From Xanthobacteraceae bacterium (GTDB lineage Bacteria; Pseudomonadota; Alphaproteobacteria; Rhizobiales; Xanthobacteraceae): a DNA stretch of 53,972 nucleotides. This document shows positions 1 through 53,972 of the stretch, one piece after another; position 1 is the first letter of the stretch; each line of letters begins with the position of its first letter. The stretch spans positions 1 to 53,972 of the forward strand of contig JASHQI010000101.1 of the NCBI GenBank assembly GCA_030037645.1, written 5' to 3'. The translations under genes were made by a program, and so were the position numbers. The notes beneath the pieces were generated by a model. That model saw only the letters and a list, made by a program, of their open reading frames with translations, did not search any database and was not told where the DNA came from.

Positions 1-209
1 AGGATTGCCGCATCGAATCCAAAGCGACGAATAGGTTGCAGTGTAACTTCGGCAGCCAGTTTTGAATTGAAACAGAGATCAAGGAAGCTGCCGGCTTTCT
101 CCCGTATCGCTCGATATTCCGGAAGATATCTTCCGGCTTGCCGCATCAGCCAGATCGGTGGAACAGCGCCGTGTGCGCCTGCGAGTGCATTGAGGAGAGG
201 TTTTGTCAC
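1..209 (-). CDS. hemE: Uroporphyrinogen decarboxylase, N-terminal part (cut by window edge)
   Basis: The reverse complement reads as the N-terminus of HemE, which converts uroporphyrinogen III to coproporphyrinogen III in heme synthesis. Visible hallmarks are [17 protein letters not shown] (the family's substrate-binding [10 protein letters not shown] signature) and [18 protein letters not shown] place the start at the GTG at 209, which gives V-T-K-P-L-L, close to the usual family start, with a weak GGAT upstream. A TTG at 221 with AAGGA upstream is the alternative. About 69 residues are present; the rest lies off the left edge. It is divergent from the PPDK regulator across the putative origin. 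Confidence 0.9.
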
Positions 210-319
210 AAGATTATCCAATACACTCGGGTCCTTATCTAAACTATCTTAAAAAGACTCTGTTGAAGTGTTTTGATGGTTGATTAGACTCATATATTTC
301 TGTCCACTGCTCATCCACG

Positions 320-328
320 TTTTACACA
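320..328 (+). promoter_or_regulatory. DnaA box candidate
   Basis: TTTTACACA, one mismatch to TTATNCACA. It sits 20 bases right of the A+T-rich block, next to two weaker box-like 9-mers at 300-308 and 311-319. Confidence 0.5.
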
Positions 329-417
329 CAGTCATCTCAAACGTCAGGCTAATGTAAGATCTGCATTGCTTGAGTTTCGGGGCTATAAATGGGCTCTTTG
401 AGCGGTTCGCAATTTTG

Positions 418-426
418 TTGTCCACA
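418..426 (+). promoter_or_regulatory. DnaA box candidate
   Basis: TTGTCCACA, one mismatch to TTATCCACA, in the middle of the putative origin. Confidence 0.55.
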
Positions 427-478
427 TTTCACCACTGAGGGCCATTAAGCTCGCGTCTTTGCCGCACAGCCGCATCGG

Positions 479-487
479 TGTGGATGA
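479..487 (-). promoter_or_regulatory. DnaA box candidate (reverse orientation)
   Basis: TGTGGATGA on the plus strand, one mismatch to TGTGGATAA, the complement of the consensus box. It faces the box at 418-426. Confidence 0.55.
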
Positions 488-574
488 ACTTCGGGGTTTG
501 TCGGCAATTAGACTTGCGTACCAAGTCGGACCGTGGCCTTCTCCACACTTCTCGACAGCTTATCAGACAATTCG

Positions 575-1411
575 ATGGCGTATGCACCAGGCTACTTCCA
601 TCTTCATCTGATCTCCGATGCGACCGGTGAGACCCTGATCACCGTCGCGCGGGCTGCCGCCGCGCAGTACGTGAAGGTTATGCCCGTCGAGCATGTGCAT
701 CCGCTGGTTCGCACCCAAAAGCAGCTCGATCGTGTGCTGGCCGATATCGAGGAGTCACCGGGCATCGTGCTCTACACGCTACTTGAGGAGAATTTGGTTG
801 ACCGACTTGAGGCAAAGTGTCGAGAACTTGGGCTGCCGTGCCTTTCGATTCTCGGGCCGGTCCTGCATCTGTTCCATGCCTATCTGGGTGCCGAATCAAC
901 CCACAAGGTTGGCGCTCAACACACGCTCAATGCCGAATATTTTCGGCGTATTGATGCGCTCAATTACACAATGCTGCACGACGACGGCCAGCAGGCTGAC
1001 GATCTTGAAGAGGCCGATGTTGTGCTGGTCGGCGTGTCGCGGACGTCGAAGACGCCGACTTCGATTTATCTCGCCAACCGCGGTGTCAAGACCGCAAATG
1101 TTCCGCTTGTACCGGGCGTTTCGTTGTCGCCAAAAATCGAGAGACTCTTGCATCCGTTGATCGTCGGCCTTTTCGCTACGCCTGAGCGTATCGTGCAGAT
1201 CCGGCAAAATCGCCTGCTTGGCCTCAAGGCGCACCGCGATGATGACCAATATATCGACCGTCAGGCCGTAGCAGAGGAAATCGCGGCGTCGCGCCGGCTA
1301 TGTACCAAGCACAACTGGCCACTCATCGACGTGACCCGGCGCTCGATCGAAGAGACTGCGGCGGCAGTTCTGGCGCTGCTCGGAGAGCGCCGTCGGCACA
1401 AGGCGTCGTGA
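575..1411 (+). CDS. Pyruvate,phosphate dikinase regulatory protein (DUF299 kinase/pyrophosphorylase)
   Basis: A bifunctional ADP-dependent kinase and phosphate-dependent pyrophosphorylase that switches PPDK or PEP synthase off and on, linking pyruvate and PEP metabolism. The N-terminal [15 protein letters not shown] and the P-loop GVSRTSKT (residues 153-160 from this start) are diagnostic, and the 278-residue length is normal. The frame also opens at a GTG at 533, but family members begin a few residues before YFHLHL, which favours the ATG at 575. The gene faces away from hemE across the putative origin, the same position as the first annotated gene of Caulobacter. It is followed by maf after 3 bases. 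Confidence 0.92.
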
Positions 1412-1414
1412 ACA

Positions 1415-2023
1415 ATGCCACTATGGCTTGCCGCCGCTCCGCTGTTGTTGGCCTCAAGGAGTGCGGTACGACGGACTCTGCTTGAGGCTGCGGGTGTTTC
1501 GATCGAGGTGCGCCCGGCCGATATCGACGAACGCGCGCTCGAAGCCGGCGCGTCGTCACAGGCGGCCGGATCGATTGCGGCGCTGCTAGCGCGTGAAAAA
1601 GCAACCGTTGTGGCTCGGCTCAATCCCGGCCGGCTCACTCTCGGTGCCGACCAGACCTTATCCTTTGGTGTTCAGCGTTTTGCCAAACCTGCCAGTGTGC
1701 CGCTTGCGCGTGCGCAATTGCGTGCCCTTGCCGGCCGTAGTCACGAGCTTCATTCCGCGATTGTATTCGTGCAAGACGACGCGGTACTGTTCGAGCATAT
1801 TGGTGTCGCACGGCTGACAATGCGTGCGTTCTCCAATCAATTTCTCGATTCCTATTTGAAGGCCATTGGCAGCGCAGCGACTGAGAGCGTTGGTGCCTAC
1901 CAGTTGGAGAGTACCGGTATTCAACTGTTCGAGCGGGTGGAGGGTGATTATTTCACGGTACTGGGATTGCCGCTCTTGGAAGTGCTCGACTTCTTGCGAC
2001 GTCGTGGATGTCTCGTGACATGA
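1415..2023 (+). CDS. maf: Maf-family nucleoside triphosphate pyrophosphatase
   Basis: Maf proteins hydrolyse non-canonical or modified nucleoside triphosphates to monophosphates (house-cleaning). The N-terminal [14 protein letters not shown] is the Maf signature (S-x-S-x-x-R), followed by DIDE and the LGADQTL motif with its catalytic Asp. The C-terminal half has SVGAYQLE and the conserved [10 protein letters not shown] end. Length (202 aa) is normal. It lies 3 bases after the PPDK-regulator gene and overlaps coaE as ATGA, implying translational coupling. Whether it is the dTTP/UTP or the 7-methyl-GTP subtype is not settled from sequence alone. Confidence 0.92.
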
Positions 2024-2634
2024 GCGACGAGCAGCCCATTGTTCTGTGTCTGACCGGTTCGCTCGGCATGGGAAAATCGGCGACGGCGACGCTGTTCGCC
2101 GAGGCTGGTGTGCCAGTGCACGATTCTGACGCCGCCGTGCACAAGCTTTACGACGGAGAGGCCGTGGCCGCCATTGAGCAAGCCTTTCCAGGTTCAACCG
2201 TAAACGGCAAGGTCGATCGCGCCAGGCTGGCGGCGCTAGTGCTCAATGACAGTGCGGCGCTGGCTCGGCTCGAAGCGATCGTGCATCCGTTGGTGAGTAT
2301 CGGTAGGGACCGGTTTTTGGCCGATGCAAAGGCCAATGGTGCGCCGATTGTTGTGCTTGACATACCGCTTTTGTTCGAAACCGGCGCGGAGCGCTGTTGC
2401 GACGCCGTTGTCGTGGTCTCGGTCCCGGCCGAGGTTCAGCGCGCGCGTGCATTCGAGCGGCCGGGGATGACCGTTGAAAAGTTCAACGCCATCCTTGCCA
2501 AGCAAATGCCGGATGCGGAAAAGTGTCGGCGCGCCGATTTTATTGTCGATAGCTCGAAAGGGTTTGATCACGCCCGCGCCCAGGTGCGCGACATCCTGGC
2601 CGTTGTCGCCAAAATGCCCCGTACGCGCCGGTGA
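2020..2634 (+). CDS. coaE: Dephospho-CoA kinase
   Basis: Last step of CoA synthesis: ATP-dependent phosphorylation of the 3'-OH of dephospho-CoA. The P-loop GSLGMGKS is at residues 13-20, followed by the substrate-contacting [17 protein letters not shown] and [10 protein letters not shown] segments. I chose the ATG at 2020 because it overlaps the maf stop (ATGA); an in-frame ATG at 2008 is possible. Length 204 aa fits. In many alphaproteobacteria aroE sits between maf and coaE; here nothing does. Confidence 0.93.
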
Positions 2635-2671
2635 TTCGTCCCCCGTGGCCGGCGCATGAATCGGAGATTTG

Positions 2672-3367
2672 ATGCGCGAAATCGTACTCGACACTGAGAC
2701 CACCGGACTCGATCCGCTTCAGGGTGATCGGCTGGTCGAAATAGGCTGCATCGAACTCGTCAATCGCTTTGCGACCGGGAAAACGTTTCACTGTTATTTC
2801 AATCCGGAACGCGATATGCCGGAGTCGGCCCTCAAGGTGCATGGGCTGACCGCTGACTTTCTGAAGGATAAGCCGCTGTTCGCCGATAAGGCTGAAGAGC
2901 TTATTGCTTTTTTAGGCGACGCCGCTCTGGTTGCGCACAATGCCATGTTCGATCTCGGCTTCCTGAACGCCGAACTTGAGCGCGCCAGTCGCTTAGCGGT
3001 GAGTCGGGAGCGTATGATCGACACGCTTCTTCTCGCGCGCCGCAAGCATCCAGGTGCTTCAAACCGGCTCGACGATTTGTGTGTGCGTTACGCGATCGAC
3101 AATTCCCGCCGGACCAAGCATGGCGCCTTGCTCGACGCCGAACTTTTGGCCGAAGTTTACGTCGAATTGATCGGCGCCCGCCAAGCACAGTTTGCTCTCG
3201 CGCAGGCCCCGGTACCACTTGGCGATGGAAGTGCGATTGTGGTCGTGCGCGAGCGTTCAATGGCGCTTGCCCCCAGACTCACTGTCGAAGAACTCGCTGC
3301 GCACCGCCGCTTTGTCGAAACTCTCGGCGAGAGGGCGATCTGGCGCGACTACATCAGTTTGGATTGA
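2672..3367 (+). CDS. dnaQ: DNA polymerase III epsilon subunit (3'-5' proofreading exonuclease)
   Basis: The DEDD-type exonuclease that proofreads for the replicative polymerase. Exo I is [11 protein letters not shown] near the N-terminus, Exo II is [14 protein letters not shown], and Exo III is [14 protein letters not shown] with the general-base His. The start is the ATG at 2672 with GGAG a few bases upstream; a TTG one codon earlier is unlikely. The 231-residue length matches alphaproteobacterial DnaQ, including a C-terminal tail that should contact the alpha subunit. The 3' end overlaps convergent secB by 14 bases. Confidence 0.93.
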
Positions 3368-3845
3368 GCGGCTGCGATCCCGGTGAGGGTTGCGCGGCCG
3401 CCAGGCGCTGACGATAAAGTGCGACAAAATCGATCGGTTCAAGGAGCAGCGGTGGAAAGCCACCGTTGCGTACCGCGCTGGCAATTATTTCCCGCGCGAA
3501 CGGAAATAACAGCCGCGGGCACTCGATCAGGATCACCGGTTGCAGGCTGTCGGCCGGCACATTCTGGATGCGGAACACACCGGCAAACACCAGTTCGAAG
3601 CTGAACAGCAACATGCCTTGCGATTCCGCCTTGCCTTCGATGCGCAGCGCAACCTCAACATCGGTTCCGGTCATGGGCGCGGCATCGACGTTGATTTGAA
3701 TATTGATAGCCGGCTGCTGCGGACTGGGCGCCATCGAGCGTGGGGCGTGCGGGTTCTCGAAGGAGAAGTCCTTCACGTACTGGGCGAGCACCCCGATCTG
3801 GGGCATGGCCAACTGTGGCTGGGGACCGCCATTCGTCGTTGACAT
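3354..3845 (-). CDS. secB: Protein-export chaperone SecB
   Basis: Cytosolic tetrameric chaperone that keeps preproteins unfolded and delivers them to SecA. After a short variable N-terminus come [28 protein letters not shown], the acidic E-V-A-L-R-I-E-G strand region and [13 protein letters not shown], all typical of SecB. The frame is open further upstream, but the ATG at 3845 has GGAG a few bases before it and matches the family start; this gives 163 aa. It is convergent with dnaQ, which it overlaps at the 3' ends. Confidence 0.95.
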
Positions 3846-4135
3846 ATTGATCTCCGGCCCGCGCACGGGCGTCGCGACTTGGCTAACATAGTGGACGCGA
3901 AGGAACAATGGCGGCCCGCCGCCCGCGCCAGGGGTCGTCGATGCTGTCAATTTCGGCGTGATCGTCCAAGGGAGCACGGAGATTTGGGCAAGGGCTCACT
4001 TCGAGTTCCGATTTCGGCGAGAAGAGGGTGAGAGGACGGCGGTTGTTCATGTTGGCGACGTTGCGGCAATCGTTTAGACTTTTGCAACGGCGCGCCGGCG
4101 ATATGACTGGCGGCCCTGGATGGTTCCCAGCGCGT

Positions 4136-4165
4136 ACCTACATAGCATAGAAGGGCTATGTAGGT
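4136..4165. repeat. Perfect 11-bp inverted repeat in the secB / Tim44-like gap
   Basis: ACCTACATAGC (4136-4146) and GCTATGTAGGT (4155-4165) are exact complements around an 8-base spacer. The 387-base gap 3846-4232 is otherwise without a convincing gene and must hold the divergent promoters of secB and the Tim44-like gene. The repeat is A+T-richer than its surroundings and about 70 bases before the ATG at 4233. It could be a dimeric regulator's operator or a leader hairpin; there is no U-run for a terminator. Confidence 0.6.
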
Positions 4166-4232
4166 TCCCGTCGACGATCGTGGCGTCTTACCGCCCCGGA
4201 GTGCATTGCCGACCAGTTGCGGCTGCAAGAGA

Positions 4233-4949
4233 ATGTCAGACGTGTTCGATATCTACACCATCATCTTTCTGGCGCTGGCGGTATTCATTTTCTGGCGGCT
4301 GCGTAGCGTTTTGGGCCAACGCACGGGTCGTGAGCGACCACCCTATGATCCCTATTCGGCGCGCGACGCCGTTCGCAGTCCGGCGACCGACAAGGTCGTG
4401 ACTTTGCCGTCGCGTCCGACCGAAGTTGCGTCGCGGCCGGTCGAGGCGACGCCGCCATCGGCTGATCGCTGGAAAGGCATTGCCGATAACGGTTCGCCCG
4501 TTGCGGCAGGTCTCGACGCGATCGTTGGCGCCGACCCGAGCTTCGACGTCAAACACTTCATCACCGGTGCGCGCACAGCCTACGAGATGATCGTGACAAT
4601 TTTTGCTGAAGGCGATCGCCGTCAATTGCGAACCTTGCTCTCACGTGAAGTTTTCGATGGTTTCGATGCAGCAATCACCGAACGCGAAGGTCGCGGCGAG
4701 ACTGCGGAAACGCGCTTTATTTCAATCGACAACTCAACCATCACTGCCGCCGAGCTACGCGGCCGCACCGCACAAATCACCGTGCGCTTCATGTCCAAGT
4801 TGGTTTCCTCCACGCGCGACCGAAACGGCGTCGTGATCGACGGCCATGCCGACAAGGTCACGGATGTCACAGATGTGTGGACTTTCGCGCGCGATGTCTC
4901 CTCGCGCGATCCGAACTGGAAGGTGGTCGCCACCGAAGCGGGCCAATGA
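4233..4949 (+). CDS. Tim44/TimA-like inner-membrane protein
   Basis: Resembles the alphaproteobacterial Tim44-like (TimA) proteins related to mitochondrial Tim44. There is an N-terminal membrane anchor (IYTIIFLALAVFIFWRLRSVLG), a Pro/Arg-rich linker to about residue 95, then the C-terminal Tim44 fold beginning near FDVKHFITGARTAYEMIV and ending W-K-V-V-A-T. I chose the ATG at 4233 (MSDVFDIYTI) over an upstream TTG because the anchor follows directly. The stop overlaps mltA as ATGA, so the two are probably co-translated. The bacterial role is poorly defined; a part in membrane-protein biogenesis is an inference from homology. Confidence 0.85.
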   Translation: MSDVFDIYTIIFLALAVFIFWRLRSVLGQRTGRERPPYDPYSARDAVRSPATDKVVTLPSRPTEVASRPVEATPPSADRWKGIADNGSPVAAGLDAIVGADPSFDVKHFITGARTAYEMIVTIFAEGDRRQLRTLLSREVFDGFDAAITEREGRGETAETRFISIDNSTITAAELRGRTAQITVRFMSKLVSSTRDRNGVVIDGHADKVTDVTDVWTFARDVSSRDPNWKVVATEAGQ

Positions 4950-6319
4950 CGCCGATGGCGGCTCGCTGCCGGCTTCCCGCTGTGCTCGCGATCTTTGTCG
5001 CTTCTGTCTGGATATCGTGGGCGTGGTGCAGTGCGAAGGCCGAGCCGCTCAAATTTCCGGATACCCAATACGAGCCGGTCGACTGGGCGGACCTCAAGGG
5101 CTGGGCGAGCGACGATCATGCCGCAGCATTTGCAGCTTTTCTGGCGAGCTGCCGCGCGCTCGGCAGCAAACAGCAGCCGAAGGGCGACGTGACAGCCGTC
5201 GCCGGAGCGCTCAAGGACGCCTGTCGTCGTGCGATGGCGGCTATCCCGCTCGATGATGACGGGGCTCGAAGATTCTTCGAAGGCAACTTTCGGCCGATAC
5301 GAATCAACAAGCTCGGCGATACGGCTGGCTTTGTCACCGGCTACTATGAGCCGATCATCGATGGTTCGCGCGTGCCGACAGCGGAATTTACAGCGCCGCT
5401 CTATCGTCGGCCGCCAAATCTCGTCGTTTCAGGCCAACGCAAGCTTGGCGACGTGTTCCCAAGCAAGGGAGTAAAGGTCGGCCGTCGGTTCGGTCGCCGT
5501 TTCATCGTTCCGTATTACACGCGAGGTGAAATCGAGGACGGCGCGCTCGACGGCTGGCATCTGGAAATTTGCTATCTGCGCAGCCAAGTCGACGTATTGT
5601 TTGCGCAGATCCAGGGCTCGGCCCGCATCAGGCTCGAAGACGGCACCATTCTACGTGTCAATTATGATTCGTATAACGGTTGGCCCTATACTTCCATTGG
5701 TCGCGCGCTGGTCGACCGGGGGCTGATGTCCAAGGACCAGGTGTCCATGCAGCACATACGCGAATGGATGGAGACTAATCCGGACGAGGCGAAGGAAGTG
5801 CGGCGGGAGAACAAGTCCTACGTTTTCTTTCGCATCACCGATCTTGCGACAGAGGATGAGGCTGTCGGCGGCGAGGGCGTCCCGCTTGTGGCCGGACGCT
5901 CGATTGCGATCGATCGTGCGTTGCATGACTACGGTACGCCATTCTTTATCGAGGCCAACCTGCCGATCGCAAACCAGAAGGCTGGAACGAAATTCGACCG
6001 GCTGGTGATTGCGCAGGATACCGGCTCGGCCATCGTCGGACCGGCGCGCGCCGACATCTATTTCGGGGCCGGCAATGAAGCTGCACGCATCGCGGGCCGC
6101 ATCAAGAATTCCGGCGAGTTCTTCATGCTCTTGCCGCGCGCGCTCGATCCGGTTTTGGCGGGTCGCGATATGCCGCTGCCGCCGGAGCGCCCGCTGCATT
6201 TCAGTTCGAACCCCGGTGCCATGGGCGATCCGACCGCGGCCGACGCAAGCCCGCCGGATTTGCAGTCAGCCGGTGGGACTTTGCCGACGCCGTCGGCTGC
6301 GCCCGTGCCAAAACCTTAA
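4946..6319 (+). CDS. mltA: Membrane-bound lytic murein transglycosylase A
   Basis: Cleaves the MurNAc-GlcNAc bond of peptidoglycan to give 1,6-anhydro ends, in the periplasm. There is an N-terminal signal sequence (hydrophobic LPAVLAIFVASVWISWAW), but no lipobox Cys in a clear L-x-x-C context. The MltA domain includes GFVTGYYEPIIDGS and IQGSARIRLEDG. The C-terminal 3D domain has AQDTGSAIVGPARADIYFG, where the Asp at about residue 358 is the expected catalytic acid. A Pro/Ala-rich tail follows. The start is the ATG overlapping the preceding stop. smr is 14 bases downstream. Confidence 0.92.
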   Translation: MTPMAARCRLPAVLAIFVASVWISWAWCSAKAEPLKFPDTQYEPVDWADLKGWASDDHAAAFAAFLASCRALGSKQQPKGDVTAVAGALKDACRRAMAAIPLDDDGARRFFEGNFRPIRINKLGDTAGFVTGYYEPIIDGSRVPTAEFTAPLYRRPPNLVVSGQRKLGDVFPSKGVKVGRRFGRRFIVPYYTRGEIEDGALDGWHLEICYLRSQVDVLFAQIQGSARIRLEDGTILRVNYDSYNGWPYTSIGRALVDRGLMSKDQVSMQHIREWMETNPDEAKEVRRENKSYVFFRITDLATEDEAVGGEGVPLVAGRSIAIDRALHDYGTPFFIEANLPIANQKAGTKFDRLVIAQDTGSAIVGPARADIYFGAGNEAARIAGRIKNSGEFFMLLPRALDPVLAGRDMPLPPERPLHFSSNPGAMGDPTAADASPPDLQSAGGTLPTPSAAPVPKP

Positions 6320-6333
6320 CCGCGACAGAGATT

Positions 6334-6885
6334 ATGAGCCGGCGTCAACTGAGCGACGAAGAGCGTGCATTGTGGGGCGGATTTGCGCGCTCGATCGTGC
6401 CATTGCCGCGAACGGCGAGCGCCCATAAGTCATCTGCCAAGCCGCGCATCAGGCCATCCCATTCCAGCGAACCACTGGCGCCGCGTCTGCGGCCCCATCC
6501 CGTCGTGCGGCACGAGCTCGTGCCAACCGACTCATCAAACGGACTTGTGCCGCTGGGCCGGCGCGTCAGACAGCGGGTCGCGCGCGGCCGCGACCCGATC
6601 GACGCGCGCATCGACCTTCATGGTCTGACACAGATAGAGGCACACGCTGCGCTTTTGCGCTTTCTCCATCGGGCCCAGGAGGACGGTGCCAGAATCGTGT
6701 TGATTGTCACCGGAAAGGGATCAGGTTTGGGTGACGCCGTGACCGGTCGTGGCGTGCTCAGGCGACAGGTGCCAATGTGGCTCGCGCTGCCCCAATTTCG
6801 CCGGTTGATTATCGGATTCGAAGACGCTCACGTCAGCCACGGCGGCCAAGGCGCGCTGTATGTGCGCTTGCGGCGTGGAGCGTAA
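6334..6885 (+). CDS. Smr-domain protein
   Basis: The C-terminal half is a small MutS-related (Smr) domain: IDLHGLTQIEAHAALLRFL (the DLHG motif), VTGKGSGLG, GRGVLRRQVPMWL and HGGQGALYVRLRR. Smr domains are nickases or RNases; stand-alone ones like this act in nucleic-acid metabolism or ribosome rescue. The N-terminal 85 residues are basic and probably disordered. In alphaproteobacteria this gene regularly follows mltA, as here. It ends the plus-strand run and is convergent with the Bug-type genes. Confidence 0.88.
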   Translation: MSRRQLSDEERALWGGFARSIVPLPRTASAHKSSAKPRIRPSHSSEPLAPRLRPHPVVRHELVPTDSSNGLVPLGRRVRQRVARGRDPIDARIDLHGLTQIEAHAALLRFLHRAQEDGARIVLIVTGKGSGLGDAVTGRGVLRRQVPMWLALPQFRRLIIGFEDAHVSHGGQGALYVRLRRGA

Positions 6886-6996
6886 TTTCGGCTGTTAACC
6901 TTAAGGATTGGAATTTCCCGCGCACACAGGAAGTGCTCAAACTTGGTTGCGAAGACGATGCCACGAACGCGACATTATCACGGGATACGGTGGATC

Positions 6997-7131
6997 ATGT
7001 CCGAGACGGTCAAGACGCAACCGAACGTCAAATCGACGCAAAAGGTCTCGGTGGACGCCCGCGTGCTTGCGCAAGTCGAGCGGTGGATAGCAATGATTCG
7101 CGAGTTCAACCGGGAACAGATCAAGACCTAA
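6997..7131 (+). CDS. Possible small protein (44 aa), unknown
   Basis: An ATG-started frame of 44 codons (MSETVKTQPNVKSTQKVSVD...) with GGTGGA close upstream. It is charged, with a likely helical C-terminal half (VLAQVERWIAMIREFNREQ). No family is recognised. The stop overlaps the convergent Bug gene's stop as CTAA, a spacing often seen between real convergent genes. It could equally be a chance frame. Confidence 0.3.
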   Translation: MSETVKTQPNVKSTQKVSVDARVLAQVERWIAMIREFNREQIKT

Positions 7132-8105
7132 TCGATTTTTATTCCCGCGGTCTTGATGACGGACGCCCACTTTGCGGTGTCTGCTTTGAGAAACTTGCCA
7201 AGCTGCTGCGGCGAAGAACTGTCAACCGAATACCCGGTATGTGCCAGTTTGTCGACGAGCGTCGGCTCGGCGAGTGCCTTGACGATGCCGGCATTCATTT
7301 TTTGCACGATTTCAGGCGGTGTCTTTGCCGGCGCAAACACCGCCTGCCAAGATTCTACCACGTAGCCGGGAAGACCCGACTCGCTGATAGTCGGCACGTC
7401 CGGTGCTGCCGGCGATCTCTTGGCTCCAGTCGATGCAAGCACACGCACCTGGCCCGATCGCGAATAGGTTAGCAGTTCACCGCTGCCGAAATAGCAGTCG
7501 AGGCGGCCGGGTATCAGGTCGACAAACGCCGGCGCCGCGCCGCGATAAGGCACGTGAGTCATCTGAAGCTTGGCCATCTGCAGGAAATACATTTCAGCGA
7601 GATGCGGTCCGCTGCCGGTACCGGGAGAAGCCATCGTAAGCTTGCCCGGATGGGCCTTCACATAGGCGATGAACTCCTTGACCGTCTTAGCTGGCGAAGA
7701 ATTCGGCACAAACATGAAGAATGGAAACTTTGCGACGAGAGAGACAGGCGCAAGGTCCGTGATCGGATTGTAGTCGAGCGTGCGGTAAAGTGCGCCGTTC
7801 GACGCGAGCGACGACGTGCCGTACAGCACTGTGTAGCCGTCGGGATCGGAGTGTGCGACGAAAGCATTGCCGATGTTGGTGCCGGCGCCGCCTTTGTTGT
7901 CGATGACGACTTGCTGGCCCCAGATCTTCGAAAGCGAGTCGGCAAGGATGCGAGCATTGGTATCCGTCGGGCCACCCGCTGCGATTGGCACGATCATGTG
8001 CACCGCTCGATCGGGCCACGTCGCCGCCCGCGCTGCCCGCGGCGAAAAGGTCGGCGCGAGCGTCGAAGCGGCGGATAATGCGATCAAGTGGCGACGTGTC
8101 AGCAC
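7128..8105 (-). CDS. Bug-family (TctC-like) tripartite tricarboxylate transporter solute-binding protein, copy 1
   Basis: Periplasmic binding protein of the Bug/TctC superfamily, which bind carboxylates. Hallmarks are WPDRAVHMIVPIAAGGPTDTNARI, VIDNKGGAGTNIGN, SDPDGYTVLYG, VPYRGAAPAF and a GLPGY segment. The N-terminus has a twin-arginine-like TRRHLIALSA and a cleavage site after A-R-A. I chose the GTG at 8105 because GAGGTG sits 5 bases upstream and the length (325 aa) then equals copy 2. No TctA or TctB membrane genes are in the window, so it is an orphan receptor with unknown ligand. Confidence 0.9.
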   Translation of the reverse strand: MLTRRHLIALSAASTLAPTFSPRAARAATWPDRAVHMIVPIAAGGPTDTNARILADSLSKIWGQQVVIDNKGGAGTNIGNAFVAHSDPDGYTVLYGTSSLASNGALYRTLDYNPITDLAPVSLVAKFPFFMFVPNSSPAKTVKEFIAYVKAHPGKLTMASPGTGSGPHLAEMYFLQMAKLQMTHVPYRGAAPAFVDLIPGRLDCYFGSGELLTYSRSGQVRVLASTGAKRSPAAPDVPTISESGLPGYVVESWQAVFAPAKTPPEIVQKMNAGIVKALAEPTLVDKLAHTGYSVDSSSPQQLGKFLKADTAKWASVIKTAGIKID

Positions 8106-8324
8106 GGCCACACCTCAGCTCAAGCGCCATACATTAGCGGTTCGCAACCGTCTCTGCCATGCGGCAGGATGCGTCACACTGACCGTTTTCGTCGCAGTTC
8201 GGGTGCGGGCGGCGACAGAGGAGGCTCAGTAAGAGCTCAGTGAAGATGAGAAAACCTGAAGGATTCCAGTATGAAAACCGCCGGTTGCCGTACCTGTCGC
8301 GTTAGCGGACGGCAAACGGAGAAC

Positions 8325-9302
8325 TTAATCGATTTTGATGCCGGCCGCTTTAACGATCGCGCCCAACTTGTCGATGTCCGCTTTCAATATATCGGCAAGT
8401 TGCTCAGGCGAGGAGCCACTGACCGCATAGCCCATGTGTTCGAGCTTGCCCTTGATCTGCGGATTGTCGAGCGCAGTTATGGTGTCGACATTGATTTTTT
8501 TGGCAATCGCCGGCGGCGTCTTTGCGGGTGCGAATAGGCCCTGCCATGTCGACGCCTCATAGCCAGGCACACCGGCTTCAGCCAAGGTCGGCAATTCCGG
8601 CGCGATAGCGGCGCGCCTGACGCCCGTCGTGGCGAGCGCGCGTACCTGCCCGGACCGCCAGTACTGCAGCAACTCGCCGCTACCAAAATAACAATCGATG
8701 CGGCCAGGTATCAGATCGGTGAAAGCCGGCGCCGCGCCGCGATATGGCACATGGGTCATCTCGATCTTGGCCATTTGCATCAGCAACAATTCGGCCAGAT
8801 GGATCACGCTGCCAGTGCCCGGCGATCCGATCGTGAGCTTGCCGGGACGCGACCTGGCGTAGACGATAAACTCTGCAACCGTTTTGGCCGGCGAGGAGTT
8901 CGGCACGAACATGAAAAACGGGTCGCGGGCGATCAACGAAATTGGCGCCAGGTCGGCGATCGGATCGTAGCTGAGCGAGCGGTACATGACGACATTGGCT
9001 GCGAGCGATCCGGTGGCGAACAAAAGCGTGTAGCCATCCGGCGCGGAATGCGCGACGTATTCATTGCCGATATTGTTGCCAGCGCCGCTTTTGTTGTCGA
9101 CGACCACTTGCTGATTCCAGTCCTTCGACAGCCGCTCGGCAAGAATGCGGGCGACCGTATCGTTCGGCCCGCCGGCCGCAATCGGCACGATCAGATGGAC
9201 GGGCCGATCCGGCCATCCAGCCGCATGCGCGGCGTCAACCCAAAAGCGCGACGTGATTGCCGCTGCGGCGCTCAGCGCGATTGCGTGGCGACGTGTAAGC
9301 AT
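8325..9302 (-). CDS. Bug-family (TctC-like) solute-binding protein, copy 2
   Basis: Tandem paralogue of the preceding gene with the same 325-residue length and the same landmarks: WPDRPVHLIVPIAAGGPNDT, VVDNKSGAGNNIGN, PDGYTLLF, PNSSPAKTV, HVPYRGAAPAF, FAPAKTPP and a C-terminal AGIKID identical to copy 1. The signal sequence is MLTRRHAIALSAAAAITSRF with cleavage near A-H-A-A. Copies 1 and 2 are clearly related but diverged in the mature part, so ligands may differ. The 219-base gap between them holds no gene. Confidence 0.9.
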   Translation of the reverse strand: MLTRRHAIALSAAAAITSRFWVDAAHAAGWPDRPVHLIVPIAAGGPNDTVARILAERLSKDWNQQVVVDNKSGAGNNIGNEYVAHSAPDGYTLLFATGSLAANVVMYRSLSYDPIADLAPISLIARDPFFMFVPNSSPAKTVAEFIVYARSRPGKLTIGSPGTGSVIHLAELLLMQMAKIEMTHVPYRGAAPAFTDLIPGRIDCYFGSGELLQYWRSGQVRALATTGVRRAAIAPELPTLAEAGVPGYEASTWQGLFAPAKTPPAIAKKINVDTITALDNPQIKGKLEHMGYAVSGSSPEQLADILKADIDKLGAIVKAAGIKID

Positions 9303-9406
9303 GAGTACCCCCGGGGCGAGTCCGATCCAGATTAGCGGGAACCCCGGCCGCGACCAACCGCCGCGGGGGAGCGCGTTGGACAGGCGGACGGCTCAGTTTG
9401 CATCCG

Positions 9407-10714
9407 CTAAAGAATGAACCGGCTCAAATCCGCGTTTTTGGCGAGATCGCCGACGTGCTTGTGCACATAGTCGGCGTCGATCTTCACCGTCTCCCCGGAG
9501 CGATCCGGCGCGGCGAACGAGATATCATCGAGTACGCGCTCCATCACGGTCTGCAGCCGCCGCGCGCCGATATTTTCCACGCTCGAATTCACCGCCACCG
9601 CCACGTCGGCCAGTGCATCGATGGCGTCTTCGGAAAATTCCAGTGTCACGCCCTCGGTGGCCAAGAGCGCGACATATTGCTTGACCAGCGAGGCTTCGGG
9701 GTCGGTCAGGATGCGGCGCATATCGTCGCGCGTGAGCGGCTGTAGCTCCACCCGGATCGGCAAGCGACCCTGCAATTCCGGCAGCAGATCCGAGGGTTTC
9801 GAAATATGGAATGCGCCCGACGCGATGAACAGGATGTGATCGGTTTTCACCGAGCCGTGCTTGGTGGCGACGTTGGTGCCCTCGATCAGCGGCAACAGGT
9901 CCCGCTGCACGCCTTCGCGCGACACATCGGCGCCGATGCGTCCCTCGCGTGCGCAGATTTTGTCGATCTCGTCGAGGAACACGATGCCGTTGTTCTCGAC
10001 GTTTTTGATTGCCTCCTGCGTGAGCTGGTCGGTGTCGAGCAGCTTGTCGGACTCCTCGTTGATCAGAATTTCGTAGGAATCGTGTACCGTTACGCGCCGC
10101 GTCTTGGTGCGGCCGCCGCCGAGCTTGCCGAAAATGTCGCCAATCGAAATCGCGCCCATTTGCGCGCCAGGCATGCCAGGAATGTCGAACAGCGGCATGC
10201 CGGAGCCTCCGGCCTGTACCTCGATTTCGATCTCTTTGTCGTCTAGCTCGCCGGCCCGCAGTTTTTTGCGGAAAGTCTCTTTGGTCGATGCACTGGCGCT
10301 GGCTCCGACCAGCGCATCGAGCACACGTTCTTCGGCCGCTTTCTGGGCTCTCGCCTGGACGTCTTTGCGCTTGCGCTCGCGGGTCAGAGCGATGGCGACC
10401 TCGACGAGGTCGCGCACGATCTGCTCGACGTCACGGCCGACATAGCCAACCTCGGTAAATTTCGTAGCCTCGACCTTGAGGAATGGCGCAGCGGCGAGCT
10501 TGGCGAGGCGGCGCGAAATTTCCGTCTTGCCGACCCCGGTCGGGCCAATCATCAAGATATTCTTCGGCAGCACCTCTTCGCGCAGCCGCTCGTCGAGTTG
10601 CAGGCGACGCCAGCGGTTTCGCAGCGCGATGGCGACCGCGCGCTTTGCGTCAGTCTGACCGACGATGAAGCGGTCAAGTTCGGAGACGATTTCGCGAGGG
10701 GAGAAGTCGGTCAT
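9407..10714 (-). CDS. hslU: ATP-dependent protease ATPase subunit HslU
   Basis: AAA+ unfoldase of the HslUV (ClpYQ) protease; it feeds proteins to the HslV peptidase. Walker A GPTGVGKT is at residues 57-64, the pore GYVGRDVE motif follows, then an I-domain rich in charged residues, Walker [12 protein letters not shown], sensor region and the C-terminal DLSRFIL tail that docks into HslV. Length 435 aa is normal. Its start overlaps the stop of the GNAT gene as ATGA, so hslV, GNAT gene and hslU form one transcript. Confidence 0.97.
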
Positions 10715-11202
10715 AACTCACATACCATGAGAAGCGTCCGACCCCACGGCGTATCGACCAATCGTTCGGTTCGAAAGCCGGCTTTTTCATAAGCGCCCAC
10801 GGCGCGCCGATTGGCCGGGTCGGGGTCGGTAACGACGCGGGGTGTGCCGGCGGCGAACAGTTTTGCGACAAAGGCGCGCGTCAGGGCGGAGCCATGACCG
10901 CGCCCGATCATATCGGGATTGCCGATGAACTGGTCGATGCCTCGCGTGCCGGCGGGTTGATCGCGGAACGGATGATCGGCCTCGGCACATGGGTCGTAGC
11001 ATTGCAAATAGCCGATCGCCCGGTCGTTCGCCGTCACAATGAAGACATCGATTGCCGGATCGCCGATATGAGCGCGGACGCGCTCGAGCTGTTTGACGCC
11101 GGCCGGCCACCATTCCACGACGTGCGGCATGGTCAGCCAGCCCCCGACGAGCGGCAAGTCGTCTTCGGACATCGGGCGGAAGGCGTAGGCACAGGGCACC
11201 AT
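10711..11202 (-). CDS. GNAT-family acetyltransferase (aminoglycoside 6'-N-acetyltransferase-like)
   Basis: A 163-residue GNAT fold: [31 protein letters not shown], then the acetyl-CoA-binding region around [24 protein letters not shown] (the R/Q-x-x-G-x-G/A loop) and [18 protein letters not shown]. Sequence features match the AacA4/RimJ-like branch, so the real substrate may be a small amine or a protein N-terminus rather than a drug. It is sandwiched between hslV (3-base gap) and hslU (ATGA overlap), a layout I recall from related Hyphomicrobiales. Confidence 0.85.
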
Positions 11203-11205
11203 GGG

Positions 11206-11769
11206 TCAGGCGCCCTTCAACATCTCGATGGTGACGTTGCGATTGGTGTAGACGCAGATGTCTGCCGCGATGTCGAGCGCGCGGCGCACGATTGTCTCGG
11301 CATCGAGCGGGCCGTCGACCAAGGCGCGTGCCGCAGCGAGCGCATAATTGCCGCCGGAGCCGATGCCGACAATGCCGGCTTCCGGCTCAAGCACGTCTCC
11401 GGTGCCGGTGAGCACCAGGGAGACGTCCTTGTCGGCGACGATCATCATCGCTTCGAGCCGGCGCAAATAGCGGTCGGTCCGCCAATCTTTGGCGAGTTCG
11501 ACTGCGGCCCGGGTGAGTTGACCCGGATATTGCTCGAGCTTCGATTCCAACCGCTCGAACAGGGTAAAGGCGTCGGCCGTGGCGCCGGCAAAGCCGCCGA
11601 TCACGTCGCCCTTGCCGAGCCGGCGGACCTTTTTGGCATTGGCCTTGACGATGGTCTGACCGATCGAAACCTGGCCATCGCCACCGACCGCCACCACGCC
11701 GTTTTTACGGACGGTGAGGATCGTGGTGCCGCGCCAGGCTCCGGAATGGCCAGATTCGAAAGATTGCAT
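11206..11769 (-). CDS. hslV: ATP-dependent protease peptidase subunit HslV
   Basis: Threonine peptidase of HslUV. The catalytic core begins at [11 protein letters not shown], where the first Thr becomes the N-terminal nucleophile after removal of a short leader. [48 protein letters not shown] and [14 protein letters not shown] follow. I chose the ATG at 11769; a TTG at 11796 would add nine residues. A heat-shock-type promoter would be expected in the 125-base gap shared with divergent hisB, but I could not identify one with confidence. Confidence 0.95.
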
Positions 11770-11894
11770 GCGGTGGAGGGCCCTTATTCTAAGCAAGATT
11801 TAGGAGTTGAGCGGCGGCAATGCAATTGCACAGGACATTGGCGGAGCGGACAAAGCCCTGATAAAAGGCGCGCGGCGCGCTGTGGAGATTAACG

Positions 11895-12488
11895 ATGCGC
11901 AAGGCGTCCGTGAAGCGAACTACCAAGGAGACCGACGTCGAAGTTGCCGTCGATCTCGACGGCTCCGGCACATCGTCGCTGGCGACGGGTATTGGCTTCC
12001 TCGACCACATGCTCGATCTGTTGGCACGTCATTCGCGCATCGATATCCGCGCCAACGCCAAGGGTGACCTGCATATTGATCAGCACCACACGACCGAGGA
12101 TGTCGGCATTGCGCTAGGGCAGGCACTCAAGCAGGCGCTTGGCGACATGAAAGGCATCGCGCGCTACGCCGACGTCCACGTGCCGATGGATGAGGCGCTT
12201 ACGCGTGTGGCGATCGATATTTCGGGCCGACCATTCCTGGTTTTCAAGGTCGAATTCGTGCGCGCCAAGGTCGGCACTTTTGATACCGCCTTGGTGCAGG
12301 AATGGTTCCAAGCATTTGCCATGAACGCCGGCGTAACGCTGCACGTGGCAACGCTTTACGGCAGCAACGATCATCATATCGCCGAATCCTGCTTCAAAGG
12401 TCTAGCGCGGGCATTGCGAGCCGCCGTCGCCATCGATCCGCGGGCCGCCAATGAGGTGCCTTCGACCAAAGGAGCGCTCGGCGGTTAA
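11895..12488 (+). CDS. hisB: Imidazoleglycerol-phosphate dehydratase
   Basis: Sixth step of histidine synthesis: dehydration of imidazoleglycerol phosphate to imidazoleacetol phosphate. Both Mn-binding repeats are visible: HHTTED at residues 64-69 and DHHIAE at 159-164, plus [13 protein letters not shown] near the N-terminus. It is the monofunctional form of 197 aa, without the HisB phosphatase domain found in enteric bacteria. First gene of the his run hisB-DUF2628-hisHAFE, divergent from hslV. Confidence 0.97.
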
Positions 12489-12624
12489 CTCGATGTCATC
12501 GTCCGCGGAAGCGAACGATCCTGCAGTTCCCGGCGGAGATGCTTAGATTCGTCGGTGCGCGATCACGGATAGCCGCCGGTGCGGGCGTGACAGTAAGGAG
12601 AAGGCAGCCGTAGGCTGAAGACCC

Positions 12625-13134
12625 ATGTCGGTTTACACCATACACGAGCCACCGCTGCGGGCTACCGGCGCACCTCCGGATCCTGAACGCTTTGCGTTTG
12701 TGCGCGATGGCTTCTCTGGATGGGCTTTTGTGCTGGCGCCATTATGGATGCTGCTGCACCGCATGTGGCTCGTATTCGCGGTCTATGTCGTCGGCGCGGC
12801 AGGGCTTGAAACGCTGGTGCGGATGTTTGGTGGCTCGGCGTCGGCCGTCGCTCTGATCGGCCTTCTAATCTCGCTGGCAATCGGCCTTGAGGCCGGCTCG
12901 CTTCGGCGTTTTACGTTGTCGCGGCGGGGCTGGAAGCAAATCGGCGTGGTCAGCGGCCGGGATCGTGAGCAGGCCGAACGGCGGTTCTTCGATGCATGGG
13001 CTAGCCAGGTGGTAACCGGTTCCGGTATGCGGTCTGCCGCCGCGCCAGCGGGGCCGGGCTCGTCCGTGCCGACCTCGAGCATGGCGCACACCGATGTCAT
13101 CGGGCTGTTTCCCGAGCCGGGAGCGCAGCGATGA
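12625..13134 (+). CDS. DUF2628 membrane protein inside the his operon
   Basis: A 169-residue protein with a conserved N-terminal segment around [28 protein letters not shown], then two to three hydrophobic spans to about residue 95, and a soluble C-terminal tail rich in Ser, Ala and Pro. This is the DUF2628 pattern. No catalytic residues can be read. The stop overlaps hisH as ATGA, so it is translationally coupled with histidine synthesis. Related Hyphomicrobiales carry the same arrangement, but no role in histidine synthesis is known to me. Confidence 0.75.
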
Positions 13135-13781
13135 GCGTCGCTATAGTCGATTACGGCTCCGGGAACCTGCACTCCGCGGCAAAGGCATTCGAGCGTGCGG
13201 CGCGCGAGGTCGGTTTCGGCCAGCCGATCGTCGTGACGCGCGATCCGGCCGTTGTGACGCGTGCCGATCGCGTGGTGCTGCCCGGGGTCGGCGCCTTTGC
13301 CGATTGCCGGCGCGGCCTCGATACATTGGACGGTATGATTGGCGCGCTCGACGAGGCGGTGCGCCACAAAGGCCGGCCGTTCCTCGGCATCTGTGTCGGT
13401 TTGCAGTTGCTGGCCGAGCGTGGGTGCGAATACGAAGTGACGGAAGGGTTGAGCTGGATAGCCGGTGAGGTCGACCGTATCGCACCCAGCGATCCAAGCC
13501 TCAAGATTCCGCATATGGGCTGGAACACCCTCGATATCGTACGGCCGCATCCGCTGATCAACAGCTTGAGGCTCGGCCGGGACGGCCTGCATGCTTATTT
13601 CGTGCATTCCTATCAGATCAAGCCCGCCCAACGCGCCGACCTTGTGGCGGAAGCCGATTACGGTGGTCCCATTACGGCGATCGTGGCGCGCGATAATATT
13701 GTCGGCACACAATTTCATCCCGAGAAGAGCCAACGGCTCGGTCTCGCGCTAATTGCGAACTTTCTGCAATGGAAGCCGTGA
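13131..13781 (+). CDS. hisH: Imidazole glycerol phosphate synthase, glutaminase subunit
   Basis: Class I glutamine amidotransferase that supplies ammonia to HisF. The oxyanion region PGVGAF, nucleophile Cys88 in [11 protein letters not shown], and His196/Glu198 in QFHPEKSQ form the expected catalytic triad. HMGWNTL and YFVHSY are also typical of HisH. Length 216 aa. Its start lies in the ATGA overlap with the DUF2628 gene. Confidence 0.97.
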
Positions 13782-13824
13782 TTAAGTTGCCACCCTCACA
13801 CTTCTTAGCGCCGAACTTTGTGCC

Positions 13825-14562
13825 GTGATTTTATTTCCCGCCATTGATCTCAAGCAGGGACTCGCCGTGCGCCTCGAACAGGGCGACATGGCGCGCGCCA
13901 CGGTATTCAACCGCGATCCGACAGCTCAGGCGAAAGTCTTCGAGCAGCAGGGCTTCGAATATCTCCACATCGTGGATCTTGACGGTGCCTTTGCCGGCAA
14001 GCCAGTCAATGCGGCGGCAGTGGACGGTATTCTCGCTGCGGTGAGAATTCCGGTGCAGCTTGGCGGCGGTATTCGCGATCGCGCGACTATCGAAGCGTGG
14101 CTCGGCAAGGGAGTAGCGCGCATCATCATCGGCACTGCGGCGGTGCGTAATCCGGCATTGGTGCAGGAGGCTGCGCGGGCCTATCCGAGCCGCGTCGCAG
14201 TCGGGCTCGATGCCCGCGATGGCCGTGTCGCAGTTCAGGGCTGGGCGGAAACCTCGGAGCTTATCGCGAGCGATATCGCACGGCGTTTCGAGGATGCGGG
14301 CGTCGCCGCCATCATCTATACGGACGTGACGCGCGACGGCATGTTGAGGGGTCTCAATCTCGACGCTGCGGTGGCGCTCGCCGATCAGATTTCAGTTCCA
14401 GTCATTGCTTCGGGCGGTCTCGCCTCGATTGAGGACGTCCGGGCGCTGCTGGCGCCGCGCGCCAAGAAGCTCGAAGGCGCGATTGCCGGTCGGGCGCTTT
14501 ATGATGGCAGGCTTGACGCTCAGGAAGCGCTCAAGCTGATCCGCACGGCGAGGGCGACTTAG
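13825..14562 (+). CDS. hisA: ProFAR isomerase (phosphoribosylformimino-AICAR-P isomerase)
   Basis: TIM-barrel isomerase of the fourth histidine step. Catalytic Asp8 (FPAIDLK) and Asp129 (GLDARDG) are present, with phosphate loops QLGGGIR and ASGGLAS, and YTDVTRDGM after strand 6. The start is GTG at 13825, since the protein reads M-I-L-F-P-A-I-D directly from it. It lies 43 bases after hisH and 2 bases before hisF. Confidence 0.96.
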
Positions 14563-14564
14563 AC

Positions 14565-15341
14565 ATGTTCAAAGCCCGCGTCATTCCCTGCCTGGACGTG
14601 AAAGACGGCCGTGTCGTCAAGGGCGTCAATTTCGTCAACCTGCGCGATGCCGGCGACCCGGTCGAGGCGGCCATCGCTTACGACGAAGCGGGCGCCGATG
14701 AGCTTACGTTTCTCGATATCACTGCGAGCCATGAGAAGCGCGCGATTATGCTCGACGTTGTCCGGCGCACTGCGGAAGCCTGCTTCATGCCGCTCACGGT
14801 TGGCGGCGGCGTGCGCACCATCGAGGATATTCGTGCGCTCCTGACCTCCGGTGCCGACAAAGTATCGATCAACACCGCCGCCGTCGCGCGCCGCGCCTTT
14901 GTAAAGGAGGCGGCGGAAAAATTCGGCGATCAGTGCATTGTGGTCGCCATCGACGCCAAAAAAGTATCACAGCCGGGCGAGGCGCTGCGCTGGGAGATTT
15001 TTACCCATGGCGGCCGTATTCCGACGGGGATTGATGCCGTTGCCTATGCGCGCCAGGTGGTCGCGCTCGGTGCCGGCGAAATCCTGCTAACCTCCATGGA
15101 TCGCGACGGCACCCGGCAGGGCTTTGATATTCCGCTGACCCGCGCCGTCGCCGATGCCGTGTCTGTGCCGGTCATCGCTTCGGGGGGCGTCGGCAATCTC
15201 GACCATCTGGTTGAAGGCGTTCGCGATGGTCACGCCAGTGCTGTGCTCGCCGCATCGATCTTCCACTTCGGCGAGCATTCGGTGCGTGAAGCGAAGCGAT
15301 ACATGGCCCGTGCCGGCCTGCCGGTACGGCTTGATTATTGA
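14565..15341 (+). CDS. hisF: Imidazole glycerol phosphate synthase, cyclase subunit
   Basis: TIM-barrel synthase partner of HisH; makes imidazoleglycerol phosphate and AICAR. Asp11 ([14 protein letters not shown]) and the second catalytic Asp in VVAIDAKK (about residue 130) are in place, with phosphate-binding TVGGGVR and ASGGVGN and the TSMDRDGT loop. Length 258 aa. It follows hisA by 2 bases, so the HisHF complex and HisA come from one message. Confidence 0.97.
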
Positions 15342-15385
15342 TCGCCCTCTCCCCGGCCGGGCGCAGAGGTGATAAGGAACGCGGC

Positions 15386-15709
15386 ATGGCGACCTTCACC
15401 CTCCAAGACCTTGAAAAGCGTGTGCAGGAGCGCGCACGCGCGAGCGCGGAAGTCTCCTACACGCGCAAACTCCTCGACCGCGGCATCACGCATTGCGCCA
15501 AAAAGCTTGGCGAGGAGGCGGTGGAGGCCGCGATCGCCGCAGTCGGCGAGGATCGCAATCGCATGGTCGCGGAAGCAGCGGACGTGCTCTATCACCTTCT
15601 CGTCGTGCTCCATGCTCGCGGCATCGCACTTGAGGAGGTCGAGGCTGAGCTCGGTGCCCGCACGCGCCAATCGGGCCTTGACGAAAAGGCCGCGCGAAGA
15701 GGCGGTTAA
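15386..15709 (+). CDS. hisE: Phosphoribosyl-ATP pyrophosphatase
   Basis: Second step of histidine synthesis: releases pyrophosphate from PR-ATP. The all-alpha MazG-like fold shows [14 protein letters not shown] (metal-binding Glu residues) and [13 protein letters not shown]. The ATG at 15386 has AAGGA 7 bases upstream and gives [10 protein letters not shown], the usual start; the frame itself opens at 15338. 107 aa. It is a separate HisE, not fused to HisI. hisI, hisD, hisG and hisC are not in the window. Confidence 0.95.
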
Positions 15710-15721
15710 GGGCATCTCAGA

Positions 15722-16675
15722 ATGGAGCAGCGCACCGAACAGGACGTGTCACCCTATCGGGTGTTCTCGCGCGCTGAGTGGGCGACCCTGCGCGCCGACA
15801 CAGCGATGACGCTCGAGCCATCCGAAATCACAAGACTACGCTCGATGCACGACCGCCTCGACATCTCGGAGGTCGAAGAGATCTATCTGCCGTTGTCGCG
15901 GCTGCTCTCGCTCTATGTGGCCGCAACCCAACGTCTGTTTCGCGCCCAGCAGGGCTTCCTCGGCACCGAGGATGCAAAAATGCCCTACATCATTGGCGTC
16001 GGCGGTTCGGTCGCTGCGGGCAAGTCGACCACGGCGCGTGTGTTGCAGGCGTTGCTCGCCCGCTGGCCGAATGTGCCCAAAGTCGATCTTGTCACCACCG
16101 ACGGGTTCCTGTTTCCCAATGCCGTGCTCGATCGCGAAGGTCTGATGGAGAAAAAGGGCTTTCCGGAAAGCTACGATCTACCGGCATTGTTACGGTTTCT
16201 CTCCGATATAAAGGCCGGTCGCCGACCGGCGCGCGCGCCGGTCTATTCGCATCTCATCTATGACGTTGTGCCAAATCAATGGATCGAGATCGACCGGCCC
16301 GATATTCTCATCATCGAGGGCCTGAACGTCTTGCAGGCCGGCCGGTTGCCCAAGGACGGCAAGGCCGTTCCCTTTGTTTCGGATTTTTTCGATTTCTCGG
16401 TCTATCTCGATGCCGATGAGGATGTACTATTGTCGTGGTACGTCAACCGCTTTCTGACGTTGCGTGGTACGGCGTTCGCCGATCCAAAATCCTATTTTCA
16501 TCGCTACGCGCGATTGTCCGACGACGACGCGGTCGCCACCGCAACGTCGATCTGGAACCGTATCAATCTCGTCAATTTGCGCGAGAACATTGTGCCTACG
16601 CGCCCGCGTGCAGATCTCATCTTGAAGAAAGGCGAGAGCCACGAGGTTGAGGAAGTGGCGTTACGCAGGCTGTGA
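15722..16675 (+). CDS. coaA: Pantothenate kinase, type I
   Basis: First and rate-limiting step of CoA synthesis. The P-loop GGSVAAGKS is at residues 94-102, followed by [22 protein letters not shown] and [12 protein letters not shown], all standard for the bacterial CoaA family, and IIEGLNVLQ. Length 317 aa is normal. It closes the his operon 12 bases after hisE and ends 4 bases from the convergent histidine kinase. The window thus holds the first (coaA) and last (coaE) CoA kinases. Confidence 0.96.
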
Positions 16676-16679
16676 CTTG

Positions 16680-18890
16680 TTACGCCGCAAGGCCGGCTAC
16701 GGCGCCGGCTGCGAGCACGGCGGCCAGTTTCTCGCGATCGAACGGCTTGACCAGGAAATCATCCATGCCGGCGGCGAGACACGCATCGCGGTCCACGACT
16801 GAGGCGTTTGCAGTCAGCGCTATGATGGGCGTGCGCGCGATGCCGTGCTCGGCTTCGATCGCGCGGATCCGGCGCGTCGCTTCCAGTCCGTCCATGCCCG
16901 GCATGTGCAGGTCCATGAGCAGCCGGTCATAGGGCGTCTCGGCTTCACGCGCGGCAACCCAGCACTCGATCGCGGCGGCGCCGCTTGCAACGGTCTTCGG
17001 ACGATGGCCGAGCTTTGTCAGCAGCGTGCGCGCAAGCAGTGCGTTGATCTCGTTATCCTCCACGACAAGGATCGAAAGCGCAGTGCTCGCCTTCGCTGCG
17101 GCCTGCGGCTCCATTACATCGGACGCCGTAGCGGAATCGAAAGCATCATTGGCACGAAGCCGCGCGGCGAGCGAAGTGGCGCGCACCGGCTTGATCAAAT
17201 AGCCGGTGAAGCCGGCCGCCTTGAAGGCGGCGAGCTTGCTGCGCATCGCAGGAGTCACCAGTACGATGCGACGTGGAATCTTTGAGATCATACGGGCGAA
17301 TGCGTCACCTGCCGCCGCCTCGAGCGTGTGATCGACCAAGAGGGCGCTCCATGCCTGCTCCGGCAAGATGGCGGCGGCGACGTCTTGATCGGTGACGATC
17401 CTGGTTCGCGCGCCCCAACGTTGCAGGCGCCGGGCGATGAGCGAGGCTTCTATCTCGGCTGGCGCAACAATGAGGACGTCATTGCCGGTCAGATCTGGCA
17501 CGGTGACGGTAGGCTCACTGCCCTCGTCGGCGCGTGGCAGCGGGACCGTGACGAGAAAGGTCGAGCCTTTGCCCGGCGAGCTCTCGACCGTTATCTCGCC
17601 AGCCATGCTTTCGACGATCCGCTTCGAGATGGTCAAGCCGAGTCCGGTGCCGCCGAATTTACGCGCCAAGCTGCTATCGGCCTGCTCAAATTCGAGAAAG
17701 ATACGCGCTTGGTCTTCAGGCGACATGCCGATTCCGGTATCGCGCACCGCGATGGCGATCTCATTCGGTCGAGTGCCGGGTTCGACGACGATCGAAACGC
17801 CACCCTGCTCGGTAAATTTGATCGCGTTGCCGGCGATGTTGAACAGAACCTGGCGCAGCCGAGCGGCATCGCCGACCACGCTTGCTGGCAGCCGCTCATC
17901 GACGTAGCAGCAGATTTCAAGACCCTTGGCCTGGGCGCGGGGACCGAGCAACTCGGTGGCCTCCTCGACGAAGGATGCGAGTAAGAACGGCCGCGCCTCA
18001 AGGTCGATCTTGCCGGCCTCGATTTTGGAGAAATCGAGCATCTCTTCGATCAGCGACAGCAGGGTATCCCCCGACATCTTTACCGCTTTCAAATACGTCA
18101 GCTGTTCGGGCGACAGCGTCGTATCAGCCAGGAGATCTGTCATGCCGAGAATGCCGTTGAGGGGCGTGCGGATTTCGTGCGATACCATCGCCAGAAACCG
18201 CGACTTCGCGCGGCTGGCGGCCTCCGCCTGATCGCGCGCATCGGCAAGTGCGCGCTCCGTCATCATGCGATCGGTTATGTCACGCCCGACGCTTTGCGTT
18301 TCGCTCAAACCGTCTGTGCGCAGCGTAACGTCCCGCCACGCGATCCAACGCAAACCTTCAGGGGAGGCGATTTTCTGATCGTAAGTGTGCGTGCCATCGG
18401 GCAACGTGTCAGCTTCGACTTGTTCTTGCACTGGCAATGCAAACGTGGTTGCGAGCAGTGTCTCGCGAGCGCATCCGGCGAGCGCACAGAAGGCATCGTT
18501 GACGTAGGTGATTGCGCTGCTGCCGTCGCGCCGAACGATCACGTCGCCCTGGGCCTCAAGGAAGCTCTTGGCGCGTTCCTGCGCTTCGCTGATTTCCCAG
18601 GTGCGATCGGCGGCTTCCTCAAGGCGCGCCTCGAGCCGTCGCAGCTCTGCTTTCATCTGCTGGACGCGGGAGATCAAAATTCCTATGGCGCCGCATGCGG
18701 CGCCGAACAGCGCTGCAACACCGATTGCGAAAGCGTATGGATCATAGTGGGCCCCGTCGGCAGCCGCCCCCGACAGGAAACCAAAGGCGATACCGAACGA
18801 CATCGATGTGATGACCGCTGCGCGGACGATGAGAGACATCAACCGGCGAGAAAGGATGGCGGGCTTTCGAAGTATGGCCCAGGGGCGCAT
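16680..18890 (-). CDS. Hybrid sensor histidine kinase with PAS domain, pseudo-receiver and receiver
   Basis: Domains in order, numbered from the ATG at 18890: two N-terminal membrane spans (about 20-75), a coiled coil (80-115), a PAS-like domain (about 115-200), HisKA with phospho-acceptor His238 in MVSHEIRTPLNG, a HATPase domain with NAIKFTEQG, DTGIGMS and GGTGLGLTISK, a first receiver (about 470-580) that keeps an Asp (LLVDHTL) and Lys (LIKPV) but lacks the acidic pair, and a complete second receiver (VVEDNEIN, Asp660 in LLMDLHMPGMDG, Lys715). No cognate regulator is adjacent. A GTG at 18911 is an alternative start. Signal and output are unknown. Confidence 0.9.
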   Translation of the reverse strand: MRPWAILRKPAILSRRLMSLIVRAAVITSMSFGIAFGFLSGAAADGAHYDPYAFAIGVAALFGAACGAIGILISRVQQMKAELRRLEARLEEAADRTWEISEAQERAKSFLEAQGDVIVRRDGSSAITYVNDAFCALAGCARETLLATTFALPVQEQVEADTLPDGTHTYDQKIASPEGLRWIAWRDVTLRTDGLSETQSVGRDITDRMMTERALADARDQAEAASRAKSRFLAMVSHEIRTPLNGILGMTDLLADTTLSPEQLTYLKAVKMSGDTLLSLIEEMLDFSKIEAGKIDLEARPFLLASFVEEATELLGPRAQAKGLEICCYVDERLPASVVGDAARLRQVLFNIAGNAIKFTEQGGVSIVVEPGTRPNEIAIAVRDTGIGMSPEDQARIFLEFEQADSSLARKFGGTGLGLTISKRIVESMAGEITVESSPGKGSTFLVTVPLPRADEGSEPTVTVPDLTGNDVLIVAPAEIEASLIARRLQRWGARTRIVTDQDVAAAILPEQAWSALLVDHTLEAAAGDAFARMISKIPRRIVLVTPAMRSKLAAFKAAGFTGYLIKPVRATSLAARLRANDAFDSATASDVMEPQAAAKASTALSILVVEDNEINALLARTLLTKLGHRPKTVASGAAAIECWVAAREAETPYDRLLMDLHMPGMDGLEATRRIRAIEAEHGIARTPIIALTANASVVDRDACLAAGMDDFLVKPFDREKLAAVLAAGAVAGLAA

Positions 18891-19126
18891 AGTTTTAATC
18901 CCGCTCGGCACGTTCTTCGCGGAAGCCGTTGAAAATCACGCTCGTGCCTGGATTAGCGATGTGCAAGCGAGCATAGTCGCCTATCAACATTGCGCATCCC
19001 TTGCATTCGGCAAGGCGCGTCAAGTGCGATTGGAGTGAAGGTTGATGCTTTGTTAACATTGCCTTGGCTTTAGCGATGGGGCGCCCATCTAACCCTCATA
19101 CATTTACCTTCGCCGGAGATTATGTG

Positions 19127-19786
19127 ATGGACAAAGTGGTTAATTCTAAACGCTCGCGCACGAAATCGGCCGGATCGAGCCTGGTCAACAGGCCCTCACG
19201 CGCCGAGGCGGAGGCTGCCGTGCGGACGTTGATCCGCTGGGCCGGCGATGATCCTGACCGCGAAGGCTTGCGCGCCACGCCAATGCGCGTTGTCCGCGCC
19301 TATGAAGAATGGTTCGCGGGCTACAACGATGATCCGCGCGAATATCTTAAGCGCACGTTCGAGGAGACCGGCGGCTACGACGAGGTCGTGGTGCTGCGCG
19401 ATATCCGTTTCGAATCACATTGCGAGCACCACATCGCCCCGATCATCGGACGCGTGCATGTCGGCTACCTGCCGCGCAACCGTGTGGTCGGAATATCCAA
19501 GCTGGCGCGGCTGGTCGAAGTCTATGCGCGGCGGCTGCAGATCCAGGAAAAGATGACGGCCGAAATCGCCGCATGTTTGGATGCCGTGCTCAAGCCGCAC
19601 GGCGTCGCGGTCGTCACTGAAGCTACCCATCAGTGCATGACAACTCGCGGGGTGCACAAGACGGGCGTGACCATGGTGACGAGCCGAATGCTCGGGGTAT
19701 TTCGCGACCACGCCGAGACGCGACAGGAATTTTTGTCCGCGATTGGGATGCGCGGCGCGATTCACGTGGCCAACGGGTCCGCATAA
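19127..19786 (+). CDS. folE: GTP cyclohydrolase I
   Basis: Converts GTP to 7,8-dihydroneopterin triphosphate, entry to folate synthesis. Zinc ligands are Cys99 and His102 (ESHCEHH) and Cys170 ([11 protein letters not shown]), with the E. coli 71-residue spacing, plus [21 protein letters not shown]. The ATG at 19127 has GGAG 8 bases upstream; the open frame begins at 19064. The basic N-terminal 20 residues are probably flexible. 219 aa. Confidence 0.96.
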
Positions 19787-19789
19787 AGT

Positions 19790-20602
19790 TTAGGAGGGCT
19801 TCGGCTCGTTGACCTTGATGTGCGGCAGGCACTTGTCGTCTTTGTGGATGGCCAGAAAATTGGTCCCGAAAGCGTGTACTAAGTAGCGGCCGATTTCGAG
19901 CCGTGCGCGCAATTTGTCTTTATCAGTTTTGGCCGTCTCCACCAGCAGAATAGGTCGATGACGATCGATGCATTTGACGGCGCCTGTCAGGGCCTCAATC
20001 TCCATTCCCACAACATCCATTTTTATCAGATCGAGCCGGTTGAAATTAAACGAATCGAGGTTGAGTGCCCGCACGTCGACCATCTTCGTTTCGGAATAGT
20101 CGATCTCCTGGCCAATAAATTCCATACCGTCCCGCTTCCGGAGTTCCAAGTGGCCAAAGCTTGTGTGCGCAAAATAGTTAGGTGACGGCATTTTCAGTAG
20201 GCCGGACTGATTCGTCACTGCGGCGTGGATGGCGCGGGCGTTAAAGCAGTTATTGATCGCAATATTGCCGGCAAGCGCATAATAGATGCGTTCCTGGGCT
20301 TCGATGGCCAGCACGACGCCCCAACCGGTCATGTGCTTTGCCCATTCGATGGCATGAACGCCGATATTGGCGCCGCAATCGACGGCAATAACGCCGTCGC
20401 CGTAGTGCTTGCGACGCAGGTCGAGAAGGGTGAGCAGCAGATTGACCTCGCCCGGCTCGTAGGCGGTCCTTTCCAAAAGTTGGAAACCGACGCCGTATCC
20501 TGCGTTGGGTTGTGGGATATGCTGATCGAACCGGTTCACGATGAGCGTGCCCTGATCGGTTGCGACCGTGATGAAAGCGATTTTGCGGGGCGGGTTTGGC
20601 AT
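19790..20602 (-). CDS. FkbM-family SAM-dependent methyltransferase
   Basis: The SAM-binding core is visible: VIAVDCGANIGVHAIEWAKHM (motif I, DCGANIG), VLAIEAQERIYYALAGNIAINN and LDLIKMDVVGMEIEALTGA, the FkbM motif with I-K-M-D-V. Such enzymes O-methylate sugars or small metabolites, often in surface-polysaccharide loci. Base use looks clearly less GC-rich than the flanking folE and comM, which could mean later acquisition; I did not measure it. It is convergent with folE and 3 bases away. The 223-base gap to comM holds no gene I can see. Confidence 0.85.
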   Translation of the reverse strand: MPNPPRKIAFITVATDQGTLIVNRFDQHIPQPNAGYGVGFQLLERTAYEPGEVNLLLTLLDLRRKHYGDGVIAVDCGANIGVHAIEWAKHMTGWGVVLAIEAQERIYYALAGNIAINNCFNARAIHAAVTNQSGLLKMPSPNYFAHTSFGHLELRKRDGMEFIGQEIDYSETKMVDVRALNLDSFNFNRLDLIKMDVVGMEIEALTGAVKCIDRHRPILLVETAKTDKDKLRARLEIGRYLVHAFGTNFLAIHKDDKCLPHIKVNEPKPS

Positions 20603-20825
20603 GGCTCGAAATGATATAAATTCTAGGCGCTAAGCCAGAGGCCGCGCACGCTTGCAACGAATGGCGTGATGCTCATGCCCGCAATACCGTCACCATTCCG
20701 GGCTGCGAATCAAGGGCACGAATGAACGGATGGCAGAGCCAGCCATGTTGCGGCGTGCCAACCGAGCCAATAACGAGTTGTGACGGGCGAATACTCGCAG
20801 GATGCCACGCCGACGCGGTGGATAT

Positions 20826-22364
20826 TCACGCCGCGCGGCGCACCTCGTCGGCGAGAGCACGATAGGACAAAGCCTCGGCGATATGCACGCGGCCCACTTT
20901 TTCTATGCCGTCAAGGTCCGCGAGCGTGCGTGCAACGCGCAGCACGCGATGATAGCCGCGCGCCGAAAGCCGCATGGCATCGGCAGCGTCGCGAATCAGA
21001 GAGAGCCCACTCGCATCCGGCCGCGCCACATCCTCCAGCACCGCGCCGGAAACCGCTGCGTTGCTACGCAGATGCGACAGCCCGATGGACGCGTAGCGTG
21101 CGGCCTGTCGCTCGCGGGCAAGCGCGACGCGCTCGGCGACTTCCCGGCTGCCTTCGGCTGGCGGTGGCAAAATGAGGTCGGCGGCGGTCACCGCGGGGAC
21201 CTCGATATGCAGATCAATGCGGTCGATGAGCGGACCGGAAATCCGCGCCTGGTAATCGGCGGCGCAGCGGCCATTAGGCCCGCGGCGGCAGGCGTAGCCG
21301 GGCTCACTCGCCCGCCCGCAGCGGCACGGATTCATGGCGGCGACCAACATGAAGCGAGCCGGATAGGTAACACGATGATTGACGCGCGCGATTGAGACCT
21401 CGCCTGTTTCGAGCGGCTGGCGCAGCGAATCGAGGACCTGTGGTTGAAATTCAGGCAGCTCGTCTAGAAAGAGCACGCCATGATGCGCAAGCGAGACTTC
21501 GCCCGGTCGTGCGTGCAGGCCGCCGCCGACCAGCGCCGGCATGCTGGCGGAGTGGTGGGGTGCACGAAACGGCCGCCGATTGGTGAGCGCGCCACCTTCG
21601 ATCTCGCCAGCGACCGAAGCAACCATCGAGACTTCGAGCAGTTCGGCGGGTGCAAGCGGCGGGAGAATTGAAGGTAGGCGCGCGGCCAGCATCGATTTAC
21701 CGGCGCCAGGCGGCCCGACCATCAACAGATTATGGCCTCCCGCCGCGGCTATTTCGAGCGCGCGCTTGGCGCTTTCCTGGCCCTTGATGTCGGCGAGATC
21801 GAGTGCCGGCCCCTCCGTCTCGAGGATTTTCGGCTGTGGTCGGGACAGCACCTGGGTGCCTTTGAAATGGTTGGCGAGTTGAACGAGCGAGGATGCGGCT
21901 ATGATCTCGATCTCCGGGCTTGCCCACGCTGCTTCCGGCCCACAGGCAGACGGACACATCAAGCCTTCGCCACGCGCGTTGGCACCAATAGCGGCCGGTA
22001 GTACACCGGCAACTGGAGCGATCGAGCCGTCGAGTCCCAGTTCGCCGAGCACAGTGAAGCCCGCGAGCGCGTCATGGGGGATGGCACCGATCGCGGCCAT
22101 CAGCCCCAGCGCGATCGGGAGATCGTAATGGCTGCCCTCCTTGGGCAAGTCAGCAGGCGCGAGGTTGATGGTGATACGGCGCGCGGGGAGTGCAAGCCCG
22201 GAGGCAATCAAGGCCGAACGGACGCGCTCGCGGGCCTCCGAGACCGCCTTGTCGGGCAGGCCAACGATGGTGAAGGCCGGCATCCCCGGTGCTACCTGGA
22301 CTTGCACGTCGACCGGCCGGACTTCGATGCCCTCGAACGCTACCGTGGAGACGCGCTGGACCAT
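20826..22364 (-). CDS. comM: YifB/ComM-family Mg-chelatase-like AAA+ ATPase
   Basis: In Vibrio and Haemophilus ComM is a helicase promoting branch migration during natural transformation; the family also occurs in species not known to be competent. The N-terminal ChlI-like domain (residues 1-170) includes GLPDKAVSEARERVRSAL. Walker A is GPPGAGKS at 217-224, with RPFRAPHHSAS, Walker B HHGVLFLDELPEF, and a zinc-like CRCG...C...C cluster in the MNPCRCG region. The C-terminal domain ends with ALSYRALADE. Length 512 aa is normal. It lies downstream of gshB in the same direction. Confidence 0.94.
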   Translation of the reverse strand: MVQRVSTVAFEGIEVRPVDVQVQVAPGMPAFTIVGLPDKAVSEARERVRSALIASGLALPARRITINLAPADLPKEGSHYDLPIALGLMAAIGAIPHDALAGFTVLGELGLDGSIAPVAGVLPAAIGANARGEGLMCPSACGPEAAWASPEIEIIAASSLVQLANHFKGTQVLSRPQPKILETEGPALDLADIKGQESAKRALEIAAAGGHNLLMVGPPGAGKSMLAARLPSILPPLAPAELLEVSMVASVAGEIEGGALTNRRPFRAPHHSASMPALVGGGLHARPGEVSLAHHGVLFLDELPEFQPQVLDSLRQPLETGEVSIARVNHRVTYPARFMLVAAMNPCRCGRASEPGYACRRGPNGRCAADYQARISGPLIDRIDLHIEVPAVTAADLILPPPAEGSREVAERVALARERQAARYASIGLSHLRSNAAVSGAVLEDVARPDASGLSLIRDAADAMRLSARGYHRVLRVARTLADLDGIEKVGRVHIAEALSYRALADEVRRAA

Positions 22365-22475
22365 GATTACCCCGCCCTGCCAAGAAGACTACCGGAATCG
22401 GGCCAAATGCGCAAGAACAATCCATGAACAGCCTGCCAGCCCGCCCGCGAGGGCAGCGGGAAGCTTTGGGCCGCA

Positions 22476-23423
22476 CTAACCAGCGGCCCGCTTTGCCTCG
22501 ATCTTGTCCCAAATTAACGCCGCGATATCGGGACCGCCGAAATTCTTCACTGCACGAATGCCGGTGGGTGAGGTGACGTTGATCTCGGTGAGGAAGCCGT
22601 CGATGACGTCGATGCCGACAAACAACAGGTTGTGGGCGCGCAAGGCCGGTCCGAGGCGGGCGCAAATCTCGCGCTCGCGCGGGGTGAGATCGGTCGCCGC
22701 CGGCGTGCCGCCGCGCACCATGTTGGCGCGCAGATCGTCAACGGCAGGGACGCGGTTGACCGCGCCGGCGAACTCACCGTCAACCAGGATAATACGCTTG
22801 TCGCCCTCCCTCACCGCGGGCAGGAATTTTTGCACCACCCACGGCTCGCGGAACATGTGCGCGAACAAATCATACAGCGAGCCGAAATTGAGGTCGTCGC
22901 GCGAAAGCCGAAAAACCGCCTGACCGCCGAGGCCGTAGAGCGGCTTCATGACGATGTCGCCGTGCTCGGCACGAAACGCCTTGATGGCGTCGAGGTCGCG
23001 CGTGACAATCGTCGGCGGCATCAGATCGGGAAATTCCATGACGAAAACCTTTTCCGGCGCATTGCGCACGTGCGCTGGATCATTAACGACAAGGGTCTTC
23101 GGATGAATGCGATCGAGCAGGTGGGTGCTGGTGATATAAGCGAGATCGAAGGGCGGGTCCTGGCGGAGCAGCACGACGTCGAAGGACGAAAGATCGGCCT
23201 GTCGCGGCTCGCCAAGCGTGAAGTAATCGCCGACGATGTCGCGCACTACGAGCGATTGCACCGCGGCCGATACCCTGCCGTCGCGGAGCACCAGCCGGTC
23301 GGGTGTATAATAGGCCAGCGGATAGGCGCGGGCCTGTGCTTCGAGCAGCAGTGCGAAGGTCGAATCACCGCGAATATTAATTCGCTCGATCGGATCCATC
23401 TGCACGGCAACACTTAAGCGCAT
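22476..23423 (-). CDS. gshB: Glutathione synthetase
   Basis: ATP-grasp ligase joining gamma-glutamylcysteine and glycine. Recognisable segments are [26 protein letters not shown] at the N-terminus, [32 protein letters not shown] (ATP-grasp glycine-rich loop), VVQKFLP and NVTSPTGIR near the C-terminus. The frame opens at 23489, but the ATG at 23423 matches the family start and gives 315 aa. It lies 111 bases upstream of comM on the same strand. Confidence 0.95.
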
Positions 23424-23531
23424 GAGCAAGCCGTCGGGCAGGTTATGAATTGAGTTGTTCGACGAGATTTCATTAAAGCCGAACGACACATTGGCGACAG
23501 ATTGGAGTTTCGTAAATCCCAGTTTGACGGA

Positions 23532-25676
23532 CTATCGTAGATCACGCGACACCGTAGAAACAGGCCGGTTGCGGCCGGCATCCCTTATCGCGTCGTGCGA
23601 AGTCTCCATGATTTGCAAAGGTGCGATCGGTGAGATGCCCGCAACTGGTGAATGCCCGACGCGTCTGGCACCATGGTGGATTGAAGCCGATCTGCGCCAT
23701 CCCTTCAAACGCGAAGTCTTCGCCTGCCCATGCTCGGTCTTCTCCCAGCGCTGCGGAGTCAACAAAAGCTGGAAGAGCGCGCGCCATGCGGCAAGTGACA
23801 GCAGGAACCAGTACGGCGGAGTGAGTATCAGAACCCACGCTTGACGCAAAAGTCCGCGCCGGCGCAGTCCGATAGCATCAAGGATCATCGTGGAGACATA
23901 GCCCGACAACAGTGTGGCGGCAAAGATGGGCATCGCCTGGCTTGCAGTTGCAAGTGTCCAGGGATCTCGCGAAGCAAGCAGAGCATAGCCGAGGCCTGCC
24001 ATGAAAGCGGGATGAATCAGGGCCGCCAACACATTGGCTGCGAGGAAGAGTTGAAAAGCTGCCGCGCCAGCCGGCCCGAGTTCGTGCGTCAACCGCACAG
24101 GTCGACGCATGTGCACGAACCAAGTCTGCATCCAGCCCTTGTACCAACGCGTGCGTTGTTTGAGCCAGGGCAAAAAGCGGGCCGGCGCTTCTTCATAAGT
24201 TGCCGACGACAACACCGCCGATCGAAAGCCGAGGCGATAGAGTCTAATGCCCAGATCGGCATCCTCGGTGACGTTGAAGGGATCCCAACCGCCGACTTGG
24301 CGCAGCGCCGAAGTGCGGAAGTGATTGGAGGAACCGCCGAGCGGAAAAGGCAGTTGCAACGCCGCCAGCCCGGGCAGGAAAGCGTCGAACTGCCCCGCAT
24401 AGTCGGCCGTGAACATGCGCGAAAGCCAGTTATCGGCTGTGTTGTCGATGGTAAGGCTCGCTTGCACACAGGCGAGGCGTTCGTCGGCAGTCGTGAATGC
24501 GGCAACGGCGCGGCGGAGCTGATCGGGCTCCGGCACGTCTTCGGCATCGTAGACAGCCGTGTACGCACCTCGAGCAAAGGGGAGCGCAACGTTAAGCGCC
24601 TTCGGTTTGGTGCGCGGGCCAATCGGCGGCGCTGTTATGATCTCAAAGGGCGCGCCGAGGTCCAGACGGGCGAGGGCATGTCTTGTCTCCTGATCCTCGG
24701 CTTCGAGGACAAACTTCACGTCCAGTTTCTCAGGCGGATAGTCTAATGCACGGATAGCGGCAACCAAGTCTCCGACCACGGCTGCCTCACGGTAGAGGGC
24801 ACAGATGATGGTGTAGATTGGAAGTCTGTCGTCATCGATTTGAAACGCTTGGCTCGGTGTCCGGGACGTGAACAGTCCGGTCGACATGCGCAGCACCGCC
24901 GCGGCCAGAAAGACGAGACACAATATCGTACTCAACGACTCGATCGTTTGGACGGGAAGCATTGCGAGATAGCAAACCGCAAGAGTCATCAATGCTATGG
25001 TGGCGACGCTCCGCCAGCCCTGGGCGCGTGGAGCATTCGACATAAGGGGACGGGCAAGCCGAAGTCCATCGGCGGCTCGCCGTCCGAGCGCACGATCGGT
25101 ATGCCGTGCAACGAAACGCCGGAGCTGTTCGGACGACGTCAGTCGGAATGTCTTCAGCCATGCCTGACGCGGTTCTCTGGGATCGGCCAGGCGACGGGCC
25201 GTAAGGCAGCGTGGAGCGATGATCCAAACAATTTCGCGGCCGTTGTGCAGCGGCAGCAATCCCACAGCTCCCGCCTGGATCAGCTCGTCGTCGTCGAGTG
25301 GACAAGCCGCACGCGAGACTCGATCGAGCGGCTGGTAGGTCGTCCCCAAGGACGTCGCAAGGGCGGTCAGGTAGGCTTCCTCGGTAATGGCGTCGGCGCA
25401 AATGAGGACGCGCTCTGCGCCCTCTCCAATCGATTGCGCGCGCCGTTCCGCGGCAGCGATCACGCGGCTGGGCAATAGACCGCGAATACAATCGATTTCC
25501 GGGCAACGCGGCGGGCTTAAGTTTGGCACTGCCGTCCGGCGGGCGTAGAAGGTCGGCGCCCGCGACGGTCCGTCGTCGCGCCTCTCTTGTATTATCGAGC
25601 GGCGACGGACCGCCCTGCTAACGCCACCAAACGCCACCGCCGGCCCCTCGACGCAACGAAAAGCGCTTCTCCTCAC
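23532..25676 (-). CDS. Membrane GT2 glycosyltransferase with N-terminal MshEN-like domain
   Basis: A processive-type family 2 glycosyltransferase. About residues 60-180 resemble the MshEN / type II secretion E N-terminal domain seen in NfrB-like proteins. Two membrane spans follow (about 225-265), then the catalytic domain with YTIICALYREAAVV, DAED, NVTEDADLG and the QRTRWYKGW (Q-x-x-R-W) acceptor motif, and four or so C-terminal spans. It probably exports or polymerises a surface glycan. The MshEN part lacks a clear R-L-G-x-x-L start, so c-di-GMP binding is doubtful. The GTG at 25676 is uncertain; a later start within the first 50 residues is possible. Confidence 0.85.
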   Translation of the reverse strand: MRRSAFRCVEGPAVAFGGVSRAVRRRSIIQERRDDGPSRAPTFYARRTAVPNLSPPRCPEIDCIRGLLPSRVIAAAERRAQSIGEGAERVLICADAITEEAYLTALATSLGTTYQPLDRVSRAACPLDDDELIQAGAVGLLPLHNGREIVWIIAPRCLTARRLADPREPRQAWLKTFRLTSSEQLRRFVARHTDRALGRRAADGLRLARPLMSNAPRAQGWRSVATIALMTLAVCYLAMLPVQTIESLSTILCLVFLAAAVLRMSTGLFTSRTPSQAFQIDDDRLPIYTIICALYREAAVVGDLVAAIRALDYPPEKLDVKFVLEAEDQETRHALARLDLGAPFEIITAPPIGPRTKPKALNVALPFARGAYTAVYDAEDVPEPDQLRRAVAAFTTADERLACVQASLTIDNTADNWLSRMFTADYAGQFDAFLPGLAALQLPFPLGGSSNHFRTSALRQVGGWDPFNVTEDADLGIRLYRLGFRSAVLSSATYEEAPARFLPWLKQRTRWYKGWMQTWFVHMRRPVRLTHELGPAGAAAFQLFLAANVLAALIHPAFMAGLGYALLASRDPWTLATASQAMPIFAATLLSGYVSTMILDAIGLRRRGLLRQAWVLILTPPYWFLLSLAAWRALFQLLLTPQRWEKTEHGQAKTSRLKGWRRSASIHHGARRVGHSPVAGISPIAPLQIMETSHDAIRDAGRNRPVSTVSRDLR

Positions 25677-25724
25677 CTCGACTTTTCGCCCCGCCCCAGG
25701 TAAGCGGCGAGCCGAGGCACCTTA

Positions 25725-25792
25725 GTGTCCCGATTCCGAAGTTCGTAAGAATATGCGGCACTCTTTTGCGAACTTCGGGATCAGCGGGACAC
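25725..25792. repeat. Palindromic repeat element A
   Basis: An imperfect inverted repeat: GTGTCCCG (25725-25732) with CGGGACAC (25785-25792) outside, and CCGAAGTTCG (25736-25745) with CGAACTTCGG (25769-25778) inside, around a 23-base loop containing CACTCTTTTGCG. It lies in the 236-base gap between divergent genes. It shares its loop core with element B. Confidence 0.75.
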
Positions 25793-25808
25793 CAGTAACA
25801 TTCCGAGT

Positions 25809-25885
25809 CTAGTGTGGTTCTTGGATTTGAAGTTCCTACACTCATTTGCGGGCTAATCTTAGGAACTTTAAATCCAGCACTCTAG
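25809..25885. repeat. Palindromic repeat element B, related to A
   Basis: The arms GGATTTGAAGTTCCTA (25823-25838) and TAGGAACTTTAAATCC (25860-25875) pair with one G-T mismatch; CTAG ends mark both borders (25809-25812 and 25882-25885). The loop holds CACTCATTTGCG, one base different from the loop core of element A, in the same relative place. The two look like diverged members of one dispersed repeat family, probably non-autonomous. B ends 27 bases before the next gene's ATG. Confidence 0.75.
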
Positions 25886-25912
25886 CCTCAAGATCGCCGC
25901 AGATCGTTACCT

Positions 25913-26818
25913 ATGCAGTGTGGAATGGCAATATCCCGCAAACGCCTCGTCGGTATCCTCTGGCCGCTCATTTGGATCGCGGGGATCATGCTTTGGGTTT
26001 TCGTTGGCGCATCTCCCATGGTGGCGGCCGAGGACGGGGTCATTTTGCCGCGGGAGGCCGTGGTCCCCGGGTTTTGGGACCCACGTCGGCGACCCGAGCG
26101 GCCTGACCTTTCCCGCATCCAGACCATCCGGTTTCTCACCGATCTGGATTATCCGCCATTCGACTATGCCGGACCGGATGGCAATCCAGCCGGATTCAAC
26201 GTGGATCTGGCGCGGCATCTTTGCGATGAGATCAAGGCCACCTGCACCATCCAAGCGCGCCGTTTCGACACGCTACTCGATGCACTGGACGACAATCGCG
26301 GCGACGCCGTGATCGCCTCGATCGCTTCGACAGTGGCGACGCGCCAGCACGCCGATTTTACCGATCCGTACTACCGCTCCCCAGCGCGTTTCGTGGCTCG
26401 CGTCGATAGCCCGATCCATGATGTGCTGCCGGAACTGGTCGAGGGAAAGAAAATCGCCGTCATCGCCGGCACGGCGCACGAGGCCTACCTCAAGGAGATG
26501 TTCACCGAGGCCCAACTGCTGCCTTATCCAAATGCCGAGGCAGCGCGTGCGGCGCTTCGCAACAAGGATGCCGACCTTCTGTTTGGCGACGGCATCTCGT
26601 TGGCGTTCTGGCTCAACGGCACGGATTCGGCCGGCTGTTGCGCCTTCCGCGGGGGCCCGTTCCTGGACAGTCGGTTTTTTGGCGAAGGGGTCGGGATAGC
26701 GGTCAAGCCCGGCAATGATCTCCTGCGCCAGGCGCTCAACTGGGCGCTGTTCCGGCAGTGGGAGAAGGGAACCTACACCGATTTGTGGCTGCGTTATTTT
26801 CCGATCAGCCCATTCTGA
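25913..26818 (+). CDS. Family 3 (amino-acid-type) periplasmic solute-binding protein
   Basis: After an N-terminal hydrophobic signal or anchor (LVGILWPLIWIAGIMLWVFVGA) the mature part follows the SBP_bac_3 pattern: IRFLTDLDYPPFDYAGPDGNPAGFNVDLARHLC, TLLDALDDNRGDAVIASIA, DFTDPYYRSPARFV, GKKIAVIAGTAHEAYL and WLRYFPISPF at the C-terminus. Ligands of this family are mostly polar amino acids. No ABC permease or ATPase is next to it. The frame runs to 62 bases before lysK. The start could be 25913 or the ATG at 25925; neither has a good ribosome-binding site. Confidence 0.85.
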   Translation: MQCGMAISRKRLVGILWPLIWIAGIMLWVFVGASPMVAAEDGVILPREAVVPGFWDPRRRPERPDLSRIQTIRFLTDLDYPPFDYAGPDGNPAGFNVDLARHLCDEIKATCTIQARRFDTLLDALDDNRGDAVIASIASTVATRQHADFTDPYYRSPARFVARVDSPIHDVLPELVEGKKIAVIAGTAHEAYLKEMFTEAQLLPYPNAEAARAALRNKDADLLFGDGISLAFWLNGTDSAGCCAFRGGPFLDSRFFGEGVGIAVKPGNDLLRQALNWALFRQWEKGTYTDLWLRYFPISPF

Positions 26819-26880
26819 GCGTTCGAGTTTGACGGGATTTCGCCGGCTTCATACTGTTCGCGCAGCTTAGAGAAGGCCCA

Positions 26881-28521
26881 ATGACGACGGCACAGCTCCA
26901 ATTCGGCTTGTTGCGCGAACTCGCCGAGCAGTCGCGCGCCTGGCCGTTCGAGGAGGCGCGCAAGATCGTTGCTCGACTGAGGCAGAGGCGCAAGGACGCG
27001 GTGATCTTTGAAACCGGCTATGGGCCGTCCGGTTTGCCGCATATTGGTACCTTTGGCGAAGTCGCGCGCACCACCATGGTCCGGCACGCCTTTCGCGTTC
27101 TCACTGACGATAAGATCAAGACCCGGCTGATCGCGTTCTCCGACGACATGGACGCGCTGCGCAAGGTGCCCGACAACATTCCAAATAAGGAGATGGTGGC
27201 ACAGCATCTCGGCAAGCCGCTGACGAAGGTCCCCGATCCGTTCGGCACCCACGGCAGTTTCGCCGAGCATAACAACGCGCGGCTACGCGCCTTTCTCGAC
27301 CAGTTCGGCTTCGATTACGAGTTTATGTCGTCGACGGCGTGCTACACGTCGGGGCGGTTCGACGCAGCACTCATTCAGGTGCTCGAACGCTTCGACGCGG
27401 TTATGGATATCATGCTGCCGTCGCTGCGCGAGGAGCGGGCCGAAACCTATTCACCTTTCCTGCCGATCTCGCCCGCAACGGGAATCGTCTTGCAGGTGCC
27501 GGTCGTTGCGCACGACGCCAAGGCCGGGACCATCACCTATGAAGACTCGGACGGCGGCGGGCGTGTCACGACGCTCGTTACCGGGGGGCGCTGCAAGCTG
27601 CAATGGAAGCCGGACTGGGCCATGCGCTGGGTCGCACTCGACGTCGACTATGAGATGTCCGGCAAGGATTTGATCGATTCGGTTAAGCTGTCCGGCGACA
27701 TCTGCCGCGCGCTCGGCGGCACGCCGCCCGAAGGATTCAATTACGAGCTGTTTCTGGATGAAAACGGCCAGAAAATCTCAAAATCGAAGGGCAACGGGCT
27801 GACTATCGAGGAGTGGTTGCGCTATGCCAGCCCGGAAAGCCTGTCGCTGTTCATGTATCGCGAACCGAAGGCCGCCAAGCGGCTGTACTTCGACGTCATC
27901 CCGCGCCACGTCGACGAATATCTGCAATTCCTCAACGCTTATGAGCGCCAAGGCGCCAAGGAGCAGCTCGGCAATCCGGTCTGGCACATCCACGGCGGCA
28001 CGCCACCCAAGGCCGACAATCCAGTGCCGTTTGCGATGCTGCTGTCGCTTGTCACCGCTTCGAATGCGGAGAACGCCGATACCCTTTGGGGCTTTATCGG
28101 TCGCTATCGGCCGGGCGTCACACGCATCACGCATCCGCACCTTGCCACACTGGTCGACTACGCCATCAACTATTATCGGGATTTTGTGTTGCCGGCAAAA
28201 AGCTTCCGCGAGGCGGACGCCACCGAGCGCGCCGCGTTGACCGATCTGCGCGATGCGCTGTCGCAGTTAAAGCCGGACGCCGCGACGGAAGTGATCCAGG
28301 ACATGGTCTATGAGGTTGGCCGCCGCGAGCCATTCCTCGATAGGAGCGGCAAGATCAAAACCAAGGATGGCAAGCCCGGCGTCTCACTCGAATGGTTCAA
28401 CATGCTTTATCAGGTGCTGCTCGGCCAACAGAAAGGCCCGCGCTTCGGCTCCTTCGTCGCGGCTTACGGTATCCAGAACACGATCGAAATGATTGATGGT
28501 GCGCTTGCTCGATCGGCGTGA
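26881..28521 (+). CDS. lysK: Lysyl-tRNA synthetase, class I
   Basis: The class I (archaeal-type) LysRS, standard in alphaproteobacteria, unlike the class II LysS of enteric bacteria. The HIGH-type motif is PHIG at residues 53-56 ([13 protein letters not shown]) and the KMSKS-type motif is KISKSKG at about 298. [10 protein letters not shown] and a C-terminal helical anticodon-binding part follow. Length 546 aa is typical. Coding is uninterrupted, so it should be the working enzyme. Confidence 0.96.
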
Positions 28522-28616
28522 TCGTATCGATAAAGCATGATTTCGACGATGCAGGTTCCGGGGGCCTGATCGACGACTAGAAGCTTGGGTCTCGATCAAT
28601 CAAATCCGACAGGGCT

Positions 28617-29216
28617 TCACATATAGCGGCGTAAATCATCGGCCGCCGCCTCGGGCGTTCGATTCAGATTGAAGGGCGCGACGAAATGGCCGTTCTTGTC
28701 CATGAGATAAACGATGGCTGTATGGTCCATTGTGTAGTCGCCATTTTCGAGCGGAACTTTCTTGGCGTAGACCCGGTAGGCCTTGGTTGCCGCGTCGATC
28801 GATGCCTGATCGCCGGTCAAGCCGCGTAGGTGAGGGTCGAAATTGGAGAGATAATCCTTGAGCACCGCCGGGGTATCGCGTTCGGGATCGACGGTGATGA
28901 ACAAAGCGCCAGTACGGTTGGCGCTAGGTCCGAGTTTGCGCAAGACCTGTGAGATTTCGAACAAAGTCGTGGGACAAATGTCGGGGCAGTGGGTAAAGCC
29001 GAAAAACACCAGGAAGGGACGGCCCTTCATATCCTGGTCGCTGAATGGTTTACCGTTCTGGTCCGTGAGATGAAATGGGCCGCCCACGGCGGCAACGGCC
29101 TGCCCAATTGGCGAGGAACGGCCGGTGATGAAGAGAATGGCGCCAAAAAACAGCACGAGGCCCGCGAGGAAGGCGCCAAGCACCAACATCACACGGGAAG
29201 CTTTTGCGTTCACCAT
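28617..29216 (-). CDS. SCO1/SenC-family copper chaperone
   Basis: Periplasmic thioredoxin-fold protein that helps assemble CuA of cytochrome oxidase. There is an N-terminal anchor (about 9-31), the copper-binding Cys77-x3-Cys81 in FTHCPDICPTTL, and His164 in YTMDHTAIVYLMD. The frame is open further upstream, but the ATG at 29216 has GGAG a few bases before it and gives 199 aa, the usual size. Ten bases separate it from the small membrane protein gene upstream. No oxidase genes are in the window. Confidence 0.94.
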   Translation of the reverse strand: MVNAKASRVMLVLGAFLAGLVLFFGAILFITGRSSPIGQAVAAVGGPFHLTDQNGKPFSDQDMKGRPFLVFFGFTHCPDICPTTLFEISQVLRKLGPSANRTGALFITVDPERDTPAVLKDYLSNFDPHLRGLTGDQASIDAATKAYRVYAKKVPLENGDYTMDHTAIVYLMDKNGHFVAPFNLNRTPEAAADDLRRYM

Positions 29217-29226
29217 TCTTCTCCGT

Positions 29227-29385
29227 TCAACCAAAGCACGCCGCAAAGCCGGCGCGGATGGTCTCGAAAAAAACCGTCGCGCCGTAATGCGCCCACAGTA
29301 AGACGCTGCCGCCGAGCAAAAGCGCAGCGGCGATCCCGGCCAGCAGCAGCGGCCGTGATCTCGGACGGGGTGTAACACCGTGCAT
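29227..29385 (-). CDS. Small single-span membrane protein upstream of SCO (52 aa)
   Basis: Reading the reverse complement from the ATG at 29385 gives 52 codons ending in TGA at 29227. The protein has a basic N-terminus (PRPRSRP), one hydrophobic span (LLLAGIAAALLLGGSVLLW), then HYGATVFFETIRAGFAACFG. The positive-inside pattern puts the N-terminus in the cytoplasm. It ends 10 bases before the SCO start, so the two are probably coupled. I recall similar short proteins with a G-F-A-A-C-F end beside SCO genes in Hyphomicrobiales, but cannot name the family. A role with SCO is inferred from the operon. Confidence 0.7.
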   Translation of the reverse strand: MHGVTPRPRSRPLLLAGIAAALLLGGSVLLWAHYGATVFFETIRAGFAACFG

Positions 29386-29482
29386 GGGCCAGATTCCGGC
29401 TATGACGCTAAATATGCCGGAACCCGACGTGCGACAACTGCCCGCTGCGGCGCAGGACCGCGCCTTCGTCGCGGCGATGAGT

Positions 29483-29941
29483 TTACCGGCAGGTGTGGTA
29501 AAGCGCCGCGAGTTCCCGGCCGCGAAGCTGAATCAGCCGCGGCGTCAATCCGCCATGGCGTTCGATCCAATTGCGAATGGGCGCAGGATAGAGCTGCATG
29601 ACCAAGCGGCTGCCGCGGCGCGTCGGCACCAGCGAACGCGACGTGTCATCGTAGTAGGAAGCGGCGTGGAAGCCGAGTACAGCCCGACTGGTGACGCAAA
29701 TTCGATCTCTTGGGATAAGCCCGGTCAGCAACGTGCAAGCCGACAGGCACGGGCCATCGATGACGACGCGCTCGCCCGAGGCGCGTATATCCTGAAATCT
29801 GCGGATATAGGAGGAAACTTCGCCCCCCGGGTCGCCGACGATGCGAACCTCCGCAGACGCTGCGGAGGACGCCATGGTGGACGTCACAACGGTGAGTACG
29901 GCCGACGCCAATGCGCCGACCCAGGCAGCATGCCATTTCAT
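29483..29941 (-). CDS. Secreted ClpP/crotonase-like protein, putative serine hydrolase
   Basis: 152 residues with a signal peptide (hydrophobic to about 29, cleavage near A-S-A-E). The mature part has IDGPCLSACTLLTGLIPRDR and RAVLGFHAA. Ser67 and His92 are 25 residues apart, the same spacing as the catalytic Ser97 and His122 of E. coli ClpP, and the local pattern (G-x-x-x-S-A ... S-R-A-x-x-x-x-H) matches. An obvious third Asp is not seen at the expected distance. Upstream is a GGGGAAAGGG tract. It precedes the 52-aa membrane gene and SCO on the same strand. Homologues in related bacteria are annotated hypothetical, as far as I recall. Confidence 0.75.
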   Translation of the reverse strand: MKWHAAWVGALASAVLTVVTSTMASSAASAEVRIVGDPGGEVSSYIRRFQDIRASGERVVIDGPCLSACTLLTGLIPRDRICVTSRAVLGFHAASYYDDTSRSLVPTRRGSRLVMQLYPAPIRNWIERHGGLTPRLIQLRGRELAALYHTCR

Positions 29942-30115
29942 GGAGTGACCCTTTCCCCGTTCAATCGTCCCCGACGATGCCAGGGCATTATGGCAGGACT
30001 TCGGGGACTTGTAGCCCTAATCCCGAAATGGTCGTGCTTTTCTTCTCGCGTAGCGTCAGGTTCCCATCGGCGCTATAACCTCACCGAAGGAAGCGAGCAG
30101 AGACCGGAGCCGATG

Positions 30116-30811
30116 ATGGCGCGCGACTTTGAAGACCATTGCTGGAAGGACGTGATCGATCAGGACACGGTCGACATTTACCAAGCGTACCGGCGCAAGA
30201 CCTATGTCGGCGATAATCCGGCTGTGCTCGCGATCGATCTCTATAACAAGGCCTATCAGGGTGGGAGCCGGCCGGTGAAGGAGGTCGATCGTGAATTTTC
30301 CGGTTCCTGCGGAGAGCAGGCCTGGAAGGCGTTGCCGCCGACCCAGAAACTGTTTGCGGCCGCGCGCCGCGCCGGCGTGCCGGTCATCTATACGACGCGC
30401 CATGTCGACACTGGCGGCGTGCATTCGACAAACCGCAATATCGCTCGCGAGCGCGACGACATCTATGACATCAAGGCTGAACTGGCGCCGCTGCCGGGCG
30501 AGCTGGTCATCTACAAGGAACGAGCATCCGGGTTCTTCGGCACGCCGCTGATCGCCCATTTGCAGCAGCGGCGTATCAATTCTCTCATCATTTGCGGTGA
30601 AAGCACATCCGGCTGTGTGCGCGCATCGACGGTCGACGCCTACTCCCATGGCTTCCACAACGTCCTGGTCGAGGAATGCACCTACGACCGCTCAATGATC
30701 AGCCACAAAGTCAATCTGTTCGACCTGCATCACAAATACGCCGACGTCTTGCACATCGAGGAGGTCTTGGCTCATCTCGACGGGCTCGCCGTCGAGCGCA
30801 AGGTGGCCTGA
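30116..30811 (+). CDS. Isochorismatase-family cysteine hydrolase
   Basis: The isochorismatase fold of C-N hydrolases such as N-carbamoylsarcosine amidase, nicotinamidase and ureidoacrylate hydrolase. The catalytic triad is readable: Asp41 (VLAIDLYNKAY), Lys134 (VIYKERASGFFGTPL) and Cys167 (ICGESTSGCVRASTVDAY). I chose the ATG at 30116, 6 bases after GGAG; the frame runs open back to 29384 without family similarity. The long N-terminus and the S-x-F-F-G-T-P-L motif look closest to the N-carbamoylsarcosine amidase branch. The ThDP enzyme gene follows after 39 bases. Confidence 0.9.
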   Translation: MARDFEDHCWKDVIDQDTVDIYQAYRRKTYVGDNPAVLAIDLYNKAYQGGSRPVKEVDREFSGSCGEQAWKALPPTQKLFAAARRAGVPVIYTTRHVDTGGVHSTNRNIARERDDIYDIKAELAPLPGELVIYKERASGFFGTPLIAHLQQRRINSLIICGESTSGCVRASTVDAYSHGFHNVLVEECTYDRSMISHKVNLFDLHHKYADVLHIEEVLAHLDGLAVERKVA

Positions 30812-30850
30812 AATATCCAGAGCAACACCAAACCAGTGAGCGTTCAAATC

Positions 30851-32596
30851 ATGAATACGTCTGTTGCCCGTGAGAGCAATGCTCCCGAGTTCGCCACGGC
30901 TTATTATTTTCTCGAAGGCCTCAACGAGCTCGGTATCGAATATCTGTTCTGTAACTTCGGCACCGATCACGCACCAATCATCAATGAGATGGCGCATCGT
31001 CGCAAACGCGGTGATGCGATGCCGACGGTGGTGCGCTGCCCGCACGAAAATACCGCTGCCCACATGGCGGCGGGCTACGCTTTTGTCACCGGTCGTGGCC
31101 AGGGCGTGTTGGTCCACGTCGATGTCGGCACCGCCAATACCGCCACCGCGATGCACAACATCTACCGCAGCCGCCTGCCGGTGCTGCTGATGGCGGGCAA
31201 GGCGCCCTATACCGCCAACGACGAGCTTGTTGGCTCGCGCGATACCTACGTACATTTCGTGCAGGAGCCGTTTGACCAGGCGAGCCTGGTGCGGCCCTAT
31301 CTGAAATGGGAATGGACGTTGCCCTCCGGAGTCGTTGTCAAGGAAGCACTCCGCCGCGCTTATTCTATCGCGCAGAGCGAGCCGCGTGGGCCGGTTTATC
31401 TGATGATGCAGCGCGAGACGCTGACGCAGCATTGGAGCGCAGACGAAATCCGGCGCTATTCCGCCGACCAGTTTGCCGCGACTTCGGGTGGTGGGGCCGA
31501 CCCCAAGCTTGTCGCTGCGCTTGCCGATCGGCTGTTGCTGGCCGACAATCCGGTGCTGATCACAGGCTATGCCGGGCGCAACCCGCACGCGTCGGAGATT
31601 ATCGACGCCTTGGCGCAGTTCGCCGGCATCGCGGTGTACGAAGCCAATATGACCAGCAACATTTCGCACGATAGCCCGTGCTTTGTCGGCTTCGCGGCGG
31701 ACAAGGCTGTGCCGAATGCCGATCTCGGGATTCTCGTCGATGTCGACGTGCCATGGTTCCCGAGCGATGTGCGGACGCGCGAAAAGTCATTCTGGGCACA
31801 CATCGACGTCGACACACTGAAACCTGGCTCGCCGATGTGGACGTTCCCGGGCAACCTGCGCATGCAGGGCGACAGCGGTCGTATCCTCGAACAAGTGCTT
31901 GACGATTTGAAAACTAAAGCAACGCCGCGCTTTAAGTCGGCGGCGGCGGCGCGGCTCGAGCGCATCAGGGGCGCTCGCGACGAGCGTATCGCCCGCGCCG
32001 CCAAGCTTGCGGCTGATAAAGGCAAGCCGAACGCGATCAATCCGCATTACCTGATGGCGGAACTGGGCAAAATGCTCGATGACGACGCCATTCTCTTCAA
32101 CGAGGGCGTGACCAATTCCGGCTCGGTGCTGCTGCAAATCCCGCGCCGCAAGCCTAACACCACGATGCGTTCCGGCGGCGGCGGACTCGGTTGGTCCGGC
32201 GGTATGGCGCTCGGCGCCAAGCTTGCAGCACCTGACCGGCTTATGGTGCAAATCTCGGGCGACGGCGGTTTCTATTTCGGCAATCCAAGCTCGGTGTTCG
32301 CCGTCTCGCAGCAATACAAATTGCCGATTTTTTCGATTGTCATGGACAACACCGGTTGGAATGCCGTGAAGCAGTCGACGCTGCGGGTATTTCCGGAAGG
32401 GGAGGCGAAGACCACCGGCGAGTTCGAGGCGCAGCTCGCGCCCAAGGTTGCGTTTACGAAGGTTGGCGAGGCGTTCGGAGCCTACGGCGAAGAGGTCGGC
32501 GATCCCGCCGATGTCCCAGGCGCTATCGCGCGATGCCTTAAGGAAGTCCGCGGCGGCCGTTCGGCGCTGCTGCACGTCCATGTCACGCGGCTGTAG
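30851..32596 (+). CDS. Thiamine-diphosphate-dependent enzyme (acetolactate synthase / 2-oxo acid decarboxylase family)
   Basis: Three-domain ThDP enzyme of 581 aa. The Pyr domain has the cofactor-activating Glu66 in VVRCPHENTAAHMAAGYA. The central domain follows at about 200-330. The PP domain has ISGDGGFYFGNP (about 468) with MDNTGWNA downstream, the G-D-G-x24-28-N-N type cofactor site. NFGTDHAPI at residues 35-43 differs from acetolactate synthases, so a decarboxylase or C-C lyase on an unusual 2-oxo acid is more likely. The start is the ATG at 30851; a GTG five codons earlier is possible. Pairing with the isochorismatase-like gene suggests a shared pathway. Confidence 0.85.
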   Translation: MNTSVARESNAPEFATAYYFLEGLNELGIEYLFCNFGTDHAPIINEMAHRRKRGDAMPTVVRCPHENTAAHMAAGYAFVTGRGQGVLVHVDVGTANTATAMHNIYRSRLPVLLMAGKAPYTANDELVGSRDTYVHFVQEPFDQASLVRPYLKWEWTLPSGVVVKEALRRAYSIAQSEPRGPVYLMMQRETLTQHWSADEIRRYSADQFAATSGGGADPKLVAALADRLLLADNPVLITGYAGRNPHASEIIDALAQFAGIAVYEANMTSNISHDSPCFVGFAADKAVPNADLGILVDVDVPWFPSDVRTREKSFWAHIDVDTLKPGSPMWTFPGNLRMQGDSGRILEQVLDDLKTKATPRFKSAAAARLERIRGARDERIARAAKLAADKGKPNAINPHYLMAELGKMLDDDAILFNEGVTNSGSVLLQIPRRKPNTTMRSGGGGLGWSGGMALGAKLAAPDRLMVQISGDGGFYFGNPSSVFAVSQQYKLPIFSIVMDNTGWNAVKQSTLRVFPEGEAKTTGEFEAQLAPKVAFTKVGEAFGAYGEEVGDPADVPGAIARCLKEVRGGRSALLHVHVTRL

Positions 32597-32843
32597 GGGG
32601 GTGCCCGGTCAATGGCGCGGATTTAAATCTGCTTTCGAGGAAGACCGGGAAACTTAACTCGGCACTAGTCCTTCCGTTCTTGAAGCCTAAGAACGAGGCG
32701 TGCCGGATATTTGCCGTCCGACCCGTGATGAGCCTCTGCGAGTTTCGTCACGCTTCGCCATGGCGTGCGATCCTAATAAAACCAAATTTGCCAAATTGAT
32801 CACTTTTGTTTCAATCTCCGTGCCCAGGCGATGGGACGCACGC

Positions 32844-34238
32844 ATGGGGGACCGGCAGCGCGGTAGGATGCATTTGTCCAAGCCTCTTCGTGGGGCAGAA
32901 ATACCGCCTGAATTACTCGTCGCGCTCGTTGTGCTGGCGGCACTTGCGTTGATTTATTTTGCTTGGCCTGTCTATCGCGCCTTCTTGCCGTTGCAGATCG
33001 ATTCCAATGAGCCGTGGAACGCCTACCACGCCGATGCACTTCACGCCGGGCAAGCATTGTACGTGTTCGACGATTTTATCTCGAACAATTATCCGCCGCT
33101 CTCATTCTATCTCGTGAATGCCTTGTCGGCTGCGACCGGCACGGATGTACTTTATGTCGGGCGTCTGTTGTCGCTGGCCGCGACCGCTGCCACCGCACTG
33201 GCGGTATGGGGATGTGTTCGCCAATTGGGCGCATCCCGCTTGGCGGCGGCCGTCGGCGGCATCTGGTGGCTTGCCACAATGGCACGTTGGTACAGTGGCT
33301 GGATCGGGATGGACGATCCTCACGTGGTTGCGCTCGCCGTCATGGCCGGTGCGCTCGTCTACGCGCTGCGGTACGCGAATGACGATCGTGCCGTGCTGGC
33401 CGTTGTGCTCATGGCGGTCGCCGGCTTCTACAAGCACACGCTGGTCGCTATTCCGATCACCACACTCCTTTGGTTGACGCTGTGCAATCGTCGACGTGGG
33501 CTGTGTGCCACATTCATCGGCTTGACTGCGATGGTGGTCGGCCTCGGTGTGTGCGGTTTGTCTTTTGGAGCAGCCTTCTTTCATGACATGCTCTTGCCAC
33601 GTCACTACGATCTCATACGAGGTTTGGCTGGTATCGGCCGGATGCAATTCATCGCGCCCGCGCTGGTGATTGCCGTTGGCTGGGCGACCTATCGCCGACA
33701 CAGCGATGCGGGCCGGTTTGTGCTGCTTTTTGCGGCAATTGCGTTTGTTTCGTCGGTAGGGCAATCGTCTGCCGACGGTGTCGCCGACAACGCCGGCTTC
33801 GAGCTTATCGTCGCCACCGCGGTCGGGATTGGATGTGCTTTTGATGATCTCGCCGCCATACCGGCGCTACGACAATGGGGGATCAAGCGCAGCCAGATCG
33901 TTCTCTTGGCGATCCTGATCGCGCGGCTTTTGATCTCGTCGCGGATCGCTCCTTATCTGCTTCTGTCGAGTCCGGATTTCCGCGCCGATCTGAACCAACG
34001 TAGCTTGATCATGAAGGCGGAAAGCGCGCGGATAGCCGCAATCCCGGGTCGGGTCGCCTGCAACGTGGCCTTGGTCTGTCGCTTTGCGGGCAAGCAGTTT
34101 GTTTTCGATCCCTTTCCTGTCTACGAAGACGTCGTCACCGGCCGGCTCTCGGAGCAAGACGTGCTCGATCAGCTGAGGCAACAGAAAATTCGTTTCGAAG
34201 TGGTGGACGGCCGAACTTCGATCAGCAAATTGCAATAG
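32844..34238 (+). CDS. GT-C type membrane glycosyltransferase (ArnT/PMT-like)
   Basis: An integral membrane protein with about ten hydrophobic spans and, after span 1, a first periplasmic loop with DSNEPWNAYHADALHAG and the later Y-P-P-L. This is the polyisoprenyl-phosphate sugar transferase pattern in which an acidic residue in loop 1 is catalytic. WYSGWIGMDDPHVVAL lies near spans 4-5. The soluble C-terminus is short (about 75 residues). I chose the ATG at 32844; the frame opens at 32700. The donor and acceptor cannot be told. Nothing obvious lies in 32597-32843. Confidence 0.75.
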   Translation: MGDRQRGRMHLSKPLRGAEIPPELLVALVVLAALALIYFAWPVYRAFLPLQIDSNEPWNAYHADALHAGQALYVFDDFISNNYPPLSFYLVNALSAATGTDVLYVGRLLSLAATAATALAVWGCVRQLGASRLAAAVGGIWWLATMARWYSGWIGMDDPHVVALAVMAGALVYALRYANDDRAVLAVVLMAVAGFYKHTLVAIPITTLLWLTLCNRRRGLCATFIGLTAMVVGLGVCGLSFGAAFFHDMLLPRHYDLIRGLAGIGRMQFIAPALVIAVGWATYRRHSDAGRFVLLFAAIAFVSSVGQSSADGVADNAGFELIVATAVGIGCAFDDLAAIPALRQWGIKRSQIVLLAILIARLLISSRIAPYLLLSSPDFRADLNQRSLIMKAESARIAAIPGRVACNVALVCRFAGKQFVFDPFPVYEDVVTGRLSEQDVLDQLRQQKIRFEVVDGRTSISKLQ

Positions 34239-34319
34239 CAGCCTTCCACTTTGGGGCCACGCTGCGCGTGCTAAATTCGTTTGTGGATGCCGTGCCACGG
34301 CCGCGGACGTAGCCAGCAG

Positions 34320-35267
34320 TCAAGGACTCGCGTGATTGATGAATTTGTCCGGGGGCCGCTCACCCCATTGCGAACGTAGCGCTTCCTCTGCGGGAATGAG
34401 ATGGGAGCCGTTGGCGAGATTGAGGCGGTCGCTGTCGGCCCAATGCTCATGGACGCGTCCCCACGGATCGGCCCAATAGTCGTAGACCTGGCTACCGAGC
34501 ACATGGCGGCCGATGCCCCACATGTGTTCGTAGGTCCCGAACTCCTTGAGGTAATCATGGCCGATGCAAACGTCGTCGATGTCTGGAACCTCGAATGACA
34601 GATGGTTCAATCCCGTTTTGTCGTGATTAAGGCAGAAGAACACGTGATGATCGACATAAGTGTCGCCACGATCGCAGCGATTGAACGATCCGATCAGATT
34701 GTCCTTGTTCTCGGCATAGACATCGTCGGAGCAGATCATTCCCAGCGTGTCGCGGAACCAGCCGACCGTCTCCGCAAAGCGCGGCGTCATCAGCACGCCG
34801 TGGCCGATGCGCTTGACGTGCGCGGGGCCACGCGGCAGTCGCATCAGTTCGCCAGCGCGTGCCGTCGGTGCCTCGCCGGTGTTGAGTTTCTGCCGCTTGA
34901 CCGGGATTGGCTCGACCTGCTCGATGCCGCACACCACCTCGATCTGGTAGCCGTTCGGCTCGGTCAGGCGCACCCGCTTGCCTCCGCCGGGCTCGTCAAT
35001 GTTCTCGATACCTGAGGCGCCCCGCGCCTTGGTGAGCCGCTTCAAGTCGTCTTCGCTCTCGACATAATAGGCAAGGCCGACGAATTTCGGATCGCCCTTC
35101 TCGGTAACATGGACATGGTGAGCCGGATCGGTTCCGCGCATGTACAGCGTGTTGTTCGTACGCTCGCTCCTGTGCATGCCGAACCGAGTCAGAAATTCCT
35201 CCATGACGTCGAGATCGGGAGACCGAAGGCGTCCATAGGCGATATCGGTGACTTTGACCCAGGCCAT
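34320..35267 (-). CDS. Two-domain VOC protein, type I extradiol dioxygenase-like
   Basis: 315 residues in two vicinal-oxygen-chelate domains. The N-terminal one (1-120) is structural; the C-terminal one begins at VKRIGHGVLMTPRFAETVGWFRDTLGM (first His ligand), then GLNHLSFEVPD (second His) and GRVHEHWADSDR (Glu ligand), matching the 2-His-1-Glu iron site of catechol 2,3-dioxygenases. It probably cleaves a catechol-like ring, though some members are not dioxygenases. It is divergent from the cyclodeaminase-like gene across 133 bases that should hold both promoters. Confidence 0.85.
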   Translation of the reverse strand: MAWVKVTDIAYGRLRSPDLDVMEEFLTRFGMHRSERTNNTLYMRGTDPAHHVHVTEKGDPKFVGLAYYVESEDDLKRLTKARGASGIENIDEPGGGKRVRLTEPNGYQIEVVCGIEQVEPIPVKRQKLNTGEAPTARAGELMRLPRGPAHVKRIGHGVLMTPRFAETVGWFRDTLGMICSDDVYAENKDNLIGSFNRCDRGDTYVDHHVFFCLNHDKTGLNHLSFEVPDIDDVCIGHDYLKEFGTYEHMWGIGRHVLGSQVYDYWADPWGRVHEHWADSDRLNLANGSHLIPAEEALRSQWGERPPDKFINHASP

Positions 35268-35400
35268 GTCTTTAATTCTCCCCGATTGGTCCGTTGCCGG
35301 ATGTCCCTATCAGTTTGCCATGATCGATATCGCGGGGCTACCGTGATCTCGGTCCACAATTCGGGCGGCCGCGACACCCTGCATTTGTAGGAAGATCCCC

Positions 35401-36501
35401 ATGACGATCATTATCACGGACGAGGATGTCAAACGGTTGCTGCCGATGCGCGAATGCATTGAAGCGATGCGCGTTGCGTTCCGCGATTTTGCCGACGGCG
35501 TGGCGGTCAATCGGCCGCGCATGCGCTACCTCGCCAAGCATCCGGATCCGGAACGCAGGTATCTGGCCAACGTCCACGTCGGCGCGGTGCCTTCGGCCGG
35601 CATGGCCTGCGTTCGCGCGGGTTCGCAGATCATGCGGCCGCCGACCGCCGCACGCGATCGGCGGATGTATGAAAACCCGCACGCCTTCAATTGGGGTTTT
35701 GTCGTCCTTTTCAGCATCGAGACAGCCGAACCGCTGGCTTTACTGCACGAGTTTCACCTGTCCGGCATGCGGGTCGGGGCCACGACGGCCGTCGCCGTCG
35801 ACGAGATGGCGCGCGAAGATGCGCACACGCTCGGTCTGTTCGGCACCGGCAAGCAGGCGCGTAACGCACTCGAGGCCATTGTGCTGGTTCGGCCGATCCG
35901 CAACGTCAATGTCTTTAGCCCAGATGCTGAGCATCGCGCCGCATTTGCGCGCGCGTTTTCGCGCGATGAGCTCGCGGTGACCGCGGTGGCCAATCCACGC
36001 GCCGTGGTCGCAGGCGCCGATATCGTGTGCTGCGCGACAACCGCGATGCAGCCCGTCTTCGACGGTGACTGGCTGGAGAGCGGTCAGTTCGTCGTCTCCA
36101 TTGCCAATTCGGACGTGACCAACAAGCGCTCGGAAGTCGACCGGCGCACCTATGAACGCGCCAGTGCCATCATCATCAACGATTGGGAGAGCGTCATCGA
36201 CAATGACCAGACGGAGCTGCTCGGTCCGATGAACGCCGGCGTGTTTCGCCGCGAGCAGGTCCACGAACTCGGCGCGCTCGTCGCCGGCATGGTAAGCGTC
36301 AAGCAACCGCCGCGCGCCGACGCGCGAGCGCGGATCATCTATTACAAGAACAATTCCGGCCTCGCGATCCAGTTTGCCGCCGCCGGCGGCATCCTCTATC
36401 GCAAATCCATGGCCGAGGGCTCGAATAAGGTCATCCCGACCGAATGGCTGGGAAGCGACCTTTCCGCCTATTATCAGGCGGGCTTCAGGCCTTCGCCGTG
36501 A
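35401..36501 (+). CDS. Ornithine cyclodeaminase / mu-crystallin family protein
   Basis: A Rossmann-fold enzyme of 366 aa. Residues 119-131 (H-L-S-G-M-R-V-G-A-T-T-A-V) form the substrate-binding R-x-G-A signature and GLFGTGKQA at 145-153 binds NAD(P). Family members include ornithine cyclodeaminase, alanine dehydrogenase, ketimine reductases and tauropine-type enzymes; the longer N-terminus and the FNWGFVVLFS segment do not settle which. Acting on an imine or amino acid would suit the RidA-containing neighbourhood. It is convergent with the symporter gene, 11 bases away. Confidence 0.88.
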   Translation: MTIIITDEDVKRLLPMRECIEAMRVAFRDFADGVAVNRPRMRYLAKHPDPERRYLANVHVGAVPSAGMACVRAGSQIMRPPTAARDRRMYENPHAFNWGFVVLFSIETAEPLALLHEFHLSGMRVGATTAVAVDEMAREDAHTLGLFGTGKQARNALEAIVLVRPIRNVNVFSPDAEHRAAFARAFSRDELAVTAVANPRAVVAGADIVCCATTAMQPVFDGDWLESGQFVVSIANSDVTNKRSEVDRRTYERASAIIINDWESVIDNDQTELLGPMNAGVFRREQVHELGALVAGMVSVKQPPRADARARIIYYKNNSGLAIQFAAAGGILYRKSMAEGSNKVIPTEWLGSDLSAYYQAGFRPSP

Positions 36502-36512
36502 AGCCCCGCACC

Positions 36513-38054
36513 TTAGGGCCGATAATCTGCTGCTACGGTCTCGTCGCTGTGTTTGCCGCCCGCCGCGTCAAACAAAGCTGTCAGCACGATCGTCACGACA
36601 AGGTTGAGGATAACCGTATAGAGCGCACTGTAGCCTGGGAAACTATGGCCGGCGAATGCAAGCGGATAGTTCGGCGCAAAATTCGCGGCGATGAACATCC
36701 AGGTGCCGGTAACGATCCCCACCACCCAGCCGATGAGGAGTGCCCAATCGTTGAACCAGCGGGTGTAGACGCCCAGCATCACCGAAGGCAGCGTTTGGAT
36801 GATCCAGATCCCGCCAAGAAGCTGCAAGTAGATGGCATATTTCTGCGGCACGAAGACGATGAACGCGAGGGCGCCGAACTTGACGATCAGCGAGACCCAC
36901 TTGGCCATCTGCGATTCCTGCCGGTCGGTCGGGTTTTTGTTGATGAACTCGCGATGAATATTGCGCGTGTAGAGGTTGGCCGCCGCAATCGACATGATCG
37001 CGGCGGGCACCAGAGCACCGATGCCTATTGCCGCGAAGGCGATGCCGACGAACCACGACGGGAACGTGTGCAAGAACAGCGCCGGCACCGCGAAGCTGTT
37101 GCCGAATTGTTTGAAGCCAATGGCATACTCCGGAAGGCCGCTTACCCCGGTTGCAATGGCGAAGAAGCCGACCAATGCCAACAGACCGAGCATGAACGAG
37201 TAGCCGGGCAACATCGCCGCGTTGCGGCGGATAGCATGACCGCTACTGGCGCTCAGGATCCCGGTGATGGAGTGCGGATAGAGGAAGAGGGCTAATGCCG
37301 ATCCCAATGCCAGTGTCGCATAGACGCCGTAGGCGCCCGTCGTATTGGCGCCTGGAACGGCGAGCAGTAATTTCGCAGCCGGTACTTTGGCAAAGATATT
37401 GCCGAACCCGCCCAATTGGATCGGAACGACGATCACGACCGCGAAAGCCGTAAGATAAATCAGGAGATCTTTGACGATGGCGATCGAGGCAGGCGCACGG
37501 AGCCCGCTTGTGTACGTGAAGGCCGCCAGAATGATGAATGCGATGAGGAGCGGCACATCGCCCGCATATCCCGTGCCCACGACCCCCATCCCGCCGATCA
37601 CCACCTGCAGACCAACTAGTTGCAAGGCGATATAGGGCAATGTGGCCACGATGCCGGTGATTGCCACCGCTAATGCCAGCCAGCGATTACCGAAGCGACC
37701 GCGGACGAAATCAGACGCAGTGATGTAGTTATGCTTGTGACAGACGTACCAGAGCCGCGGGAAGACGAGGAACAGGATCGGATAGATCATGATGGTGTAC
37801 GGCACGGCAAAGAATGCGATGGCGCCAGCGCCGAATGCGAGCGCCGGAACGGCGACAAACGTGTATGCCGTGTAGAGATCGCCGCCGATCAGGAACCAGG
37901 TAATGACCGTGCCGAAACGACGGCCGCCGAGCCCCCATTCATTGAGCAGGTTGAGGTCGCCCTTGCGCCAATGCGCGGCGACGAAGCCCAGGACGGTTAT
38001 CAAGACAAAAAGCGCGATGAATATGATCAGCGCGATCCAGTTTACTTCTTGCAC
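36513..38054 (-). CDS. Sodium:solute symporter (SSS family), likely monocarboxylate type
   Basis: Inner-membrane transporter with about 13 spans over 513 aa. Family motifs are GGRRFGTVITWFLIGGDLYTAYTFV near span 2, FVRGRFGNRWLAL and FAAIGIGALVPAAIMSIAAANLYTRNI in the centre. The pairing with a short DUF3311 protein upstream is the pattern of Rhizobium MctP-like carboxylate permeases, so pyruvate, lactate or another monocarboxylate is plausible. The DUF3311 gene lies 71 bases upstream on the same strand. Confidence 0.9.
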   Translation of the reverse strand: MQEVNWIALIIFIALFVLITVLGFVAAHWRKGDLNLLNEWGLGGRRFGTVITWFLIGGDLYTAYTFVAVPALAFGAGAIAFFAVPYTIMIYPILFLVFPRLWYVCHKHNYITASDFVRGRFGNRWLALAVAITGIVATLPYIALQLVGLQVVIGGMGVVGTGYAGDVPLLIAFIILAAFTYTSGLRAPASIAIVKDLLIYLTAFAVVIVVPIQLGGFGNIFAKVPAAKLLLAVPGANTTGAYGVYATLALGSALALFLYPHSITGILSASSGHAIRRNAAMLPGYSFMLGLLALVGFFAIATGVSGLPEYAIGFKQFGNSFAVPALFLHTFPSWFVGIAFAAIGIGALVPAAIMSIAAANLYTRNIHREFINKNPTDRQESQMAKWVSLIVKFGALAFIVFVPQKYAIYLQLLGGIWIIQTLPSVMLGVYTRWFNDWALLIGWVVGIVTGTWMFIAANFAPNYPLAFAGHSFPGYSALYTVILNLVVTIVLTALFDAAGGKHSDETVAADYRP

Positions 38055-38125
38055 GGTATCCCTCCCGGTTTTTATTTTATGCTGTTGTCAACGAGCGAAA
38101 CGGACATCGCGGCGTGAAGGTGGAA

Positions 38126-38332
38126 CTATGCGTCAGTCGCGAAGTAGACGATTGCGGTTAGGATGGCTCCGATGATCACCCACAGCATTTGGTACCAATA
38201 AAAAAACGGAATTCCTACCCAGGAAGGCTCCACTTTATTGTAGAAAGCCACCCAAAGACTCACGATGAATTGGATCACAAAGAGTAGATACCACCAGCTC
38301 CATCCCGATCGTCGATCGCTCTGCTGATCCAT
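38126..38332 (-). CDS. DUF3311 small membrane protein, partner of the symporter
   Basis: 68 residues from the ATG at 38332, with GAGGTGGA just upstream. Two hydrophobic spans (WSWWYLLFVIQFIVSLWVAFY and MLWVIIGAILTAIVYFAT) flank a conserved-looking P-S-W-V-G-I-P-F-F-Y-W-Y-Q loop, the DUF3311 signature. The family is usually the small subunit encoded beside SSS transporters and is presumed to assist them. An upstream ATG at 38401 is unlikely: no ribosome site precedes it and the extension shows no family similarity. Confidence 0.85.
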   Translation of the reverse strand: MDQQSDRRSGWSWWYLLFVIQFIVSLWVAFYNKVEPSWVGIPFFYWYQMLWVIIGAILTAIVYFATDA

Positions 38333-38358
38333 AATTCCACCTCGCCGTTTCATCCCAT

Positions 38359-38378
38359 AAGAGCGTTTGGGCGCTCTT
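38359..38378. promoter_or_regulatory. Perfect hairpin in the leader of the DUF3311-symporter operon
   Basis: AAGAGCG (38359-38365) and CGCTCTT (38372-38378) are exact complements around TTTGGG. In the minus-strand transcript it ends 26 bases before the DUF3311 ATG. It has no U-tract, so it is better read as an operator or leader structure than a terminator. Confidence 0.45.
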
Positions 38379-38513
38379 GATTCACAGATTAACCGCTGCA
38401 CCGGCGCGACGCAAAGCGAAATGACGATAAATCAACCAAGTTGTTGCAGTGCAGGAAGAGTCGAATCGGGTGCGCGGTCGGCGGTGCGGAACGGCAAACG
38501 GACATGACGGGAA

Positions 38514-38588
38514 TGGAGCGGGCGAAGGGAATCGAACCCTCGACATACAGCTTGGGAAGCTGTCGTTCTACCACTGAACTACGCCCGC
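38514..38588 (-). tRNA. tRNA-Gly (anticodon CCC), CCA encoded
   Basis: The reverse complement folds into a full cloverleaf: acceptor GCGGGCG/CGCCCGC, D-arm GTTC/GAAC, anticodon stem ACAGC/GCTGT with loop TTCCCAA (anticodon CCC, reads GGG), a 5-base variable loop, and T-arm GAGGG/CCCTT with loop TTCGATT. The discriminator is T and the 3' CCA is encoded. Length 75. It stands alone, between the DUF3311 gene and RidA; no integrase or duplicated 3' end nearby suggests an integration site. Confidence 0.96.
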
Positions 38589-38717
38589 GCTCGGTCAGCA
38601 TAGCCAAGCGTGTCGGCGCGCCGCAAGAGTGGCGGCGCGCCAGCGAAGCTCAATCCATCAGGTGGTCTATTTGCTGCTATGATGCCGCCGTCGACCGACC
38701 GCATCAGGGTGCAGCGC

Positions 38718-39125
38718 ATGCCGCAGTACGAAATTGAGTTTCTGTCGCCGCCGGGCGCCATCAAGCCGACAGGCACTTGGAGTCTTGGTGTCCGCGCCGG
38801 GGATTTTGTCTTTGTAGCCGGCATGCGGGGGATCGATCCCGTAACCGGCATCCTGGTCGACGGTGCCGAGGCCCGCATACGCCAAGCCTTTCTCAATATG
38901 GAAACAATCGTGGAATCGGGTGGCGGCAGGTTGAGCGACGCTGTGCGAATCGTGATCTATGTGACCGACATGTATCGCTATCGACCAGTCGTCAATAAAA
39001 TCCAGGAAGAGCTGTGGGCAGGCGCAGCCTTCCCGCCGCGCACAATCGTCGAGGTCAACCGCCTCAATCAGGACGACATCGTGGAGGTCGAGGGTACGTT
39101 CTTTTGCCCGCCGCAAGGTCGGTAG
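38718..39125 (+). CDS. RidA/YjgF/Rid-family protein
   Basis: Trimeric Rid fold of 135 aa: FVAGMRGIDPVTG, AFLNMETIVESGGGRLSDAVRIVIYVTDM and FPPRTIVEVNRL, the last holding the conserved Arg that binds the carboxylate of imine or enamine substrates. True RidA deaminates 2-aminoacrylate; other Rid branches serve catabolic pathways. I chose the ATG at 38718 with AGGGTG upstream; the frame opens at 38610. It follows the tRNA on the opposite strand. Confidence 0.88.
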   Translation: MPQYEIEFLSPPGAIKPTGTWSLGVRAGDFVFVAGMRGIDPVTGILVDGAEARIRQAFLNMETIVESGGGRLSDAVRIVIYVTDMYRYRPVVNKIQEELWAGAAFPPRTIVEVNRLNQDDIVEVEGTFFCPPQGR

Positions 39126-39148
39126 AGCGGGGTTTGCGATGCTTTGGC

Positions 39149-39493
39149 CTAATCCCGCCCGAACTGCTTGCGCAGCTCCATCTTCGCCTGCTGCAATGTC
39201 TTGCGCCTTGCGCTTGGAAGTTTCTTGCCGGCGCGGTTGATATAGAACACCAGCATCGACATCGCGGAACGATAGGGGTCGGACTTGCGTCGCCGGCTGC
39301 GCTCGGCCGAGCGTTTCAGCGACGCGGCAATGCGCTTGGGATCGCGCCCCTTGAACACGCCACCTTCGAGGTCGAGGGCGTCGCTCTCGCGGGTGACGCG
39401 GCCCGACCAGTAGCGCGTCCCGGAGCTGCGGCCGGTCGGCCGGCGGGTCGTCTTGCGGCGGGTTGTTTTCCGACGATTTGCAGTTTGAGCCAT
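39149..39493 (-). CDS. DUF3175 basic protein
   Basis: 114 residues from the ATG at 39493, with AGGAG 7 bases upstream. The N-terminus is very basic and threonine-rich (RRKTTRRKTTRRPTGR). The conserved part is RYWSGRVTRESDALDLEGGVFK and the C-terminal SMLVFYINRAGKKLPSARR. This matches DUF3175, a small family common in proteobacteria without a known function. The charge suggests nucleic-acid binding, which is only a guess. It is convergent with RidA, 23 bases apart. Confidence 0.8.
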   Translation of the reverse strand: MAQTANRRKTTRRKTTRRPTGRSSGTRYWSGRVTRESDALDLEGGVFKGRDPKRIAASLKRSAERSRRRKSDPYRSAMSMLVFYINRAGKKLPSARRKTLQQAKMELRKQFGRD

Positions 39494-39551
39494 GGCGCGT
39501 CTCCTGGGGAACATCAGGCAAACAGCGCATTGCACCGCTTTGTTCCCGCCA

Positions 39552-40754
39552 TTAGCTGCCGCAATCGCTTGGCGCCGGCAGTCCGGCAAAGCGATCCGCG
39601 ATCCATTGCACAGCGGATGTCGCACTGTCGCGACCAATGAAGCCGTGACCCACCGTCGGCTGAATAATCATACGTACCCTACTGCCGGTCTGGCAGAGCC
39701 GTTGCATATAGTCGTGCGTCACTTGCGGTCGAACCAGTTGGTCGGCCCCTCCTTGCGCCAAAAAGACTGGGATTTGCTGCGGCAACGTGCCCGGCGTGTT
39801 TTCGGCTATCAGCGAGCGCCAGGGTTCTGTCGTGTAGAAGTTTTGCACAGACAGGAATGCTCGATCCAGCGCACGTGAGGGACCGCGCCGCCGCAGAATG
39901 TCGTAGATGGACTCGATGCACTCGCCGGCAAGCCCGTCGATGATCGGCAGCGCGGCGGGCTCGACGACGCGGCCGATCGGCGCATTGAAGATGCGCGACC
40001 ATGACCACAGCGTCATCGCCGTCAGATTCCGGCCGCCATTGGAGCCGAGGTCGTCGGCGAGCAGCGTCGCCAAATCGGTCGCTGGTGCGGCGGCGGCGAC
40101 GCCTACAAGATCAAGGTCTGGCGCGTAGGTCCTGGCGATCATGCCGGTGAACAGCGCGGCCTGCCCGCCCTGCGAATGGCCCCATACCGCAAATCGGTTC
40201 GGCGCTCCGGTCAAGGCCCGCGCTACTCGCACCGAATCGAGCACCGCCCGCGCTTCACTGACGCCGACCAGATACGGATGCGTTTCCGGAGTTCCCAGGC
40301 CGGGATAATCGGTTGCCGCCACAATGTAGCCGCGCCGCACCATGTCGCGCACGCCCTGAATCTGCTGGACGAGGAGCATGGCCAGAGACGGCGCGCACCG
40401 GGGCACTACGCCCGTAGTCGGATGCGCCCAGGCGATGATGGGCCGGGCTGCGGACGGCGCCGATCCAGGCGGGACGATGACGACGCCGGAGACCGGGATC
40501 GATTCATCGTGCAGGCCCGCCGAGAGATACAGGACTCGGATCACAGAAGCTCCGAATGGCGCGGGCAGTCCCAATGACTCCTTCCGAATGAGGGTCCCGG
40601 GAGTGCCGGCGATCTGCTGCGGTGAGGCCTGGTAAAACGACGTTTGTGCTCTGCTGCTCTTGCCGGGCAGGCAAAATCCGAAGATGCAAGCAGCGACAAG
40701 GTTAAAGACGAGCAAGCGAACCGCAGCATCTGTTTCTTTGAGAACGCCTTTCAT
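39552..40754 (-). CDS. Secreted alpha/beta-hydrolase, secretory-lipase (LIP) family
   Basis: 400 aa with a signal peptide (LLVFNLVAACIFGFCLP). The alpha/beta hydrolase core has AWAHPTTG, AATDYPGLG, the nucleophile Ser194 in WGHSQGGQAA, ATDLATLLADDLG and a late FIGRD near the expected His region (TVGHGF). The pattern matches the fungal-type secretory lipases also found in proteobacteria. The substrate may be an ester or lipid in the periplasm or medium. The ATG at 40754 was chosen from the signal peptide; the frame is open upstream to 41000 and overlaps the 3' end of the ior gene. Confidence 0.83.
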   Translation of the reverse strand: MKGVLKETDAAVRLLVFNLVAACIFGFCLPGKSSRAQTSFYQASPQQIAGTPGTLIRKESLGLPAPFGASVIRVLYLSAGLHDESIPVSGVVIVPPGSAPSAARPIIAWAHPTTGVVPRCAPSLAMLLVQQIQGVRDMVRRGYIVAATDYPGLGTPETHPYLVGVSEARAVLDSVRVARALTGAPNRFAVWGHSQGGQAALFTGMIARTYAPDLDLVGVAAAAPATDLATLLADDLGSNGGRNLTAMTLWSWSRIFNAPIGRVVEPAALPIIDGLAGECIESIYDILRRRGPSRALDRAFLSVQNFYTTEPWRSLIAENTPGTLPQQIPVFLAQGGADQLVRPQVTHDYMQRLCQTGSRVRMIIQPTVGHGFIGRDSATSAVQWIADRFAGLPAPSDCGS

Positions 40755-40899
40755 CACGGTCGCCTCGCCTGAACTAAGATACTCTGACGCTTTGCAGACC
40801 GGCGCGGATTTTCTGGGCGGTCGAAAGCACCTTTGCGCAGGAGCAGCACTGGGTTCGCCAGCAAAATCATACCGCACCAGTCGCGGCCGTATCAGTCGG

Positions 40900-43800
40900 C
40901 TATTCCGCCGCGATCCTGCGGTTCGATTGCGATTGAATAGCGGCAAGACACCTTGCAAGCGCTTCGCCCTCGGGATCGAGCAGCGCCGCCGTTCGGGCAT
41001 TGGCGATCGCTTCCGCCGCCTGGCGCGGCGGCATGGCGCCGGCGAGCGCGGGCAGGATCAGCTCCTTCTCAATCAGCCGGTAATTGCCGGTGCCGCGCTT
41101 GTGAGTGTCGCCATAGCCCTTGATGAGGCGAGCGCATTCGGCGATCTCGATGGCGAGCTCCGCGGACGACGGTGCAGCTTGTACGATGAGACGCAGCCAT
41201 GCCTCGATAGCGTGTTGTTCCTCACGGTAGCGGTAAGTCTTCGGCCGCCACGCGCGCAGCTTGGCCAGCACGTAGACGCGCAGGTACCCGAAAATTGACG
41301 CGGAGTTGACCGCCATGCCCCAATGCGCGCAGCCAAGCGCAGGATGACGGTCGGCAAACCCGAGAATGCGCTTGGCCAGCCAGGGCGGCAGGATCGAGCA
41401 GAATTCCTCCACTCCCGGCTTGAGGAATTCGGTGATCGTAAACGGCTGATCCGGCTTGATGCCCATGTGCGCGGCGATCCGTCCCTGCCGGGCCGGATTG
41501 ATTTTCGCTTGCGCCACGCGGATGACGTCCTCGTAAGACATGCGCACGGCGAGGTGCCGCGCCGTCTCCGCAAGCAGCCGGCCGCCGGCTTCGACCTTCG
41601 CGTCGGCATCGCCAATCGACGCAAGCCGATCGAGATAGAACCGTGCATAGGCAAGGTCCTGATAGGCGGCGAGCCGGCGGACTCCTTCGGTCGCAAATGC
41701 GCGTGCGGCTGCAGGCATGCGCGCGATCTCGCGCTCGAGTCCGGCGAGTGAAGAATCCGTTGCATGCGCGCGCTTGGCGGGTTCGGGATGCAACTGCAAC
41801 CCCGCGCACGCCGCGTCGGAGCCGGCGCGGAAGCCGCGCAGGTTCGATTCGACCGCCTTGCCGTCGGCGCGGATCGCGGCCTCGAATGCTTCGGCCGGGA
41901 TGGGCAGCGCGCCAGAACCGGCGATGACGCCGAGCATCACGGCATTGATCATCGCGCCGCTTTCCCGCGCCAGCGCCTCAAGATCGAGTAATAGCGTTTT
42001 TTGCGAATTTTTCTCGACCGCCTGGAGCAAACGCTGCTGGTCGTAGCGGCCGTCGCCCATCGCCATCTTCTCAACCACCAGATACGAGCGGCTGGTCGAG
42101 GCGATGGTCATGGTGCGGTCCGGCGTGACGTAGCCCCCGGCGATGGCACGGCCGGCTTCCATCAGTTCGCTTGCCACCACGAGGTCGACGTCGCCTACAC
42201 CTGGCGCAAGGGCGAGAATCGGCCGGCGCAGGTTGGATGCCGGCCACGCCCACGGCACCATTTCGATGTGGTAAGTGGTTGCCCCGGTACGCTGCGCCAC
42301 GCCCGGGATCGAGGTCGACTGCACGGGAAAATTTTGGGCCTCCGCGGCCGCGACGATCCAATCCGTCAGCACGCCGCCGCCTTCGCCGCCAAGTGCGGCG
42401 ATGAGAACCGTCAGCGGACGCACCTGCGGTTTCCCCGTTGGCCCGGCATGTTCCCTCTGTCCCAGCGGGCTAGGGAGGGGGGTCGGCTGCAGCGGCGGTG
42501 AAATTCGATCCCCCTCTGCCTCGCTTCCGCCGCGCATCCACCCGATCACCGCGCTCCGCATGCGGAACAGCGCGCGATCCCACCAGGTCGGATTGCTGAT
42601 GACGTCGGTGCGATAGAACGACGGGCACAGCACGGCGGCGTGGGCGACTTCGCCACACAGCCCGCAACCGACGCAGCTTTCGATCACGGTCGCCACCGGA
42701 TCGGCGCGCAACGGATCGGGATTGGGCTTGACCGTCAGTGACGGGCATCCGGACAGACGGATGCAGGAGTGATCGCCGGTGCAGATGTCATCGTCGACGC
42801 CATAGCGCGTCGTTACCACGCGCTCGCCCTTCTTGAGCTTTTCGGCAATCTCCCCGCGCAGCCGGCGCTGGCGCGCCAGCATGCACTCGCCGTCGGCGAT
42901 GATGACTTTGAGGCCGCGTTCGGCCGTGCGCATCGCCTCCTTCAGCGCCGCCACCATCTTCGATACGCTGTAGGTGCGCACCGTGCGCAGCCAGGTGACA
43001 CCGAGCGAGCGCAATGTCCTTTCGATGCTGATGCCGGTCGGCGTGCCGCTGCGGTTGGCCTTGCTCGACGGCAGATATTGCTGGCCGGTGGCGGAGGCGT
43101 AACCATTCTGCATTACGATGAGTACGCCGTCGCCCTTGTTGAATATGTTGGAGGCGACGCCGGTGATCAGCCCGTTATGCCAGAAGCCGCCGTCGCCCAT
43201 TACCGCGATCGGACGCTTCTCCATATTCGGGCCGACGGCGGCTGCGCTGGCGAGCGACATGCCGTAGCCGAGAATCGAATTGCCGAGCGAGAACGGGGCA
43301 AAGGTCGCGAACGAATGGCAGCCGATGTCGGCGCTGATATGGGTTGGCCCGATCTCGCGCTGCGCGAGCTTGATAGCCGCGAACACTGGGCGTTCCGGGC
43401 AGCCGGTACAGAAATTCGGCGGACGAGGGGGAATGTCGCCAACGACGGCCAGGACGGCGGGCTTATGCGCGAGCATGTCATTGACGCGCGCCGTGACGCC
43501 ATCGGCGTCAATACCGGCAGGATGCGTCTCGGCCAGAAACGCCGCAAGGCCAGTTAGAAAGACTTCCGACGTGTAATCGCCACTCCTCGGTAGAGCGCCC
43601 TTGCCGTGCACGCGCGTCTCGATGCCGGCACCGCGCAAAATGACGTTGATTTGTTGCTCGATGTAGTCGGGCGAGCCTTCCTCTACCACCAGCACGGCAC
43701 GCTTTTGCGCGCAAAAATTTTTCACTTCCTCGGGCACCAGCGGATAGGCGACGTTGAGCACGTAGATCGGAATGCGCGAGGTGCCGAACAGATCGGCGAG

Positions 43801-44646
43801 ATCAAGCCGCGCCATCGCGCGAATGAGCCCGTTGGTGAGCCCGCCGAGCACCACAATGCCGATCTCGTCGATTTCACCCGGAAGAAATTCGTTGAGTTTG
43901 TGCTCGCGAGTAAATTTCTGCGCCGCCGGCAGCCGCTCTTCAACCTTCAGCCGCTCCTGCGTAAAGATGACCGGAGGGTGGGCGAGCCGGCCGTATTCGA
44001 AGCGCGGCGGACCGTCAAGGCGATGTTGGCGGCTATAGGCGCCACGCTTGTTATCTTTGGTCTGAAACTCACCGGTGAGGTGGCAAGCGCGCACGCGAAG
44101 ATCCAGCATGACCGGCGCGTGGCTCGCCTCTGAAAGCTCGAATCCCTGCTCGACCATATGCACGATGGTCGGCAGATCGGGCCGCGGGTCGAGCAGCCAC
44201 ATCGAGGACTTCATCGCGTAGGCGTAGGAGCGTTCCTGGATGACACTCGCACCTTCGCCGTAATCCTCGCCGAGCACGATCAGCGCGCCGCCGATCACGC
44301 CGGGCGAGGCCAGATTCGACAGCGCGTCGGCCGCCACATTGGTGCCGACAATCGATTTCCATGTCACCGCGCCGCGTAGCGGATAATTGATCGAGGCGCC
44401 GAGCATGGCCGCGGCGGCGGCCTCGTTGGTGCAGGTCTCGACGTGCACGCCGAGTTCTTCGAGCAAATCCGCCGCGTCCACCATGACATCGAGCAGGTGC
44501 GAGACCGGTGCGCCCTGATAGCCGCCCACATAGCTGACGCCCGATTGCAACAGCGCCTTGGTGACGGCAAGAATGCCCTCGCCGCGAAACGTTTTGCCGG
44601 CACCGAGCCGCAGCGCCGCCACTTCCTTTTTGAAAGAACGTTCCAT
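40900..44646 (-). CDS. Fused indolepyruvate:ferredoxin oxidoreductase (IorA-IorB) with C-terminal DUF6537-like region
   Basis: A 1248-residue single polypeptide for oxidative decarboxylation of aryl 2-oxo acids with CoA and ferredoxin. From the N-terminus: a Pyr/alpha domain (1-200), a transketolase-C-like part (about 260-400), a ThDP domain with CTGCPERP and MGDGGFWHNG (about 420-640), two Fe-S motifs (CTGDHSCIRLSGCP and CVGCGLCGEVAH...CP, about 650-700), a low-similarity linker (about 703-740), the IorB/gamma domain (LIAALGGEGGGVLTDWI onwards), and a helical C-terminus. Fused IorAB is known in related bacteria. Divergent from the ABC importer across 145 bases. It could act on indolepyruvate, phenylpyruvate or a related acid. 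Confidence 0.88.
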   Translation of the reverse strand: MERSFKKEVAALRLGAGKTFRGEGILAVTKALLQSGVSYVGGYQGAPVSHLLDVMVDAADLLEELGVHVETCTNEAAAAAMLGASINYPLRGAVTWKSIVGTNVAADALSNLASPGVIGGALIVLGEDYGEGASVIQERSYAYAMKSSMWLLDPRPDLPTIVHMVEQGFELSEASHAPVMLDLRVRACHLTGEFQTKDNKRGAYSRQHRLDGPPRFEYGRLAHPPVIFTQERLKVEERLPAAQKFTREHKLNEFLPGEIDEIGIVVLGGLTNGLIRAMARLDLADLFGTSRIPIYVLNVAYPLVPEEVKNFCAQKRAVLVVEEGSPDYIEQQINVILRGAGIETRVHGKGALPRSGDYTSEVFLTGLAAFLAETHPAGIDADGVTARVNDMLAHKPAVLAVVGDIPPRPPNFCTGCPERPVFAAIKLAQREIGPTHISADIGCHSFATFAPFSLGNSILGYGMSLASAAAVGPNMEKRPIAVMGDGGFWHNGLITGVASNIFNKGDGVLIVMQNGYASATGQQYLPSSKANRSGTPTGISIERTLRSLGVTWLRTVRTYSVSKMVAALKEAMRTAERGLKVIIADGECMLARQRRLRGEIAEKLKKGERVVTTRYGVDDDICTGDHSCIRLSGCPSLTVKPNPDPLRADPVATVIESCVGCGLCGEVAHAAVLCPSFYRTDVISNPTWWDRALFRMRSAVIGWMRGGSEAEGDRISPPLQPTPLPSPLGQREHAGPTGKPQVRPLTVLIAALGGEGGGVLTDWIVAAAEAQNFPVQSTSIPGVAQRTGATTYHIEMVPWAWPASNLRRPILALAPGVGDVDLVVASELMEAGRAIAGGYVTPDRTMTIASTSRSYLVVEKMAMGDGRYDQQRLLQAVEKNSQKTLLLDLEALARESGAMINAVMLGVIAGSGALPIPAEAFEAAIRADGKAVESNLRGFRAGSDAACAGLQLHPEPAKRAHATDSSLAGLEREIARMPAAARAFATEGVRRLAAYQDLAYARFYLDRLASIGDADAKVEAGGRLLAETARHLAVRMSYEDVIRVAQAKINPARQGRIAAHMGIKPDQPFTITEFLKPGVEEFCSILPPWLAKRILGFADRHPALGCAHWGMAVNSASIFGYLRVYVLAKLRAWRPKTYRYREEQHAIEAWLRLIVQAAPSSAELAIEIAECARLIKGYGDTHKRGTGNYRLIEKELILPALAGAMPPRQAAEAIANARTAALLDPEGEALARCLAAIQSQSNRRIAAE

Positions 44647-44791
44647 CGGGCCTTGTCCGCAAACAGTGTCCGTCGGCAGCAGAATGGACAGGTATATCCG
44701 GTTTTGCCGGCAAGGTCAGGGGCGCGGCATCGGCTCGGCTTGGTCTTCAACGGCACTCCGGCTAGGGTGCCGTCCGCCGGCAGCGGGGACC

Positions 44792-45607
44792 ATGCCGGAG
44801 CATGGAAACCCGATGGCCGGCCAGGCGCAGATCGTCATCGAGAAGGTGCATCACACCTATCGTCCGACGCATGGGCGGCCGGTGTTGGCACTGGCCGACG
44901 TGTCGCTTGAGGTGCGGCCGCGCGAATTCCTTGCCCTGCTCGGCCCTTCGGGTTGCGGCAAGTCCACGCTGCTCTATCTGGTCGGTGGGTTTCTGCCGAC
45001 CGAAGCGGGCCGCATCATGGTCGAGAACAAACCGGTCACCGCGCCCGGCCCCGATCGCGGCATCGTGTTCCAGCATTTTGCGCTGTTTCCCTGGAAAACC
45101 GTGCGCGGCAACATCCTCTACGGTCTCGAGCGTCAGAAACTGCCGCGCCCCGAGCGCGAGCGCCGCGCCAGGGCTTTCATCGACCTCGTCGGACTCAAAG
45201 GCTTCGAGGACAGCTATCCGTCGCAATTGTCCGGCGGCATGAAGCAGCGCACCGCGATCGCGCGCACGCTTGCCTTCGATCCGAGCATTCTTTTGATGGA
45301 CGAGCCATTCGGCGCGCTCGATGCGCAGACCCGCTCGCTGATGCAGACCGAACTGCTCAGTATCTGGCAGCGCACGCCCAAGACCGTTATTTTTGTTACC
45401 CACGATGTGCAGGAAGCGGTCTATCTTGCCGATCGTGTGGCCGTGATGTCGGCGCGGCCGGGACGGATCAAAGCCATCGTCGACACCAAGTTCGGCCAGC
45501 GCGATCCCAACATTCTCCGCAGCAAGGAATTCGTCGAAAAGGTCGACGAGCTGTGGAACCTGGTGCGCGTGGAAGCGCTCAAGGCGCAGGAGGTCAAGGC
45601 GCCATGA
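44792..45607 (+). CDS. ABC transporter ATP-binding protein (nitrate/sulfonate/taurine type)
   Basis: The ATPase of the importer encoded by this and the next genes. Walker A is GPSGCGKST (51-59), Q-loop FQHFALFPW, signature LSGGMKQR (146-153), Walker B LLMDEPFGALD and the H-loop VTHDV. The closing M-S-A-R-P-G-R-I is typical of the TauB/SsuB branch. I chose the ATG at 44792 with GGGGA close upstream; the ATG at 44813 with GGAA 5 bases before it is also possible. The stop overlaps permease 1 as ATGA. Confidence 0.94.
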   Translation: MPEHGNPMAGQAQIVIEKVHHTYRPTHGRPVLALADVSLEVRPREFLALLGPSGCGKSTLLYLVGGFLPTEAGRIMVENKPVTAPGPDRGIVFQHFALFPWKTVRGNILYGLERQKLPRPERERRARAFIDLVGLKGFEDSYPSQLSGGMKQRTAIARTLAFDPSILLMDEPFGALDAQTRSLMQTELLSIWQRTPKTVIFVTHDVQEAVYLADRVAVMSARPGRIKAIVDTKFGQRDPNILRSKEFVEKVDELWNLVRVEALKAQEVKAP

Positions 45608-46347
45608 AATCGGCGGCACTTCGCTACTTGCCGCTTTTGCTGCTGGCGCTGCTCTGGGAAGCGCTGGCGCGTTCTAACATTGTCGATTCGCTGGCGCTGC
45701 CGCCATTGAGCAAAGTGGCGGTCTCCTGGATTGATCTGATCCGCGATGGCGAACTCGTCGACAACGGCGCGGTCTCGCTGTATCGCCTGTACGCCGGCCT
45801 GGGCCTTGCCATCGTCATTGGCGGCGCGCTGGGCATGGCCATGGCGCGCTGGCGAACGCTCGACGCATTCGTCAATCCACTGGTGCAATTGTTCTATCCG
45901 CTGCCCAAATCGGCGCTCATTCCGGTGACGGTGATCTGGCTCGGCTTCGGCGACGGCTCCAAAATTCTGTTGATCTTTCTCGGCTGCATGATCCCGGTCA
46001 CCATCGGCGCCTACAACGGCGCGCGCGGCAGCGAGCAGGTTCTGGTTTGGTCGGCGCGCAGCATGGGCGCGAGCCGGCTGCGCATGATGTGGGACGTAGT
46101 AATGCCGAGCGCGCTGCCGGAATTGCTCAACGGCATCCGCACGGCGTTGGCGCTGGCGTTCATCCTCATGGTGAGCTCCGAGCTGATCGCGGCGCAGCAG
46201 GGATTCGGCTACCTGATCGGCTATCTGGGTTCCACCGGCGCCTACGAGGCCATGTACGCGGTGGTGCTCACAGTCGCCTTCCTCGGCTTCGCCGCCGACC
46301 GCATCTATCAACTCCTCATGCAATGGCTGCTGCGATGGCGCGAATAG
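45604..46347 (+). CDS. ABC transporter permease 1
   Basis: 247 aa with about six spans. The EAA-type cytoplasmic loop (WSARSMGASRLRMMWDVVMPSALPELLNGIR) marks the BPD_transp_1 family, and the TauC/SsuC branch is suggested by LPPLSKVAVSWIDLI and FYPLPKSALIPVTVIWLGFGDGSK. It starts at the ATGA overlap and its last bases overlap permease 2, so the three genes are tightly coupled. Confidence 0.93.
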   Translation: MKSAALRYLPLLLLALLWEALARSNIVDSLALPPLSKVAVSWIDLIRDGELVDNGAVSLYRLYAGLGLAIVIGGALGMAMARWRTLDAFVNPLVQLFYPLPKSALIPVTVIWLGFGDGSKILLIFLGCMIPVTIGAYNGARGSEQVLVWSARSMGASRLRMMWDVVMPSALPELLNGIRTALALAFILMVSSELIAAQQGFGYLIGYLGSTGAYEAMYAVVLTVAFLGFAADRIYQLLMQWLLRWRE

Positions 46348-47156
46348 AGGACAACATCTCGCCAGCAACCGCGCGGAGCGACATCTCGCGAAAACTCGAC
46401 ACGGTTTTTCGCAGTGGTGCCGCCGTTTTTTCCATCCTGATCCTGCTGATCGCCTGGGAGCTGTTTGCCCGCAGCGGCAAGGTGACCATGTTCATGCTGC
46501 CGCCGTTCACCGTGGTGGCAGAGACGATCACCAGGGACGCCATGTCCGGCGATCTTTGGATCAACCTCGCGGTGACGCTTTATCGCGCGATGTTCGGGTT
46601 CGGCATCGCCGCCGTCGGCGGAATAACGCTGGCGACGCTGATGTCGCGCGTGCGCGTTATCCACTGGTTCTTTGATCCGATCATTTCGGTCGGCTTTCCA
46701 ATGCCGAAAATCGCCTTCCTGCCGGTCATCATCCTGTGGCTCGGCGTTTATGATGTGTCGAAAATCTGCATCGTGGTGTTCGACTCGGTTTTTCCCGTGC
46801 TGACCGCGACGCTCGCGGGCATCGCCGCGGTGGAGAAAGAGCTGCTGTGGTCGGCGCGCAACATGGGAGCAAACGAGCGCGAACTGACCTGGCAGGTCGT
46901 GCTCCCGGCAGCCTCGCCGCAAATCCTCACCGGCCTGCAAGTGGCGCTGCCGATTGCGCTCATCGTCGAAATCATTGCCGAGATGGTGATGGGCGGCTAT
47001 GGCCTCGGTGGCGCCATGATGACCGCTTCGCGATTTGCCAACTCGCCCGGCGTGTTCGCCGGCCTCGTCGAGATCGCTATCGTCGGCTTTATCCTCATCA
47101 AGGTGATGGCGATGCTCCGCCGCCGGCTCCTGATATGGCACCAGGAAACGGCGTAG
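46323..47156 (+). CDS. ABC transporter permease 2
   Basis: About 277 aa, also six spans, with the EAA loop WSARNMGANERELTWQVVLPAASPQILTGLQ and GFPMPKIAFLPVIILWLGVYDVSK. It is a clear homologue of permease 1 but not a close copy, so the channel is probably a heterodimer, which is unusual for this branch, where one permease normally homodimerises. The start is the ATG at 46323 or the one at 46335; both lie inside the end of permease 1. Confidence 0.92.
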   Translation: MAAAMARIEDNISPATARSDISRKLDTVFRSGAAVFSILILLIAWELFARSGKVTMFMLPPFTVVAETITRDAMSGDLWINLAVTLYRAMFGFGIAAVGGITLATLMSRVRVIHWFFDPIISVGFPMPKIAFLPVIILWLGVYDVSKICIVVFDSVFPVLTATLAGIAAVEKELLWSARNMGANERELTWQVVLPAASPQILTGLQVALPIALIVEIIAEMVMGGYGLGGAMMTASRFANSPGVFAGLVEIAIVGFILIKVMAMLRRRLLIWHQETA

Positions 47157-47413
47157 CCGACCCGGCACTCTGTATCGCTGCGCGGCCGTGAAATGACGTA
47201 ACGAGTCAACATTGAGACATCGTGTCCCATGCGTACGCGTCGACAGCTGGTACAGTCATTGTCCAGAGCTGCCAGCGGGATGTGCCGATTTCCCGCGAAT
47301 TTCAAAGGCAGCGATTGTGCCTCTGGCGGGCAAATCATCCGAGAAATAAATCGACAATGGTTCGTTGCCTTCTGTGTTTGCAGAAGGTTACGCAAGCCTC
47401 TTGGAGGACCGCG

Positions 47414-48427
47414 ATGAAACTTCCCCGCCGCAAATTTCTGCGTCTCGCTGCAGGTGCTACTGCGCTGCCGGCCATGCTGCGCGTCGCGCGCGCCGATCCG
47501 GTGCGGATTCGCGTCGCCTGGGTGGCGCCGGTTTCCAACTGGATTTCGATATGGCTCGACAAAAAAGATATCGCTCGCCACTTCGGCAAGTCCTATGTGT
47601 TTGAGCCCGTGCATTTTGCCGGCACGCCGCCGATGGTCACCGCGATCGCCAACAACGAGGTGGAAGTCGGCGATCTCGCCTATTCCACCCTGCCGATCGC
47701 CATCAAGAATGCCGGCATGGAAGACATCCGCGTCATCGCCGGCGATTTCCGGGACGGCGTCGACGGCTATTGGTCGGTCCGATACGCCGTGCTCAAGGAC
47801 GGCCCGATCAAGAAGGTCGAGAACCTCAAGGGCAAGATTGTCGCCACCAACGCAGAGGGTAGCGCCGTCGACATCGCCATGAAGGCGATGCTGCACAAGC
47901 ACGGCCTCGAGCTCAATCGCGATTACACCGAAGTCGAGGCGCCGTTCCCGGCCATGAAGGCGATGCTGCTGGAGCACAAGGTCGATCTGATCCCGGATAT
48001 TCTGCCGTTCGCGCTCGATCCGGAATTACAGAGCAAGGCGACCACGCTGTTCACTGCCAGGGACGCCATTGGCGTTTCGGAATTCGTCAGCTTCCAGGCA
48101 CGCACGCCGTTTATCGACGCCCATCGCGCCGCGCTGATCGATTGGCTGGAGGATAGCTTGCGCATTCTGCATTGGTATCTCGATCCAAAGAATCACGACG
48201 AGGCCGTGCAGATCGCCGCCCGCTTCGTCAAGGCTCCGCCCGAGCGCATGAGCTGGGTGTTCACCAAGACCGATTCCTATCACGATCCAAACATGATCCC
48301 GGACCTCGCCGCACTGCAGAGAAACGTCGACATGACTGCGGAGCTCGGCTACGCGCGCGCGAGCTTCGACGTCAAAGCCTATTCCGACCTGAGCATGGTC
48401 AAGGAGGCGGCCAAGCGGCTGAAATAA
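47414..48427 (+). CDS. NMT1/TauA-like ABC substrate-binding protein, paralogue A
   Basis: 337 aa. A twin-arginine-type signal (KLPRRKFLRLAAG, cleavage near A-R-A-D) suggests Tat export. The mature part has WVAPVSNWISIWLDKKDIARHFGKSY, HFAGTPPMVTAIANN, GPIKKVENLKGKIVATN, HKHGLELNRDYTEVEAPFPAMKAML and WYLDPKNH. These blocks recur in paralogues B and C. Ligands of NMT1/TauA relatives include taurine, sulfonates, thiamine precursors and aromatic acids; this one's is unknown. A strong TTGGAGG lies 7 bases before the ATG. The gap 47157-47413 holds nothing else I can identify. Confidence 0.92.
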   Translation: MKLPRRKFLRLAAGATALPAMLRVARADPVRIRVAWVAPVSNWISIWLDKKDIARHFGKSYVFEPVHFAGTPPMVTAIANNEVEVGDLAYSTLPIAIKNAGMEDIRVIAGDFRDGVDGYWSVRYAVLKDGPIKKVENLKGKIVATNAEGSAVDIAMKAMLHKHGLELNRDYTEVEAPFPAMKAMLLEHKVDLIPDILPFALDPELQSKATTLFTARDAIGVSEFVSFQARTPFIDAHRAALIDWLEDSLRILHWYLDPKNHDEAVQIAARFVKAPPERMSWVFTKTDSYHDPNMIPDLAALQRNVDMTAELGYARASFDVKAYSDLSMVKEAAKRLK

Positions 48428-48522
48428 CGCTCCGGGAGGCGCTAACGATCAGGTGCGGCTAGCAATCCGCTTGCGCCGTATTACCATTTGCGTTCACAAT
48501 CCTTTTGTGAAGGACCGGCGCG

Positions 48523-48577
48523 CCGCCGACGCGGCGGAGAACCGGCCCACGTGGGACGATCCCATGCGCAATGGGAT
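48523..48577. repeat. GC-rich hairpins in the spacer between binding-protein genes A and B
   Basis: Three perfect palindromic blocks in a row: CCGCCG/CGGCGG (48523-48528, 48532-48537), the 10-base palindrome CCCACGTGGG (48546-48555), and ATCCCAT/ATGGGAT (48559-48565, 48571-48577). Such structures can protect or terminate upstream mRNA. No U-run follows, so a plain terminator is unlikely. Confidence 0.5.
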
Positions 48578-48620
48578 GACCCGACGCCCGGGTGGCACAA
48601 ATTCGATTGTGGAGGACTAG

Positions 48621-49616
48621 ATGCGTTTATCTGGATGGCTGTTTGCTTCGCTGTGCGCGCTGGCCACTGTCGCGACGGCCCACGCCGACCCGCTGAAAAT
48701 CCGCGGCGCCTGGGTCGCCCCGGTCGCCAACTGGGCTTCGATCTGGCTGGCCAAGAAGGACCTCGCCAGGCATTTCGGCAAGTCCTACACGTTCGAGCCG
48801 GTGCATTTCGCCGGCACGCCGCCGATGGTCACGGCAATCGCCAACGATCAGGTCGAAATCGGCGATCTTTCCTTTTCCACCCTGCCGATCGCCGTCGGCA
48901 ATGCCGGGATGGATGATATCCGCGTCATCGCCGACGAGTTCCAGGACGGCGCGCCCGGCTATCGCGACGACACCTATGACGTACTCGCCACTGGTCCGAT
49001 CAAGAAGATCGAAGACCTCAAGGGCAAGGTCGTGGCGACTAATGCTATCGGCAGCGGCGTCGATGTGGCAATGCGGGCGATGTTGCGCAAGCACGGGCTG
49101 GAAGCCAATCGGGACTACACGATCGTCGAGGCGCCGTTTCCCGCCATGGCCGCGATGCTGGCCGAGAAGAAAGTCGATCTGATCCCGGCGATCGTGCCGT
49201 TCGCGCTCGGTCCGCAATACAAGATCGCGCGGCCGCTATTCACCGTGCATGACGCGCTCGGCGTCTCGCAGTTCATCGTTTGGACCGCGCGCAAGCCGTT
49301 CATCGATGCGCACCGCGCCGCGCTCGTCGACTTTCTCGAAGATTCCATGCGCATCGAGCATTGGTATCTCGATTCGAAAAACCACGCCGCAGCGGCCGCC
49401 ATCGCCTCGCAAATCACCAAACAACCGCCTGAGCGTTTCGGTTGGCTGTTCACCAAGCAGGATTACTACCGCAATCCGGAAATGCTACCCAACCTCGATG
49501 CGTTGCAAACGAATGTCGACGTCACCAAGGAGCTTGGCTTCGTCAAGTCAAGCCTCGACGTCAAGGCGCATTCCGATCTCAGCCTGGTCGAAGAAGCGGC
49601 AACGCGGCTGCAATAG
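48621..49616 (+). CDS. NMT1/TauA-like ABC substrate-binding protein, paralogue B
   Basis: 331 aa with a Sec-type signal (LSGWLFASLCALATVATAHA) and no twin arginines, unlike A. The shared family blocks are WVAPVANWASIWLAKKDLARHFGKSY, HFAGTPPMVTAIAND, GPIKKIEDLKGKVVATN and YTIVEAPFPAMAAMLAEKK. Differences gather in the middle (TYDVLATGP; FALGPQYKIARP), so the ligand may differ from A. GGAGG lies 7 bases before the ATG. Confidence 0.92.
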   Translation: MRLSGWLFASLCALATVATAHADPLKIRGAWVAPVANWASIWLAKKDLARHFGKSYTFEPVHFAGTPPMVTAIANDQVEIGDLSFSTLPIAVGNAGMDDIRVIADEFQDGAPGYRDDTYDVLATGPIKKIEDLKGKVVATNAIGSGVDVAMRAMLRKHGLEANRDYTIVEAPFPAMAAMLAEKKVDLIPAIVPFALGPQYKIARPLFTVHDALGVSQFIVWTARKPFIDAHRAALVDFLEDSMRIEHWYLDSKNHAAAAAIASQITKQPPERFGWLFTKQDYYRNPEMLPNLDALQTNVDVTKELGFVKSSLDVKAHSDLSLVEEAATRLQ

Positions 49617-49632
49617 CAGTTTGCCGCGGCGC

Positions 49633-49651
49633 GGCGCCGCTCAACGGCGCC
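49633..49651. repeat. GC-rich hairpin between binding-protein genes B and C
   Basis: GGCGCCG (49633-49639) and CGGCGCC (49645-49651) pair perfectly around CTCAA. It starts 17 bases after the stop of B and ends 32 bases before the ATG of C. Confidence 0.5.
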
Positions 49652-49683
49652 ACATCGTCTTGCGAAAAATCTGGGAGGAAGCA

Positions 49684-50703
49684 ATGCGCGCCAACATACT
49701 CAAAAGCAGTCTCGCCTGGGTCGGTCTGTGCGGCTTGGCCCTGTCAGTGGTCGTGGCCGGCGCGGCCAATGCCGATCCCTTGAAGATCAGTGAAGGCTGG
49801 GTGGCGCCGGGCAATTGGGCCTCGATCTGGCTGCAGAAAAAGGACCTCGCTAGGCATTTCGGCAAATCGTACGTCCTGGTGCCGCAGCACTTCGTCGGCA
49901 CTCCCCCAATGGTTACGGCGCTCGCCGCCAATCAGGTCGACATCGCCAACCTCGCCTATTCGACGCTCGGGATTGCCATCGAAAACGCGGGGCTTTCCGA
50001 TCTGCGCATCATTTCCGACGAATTCCAGGACGGCGTCCCCGGCTTTTATTCGCAAGAATTCATGGTACTCAAAGATAGCCCGATCAAGAAGGTTGAGGAT
50101 CTCAAGGGCAAAATCGTCGCCACCAATGCGGAAGGCAGCGCCGTCGACGTTGCCATGAAGGCCATGCTGCACAAGCACGGTCTCGAACCCAATCGCGACT
50201 ACACGATAGTCGAGGCGCCATTGCCGGCGATGCGGGCGATGCTTGCGGAGAAGAAGGTCGACCTCATTCCCGCCGTTCTGCCGTTCTCCTACGATCCGGC
50301 GTTGCGCGGCATTGCCCGCGACCTCTACACGGCGGGAGACGCCCTCGGGATCAGCGATTTCGTCGTATGGGTCGCGCGCAAGCCATTCATCAACGCCAAC
50401 CGCGCCGCCCTGGTCGATTTCCTTGGGGACACGCTGCGTATCGTGCACTGGTACGAAGATCCCGCGAACCACTCGGCCGCGATGCAAATCCTCGGGAATT
50501 TAGTCAAACGTCCGCCGGCGATCTTCGACTGGGCCTTCACTCATCGCGACGTCTATCACGACCCCAATTTGATGCCGAACCTCGGCGCGTTGCAGAAGAA
50601 CGTCGACATGACGCACGATCTCGGCTTCACCAAGTCGAGTTTCGACGTCAAGCAATATTCCGACTTGAGCCTCATCCAAGAGGCGGCTGCGCGACTCAAG
50701 TGA
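49684..50703 (+). CDS. NMT1/TauA-like ABC substrate-binding protein, paralogue C
   Basis: 339 aa with a Sec signal (SLAWVGLCGLALSVVVAGAANA). It keeps the blocks WVAPGNWASIWLQKKDLARHFGKSY, GTPPMVTALAANQVD, SPIKKVEDLKGKIVATN and YTIVEAPLPAMRAMLAEKK, but looks the most divergent of the three near the N-terminus (VLVPQHFVGTP) and lacks one residue after WVAP. GGAGGAAG sits right before the ATG. It ends where convergent SDR begins, with no gap. Confidence 0.92.
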   Translation: MRANILKSSLAWVGLCGLALSVVVAGAANADPLKISEGWVAPGNWASIWLQKKDLARHFGKSYVLVPQHFVGTPPMVTALAANQVDIANLAYSTLGIAIENAGLSDLRIISDEFQDGVPGFYSQEFMVLKDSPIKKVEDLKGKIVATNAEGSAVDVAMKAMLHKHGLEPNRDYTIVEAPLPAMRAMLAEKKVDLIPAVLPFSYDPALRGIARDLYTAGDALGISDFVVWVARKPFINANRAALVDFLGDTLRIVHWYEDPANHSAAMQILGNLVKRPPAIFDWAFTHRDVYHDPNLMPNLGALQKNVDMTHDLGFTKSSFDVKQYSDLSLIQEAAARLK

Positions 50704-51477
50704 TCAATGCATCGACTTGCCGCCGTCGACATTGATGGTCTGGCCGGTCATGAAATCGCTCGCCGCGGAAGACAAGAACATCACGGCGCCCACCAGATCG
50801 GCGGGCATCTGCACCCGCTCTATGGCGCGGCCGGCGATGCGGGTGGCGAGATAATTTCCCGAGGACGAGGCAACCTGCGTCTCGCTTTGGGTGATACCAG
50901 GCGTCAGTGCGTTGACGGTGATGCCGAATTCGCCGACCTCGCGCGCGAGCGCGCGGGTAAAGCCGATGACGCCGGCCTTGGACGTCGTGTAATGCAGGCG
51001 GTTTGGCGCGCCCTCCCACACCCGCGACGAGGAAATGTTGACGATTTTGCCGCGCTTTTGCGCCTTCATCGCCGGGAAGGCGGCGCGACAGCACAGAAAC
51101 ATGCCGCGCAAGTTTACCGCCATGACACGATCCCATTCCTCGACCGGGATTTCGAGCCAGGAACGGCGCGGCAACACGCTCATCAGCGACGCATTGTTGA
51201 TCAGCACGTCGATGGCGCCGTAGCGGTCCAGCACCGTTTGCGCCATGGCCTTGGTCGAATCTTCGCTGGCGACATCGACACCAAAGCCGATCGCCTCGAG
51301 TCCGGCCCCACGCAGCGTCTCGGCGACGCCTTTGGCGGCGTCAACATCGATGTCGGCCGTGGCGACGCGTGCGCCGGCCCTGGCGAATTCTTCGGCATAG
51401 ACCTTGCCGATGCCTTTGCCGCCGCCGGTGATGAGGACGCTGCGTCCAGAAAAATCGAATCGCTCATTCACGGCCAT
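50704..51477 (-). CDS. Short-chain dehydrogenase/reductase
   Basis: Classical NAD(P)-dependent SDR, 257 aa. Cofactor loop TGGGKGIG (17-24), NNAS (94-97), a catalytic Ser near 149-150 (NISSSRVW), and Tyr163/Lys167 in HYTTSKAG. VNALTPG and the INVDGG end are also typical. The open frame starts at 51552, but the ATG at 51477 gives the usual length with GAGG upstream. The DIDVD after strand 2 favours NAD. It is divergent from hyuB across 49 bases. Confidence 0.93.
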   Translation of the reverse strand: MAVNERFDFSGRSVLITGGGKGIGKVYAEEFARAGARVATADIDVDAAKGVAETLRGAGLEAIGFGVDVASEDSTKAMAQTVLDRYGAIDVLINNASLMSVLPRRSWLEIPVEEWDRVMAVNLRGMFLCCRAAFPAMKAQKRGKIVNISSSRVWEGAPNRLHYTTSKAGVIGFTRALAREVGEFGITVNALTPGITQSETQVASSSGNYLATRIAGRAIERVQMPADLVGAVMFLSSAASDFMTGQTINVDGGKSMH

Positions 51478-51526
51478 GGCGTTTGCCTCTATCGTGTCGC
51501 TCACGATCTTTAACTGCTGGCTTACA

Positions 51527-53305
51527 ATGAACCCCATCGAGCTCGAAGTCATCTACCAGTCGACCTTGCAGATCGCGCGCGAACTCACCCTCAACATGCT
51601 GCGCACGGGCTACTCCACCATCATCAAGGAGAGCCAGGATTTCACCTTCGCGATCTTCGATGCGCAAGGCCGTATGGTGGCACAGGGTATCCCGCAGCCG
51701 CTGCATATCGGGCCGCTGGCCGCGCAGGCAAACGAGATCCGCCGCTGCTTTACAGACGCCGAGCCGGGCGACGCATTCATCGTCAATCATCCTTATCAGG
51801 CCTGCCAGAACCACTCGACCGATATCACCATCATCACGCCGATGTTCGTCGAGGGGCGCATGGTCGGCTATATCGGCAATACCGCACATAAGCCCGATCT
51901 CGGCGGCAAGGTGCCGGGCACCAATGCCGGCGATGCCACCGATCTGTTCCAGGAAGGCCTCTTGATCCCGCCGTTGAAAATCCTTCGGCGCGGCGAGTTG
52001 ATCACCGAGATCAAAGCGGTCATCTGTGCCAACACGCGCACGCCGGAAGTGACCTGGGGCGACATCAGCGCGCAGGTGAATACCAATACTTACGGATTGA
52101 CGCGGTTGGGAGAGTTGTTCGCCAAATACGGCACTGACAAGGTGCTCGCCTGCTGGCAGGCCTGGATGGACATTTGCGAACGTGAGCTGCGCAAGGAAAT
52201 TGCAAAGCTCCCCGACGGACGTTACGGCCCGGAGAGCGATTATCTCGACGACGACGGTATCGATCTGAATAAATCCTATCGCATCTCTGCCGCGCTGGAG
52301 GTCAAGGGCGATACGCTGCATTTCATCCTCGACAGCGATCCGCAGGCGCGCGGACCGATCAATCTGCGGCCCTGCGTGTCGAAGAACTTCATCCAGTGCC
52401 TGGTCAAGATGGTGTTCATCCCGAACCTGCCGGTGAATGATGGTTTGTCTCGCCCGGTGCAAGTGTCCTATCCAGCCGAAGGTTCGCTGCTCAACCCGCG
52501 CTATCCGGCGCCGGTGAACATGTATGTACGTCCAAGCCAGGTCACGACCTCGGTTGCGATCCGCGCGTTGGCGCGCGCCGTGCCGGGTCGCGTGCCGGCG
52601 CCCGGAAGCGCCGCCGGCGGCTCCATCTCGAGTGCCGGCCGCCACCCGAAGACGGGCCGATGGTATTCCCAATATGAAATTCTGAGCGGCGGCACCGGCG
52701 CGCGACCAAATGCCGATGGCGTTAGCGCCATGGACGAGCTTGTCGTCAACGTGATGAATACGCCGGTCGAAGCGGTCGAGTCCGAGTTTCCGGTCCGCGT
52801 CGAACGTTACGAGCTCGCTCAGGATTCCGGTGGTGCCGGCACCTTCCGCGGTGGGCTCGGAGTGCGACGCCAGTGGCGAATTCTCGGCGACGAGGCCGTC
52901 ATCAATCTGCGCACCGACCGTTTCAAATTCTCCTCGCCGGGAATTTTCGGCGCCAATCCGGCGCATGCATCGGCGGCTTGTCTCAATCCCGATGGCGCGC
53001 AACCACGCCGACTGACGTCCAAGGTTGCAGGCTTGCGGCTCAAGAAGGGTGATCTGTTATCGATGGAATTTGCCGGCGGCGGCGGTTGGGGCGATCCGCT
53101 CGCGCGCACCCCCGAGCGCGTGCGGCAAGACGTCCTGCGCGGCTATGTCTCGCGCGAGGCGGCGCGAGTCGATTACGGTGTCGCCTTCAACCCCGACCTC
53201 AGCGTTGACGCCGAGGCCACGGCGCGGCTGCGCGGCAACAATCCGGATTCCGCTCGTCCCCGCGGAAAGGGGGATCGCATGGGATTCCCGCATTCGCGGG
53301 AATGA
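51527..53305 (+). CDS. Hydantoinase B / 5-oxoprolinase beta-subunit family protein
   Basis: 592 aa of the HyuB family, which act with HyuA in ATP-dependent opening of hydantoins, oxoprolines or, in acetone/acetophenone carboxylases, carboxylation. Recognisable stretches are IELEVIYQSTLQIARELTLNMLRTGYS, HIGPLAAQ, VNHPYQACQNHSTDITII, the glycine-rich PGTNAGDATD and GGTGARPNADGVS, and AGGGGWGDPL near the end. I start at the ATG at 51527, since the frame upstream overlaps SDR. The last 20-odd residues and the stop fall in a palindromic repeat. Which of the alternative reactions applies is not settled. Confidence 0.88.
   Translation: MNPIELEVIYQSTLQIARELTLNMLRTGYSTIIKESQDFTFAIFDAQGRMVAQGIPQPLHIGPLAAQANEIRRCFTDAEPGDAFIVNHPYQACQNHSTDITIITPMFVEGRMVGYIGNTAHKPDLGGKVPGTNAGDATDLFQEGLLIPPLKILRRGELITEIKAVICANTRTPEVTWGDISAQVNTNTYGLTRLGELFAKYGTDKVLACWQAWMDICERELRKEIAKLPDGRYGPESDYLDDDGIDLNKSYRISAALEVKGDTLHFILDSDPQARGPINLRPCVSKNFIQCLVKMVFIPNLPVNDGLSRPVQVSYPAEGSLLNPRYPAPVNMYVRPSQVTTSVAIRALARAVPGRVPAPGSAAGGSISSAGRHPKTGRWYSQYEILSGGTGARPNADGVSAMDELVVNVMNTPVEAVESEFPVRVERYELAQDSGGAGTFRGGLGVRRQWRILGDEAVINLRTDRFKFSSPGIFGANPAHASAACLNPDGAQPRRLTSKVAGLRLKKGDLLSMEFAGGGGWGDPLARTPERVRQDVLRGYVSREAARVDYGVAFNPDLSVDAEATARLRGNNPDSARPRGKGDRMGFPHSRE
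53284..53303. repeat. Palindromic repeat overlapping the 3' end of hyuB
   Basis: ATTCCCGC (53284-53291) and GCGGGAAT (53296-53303) pair perfectly around ATTC. This type (ATTCCCGC-N4-GCGGGAAT) is a very common dispersed intergenic repeat in proteobacteria. The hyuB stop TGA (53303-53305) begins on the last repeat base. No T-run follows. Confidence 0.75.
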
Positions 53306-53334
53306 GCGAAAATTAGATCGCAAATGGTTGTCGC

Positions 53335-53972
53335 ATGAAATTGCGCATCGGAATCGACGTCGGTGGCACCTTTACCGACGTTACCGCCTTCGATGAAGAT
53401 CAAGGCACGCTTGTCAGCATCAAAAAATACCTGTCCGATGCGAGGCGTCCCGTCGCCGTCATAGACGAGATTATGCGCGACCTCGCGGCCGAATTCGGCA
53501 AAAATTCGGTTTCGCTGATCCTGCACGGTTCCACCGCGGCGCTCAACACTTTGTTGGAAGACAAGGGCGCGCGCGTCGGCCTGATGACCACCCGCGGCTT
53601 TCGTGACGTATACGAGATCGGACGACAGTGGCGCGGCGACGAAGTATTCAACATTTTCGCCCCGGCGCCAAAGATGCTCCTGACCCGGGATCGTATCCAC
53701 GAGGTACGCGAGCGGCTCGATTTCTCGGGTCAGGTGATCGAGCAGCTCAACGAGGACGATGTCGCAGCGGCAGCACGCCGGCTTATAGCCGATGGTGTCG
53801 AGGCTATTGCCGTGTGTTTCTTGTTTTCTTACGCCAATCCCGTGCACGAGAAGGCTGCCGGGGAGATCATCCGCAGGATTGCGCCCGACGTCTACATTTC
53901 GCTGTCGCATGAGGTTAATCCGGAGTGGCGCGAATATGAACGTACGGCTTCGACGGTCGCCAACGCCTATAT
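53335..53972 (+). CDS. Hydantoinase A / 5-oxoprolinase alpha-subunit family protein (cut by right edge)
   Basis: N-terminal 212 residues of HyuA. The ASKHA-type phosphate loop is GIDVGGTFTDVTAFD; LILHGSTAALNTLLE and GLMTTRGFRDVYEIGRQ are family signatures, and CFLFSYANPVHEK lies near the end. The ATG at 53335 has no strong ribosome site and lies 29 bases after hyuB's stop. The protein should pair with HyuB. The order hyuB-hyuA is reversed from many hydantoinase operons. Confidence 0.9.
   Translation, partial: MKLRIGIDVGGTFTDVTAFDEDQGTLVSIKKYLSDARRPVAVIDEIMRDLAAEFGKNSVSLILHGSTAALNTLLEDKGARVGLMTTRGFRDVYEIGRQWRGDEVFNIFAPAPKMLLTRDRIHEVRERLDFSGQVIEQLNEDDVAAAARRLIADGVEAIAVCFLFSYANPVHEKAAGEIIRRIAPDVYISLSHEVNPEWREYERTASTVANAY

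Follow-up and report, generated by a model that had tools for sequence, protein, structure and literature searches.

A predicted hemE-ppsR-type chromosomal origin in a Xanthobacteraceae bacterium carries a conserved GANTC-containing element and lacks the CtrA-consensus palindromes of related genera

The DNA analyzed here, hereafter the window, is a 53,972-bp contig (C176) of a 4.57-Mb draft genome of a Xanthobacteraceae bacterium comprising 336 contigs. At its left edge lies hemE (uroporphyrinogen decarboxylase; positions 3 to 221, minus strand; URO-D, 2.4e-24), of which only the N-terminal ~73 codons are present because the contig begins there, and whose start is probably the TTG at 221. The right flank is ppsR (575 to 1411, plus strand), encoding the PPDK/PEP synthase regulator of COG1806 (Kinase-PPPase, 3.8e-88 for the frame from 533; NF003742), with the ATG at 575 and an in-frame GTG at 533 as candidate starts. 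Downstream are maf, coaE, and dnaQ, in that order (1415 to 3367, plus strand), and secB (3354 to 3977, minus strand). The order maf, coaE, dnaQ is the usual one beside alphaproteobacterial origins. An earlier note, made from the sequence alone, had proposed a likely chromosomal origin at 210 to 574, bracketed by hemE and the PPDK regulator gene and followed by maf, coaE, dnaQ, and secB in ancestral order. Matches to Pfam and NCBIfam models agree with the naming of the bracketing pair and of the genes that follow, and the locus stands as proposed, with the exact gap corrected to 222 to 574 (353 bp). A search of window positions 1 to 20,000 for structured RNAs gave zero Rfam matches.

A second contig of the same genome, C142, adjoins this locus. 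It carries a complete hemE (matching TIGR01464) with hemJ as its neighbor, and its last 755 bp (13951 to 14705) correspond to positions 1 to 755 of the window as a slightly different second haplotype, which retains all three single-mismatch DnaA-like boxes and both GANTC sites described below, with GAATC replacing GACTC at 256. Given two origin haplotypes in one genome, the draft assembly probably mixes two strains, and this mixture may explain why both contigs end at the origin. C142 further encodes parB, parA, gidB, gidA, mnmE, and rho (named by eye from their translations), and it contains two exact copies of TGTTTCACGTGAAACA, which we take to be the parS palindrome, at 2372 and 4426, or 11.8 and 9.7 kb from the gap. 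The motif TGTTTCACG, which is half of this palindrome, occurs at those two positions (G000:C142) and at 169308 in the relative BTAi1 (G010:C1). Genes for DnaA, a CcrM-like protein, and GcrA are all encoded in the genome; the CcrM model scores 606 bits, below the Caulobacter-specific cut-off of 830. In one related locus (L107), a gene at 11303 to 12517 (minus strand) for a protein with a TIR-like N-terminus, as judged by eye, lies between rho and hemJ in an otherwise typical origin cluster.

A nearest-neighbor stability scan of the 53,972-bp window reached its 60-mer minimum at positions 240 to 299, with no lower 60-mer elsewhere; at the 100-bp scale, one cluster of windows is lower, and it starts at 195 and overlaps 240 to 299. 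This putative DNA unwinding element coincides with the block of 28% GC (241 to 300) singled out in the earlier note, whose three DnaA-like 9-mers one base from consensus are likewise present, as predicted boxes at 418 to 426 (TTGTCCACA, plus strand), 479 to 487 (TCATCCACA, minus strand), and 539 to 547 (TTCTCCACA, plus strand). The consensus TTATCCACA with at most one mismatch occurs seven times in the whole window, three times inside the gap, where ~0.03 such boxes would be expected by chance per 353 bp (shuffle mean 4.2 per window; Poisson P of three or more, ~3.5e-6). Sites with two mismatches begin at 235, 311, 320, 322, and 549. Degenerate DnaA-like sites (TGTCCACT, TCATCCACG, and TTTTACACA; 303 to 330, plus strand) adjoin the unwinding element, and a weak site (TTCTCGACA; 549 to 557, plus strand) follows the last predicted box.

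Relatives were collected through PpsR from the Xanthobacteraceae and other Hyphomicrobiales, mostly as metagenome-assembled genomes, and the best 80 of 119 were used. In 62 of these 80, hemE lies upstream of ppsR across a gap of 341 to 424 bp, and these gaps together with that of the window form the set of 63 gaps referred to below. In 16 of the remaining 18, hemJ is found in the upstream locus (L030, L046, L055, L058, L061, L062, L064-L068, L070, L071, L073, L076, and L077) and adjoins the origin instead of hemE, whereas two contigs (L016 and L025) end too early to judge. In BTAi1, for example, hemE is located at 2.27 Mb, away from ppsR, and the origin module remains with ppsR. The boxes and the unwinding element are present at ppsR with either hemE or hemJ as the neighbor.

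The 63 gaps are enriched in DnaA-like and GANTC sites. They contain 67 DnaA 9-mers with at most one mismatch, compared with 2.6 expected from the flanks (26-fold; shuffles, 5.1 ± 2.4), 176 TCCACA cores (6.8 from flanks; shuffles, 14.2 ± 3.9), 66 TCCCCA motifs (4.4; 17.9 ± 4.1), and 225 GANTC sites (52.5; 95.6 ± 9.7). Relative to 235 further gaps in these loci, whose GC content is higher (0.61 versus 0.53), the enrichments are 17-fold, 26-fold, 11-fold, and 3.8-fold, respectively. With the gap shuffles as reference (5.1 boxes per 63 gaps), the single gap of the window would be expected to hold ~0.08 boxes, and the probability of three or more is ~9e-5. Individual boxes also recur in the alignment: the TCCACA core of the box at 418 (column 421) is shared by 37 of the 63 gaps, the core of the box at 479 appears at the same column in 43, and the TCCACA core of the weak site at 549 (column 552) in 32, while the column of the box at 539 carries the W-box-like TCCCCA in 20. 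The suggestion in the earlier note that such an origin relies on weaker sites, as in Caulobacter, is consistent with the rarity of perfect TTATCCACA matches, which are absent from the gap of the window and found in two of the 63 gaps; the likeness ends before CtrA, as described below. The W-box motif TCCCCA does not occur in the gap of the window, yet is present in 45 of the 63 as a candidate site for DnaA binding. The IHF consensus WATCAANNNNTTR is missing from the gap of the window and found in one of 63, although a diverged site is possible. Runs of at least two TA(A/G) triplets beside a DnaA box, as in the DnaA-trio basal unwinding system, number zero in the window, and 28 of the 63 gaps have one, a count made without a control set.

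A further conserved block, CTTGCG-N14-GTGGCCTTCTCC (513 to 544, plus strand), overlaps the DnaA/W-box-like site at 539. Among the relatives it is written as CTTGCG-N14-RTGGCCTYCTCC, lies between the last boxes and ppsR, and is changed in one Pseudolabrys-like subgroup (L042-L049, L052, and L059). The block may be a start or leader of ppsR, and its RTG may serve as an upstream start codon. The variable Y within it would alter the third codon (Phe/Ser), which is not like plain coding constraint.

GC skew was computed for the two adjoining contigs and for samples from seven relatives. It is -0.020 on C142 and +0.017 on the window, a change of sign between the contigs that meet at this gap. The positive skew of the window fades after ~25 kb and is negative after ~46 kb; this return (46,000 to 53,972) may stem from how genes are oriented locally, from a rearrangement, or from a misjoin. 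The earlier note had named the skew minimum as a check on its proposal, and among the seven relatives the outcome is clearly favorable in four, weak or broad in two, and unclear in one. In G003, skew goes from -0.046 to +0.031 across the locus, and G001 shows the change of sign weakly. The sign also changes within 3 kb of the site in G006 and, in the complete genome G055, between 1.90-1.92 and 1.92-1.94 Mb, with the conserved element described below at 1,923,755. In G039, with the element at 0.784 Mb, the change falls between 0.825 and 1.0 Mb, 40 to 216 kb from the site. Twenty samples of BTAi1 are positive in 9 of 11 cases from 0.41 to 4.13 Mb and negative in 8 of 8 from 4.54 to 7.43 Mb and at 1 to 20 kb, and the stretch across ppsR (0.15 to 0.17 Mb) has a skew of -0.002. 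In 2-kb steps, BTAi1 (168 kb) and G006 (368 kb) each show a local minimum that falls between the gap and parS, and G008 shows no clear minimum at the site. The skew supports the region but does not separate the gap from a parS a few kilobases away.

Origins of the hemE-COG1806 type have been defined by those flanking genes together with DnaA, CtrA, and IHF sites (PMC1914354). The gap of the window has the corresponding size (353 bp versus about 350 to 450 bp), a box cluster, an AT-rich element, and, at the level of the region, a skew switch. The computed evidence comprises gene context and position, the composition of the unstable AT-rich block, the clustering and enrichment of boxes, parS sites 10 to 12 kb away, a skew sign change here and near the site in four of seven relatives, deep conservation, and an element present once per genome in nearly all matched genomes. 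By comparison, positions 222 to 574 are very probably the chromosomal origin, oriC, of hemE-ppsR type, in support of what the earlier note had proposed. As in known members of this family, DnaA would assemble on a handful of sub-consensus boxes (303 to 330, 418, 479, and 539 to 557) and melt the AT-rich block at 240 to 299. Helicase would be loaded there, and two forks would leave, one through ppsR and the other through hemE toward parS.

The arrangement is like that of Caulobacter crescentus Cori, which has the same flanks, an AT-rich block, DnaA sites of which a few are moderate and several weak, and parS some kilobases away (PMC1914354, PMC4468827, and PMC4285127); the Caulobacter DnaA sites are described as moderate G-boxes and weak W-boxes (PMC4468827 and PMC4285127). 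Unlike Cori with its five CtrA sites, the gap of the window is without a CtrA palindrome, an IHF consensus, or a TCCCCA W-box, and it has a strongly conserved GATTnGACTCA element. In lacking a CtrA palindrome it resembles, by description, the chromosomal origin of Sinorhizobium meliloti, also of the Hyphomicrobiales, which is reported to have no CtrA motifs and not to be bound by CtrA (PMC4433202); Brucella abortus CtrA is likewise cited as not binding the origin (PMC2877005). For Azorhizobium, the origin has been assigned to the typical gene cluster and compared with those of Bradyrhizobium, Rhodopseudomonas, and Xanthobacter (PMC2443382). Most Bradyrhizobium loci fetched share the element and its position upstream of ppsR with the window, but there hemE has moved away and hemJ is the left neighbor, with the exception of L060, which retains hemE.

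The best-conserved part of the gap in the alignments is not any DnaA box but positions 279 to 293 (GTTGATTAGACTCAT, plus strand), inside the unwinding region. This element was absent from the earlier note. It includes a GACTC at 287 to 291, where a GANTC site is present in 54 of the 63 gaps and reads GACTC in all 54. A second GANTC (CcrM-type) site, at 256 to 260, is aligned with GANTC in 39 of the 63 gaps, and its middle base varies among them (17 A, 12 T, 5 C, and 5 G). A sequence-only model of the surrounding ~90 bp (R1; 91 positions) drew on 52 of the 79 stretches prepared; because the more divergent ones were omitted, the invariance of columns in its alignment is overstated, and 54 of 63 is the fair count. 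The model matches 104 of 198 family genomes, leaving 94 of 198 without a match, and the match is single in 101 of the 104. The genome of the window has two matches, one on each haplotype contig. Of the 78 matches that could be placed, 77 precede the PpsR domain by 261 to 338 bp on its own strand, and one is a weak second match elsewhere; among all 107 matches, 27 fall outside the ppsR placements listed and two have ppsR on another contig, one of these being the second haplotype of the window's genome.

Where hemE is present, the element lies 50 to 68 bp from its start (mean 65, SD 2.4, n = 54), and its mean distance to ppsR is 303 bp (SD 10.6), a spread similar to that on the hemE side in proportion to length. 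In the hemJ-ppsR loci, GANTC is found 290 to 313 bp from ppsR in 15 of 16, and the distance to the hemJ start varies from 79 to 247 bp, with hemJ starts extrapolated from tblastn and several of the 16 loci closely related. The GATTnGACTC element itself was not found in two of them (L066 and L055). That GANTC stays near -300 from ppsR when hemJ is the neighbor argues that the element is not simply the promoter of hemE, and so the module is better assigned to the origin than to the promoter of the left gene; the tight spacing to hemE makes a double role possible. The invariant middle base at 287 suggests a site bound by a protein, one that is also, or exploits, a methylation site. Most likely, the element serves the origin in protein binding or in melting, and its GACTC would also be methylated by CcrM. 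In the literature consulted, mostly partial texts, we recognized no description of this element or of CtrA sites at these origins.

The CtrA consensus TTAA-N7-TTAA is absent from the gap of the window, whose best sites, at 238, 239, and 273, have two mismatches. The last of these, TTGATGGTTGATTAG (273 to 287), is at the place that matches that of a palindrome in related genera. The genome of the window has 22 exact sites per 4.57 Mb, none on C176 or C142; the palindrome occurs in 3 of the 63 gaps, and of the 81 named loci, counting the window, 78 are without it. We surveyed 20 family genomes without a match to the R1 model, chosen for genus spread among those with a listed ppsR place, and found the palindrome within 480 bp upstream of the PpsR domain in six. 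A second round added 20 genomes, for which the five positive genera supplied 15 (two further g41 genomes were left out), and because these were chosen after the first result was seen, the total of 21 of 40 is not a rate. In the five genera (g2, g6, g13, g18, and g41), the palindrome is in the gap in 20 of 20 genomes examined. In 17 of the 20 it takes the form TTAA(CG/CC/GC)GTTGATTAA and stands where the element would be, and 13 of these 17 carry a second palindrome 104 to 105 bp further on. Among the other 20 genomes, only L229 has a palindrome, at a different place, and shuffles of the 40 gaps yield a mean of 0.0. These genera resemble the window in having the gap upstream of ppsR, GANTC, and DnaA-like boxes, and 17 of the 20 genomes share a GTTGATT core at the matching position. 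Unlike the window, 17 of the 20 carry TTAA-N7-TTAA where the window has its element. Homology of palindrome and element would rest on this position and the shared GTTGATT.

A quick PpsR tree places the 20 palindrome genomes on one side of a branch (one change, support 91), with many open forks. The tree includes 43 of the 81 named loci, GACTC was called loosely (at most two mismatches; among unnamed rows this was allowed for L257 only), and both the off-place palindrome of L229 and the g9 rows were manually scored as none. A restriction of CtrA sites at the origin to one clade holds in the family sample and fails across the order, where 16 of 30 loci, these 16 representing eight families, carry a palindrome in the 430 bp that precede ppsR (expected, 0.6), for the most part elsewhere in the gap. 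These 30 loci (L269-L298) are a nonrandom set, the best-scoring among 105 of 120 genomes with ppsR, and the left neighbor of L270 is unidentified. With palindromes elsewhere in the order, either gain or loss of the CtrA site could account for this distribution. The specific palindrome TTAACSGTTGATTAA has five matches in 297 genomes of the order, one in a hemE-ppsR gap and four without ppsR in the 3 kb read. By analogy with the Caulobacter consensus (PMC1914354 and PMC4285127), CtrA would bind the palindromes of the related genera.

Other accounts of this locus have to be weighed against an origin in the gap. The true origin might lie at parS and gidA, with the hemE-ppsR gap merely nearby, as in a published Ori-Finder prediction that uses TGTTTCACG as the DnaA box of Bradyrhizobiaceae and places the origin at gidA (PMC2275245), which the annotation of Oligotropha OM5 followed (PMC3091675). 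The skew minima of BTAi1 and G006, which fall between parS and the gap, also fit this proposal. The motif, however, is half of the presumed parS palindrome and therefore probably marks parS; in the stretches read, the nearest DnaA-like 9-mer with at most one mismatch is ~4 kb from a parS in BTAi1, 6.6 kb in G008, and 0.65 kb in G006, whereas directly upstream of ppsR there are two such 9-mers in G006, one in BTAi1, and none in G008. Moreover, boxes and unwinding element accompany ppsR with hemE or hemJ alike. In Bradyrhizobium japonicum, we take the genes bll0636 and blr0637 to be hemJ and ppsR. It is in the gap between these two genes, described as conserved hypothetical (391 bp aligned), that the authors of PMC3927601 set the origin. 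An origin at parS and gidA is thus highly improbable. We find it scarcely credible that the gap is a divergent promoter region only, in which the GACTC element is a hemE promoter regulated by GcrA and CcrM and the boxes are bound by DnaA as a transcription factor. The tighter spacing of the element to hemE than to ppsR would suit a promoter, and GcrA does sense GANTC methylation at promoters (PMC11514494), but GANTC keeps its distance from ppsR rather than from hemJ in 15 of the 16 hemJ loci, and a scan found a single sigma-70-like site, away from the element, versus 0.7 in shuffles. A promoter would also leave the skew switch, parS, and the presence of one element per genome unexplained.

Within the favored reading of the gap as oriC, and compatible with it, the GANTC sites in the unwinding element could act like the Dam sites of Escherichia coli oriC, with full methylation licensing melting and hemimethylation, once the fork has passed, blocking re-initiation until CcrM acts. 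The excess of GANTC in the 63 gaps, both over shuffles and over nearby, GC-richer gaps, and the CcrM homologue encoded in the genome are consistent with such a switch, as is the site at 256, where GANTC is kept while its middle base varies, a mark of selection for a methylase site. Furthermore, excess CcrM is reported to cause over-initiation at ori2 of Agrobacterium tumefaciens, but the DnaA-dependent ori1 was not significantly affected (PMC11514494). At 287, the middle base is C in 54 of 54, so conservation there exceeds what CcrM recognizes. Deletion of ccrM in Caulobacter, whose origin also has several GANTC sites, left initiation control normal, and GANTC is enriched in alphaproteobacterial intergenic regions generally (PMC3973325); across the order, origins show a mild excess (82 versus 53.6 ± 6.6). 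We regard a methylation switch of this kind as rather unlikely.

The origin is of a known type; the lineage-specific element and the contrast in CtrA sites go further. CtrA sites have been predicted in the origins of Wolbachia and other Rickettsiales (PMC1914354), whereas a 2015 review states that they are not seen in origins outside Caulobacter, with Rickettsia as a possible exception (PMC4468827). The CtrA-consensus palindromes found upstream of ppsR in 16 of 30 loci order-wide and in 20 of 20 genomes of five genera go beyond that account. Within the Hyphomicrobiales, the palindrome TTAA-CGGTTGA-TTAA of the five genera might correspond to GGTTGATTnGACTCA, with its near-invariant CcrM site, in the Pseudolabrys-Rhodoplanes-Bradyrhizobium lineage; that initiation control there passed from direct repression by CtrA to a factor reading the element, perhaps via methylation, is a speculative scenario to which we give a low probability. 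For genome annotation, a published origin-finder motif that is apparently a parS half-site can mislead, pointing some kilobases away from the origin. For the biology of this lineage, which is without CtrA palindromes but has a conserved element in their stead, what controls the initiation of replication becomes a testable question.
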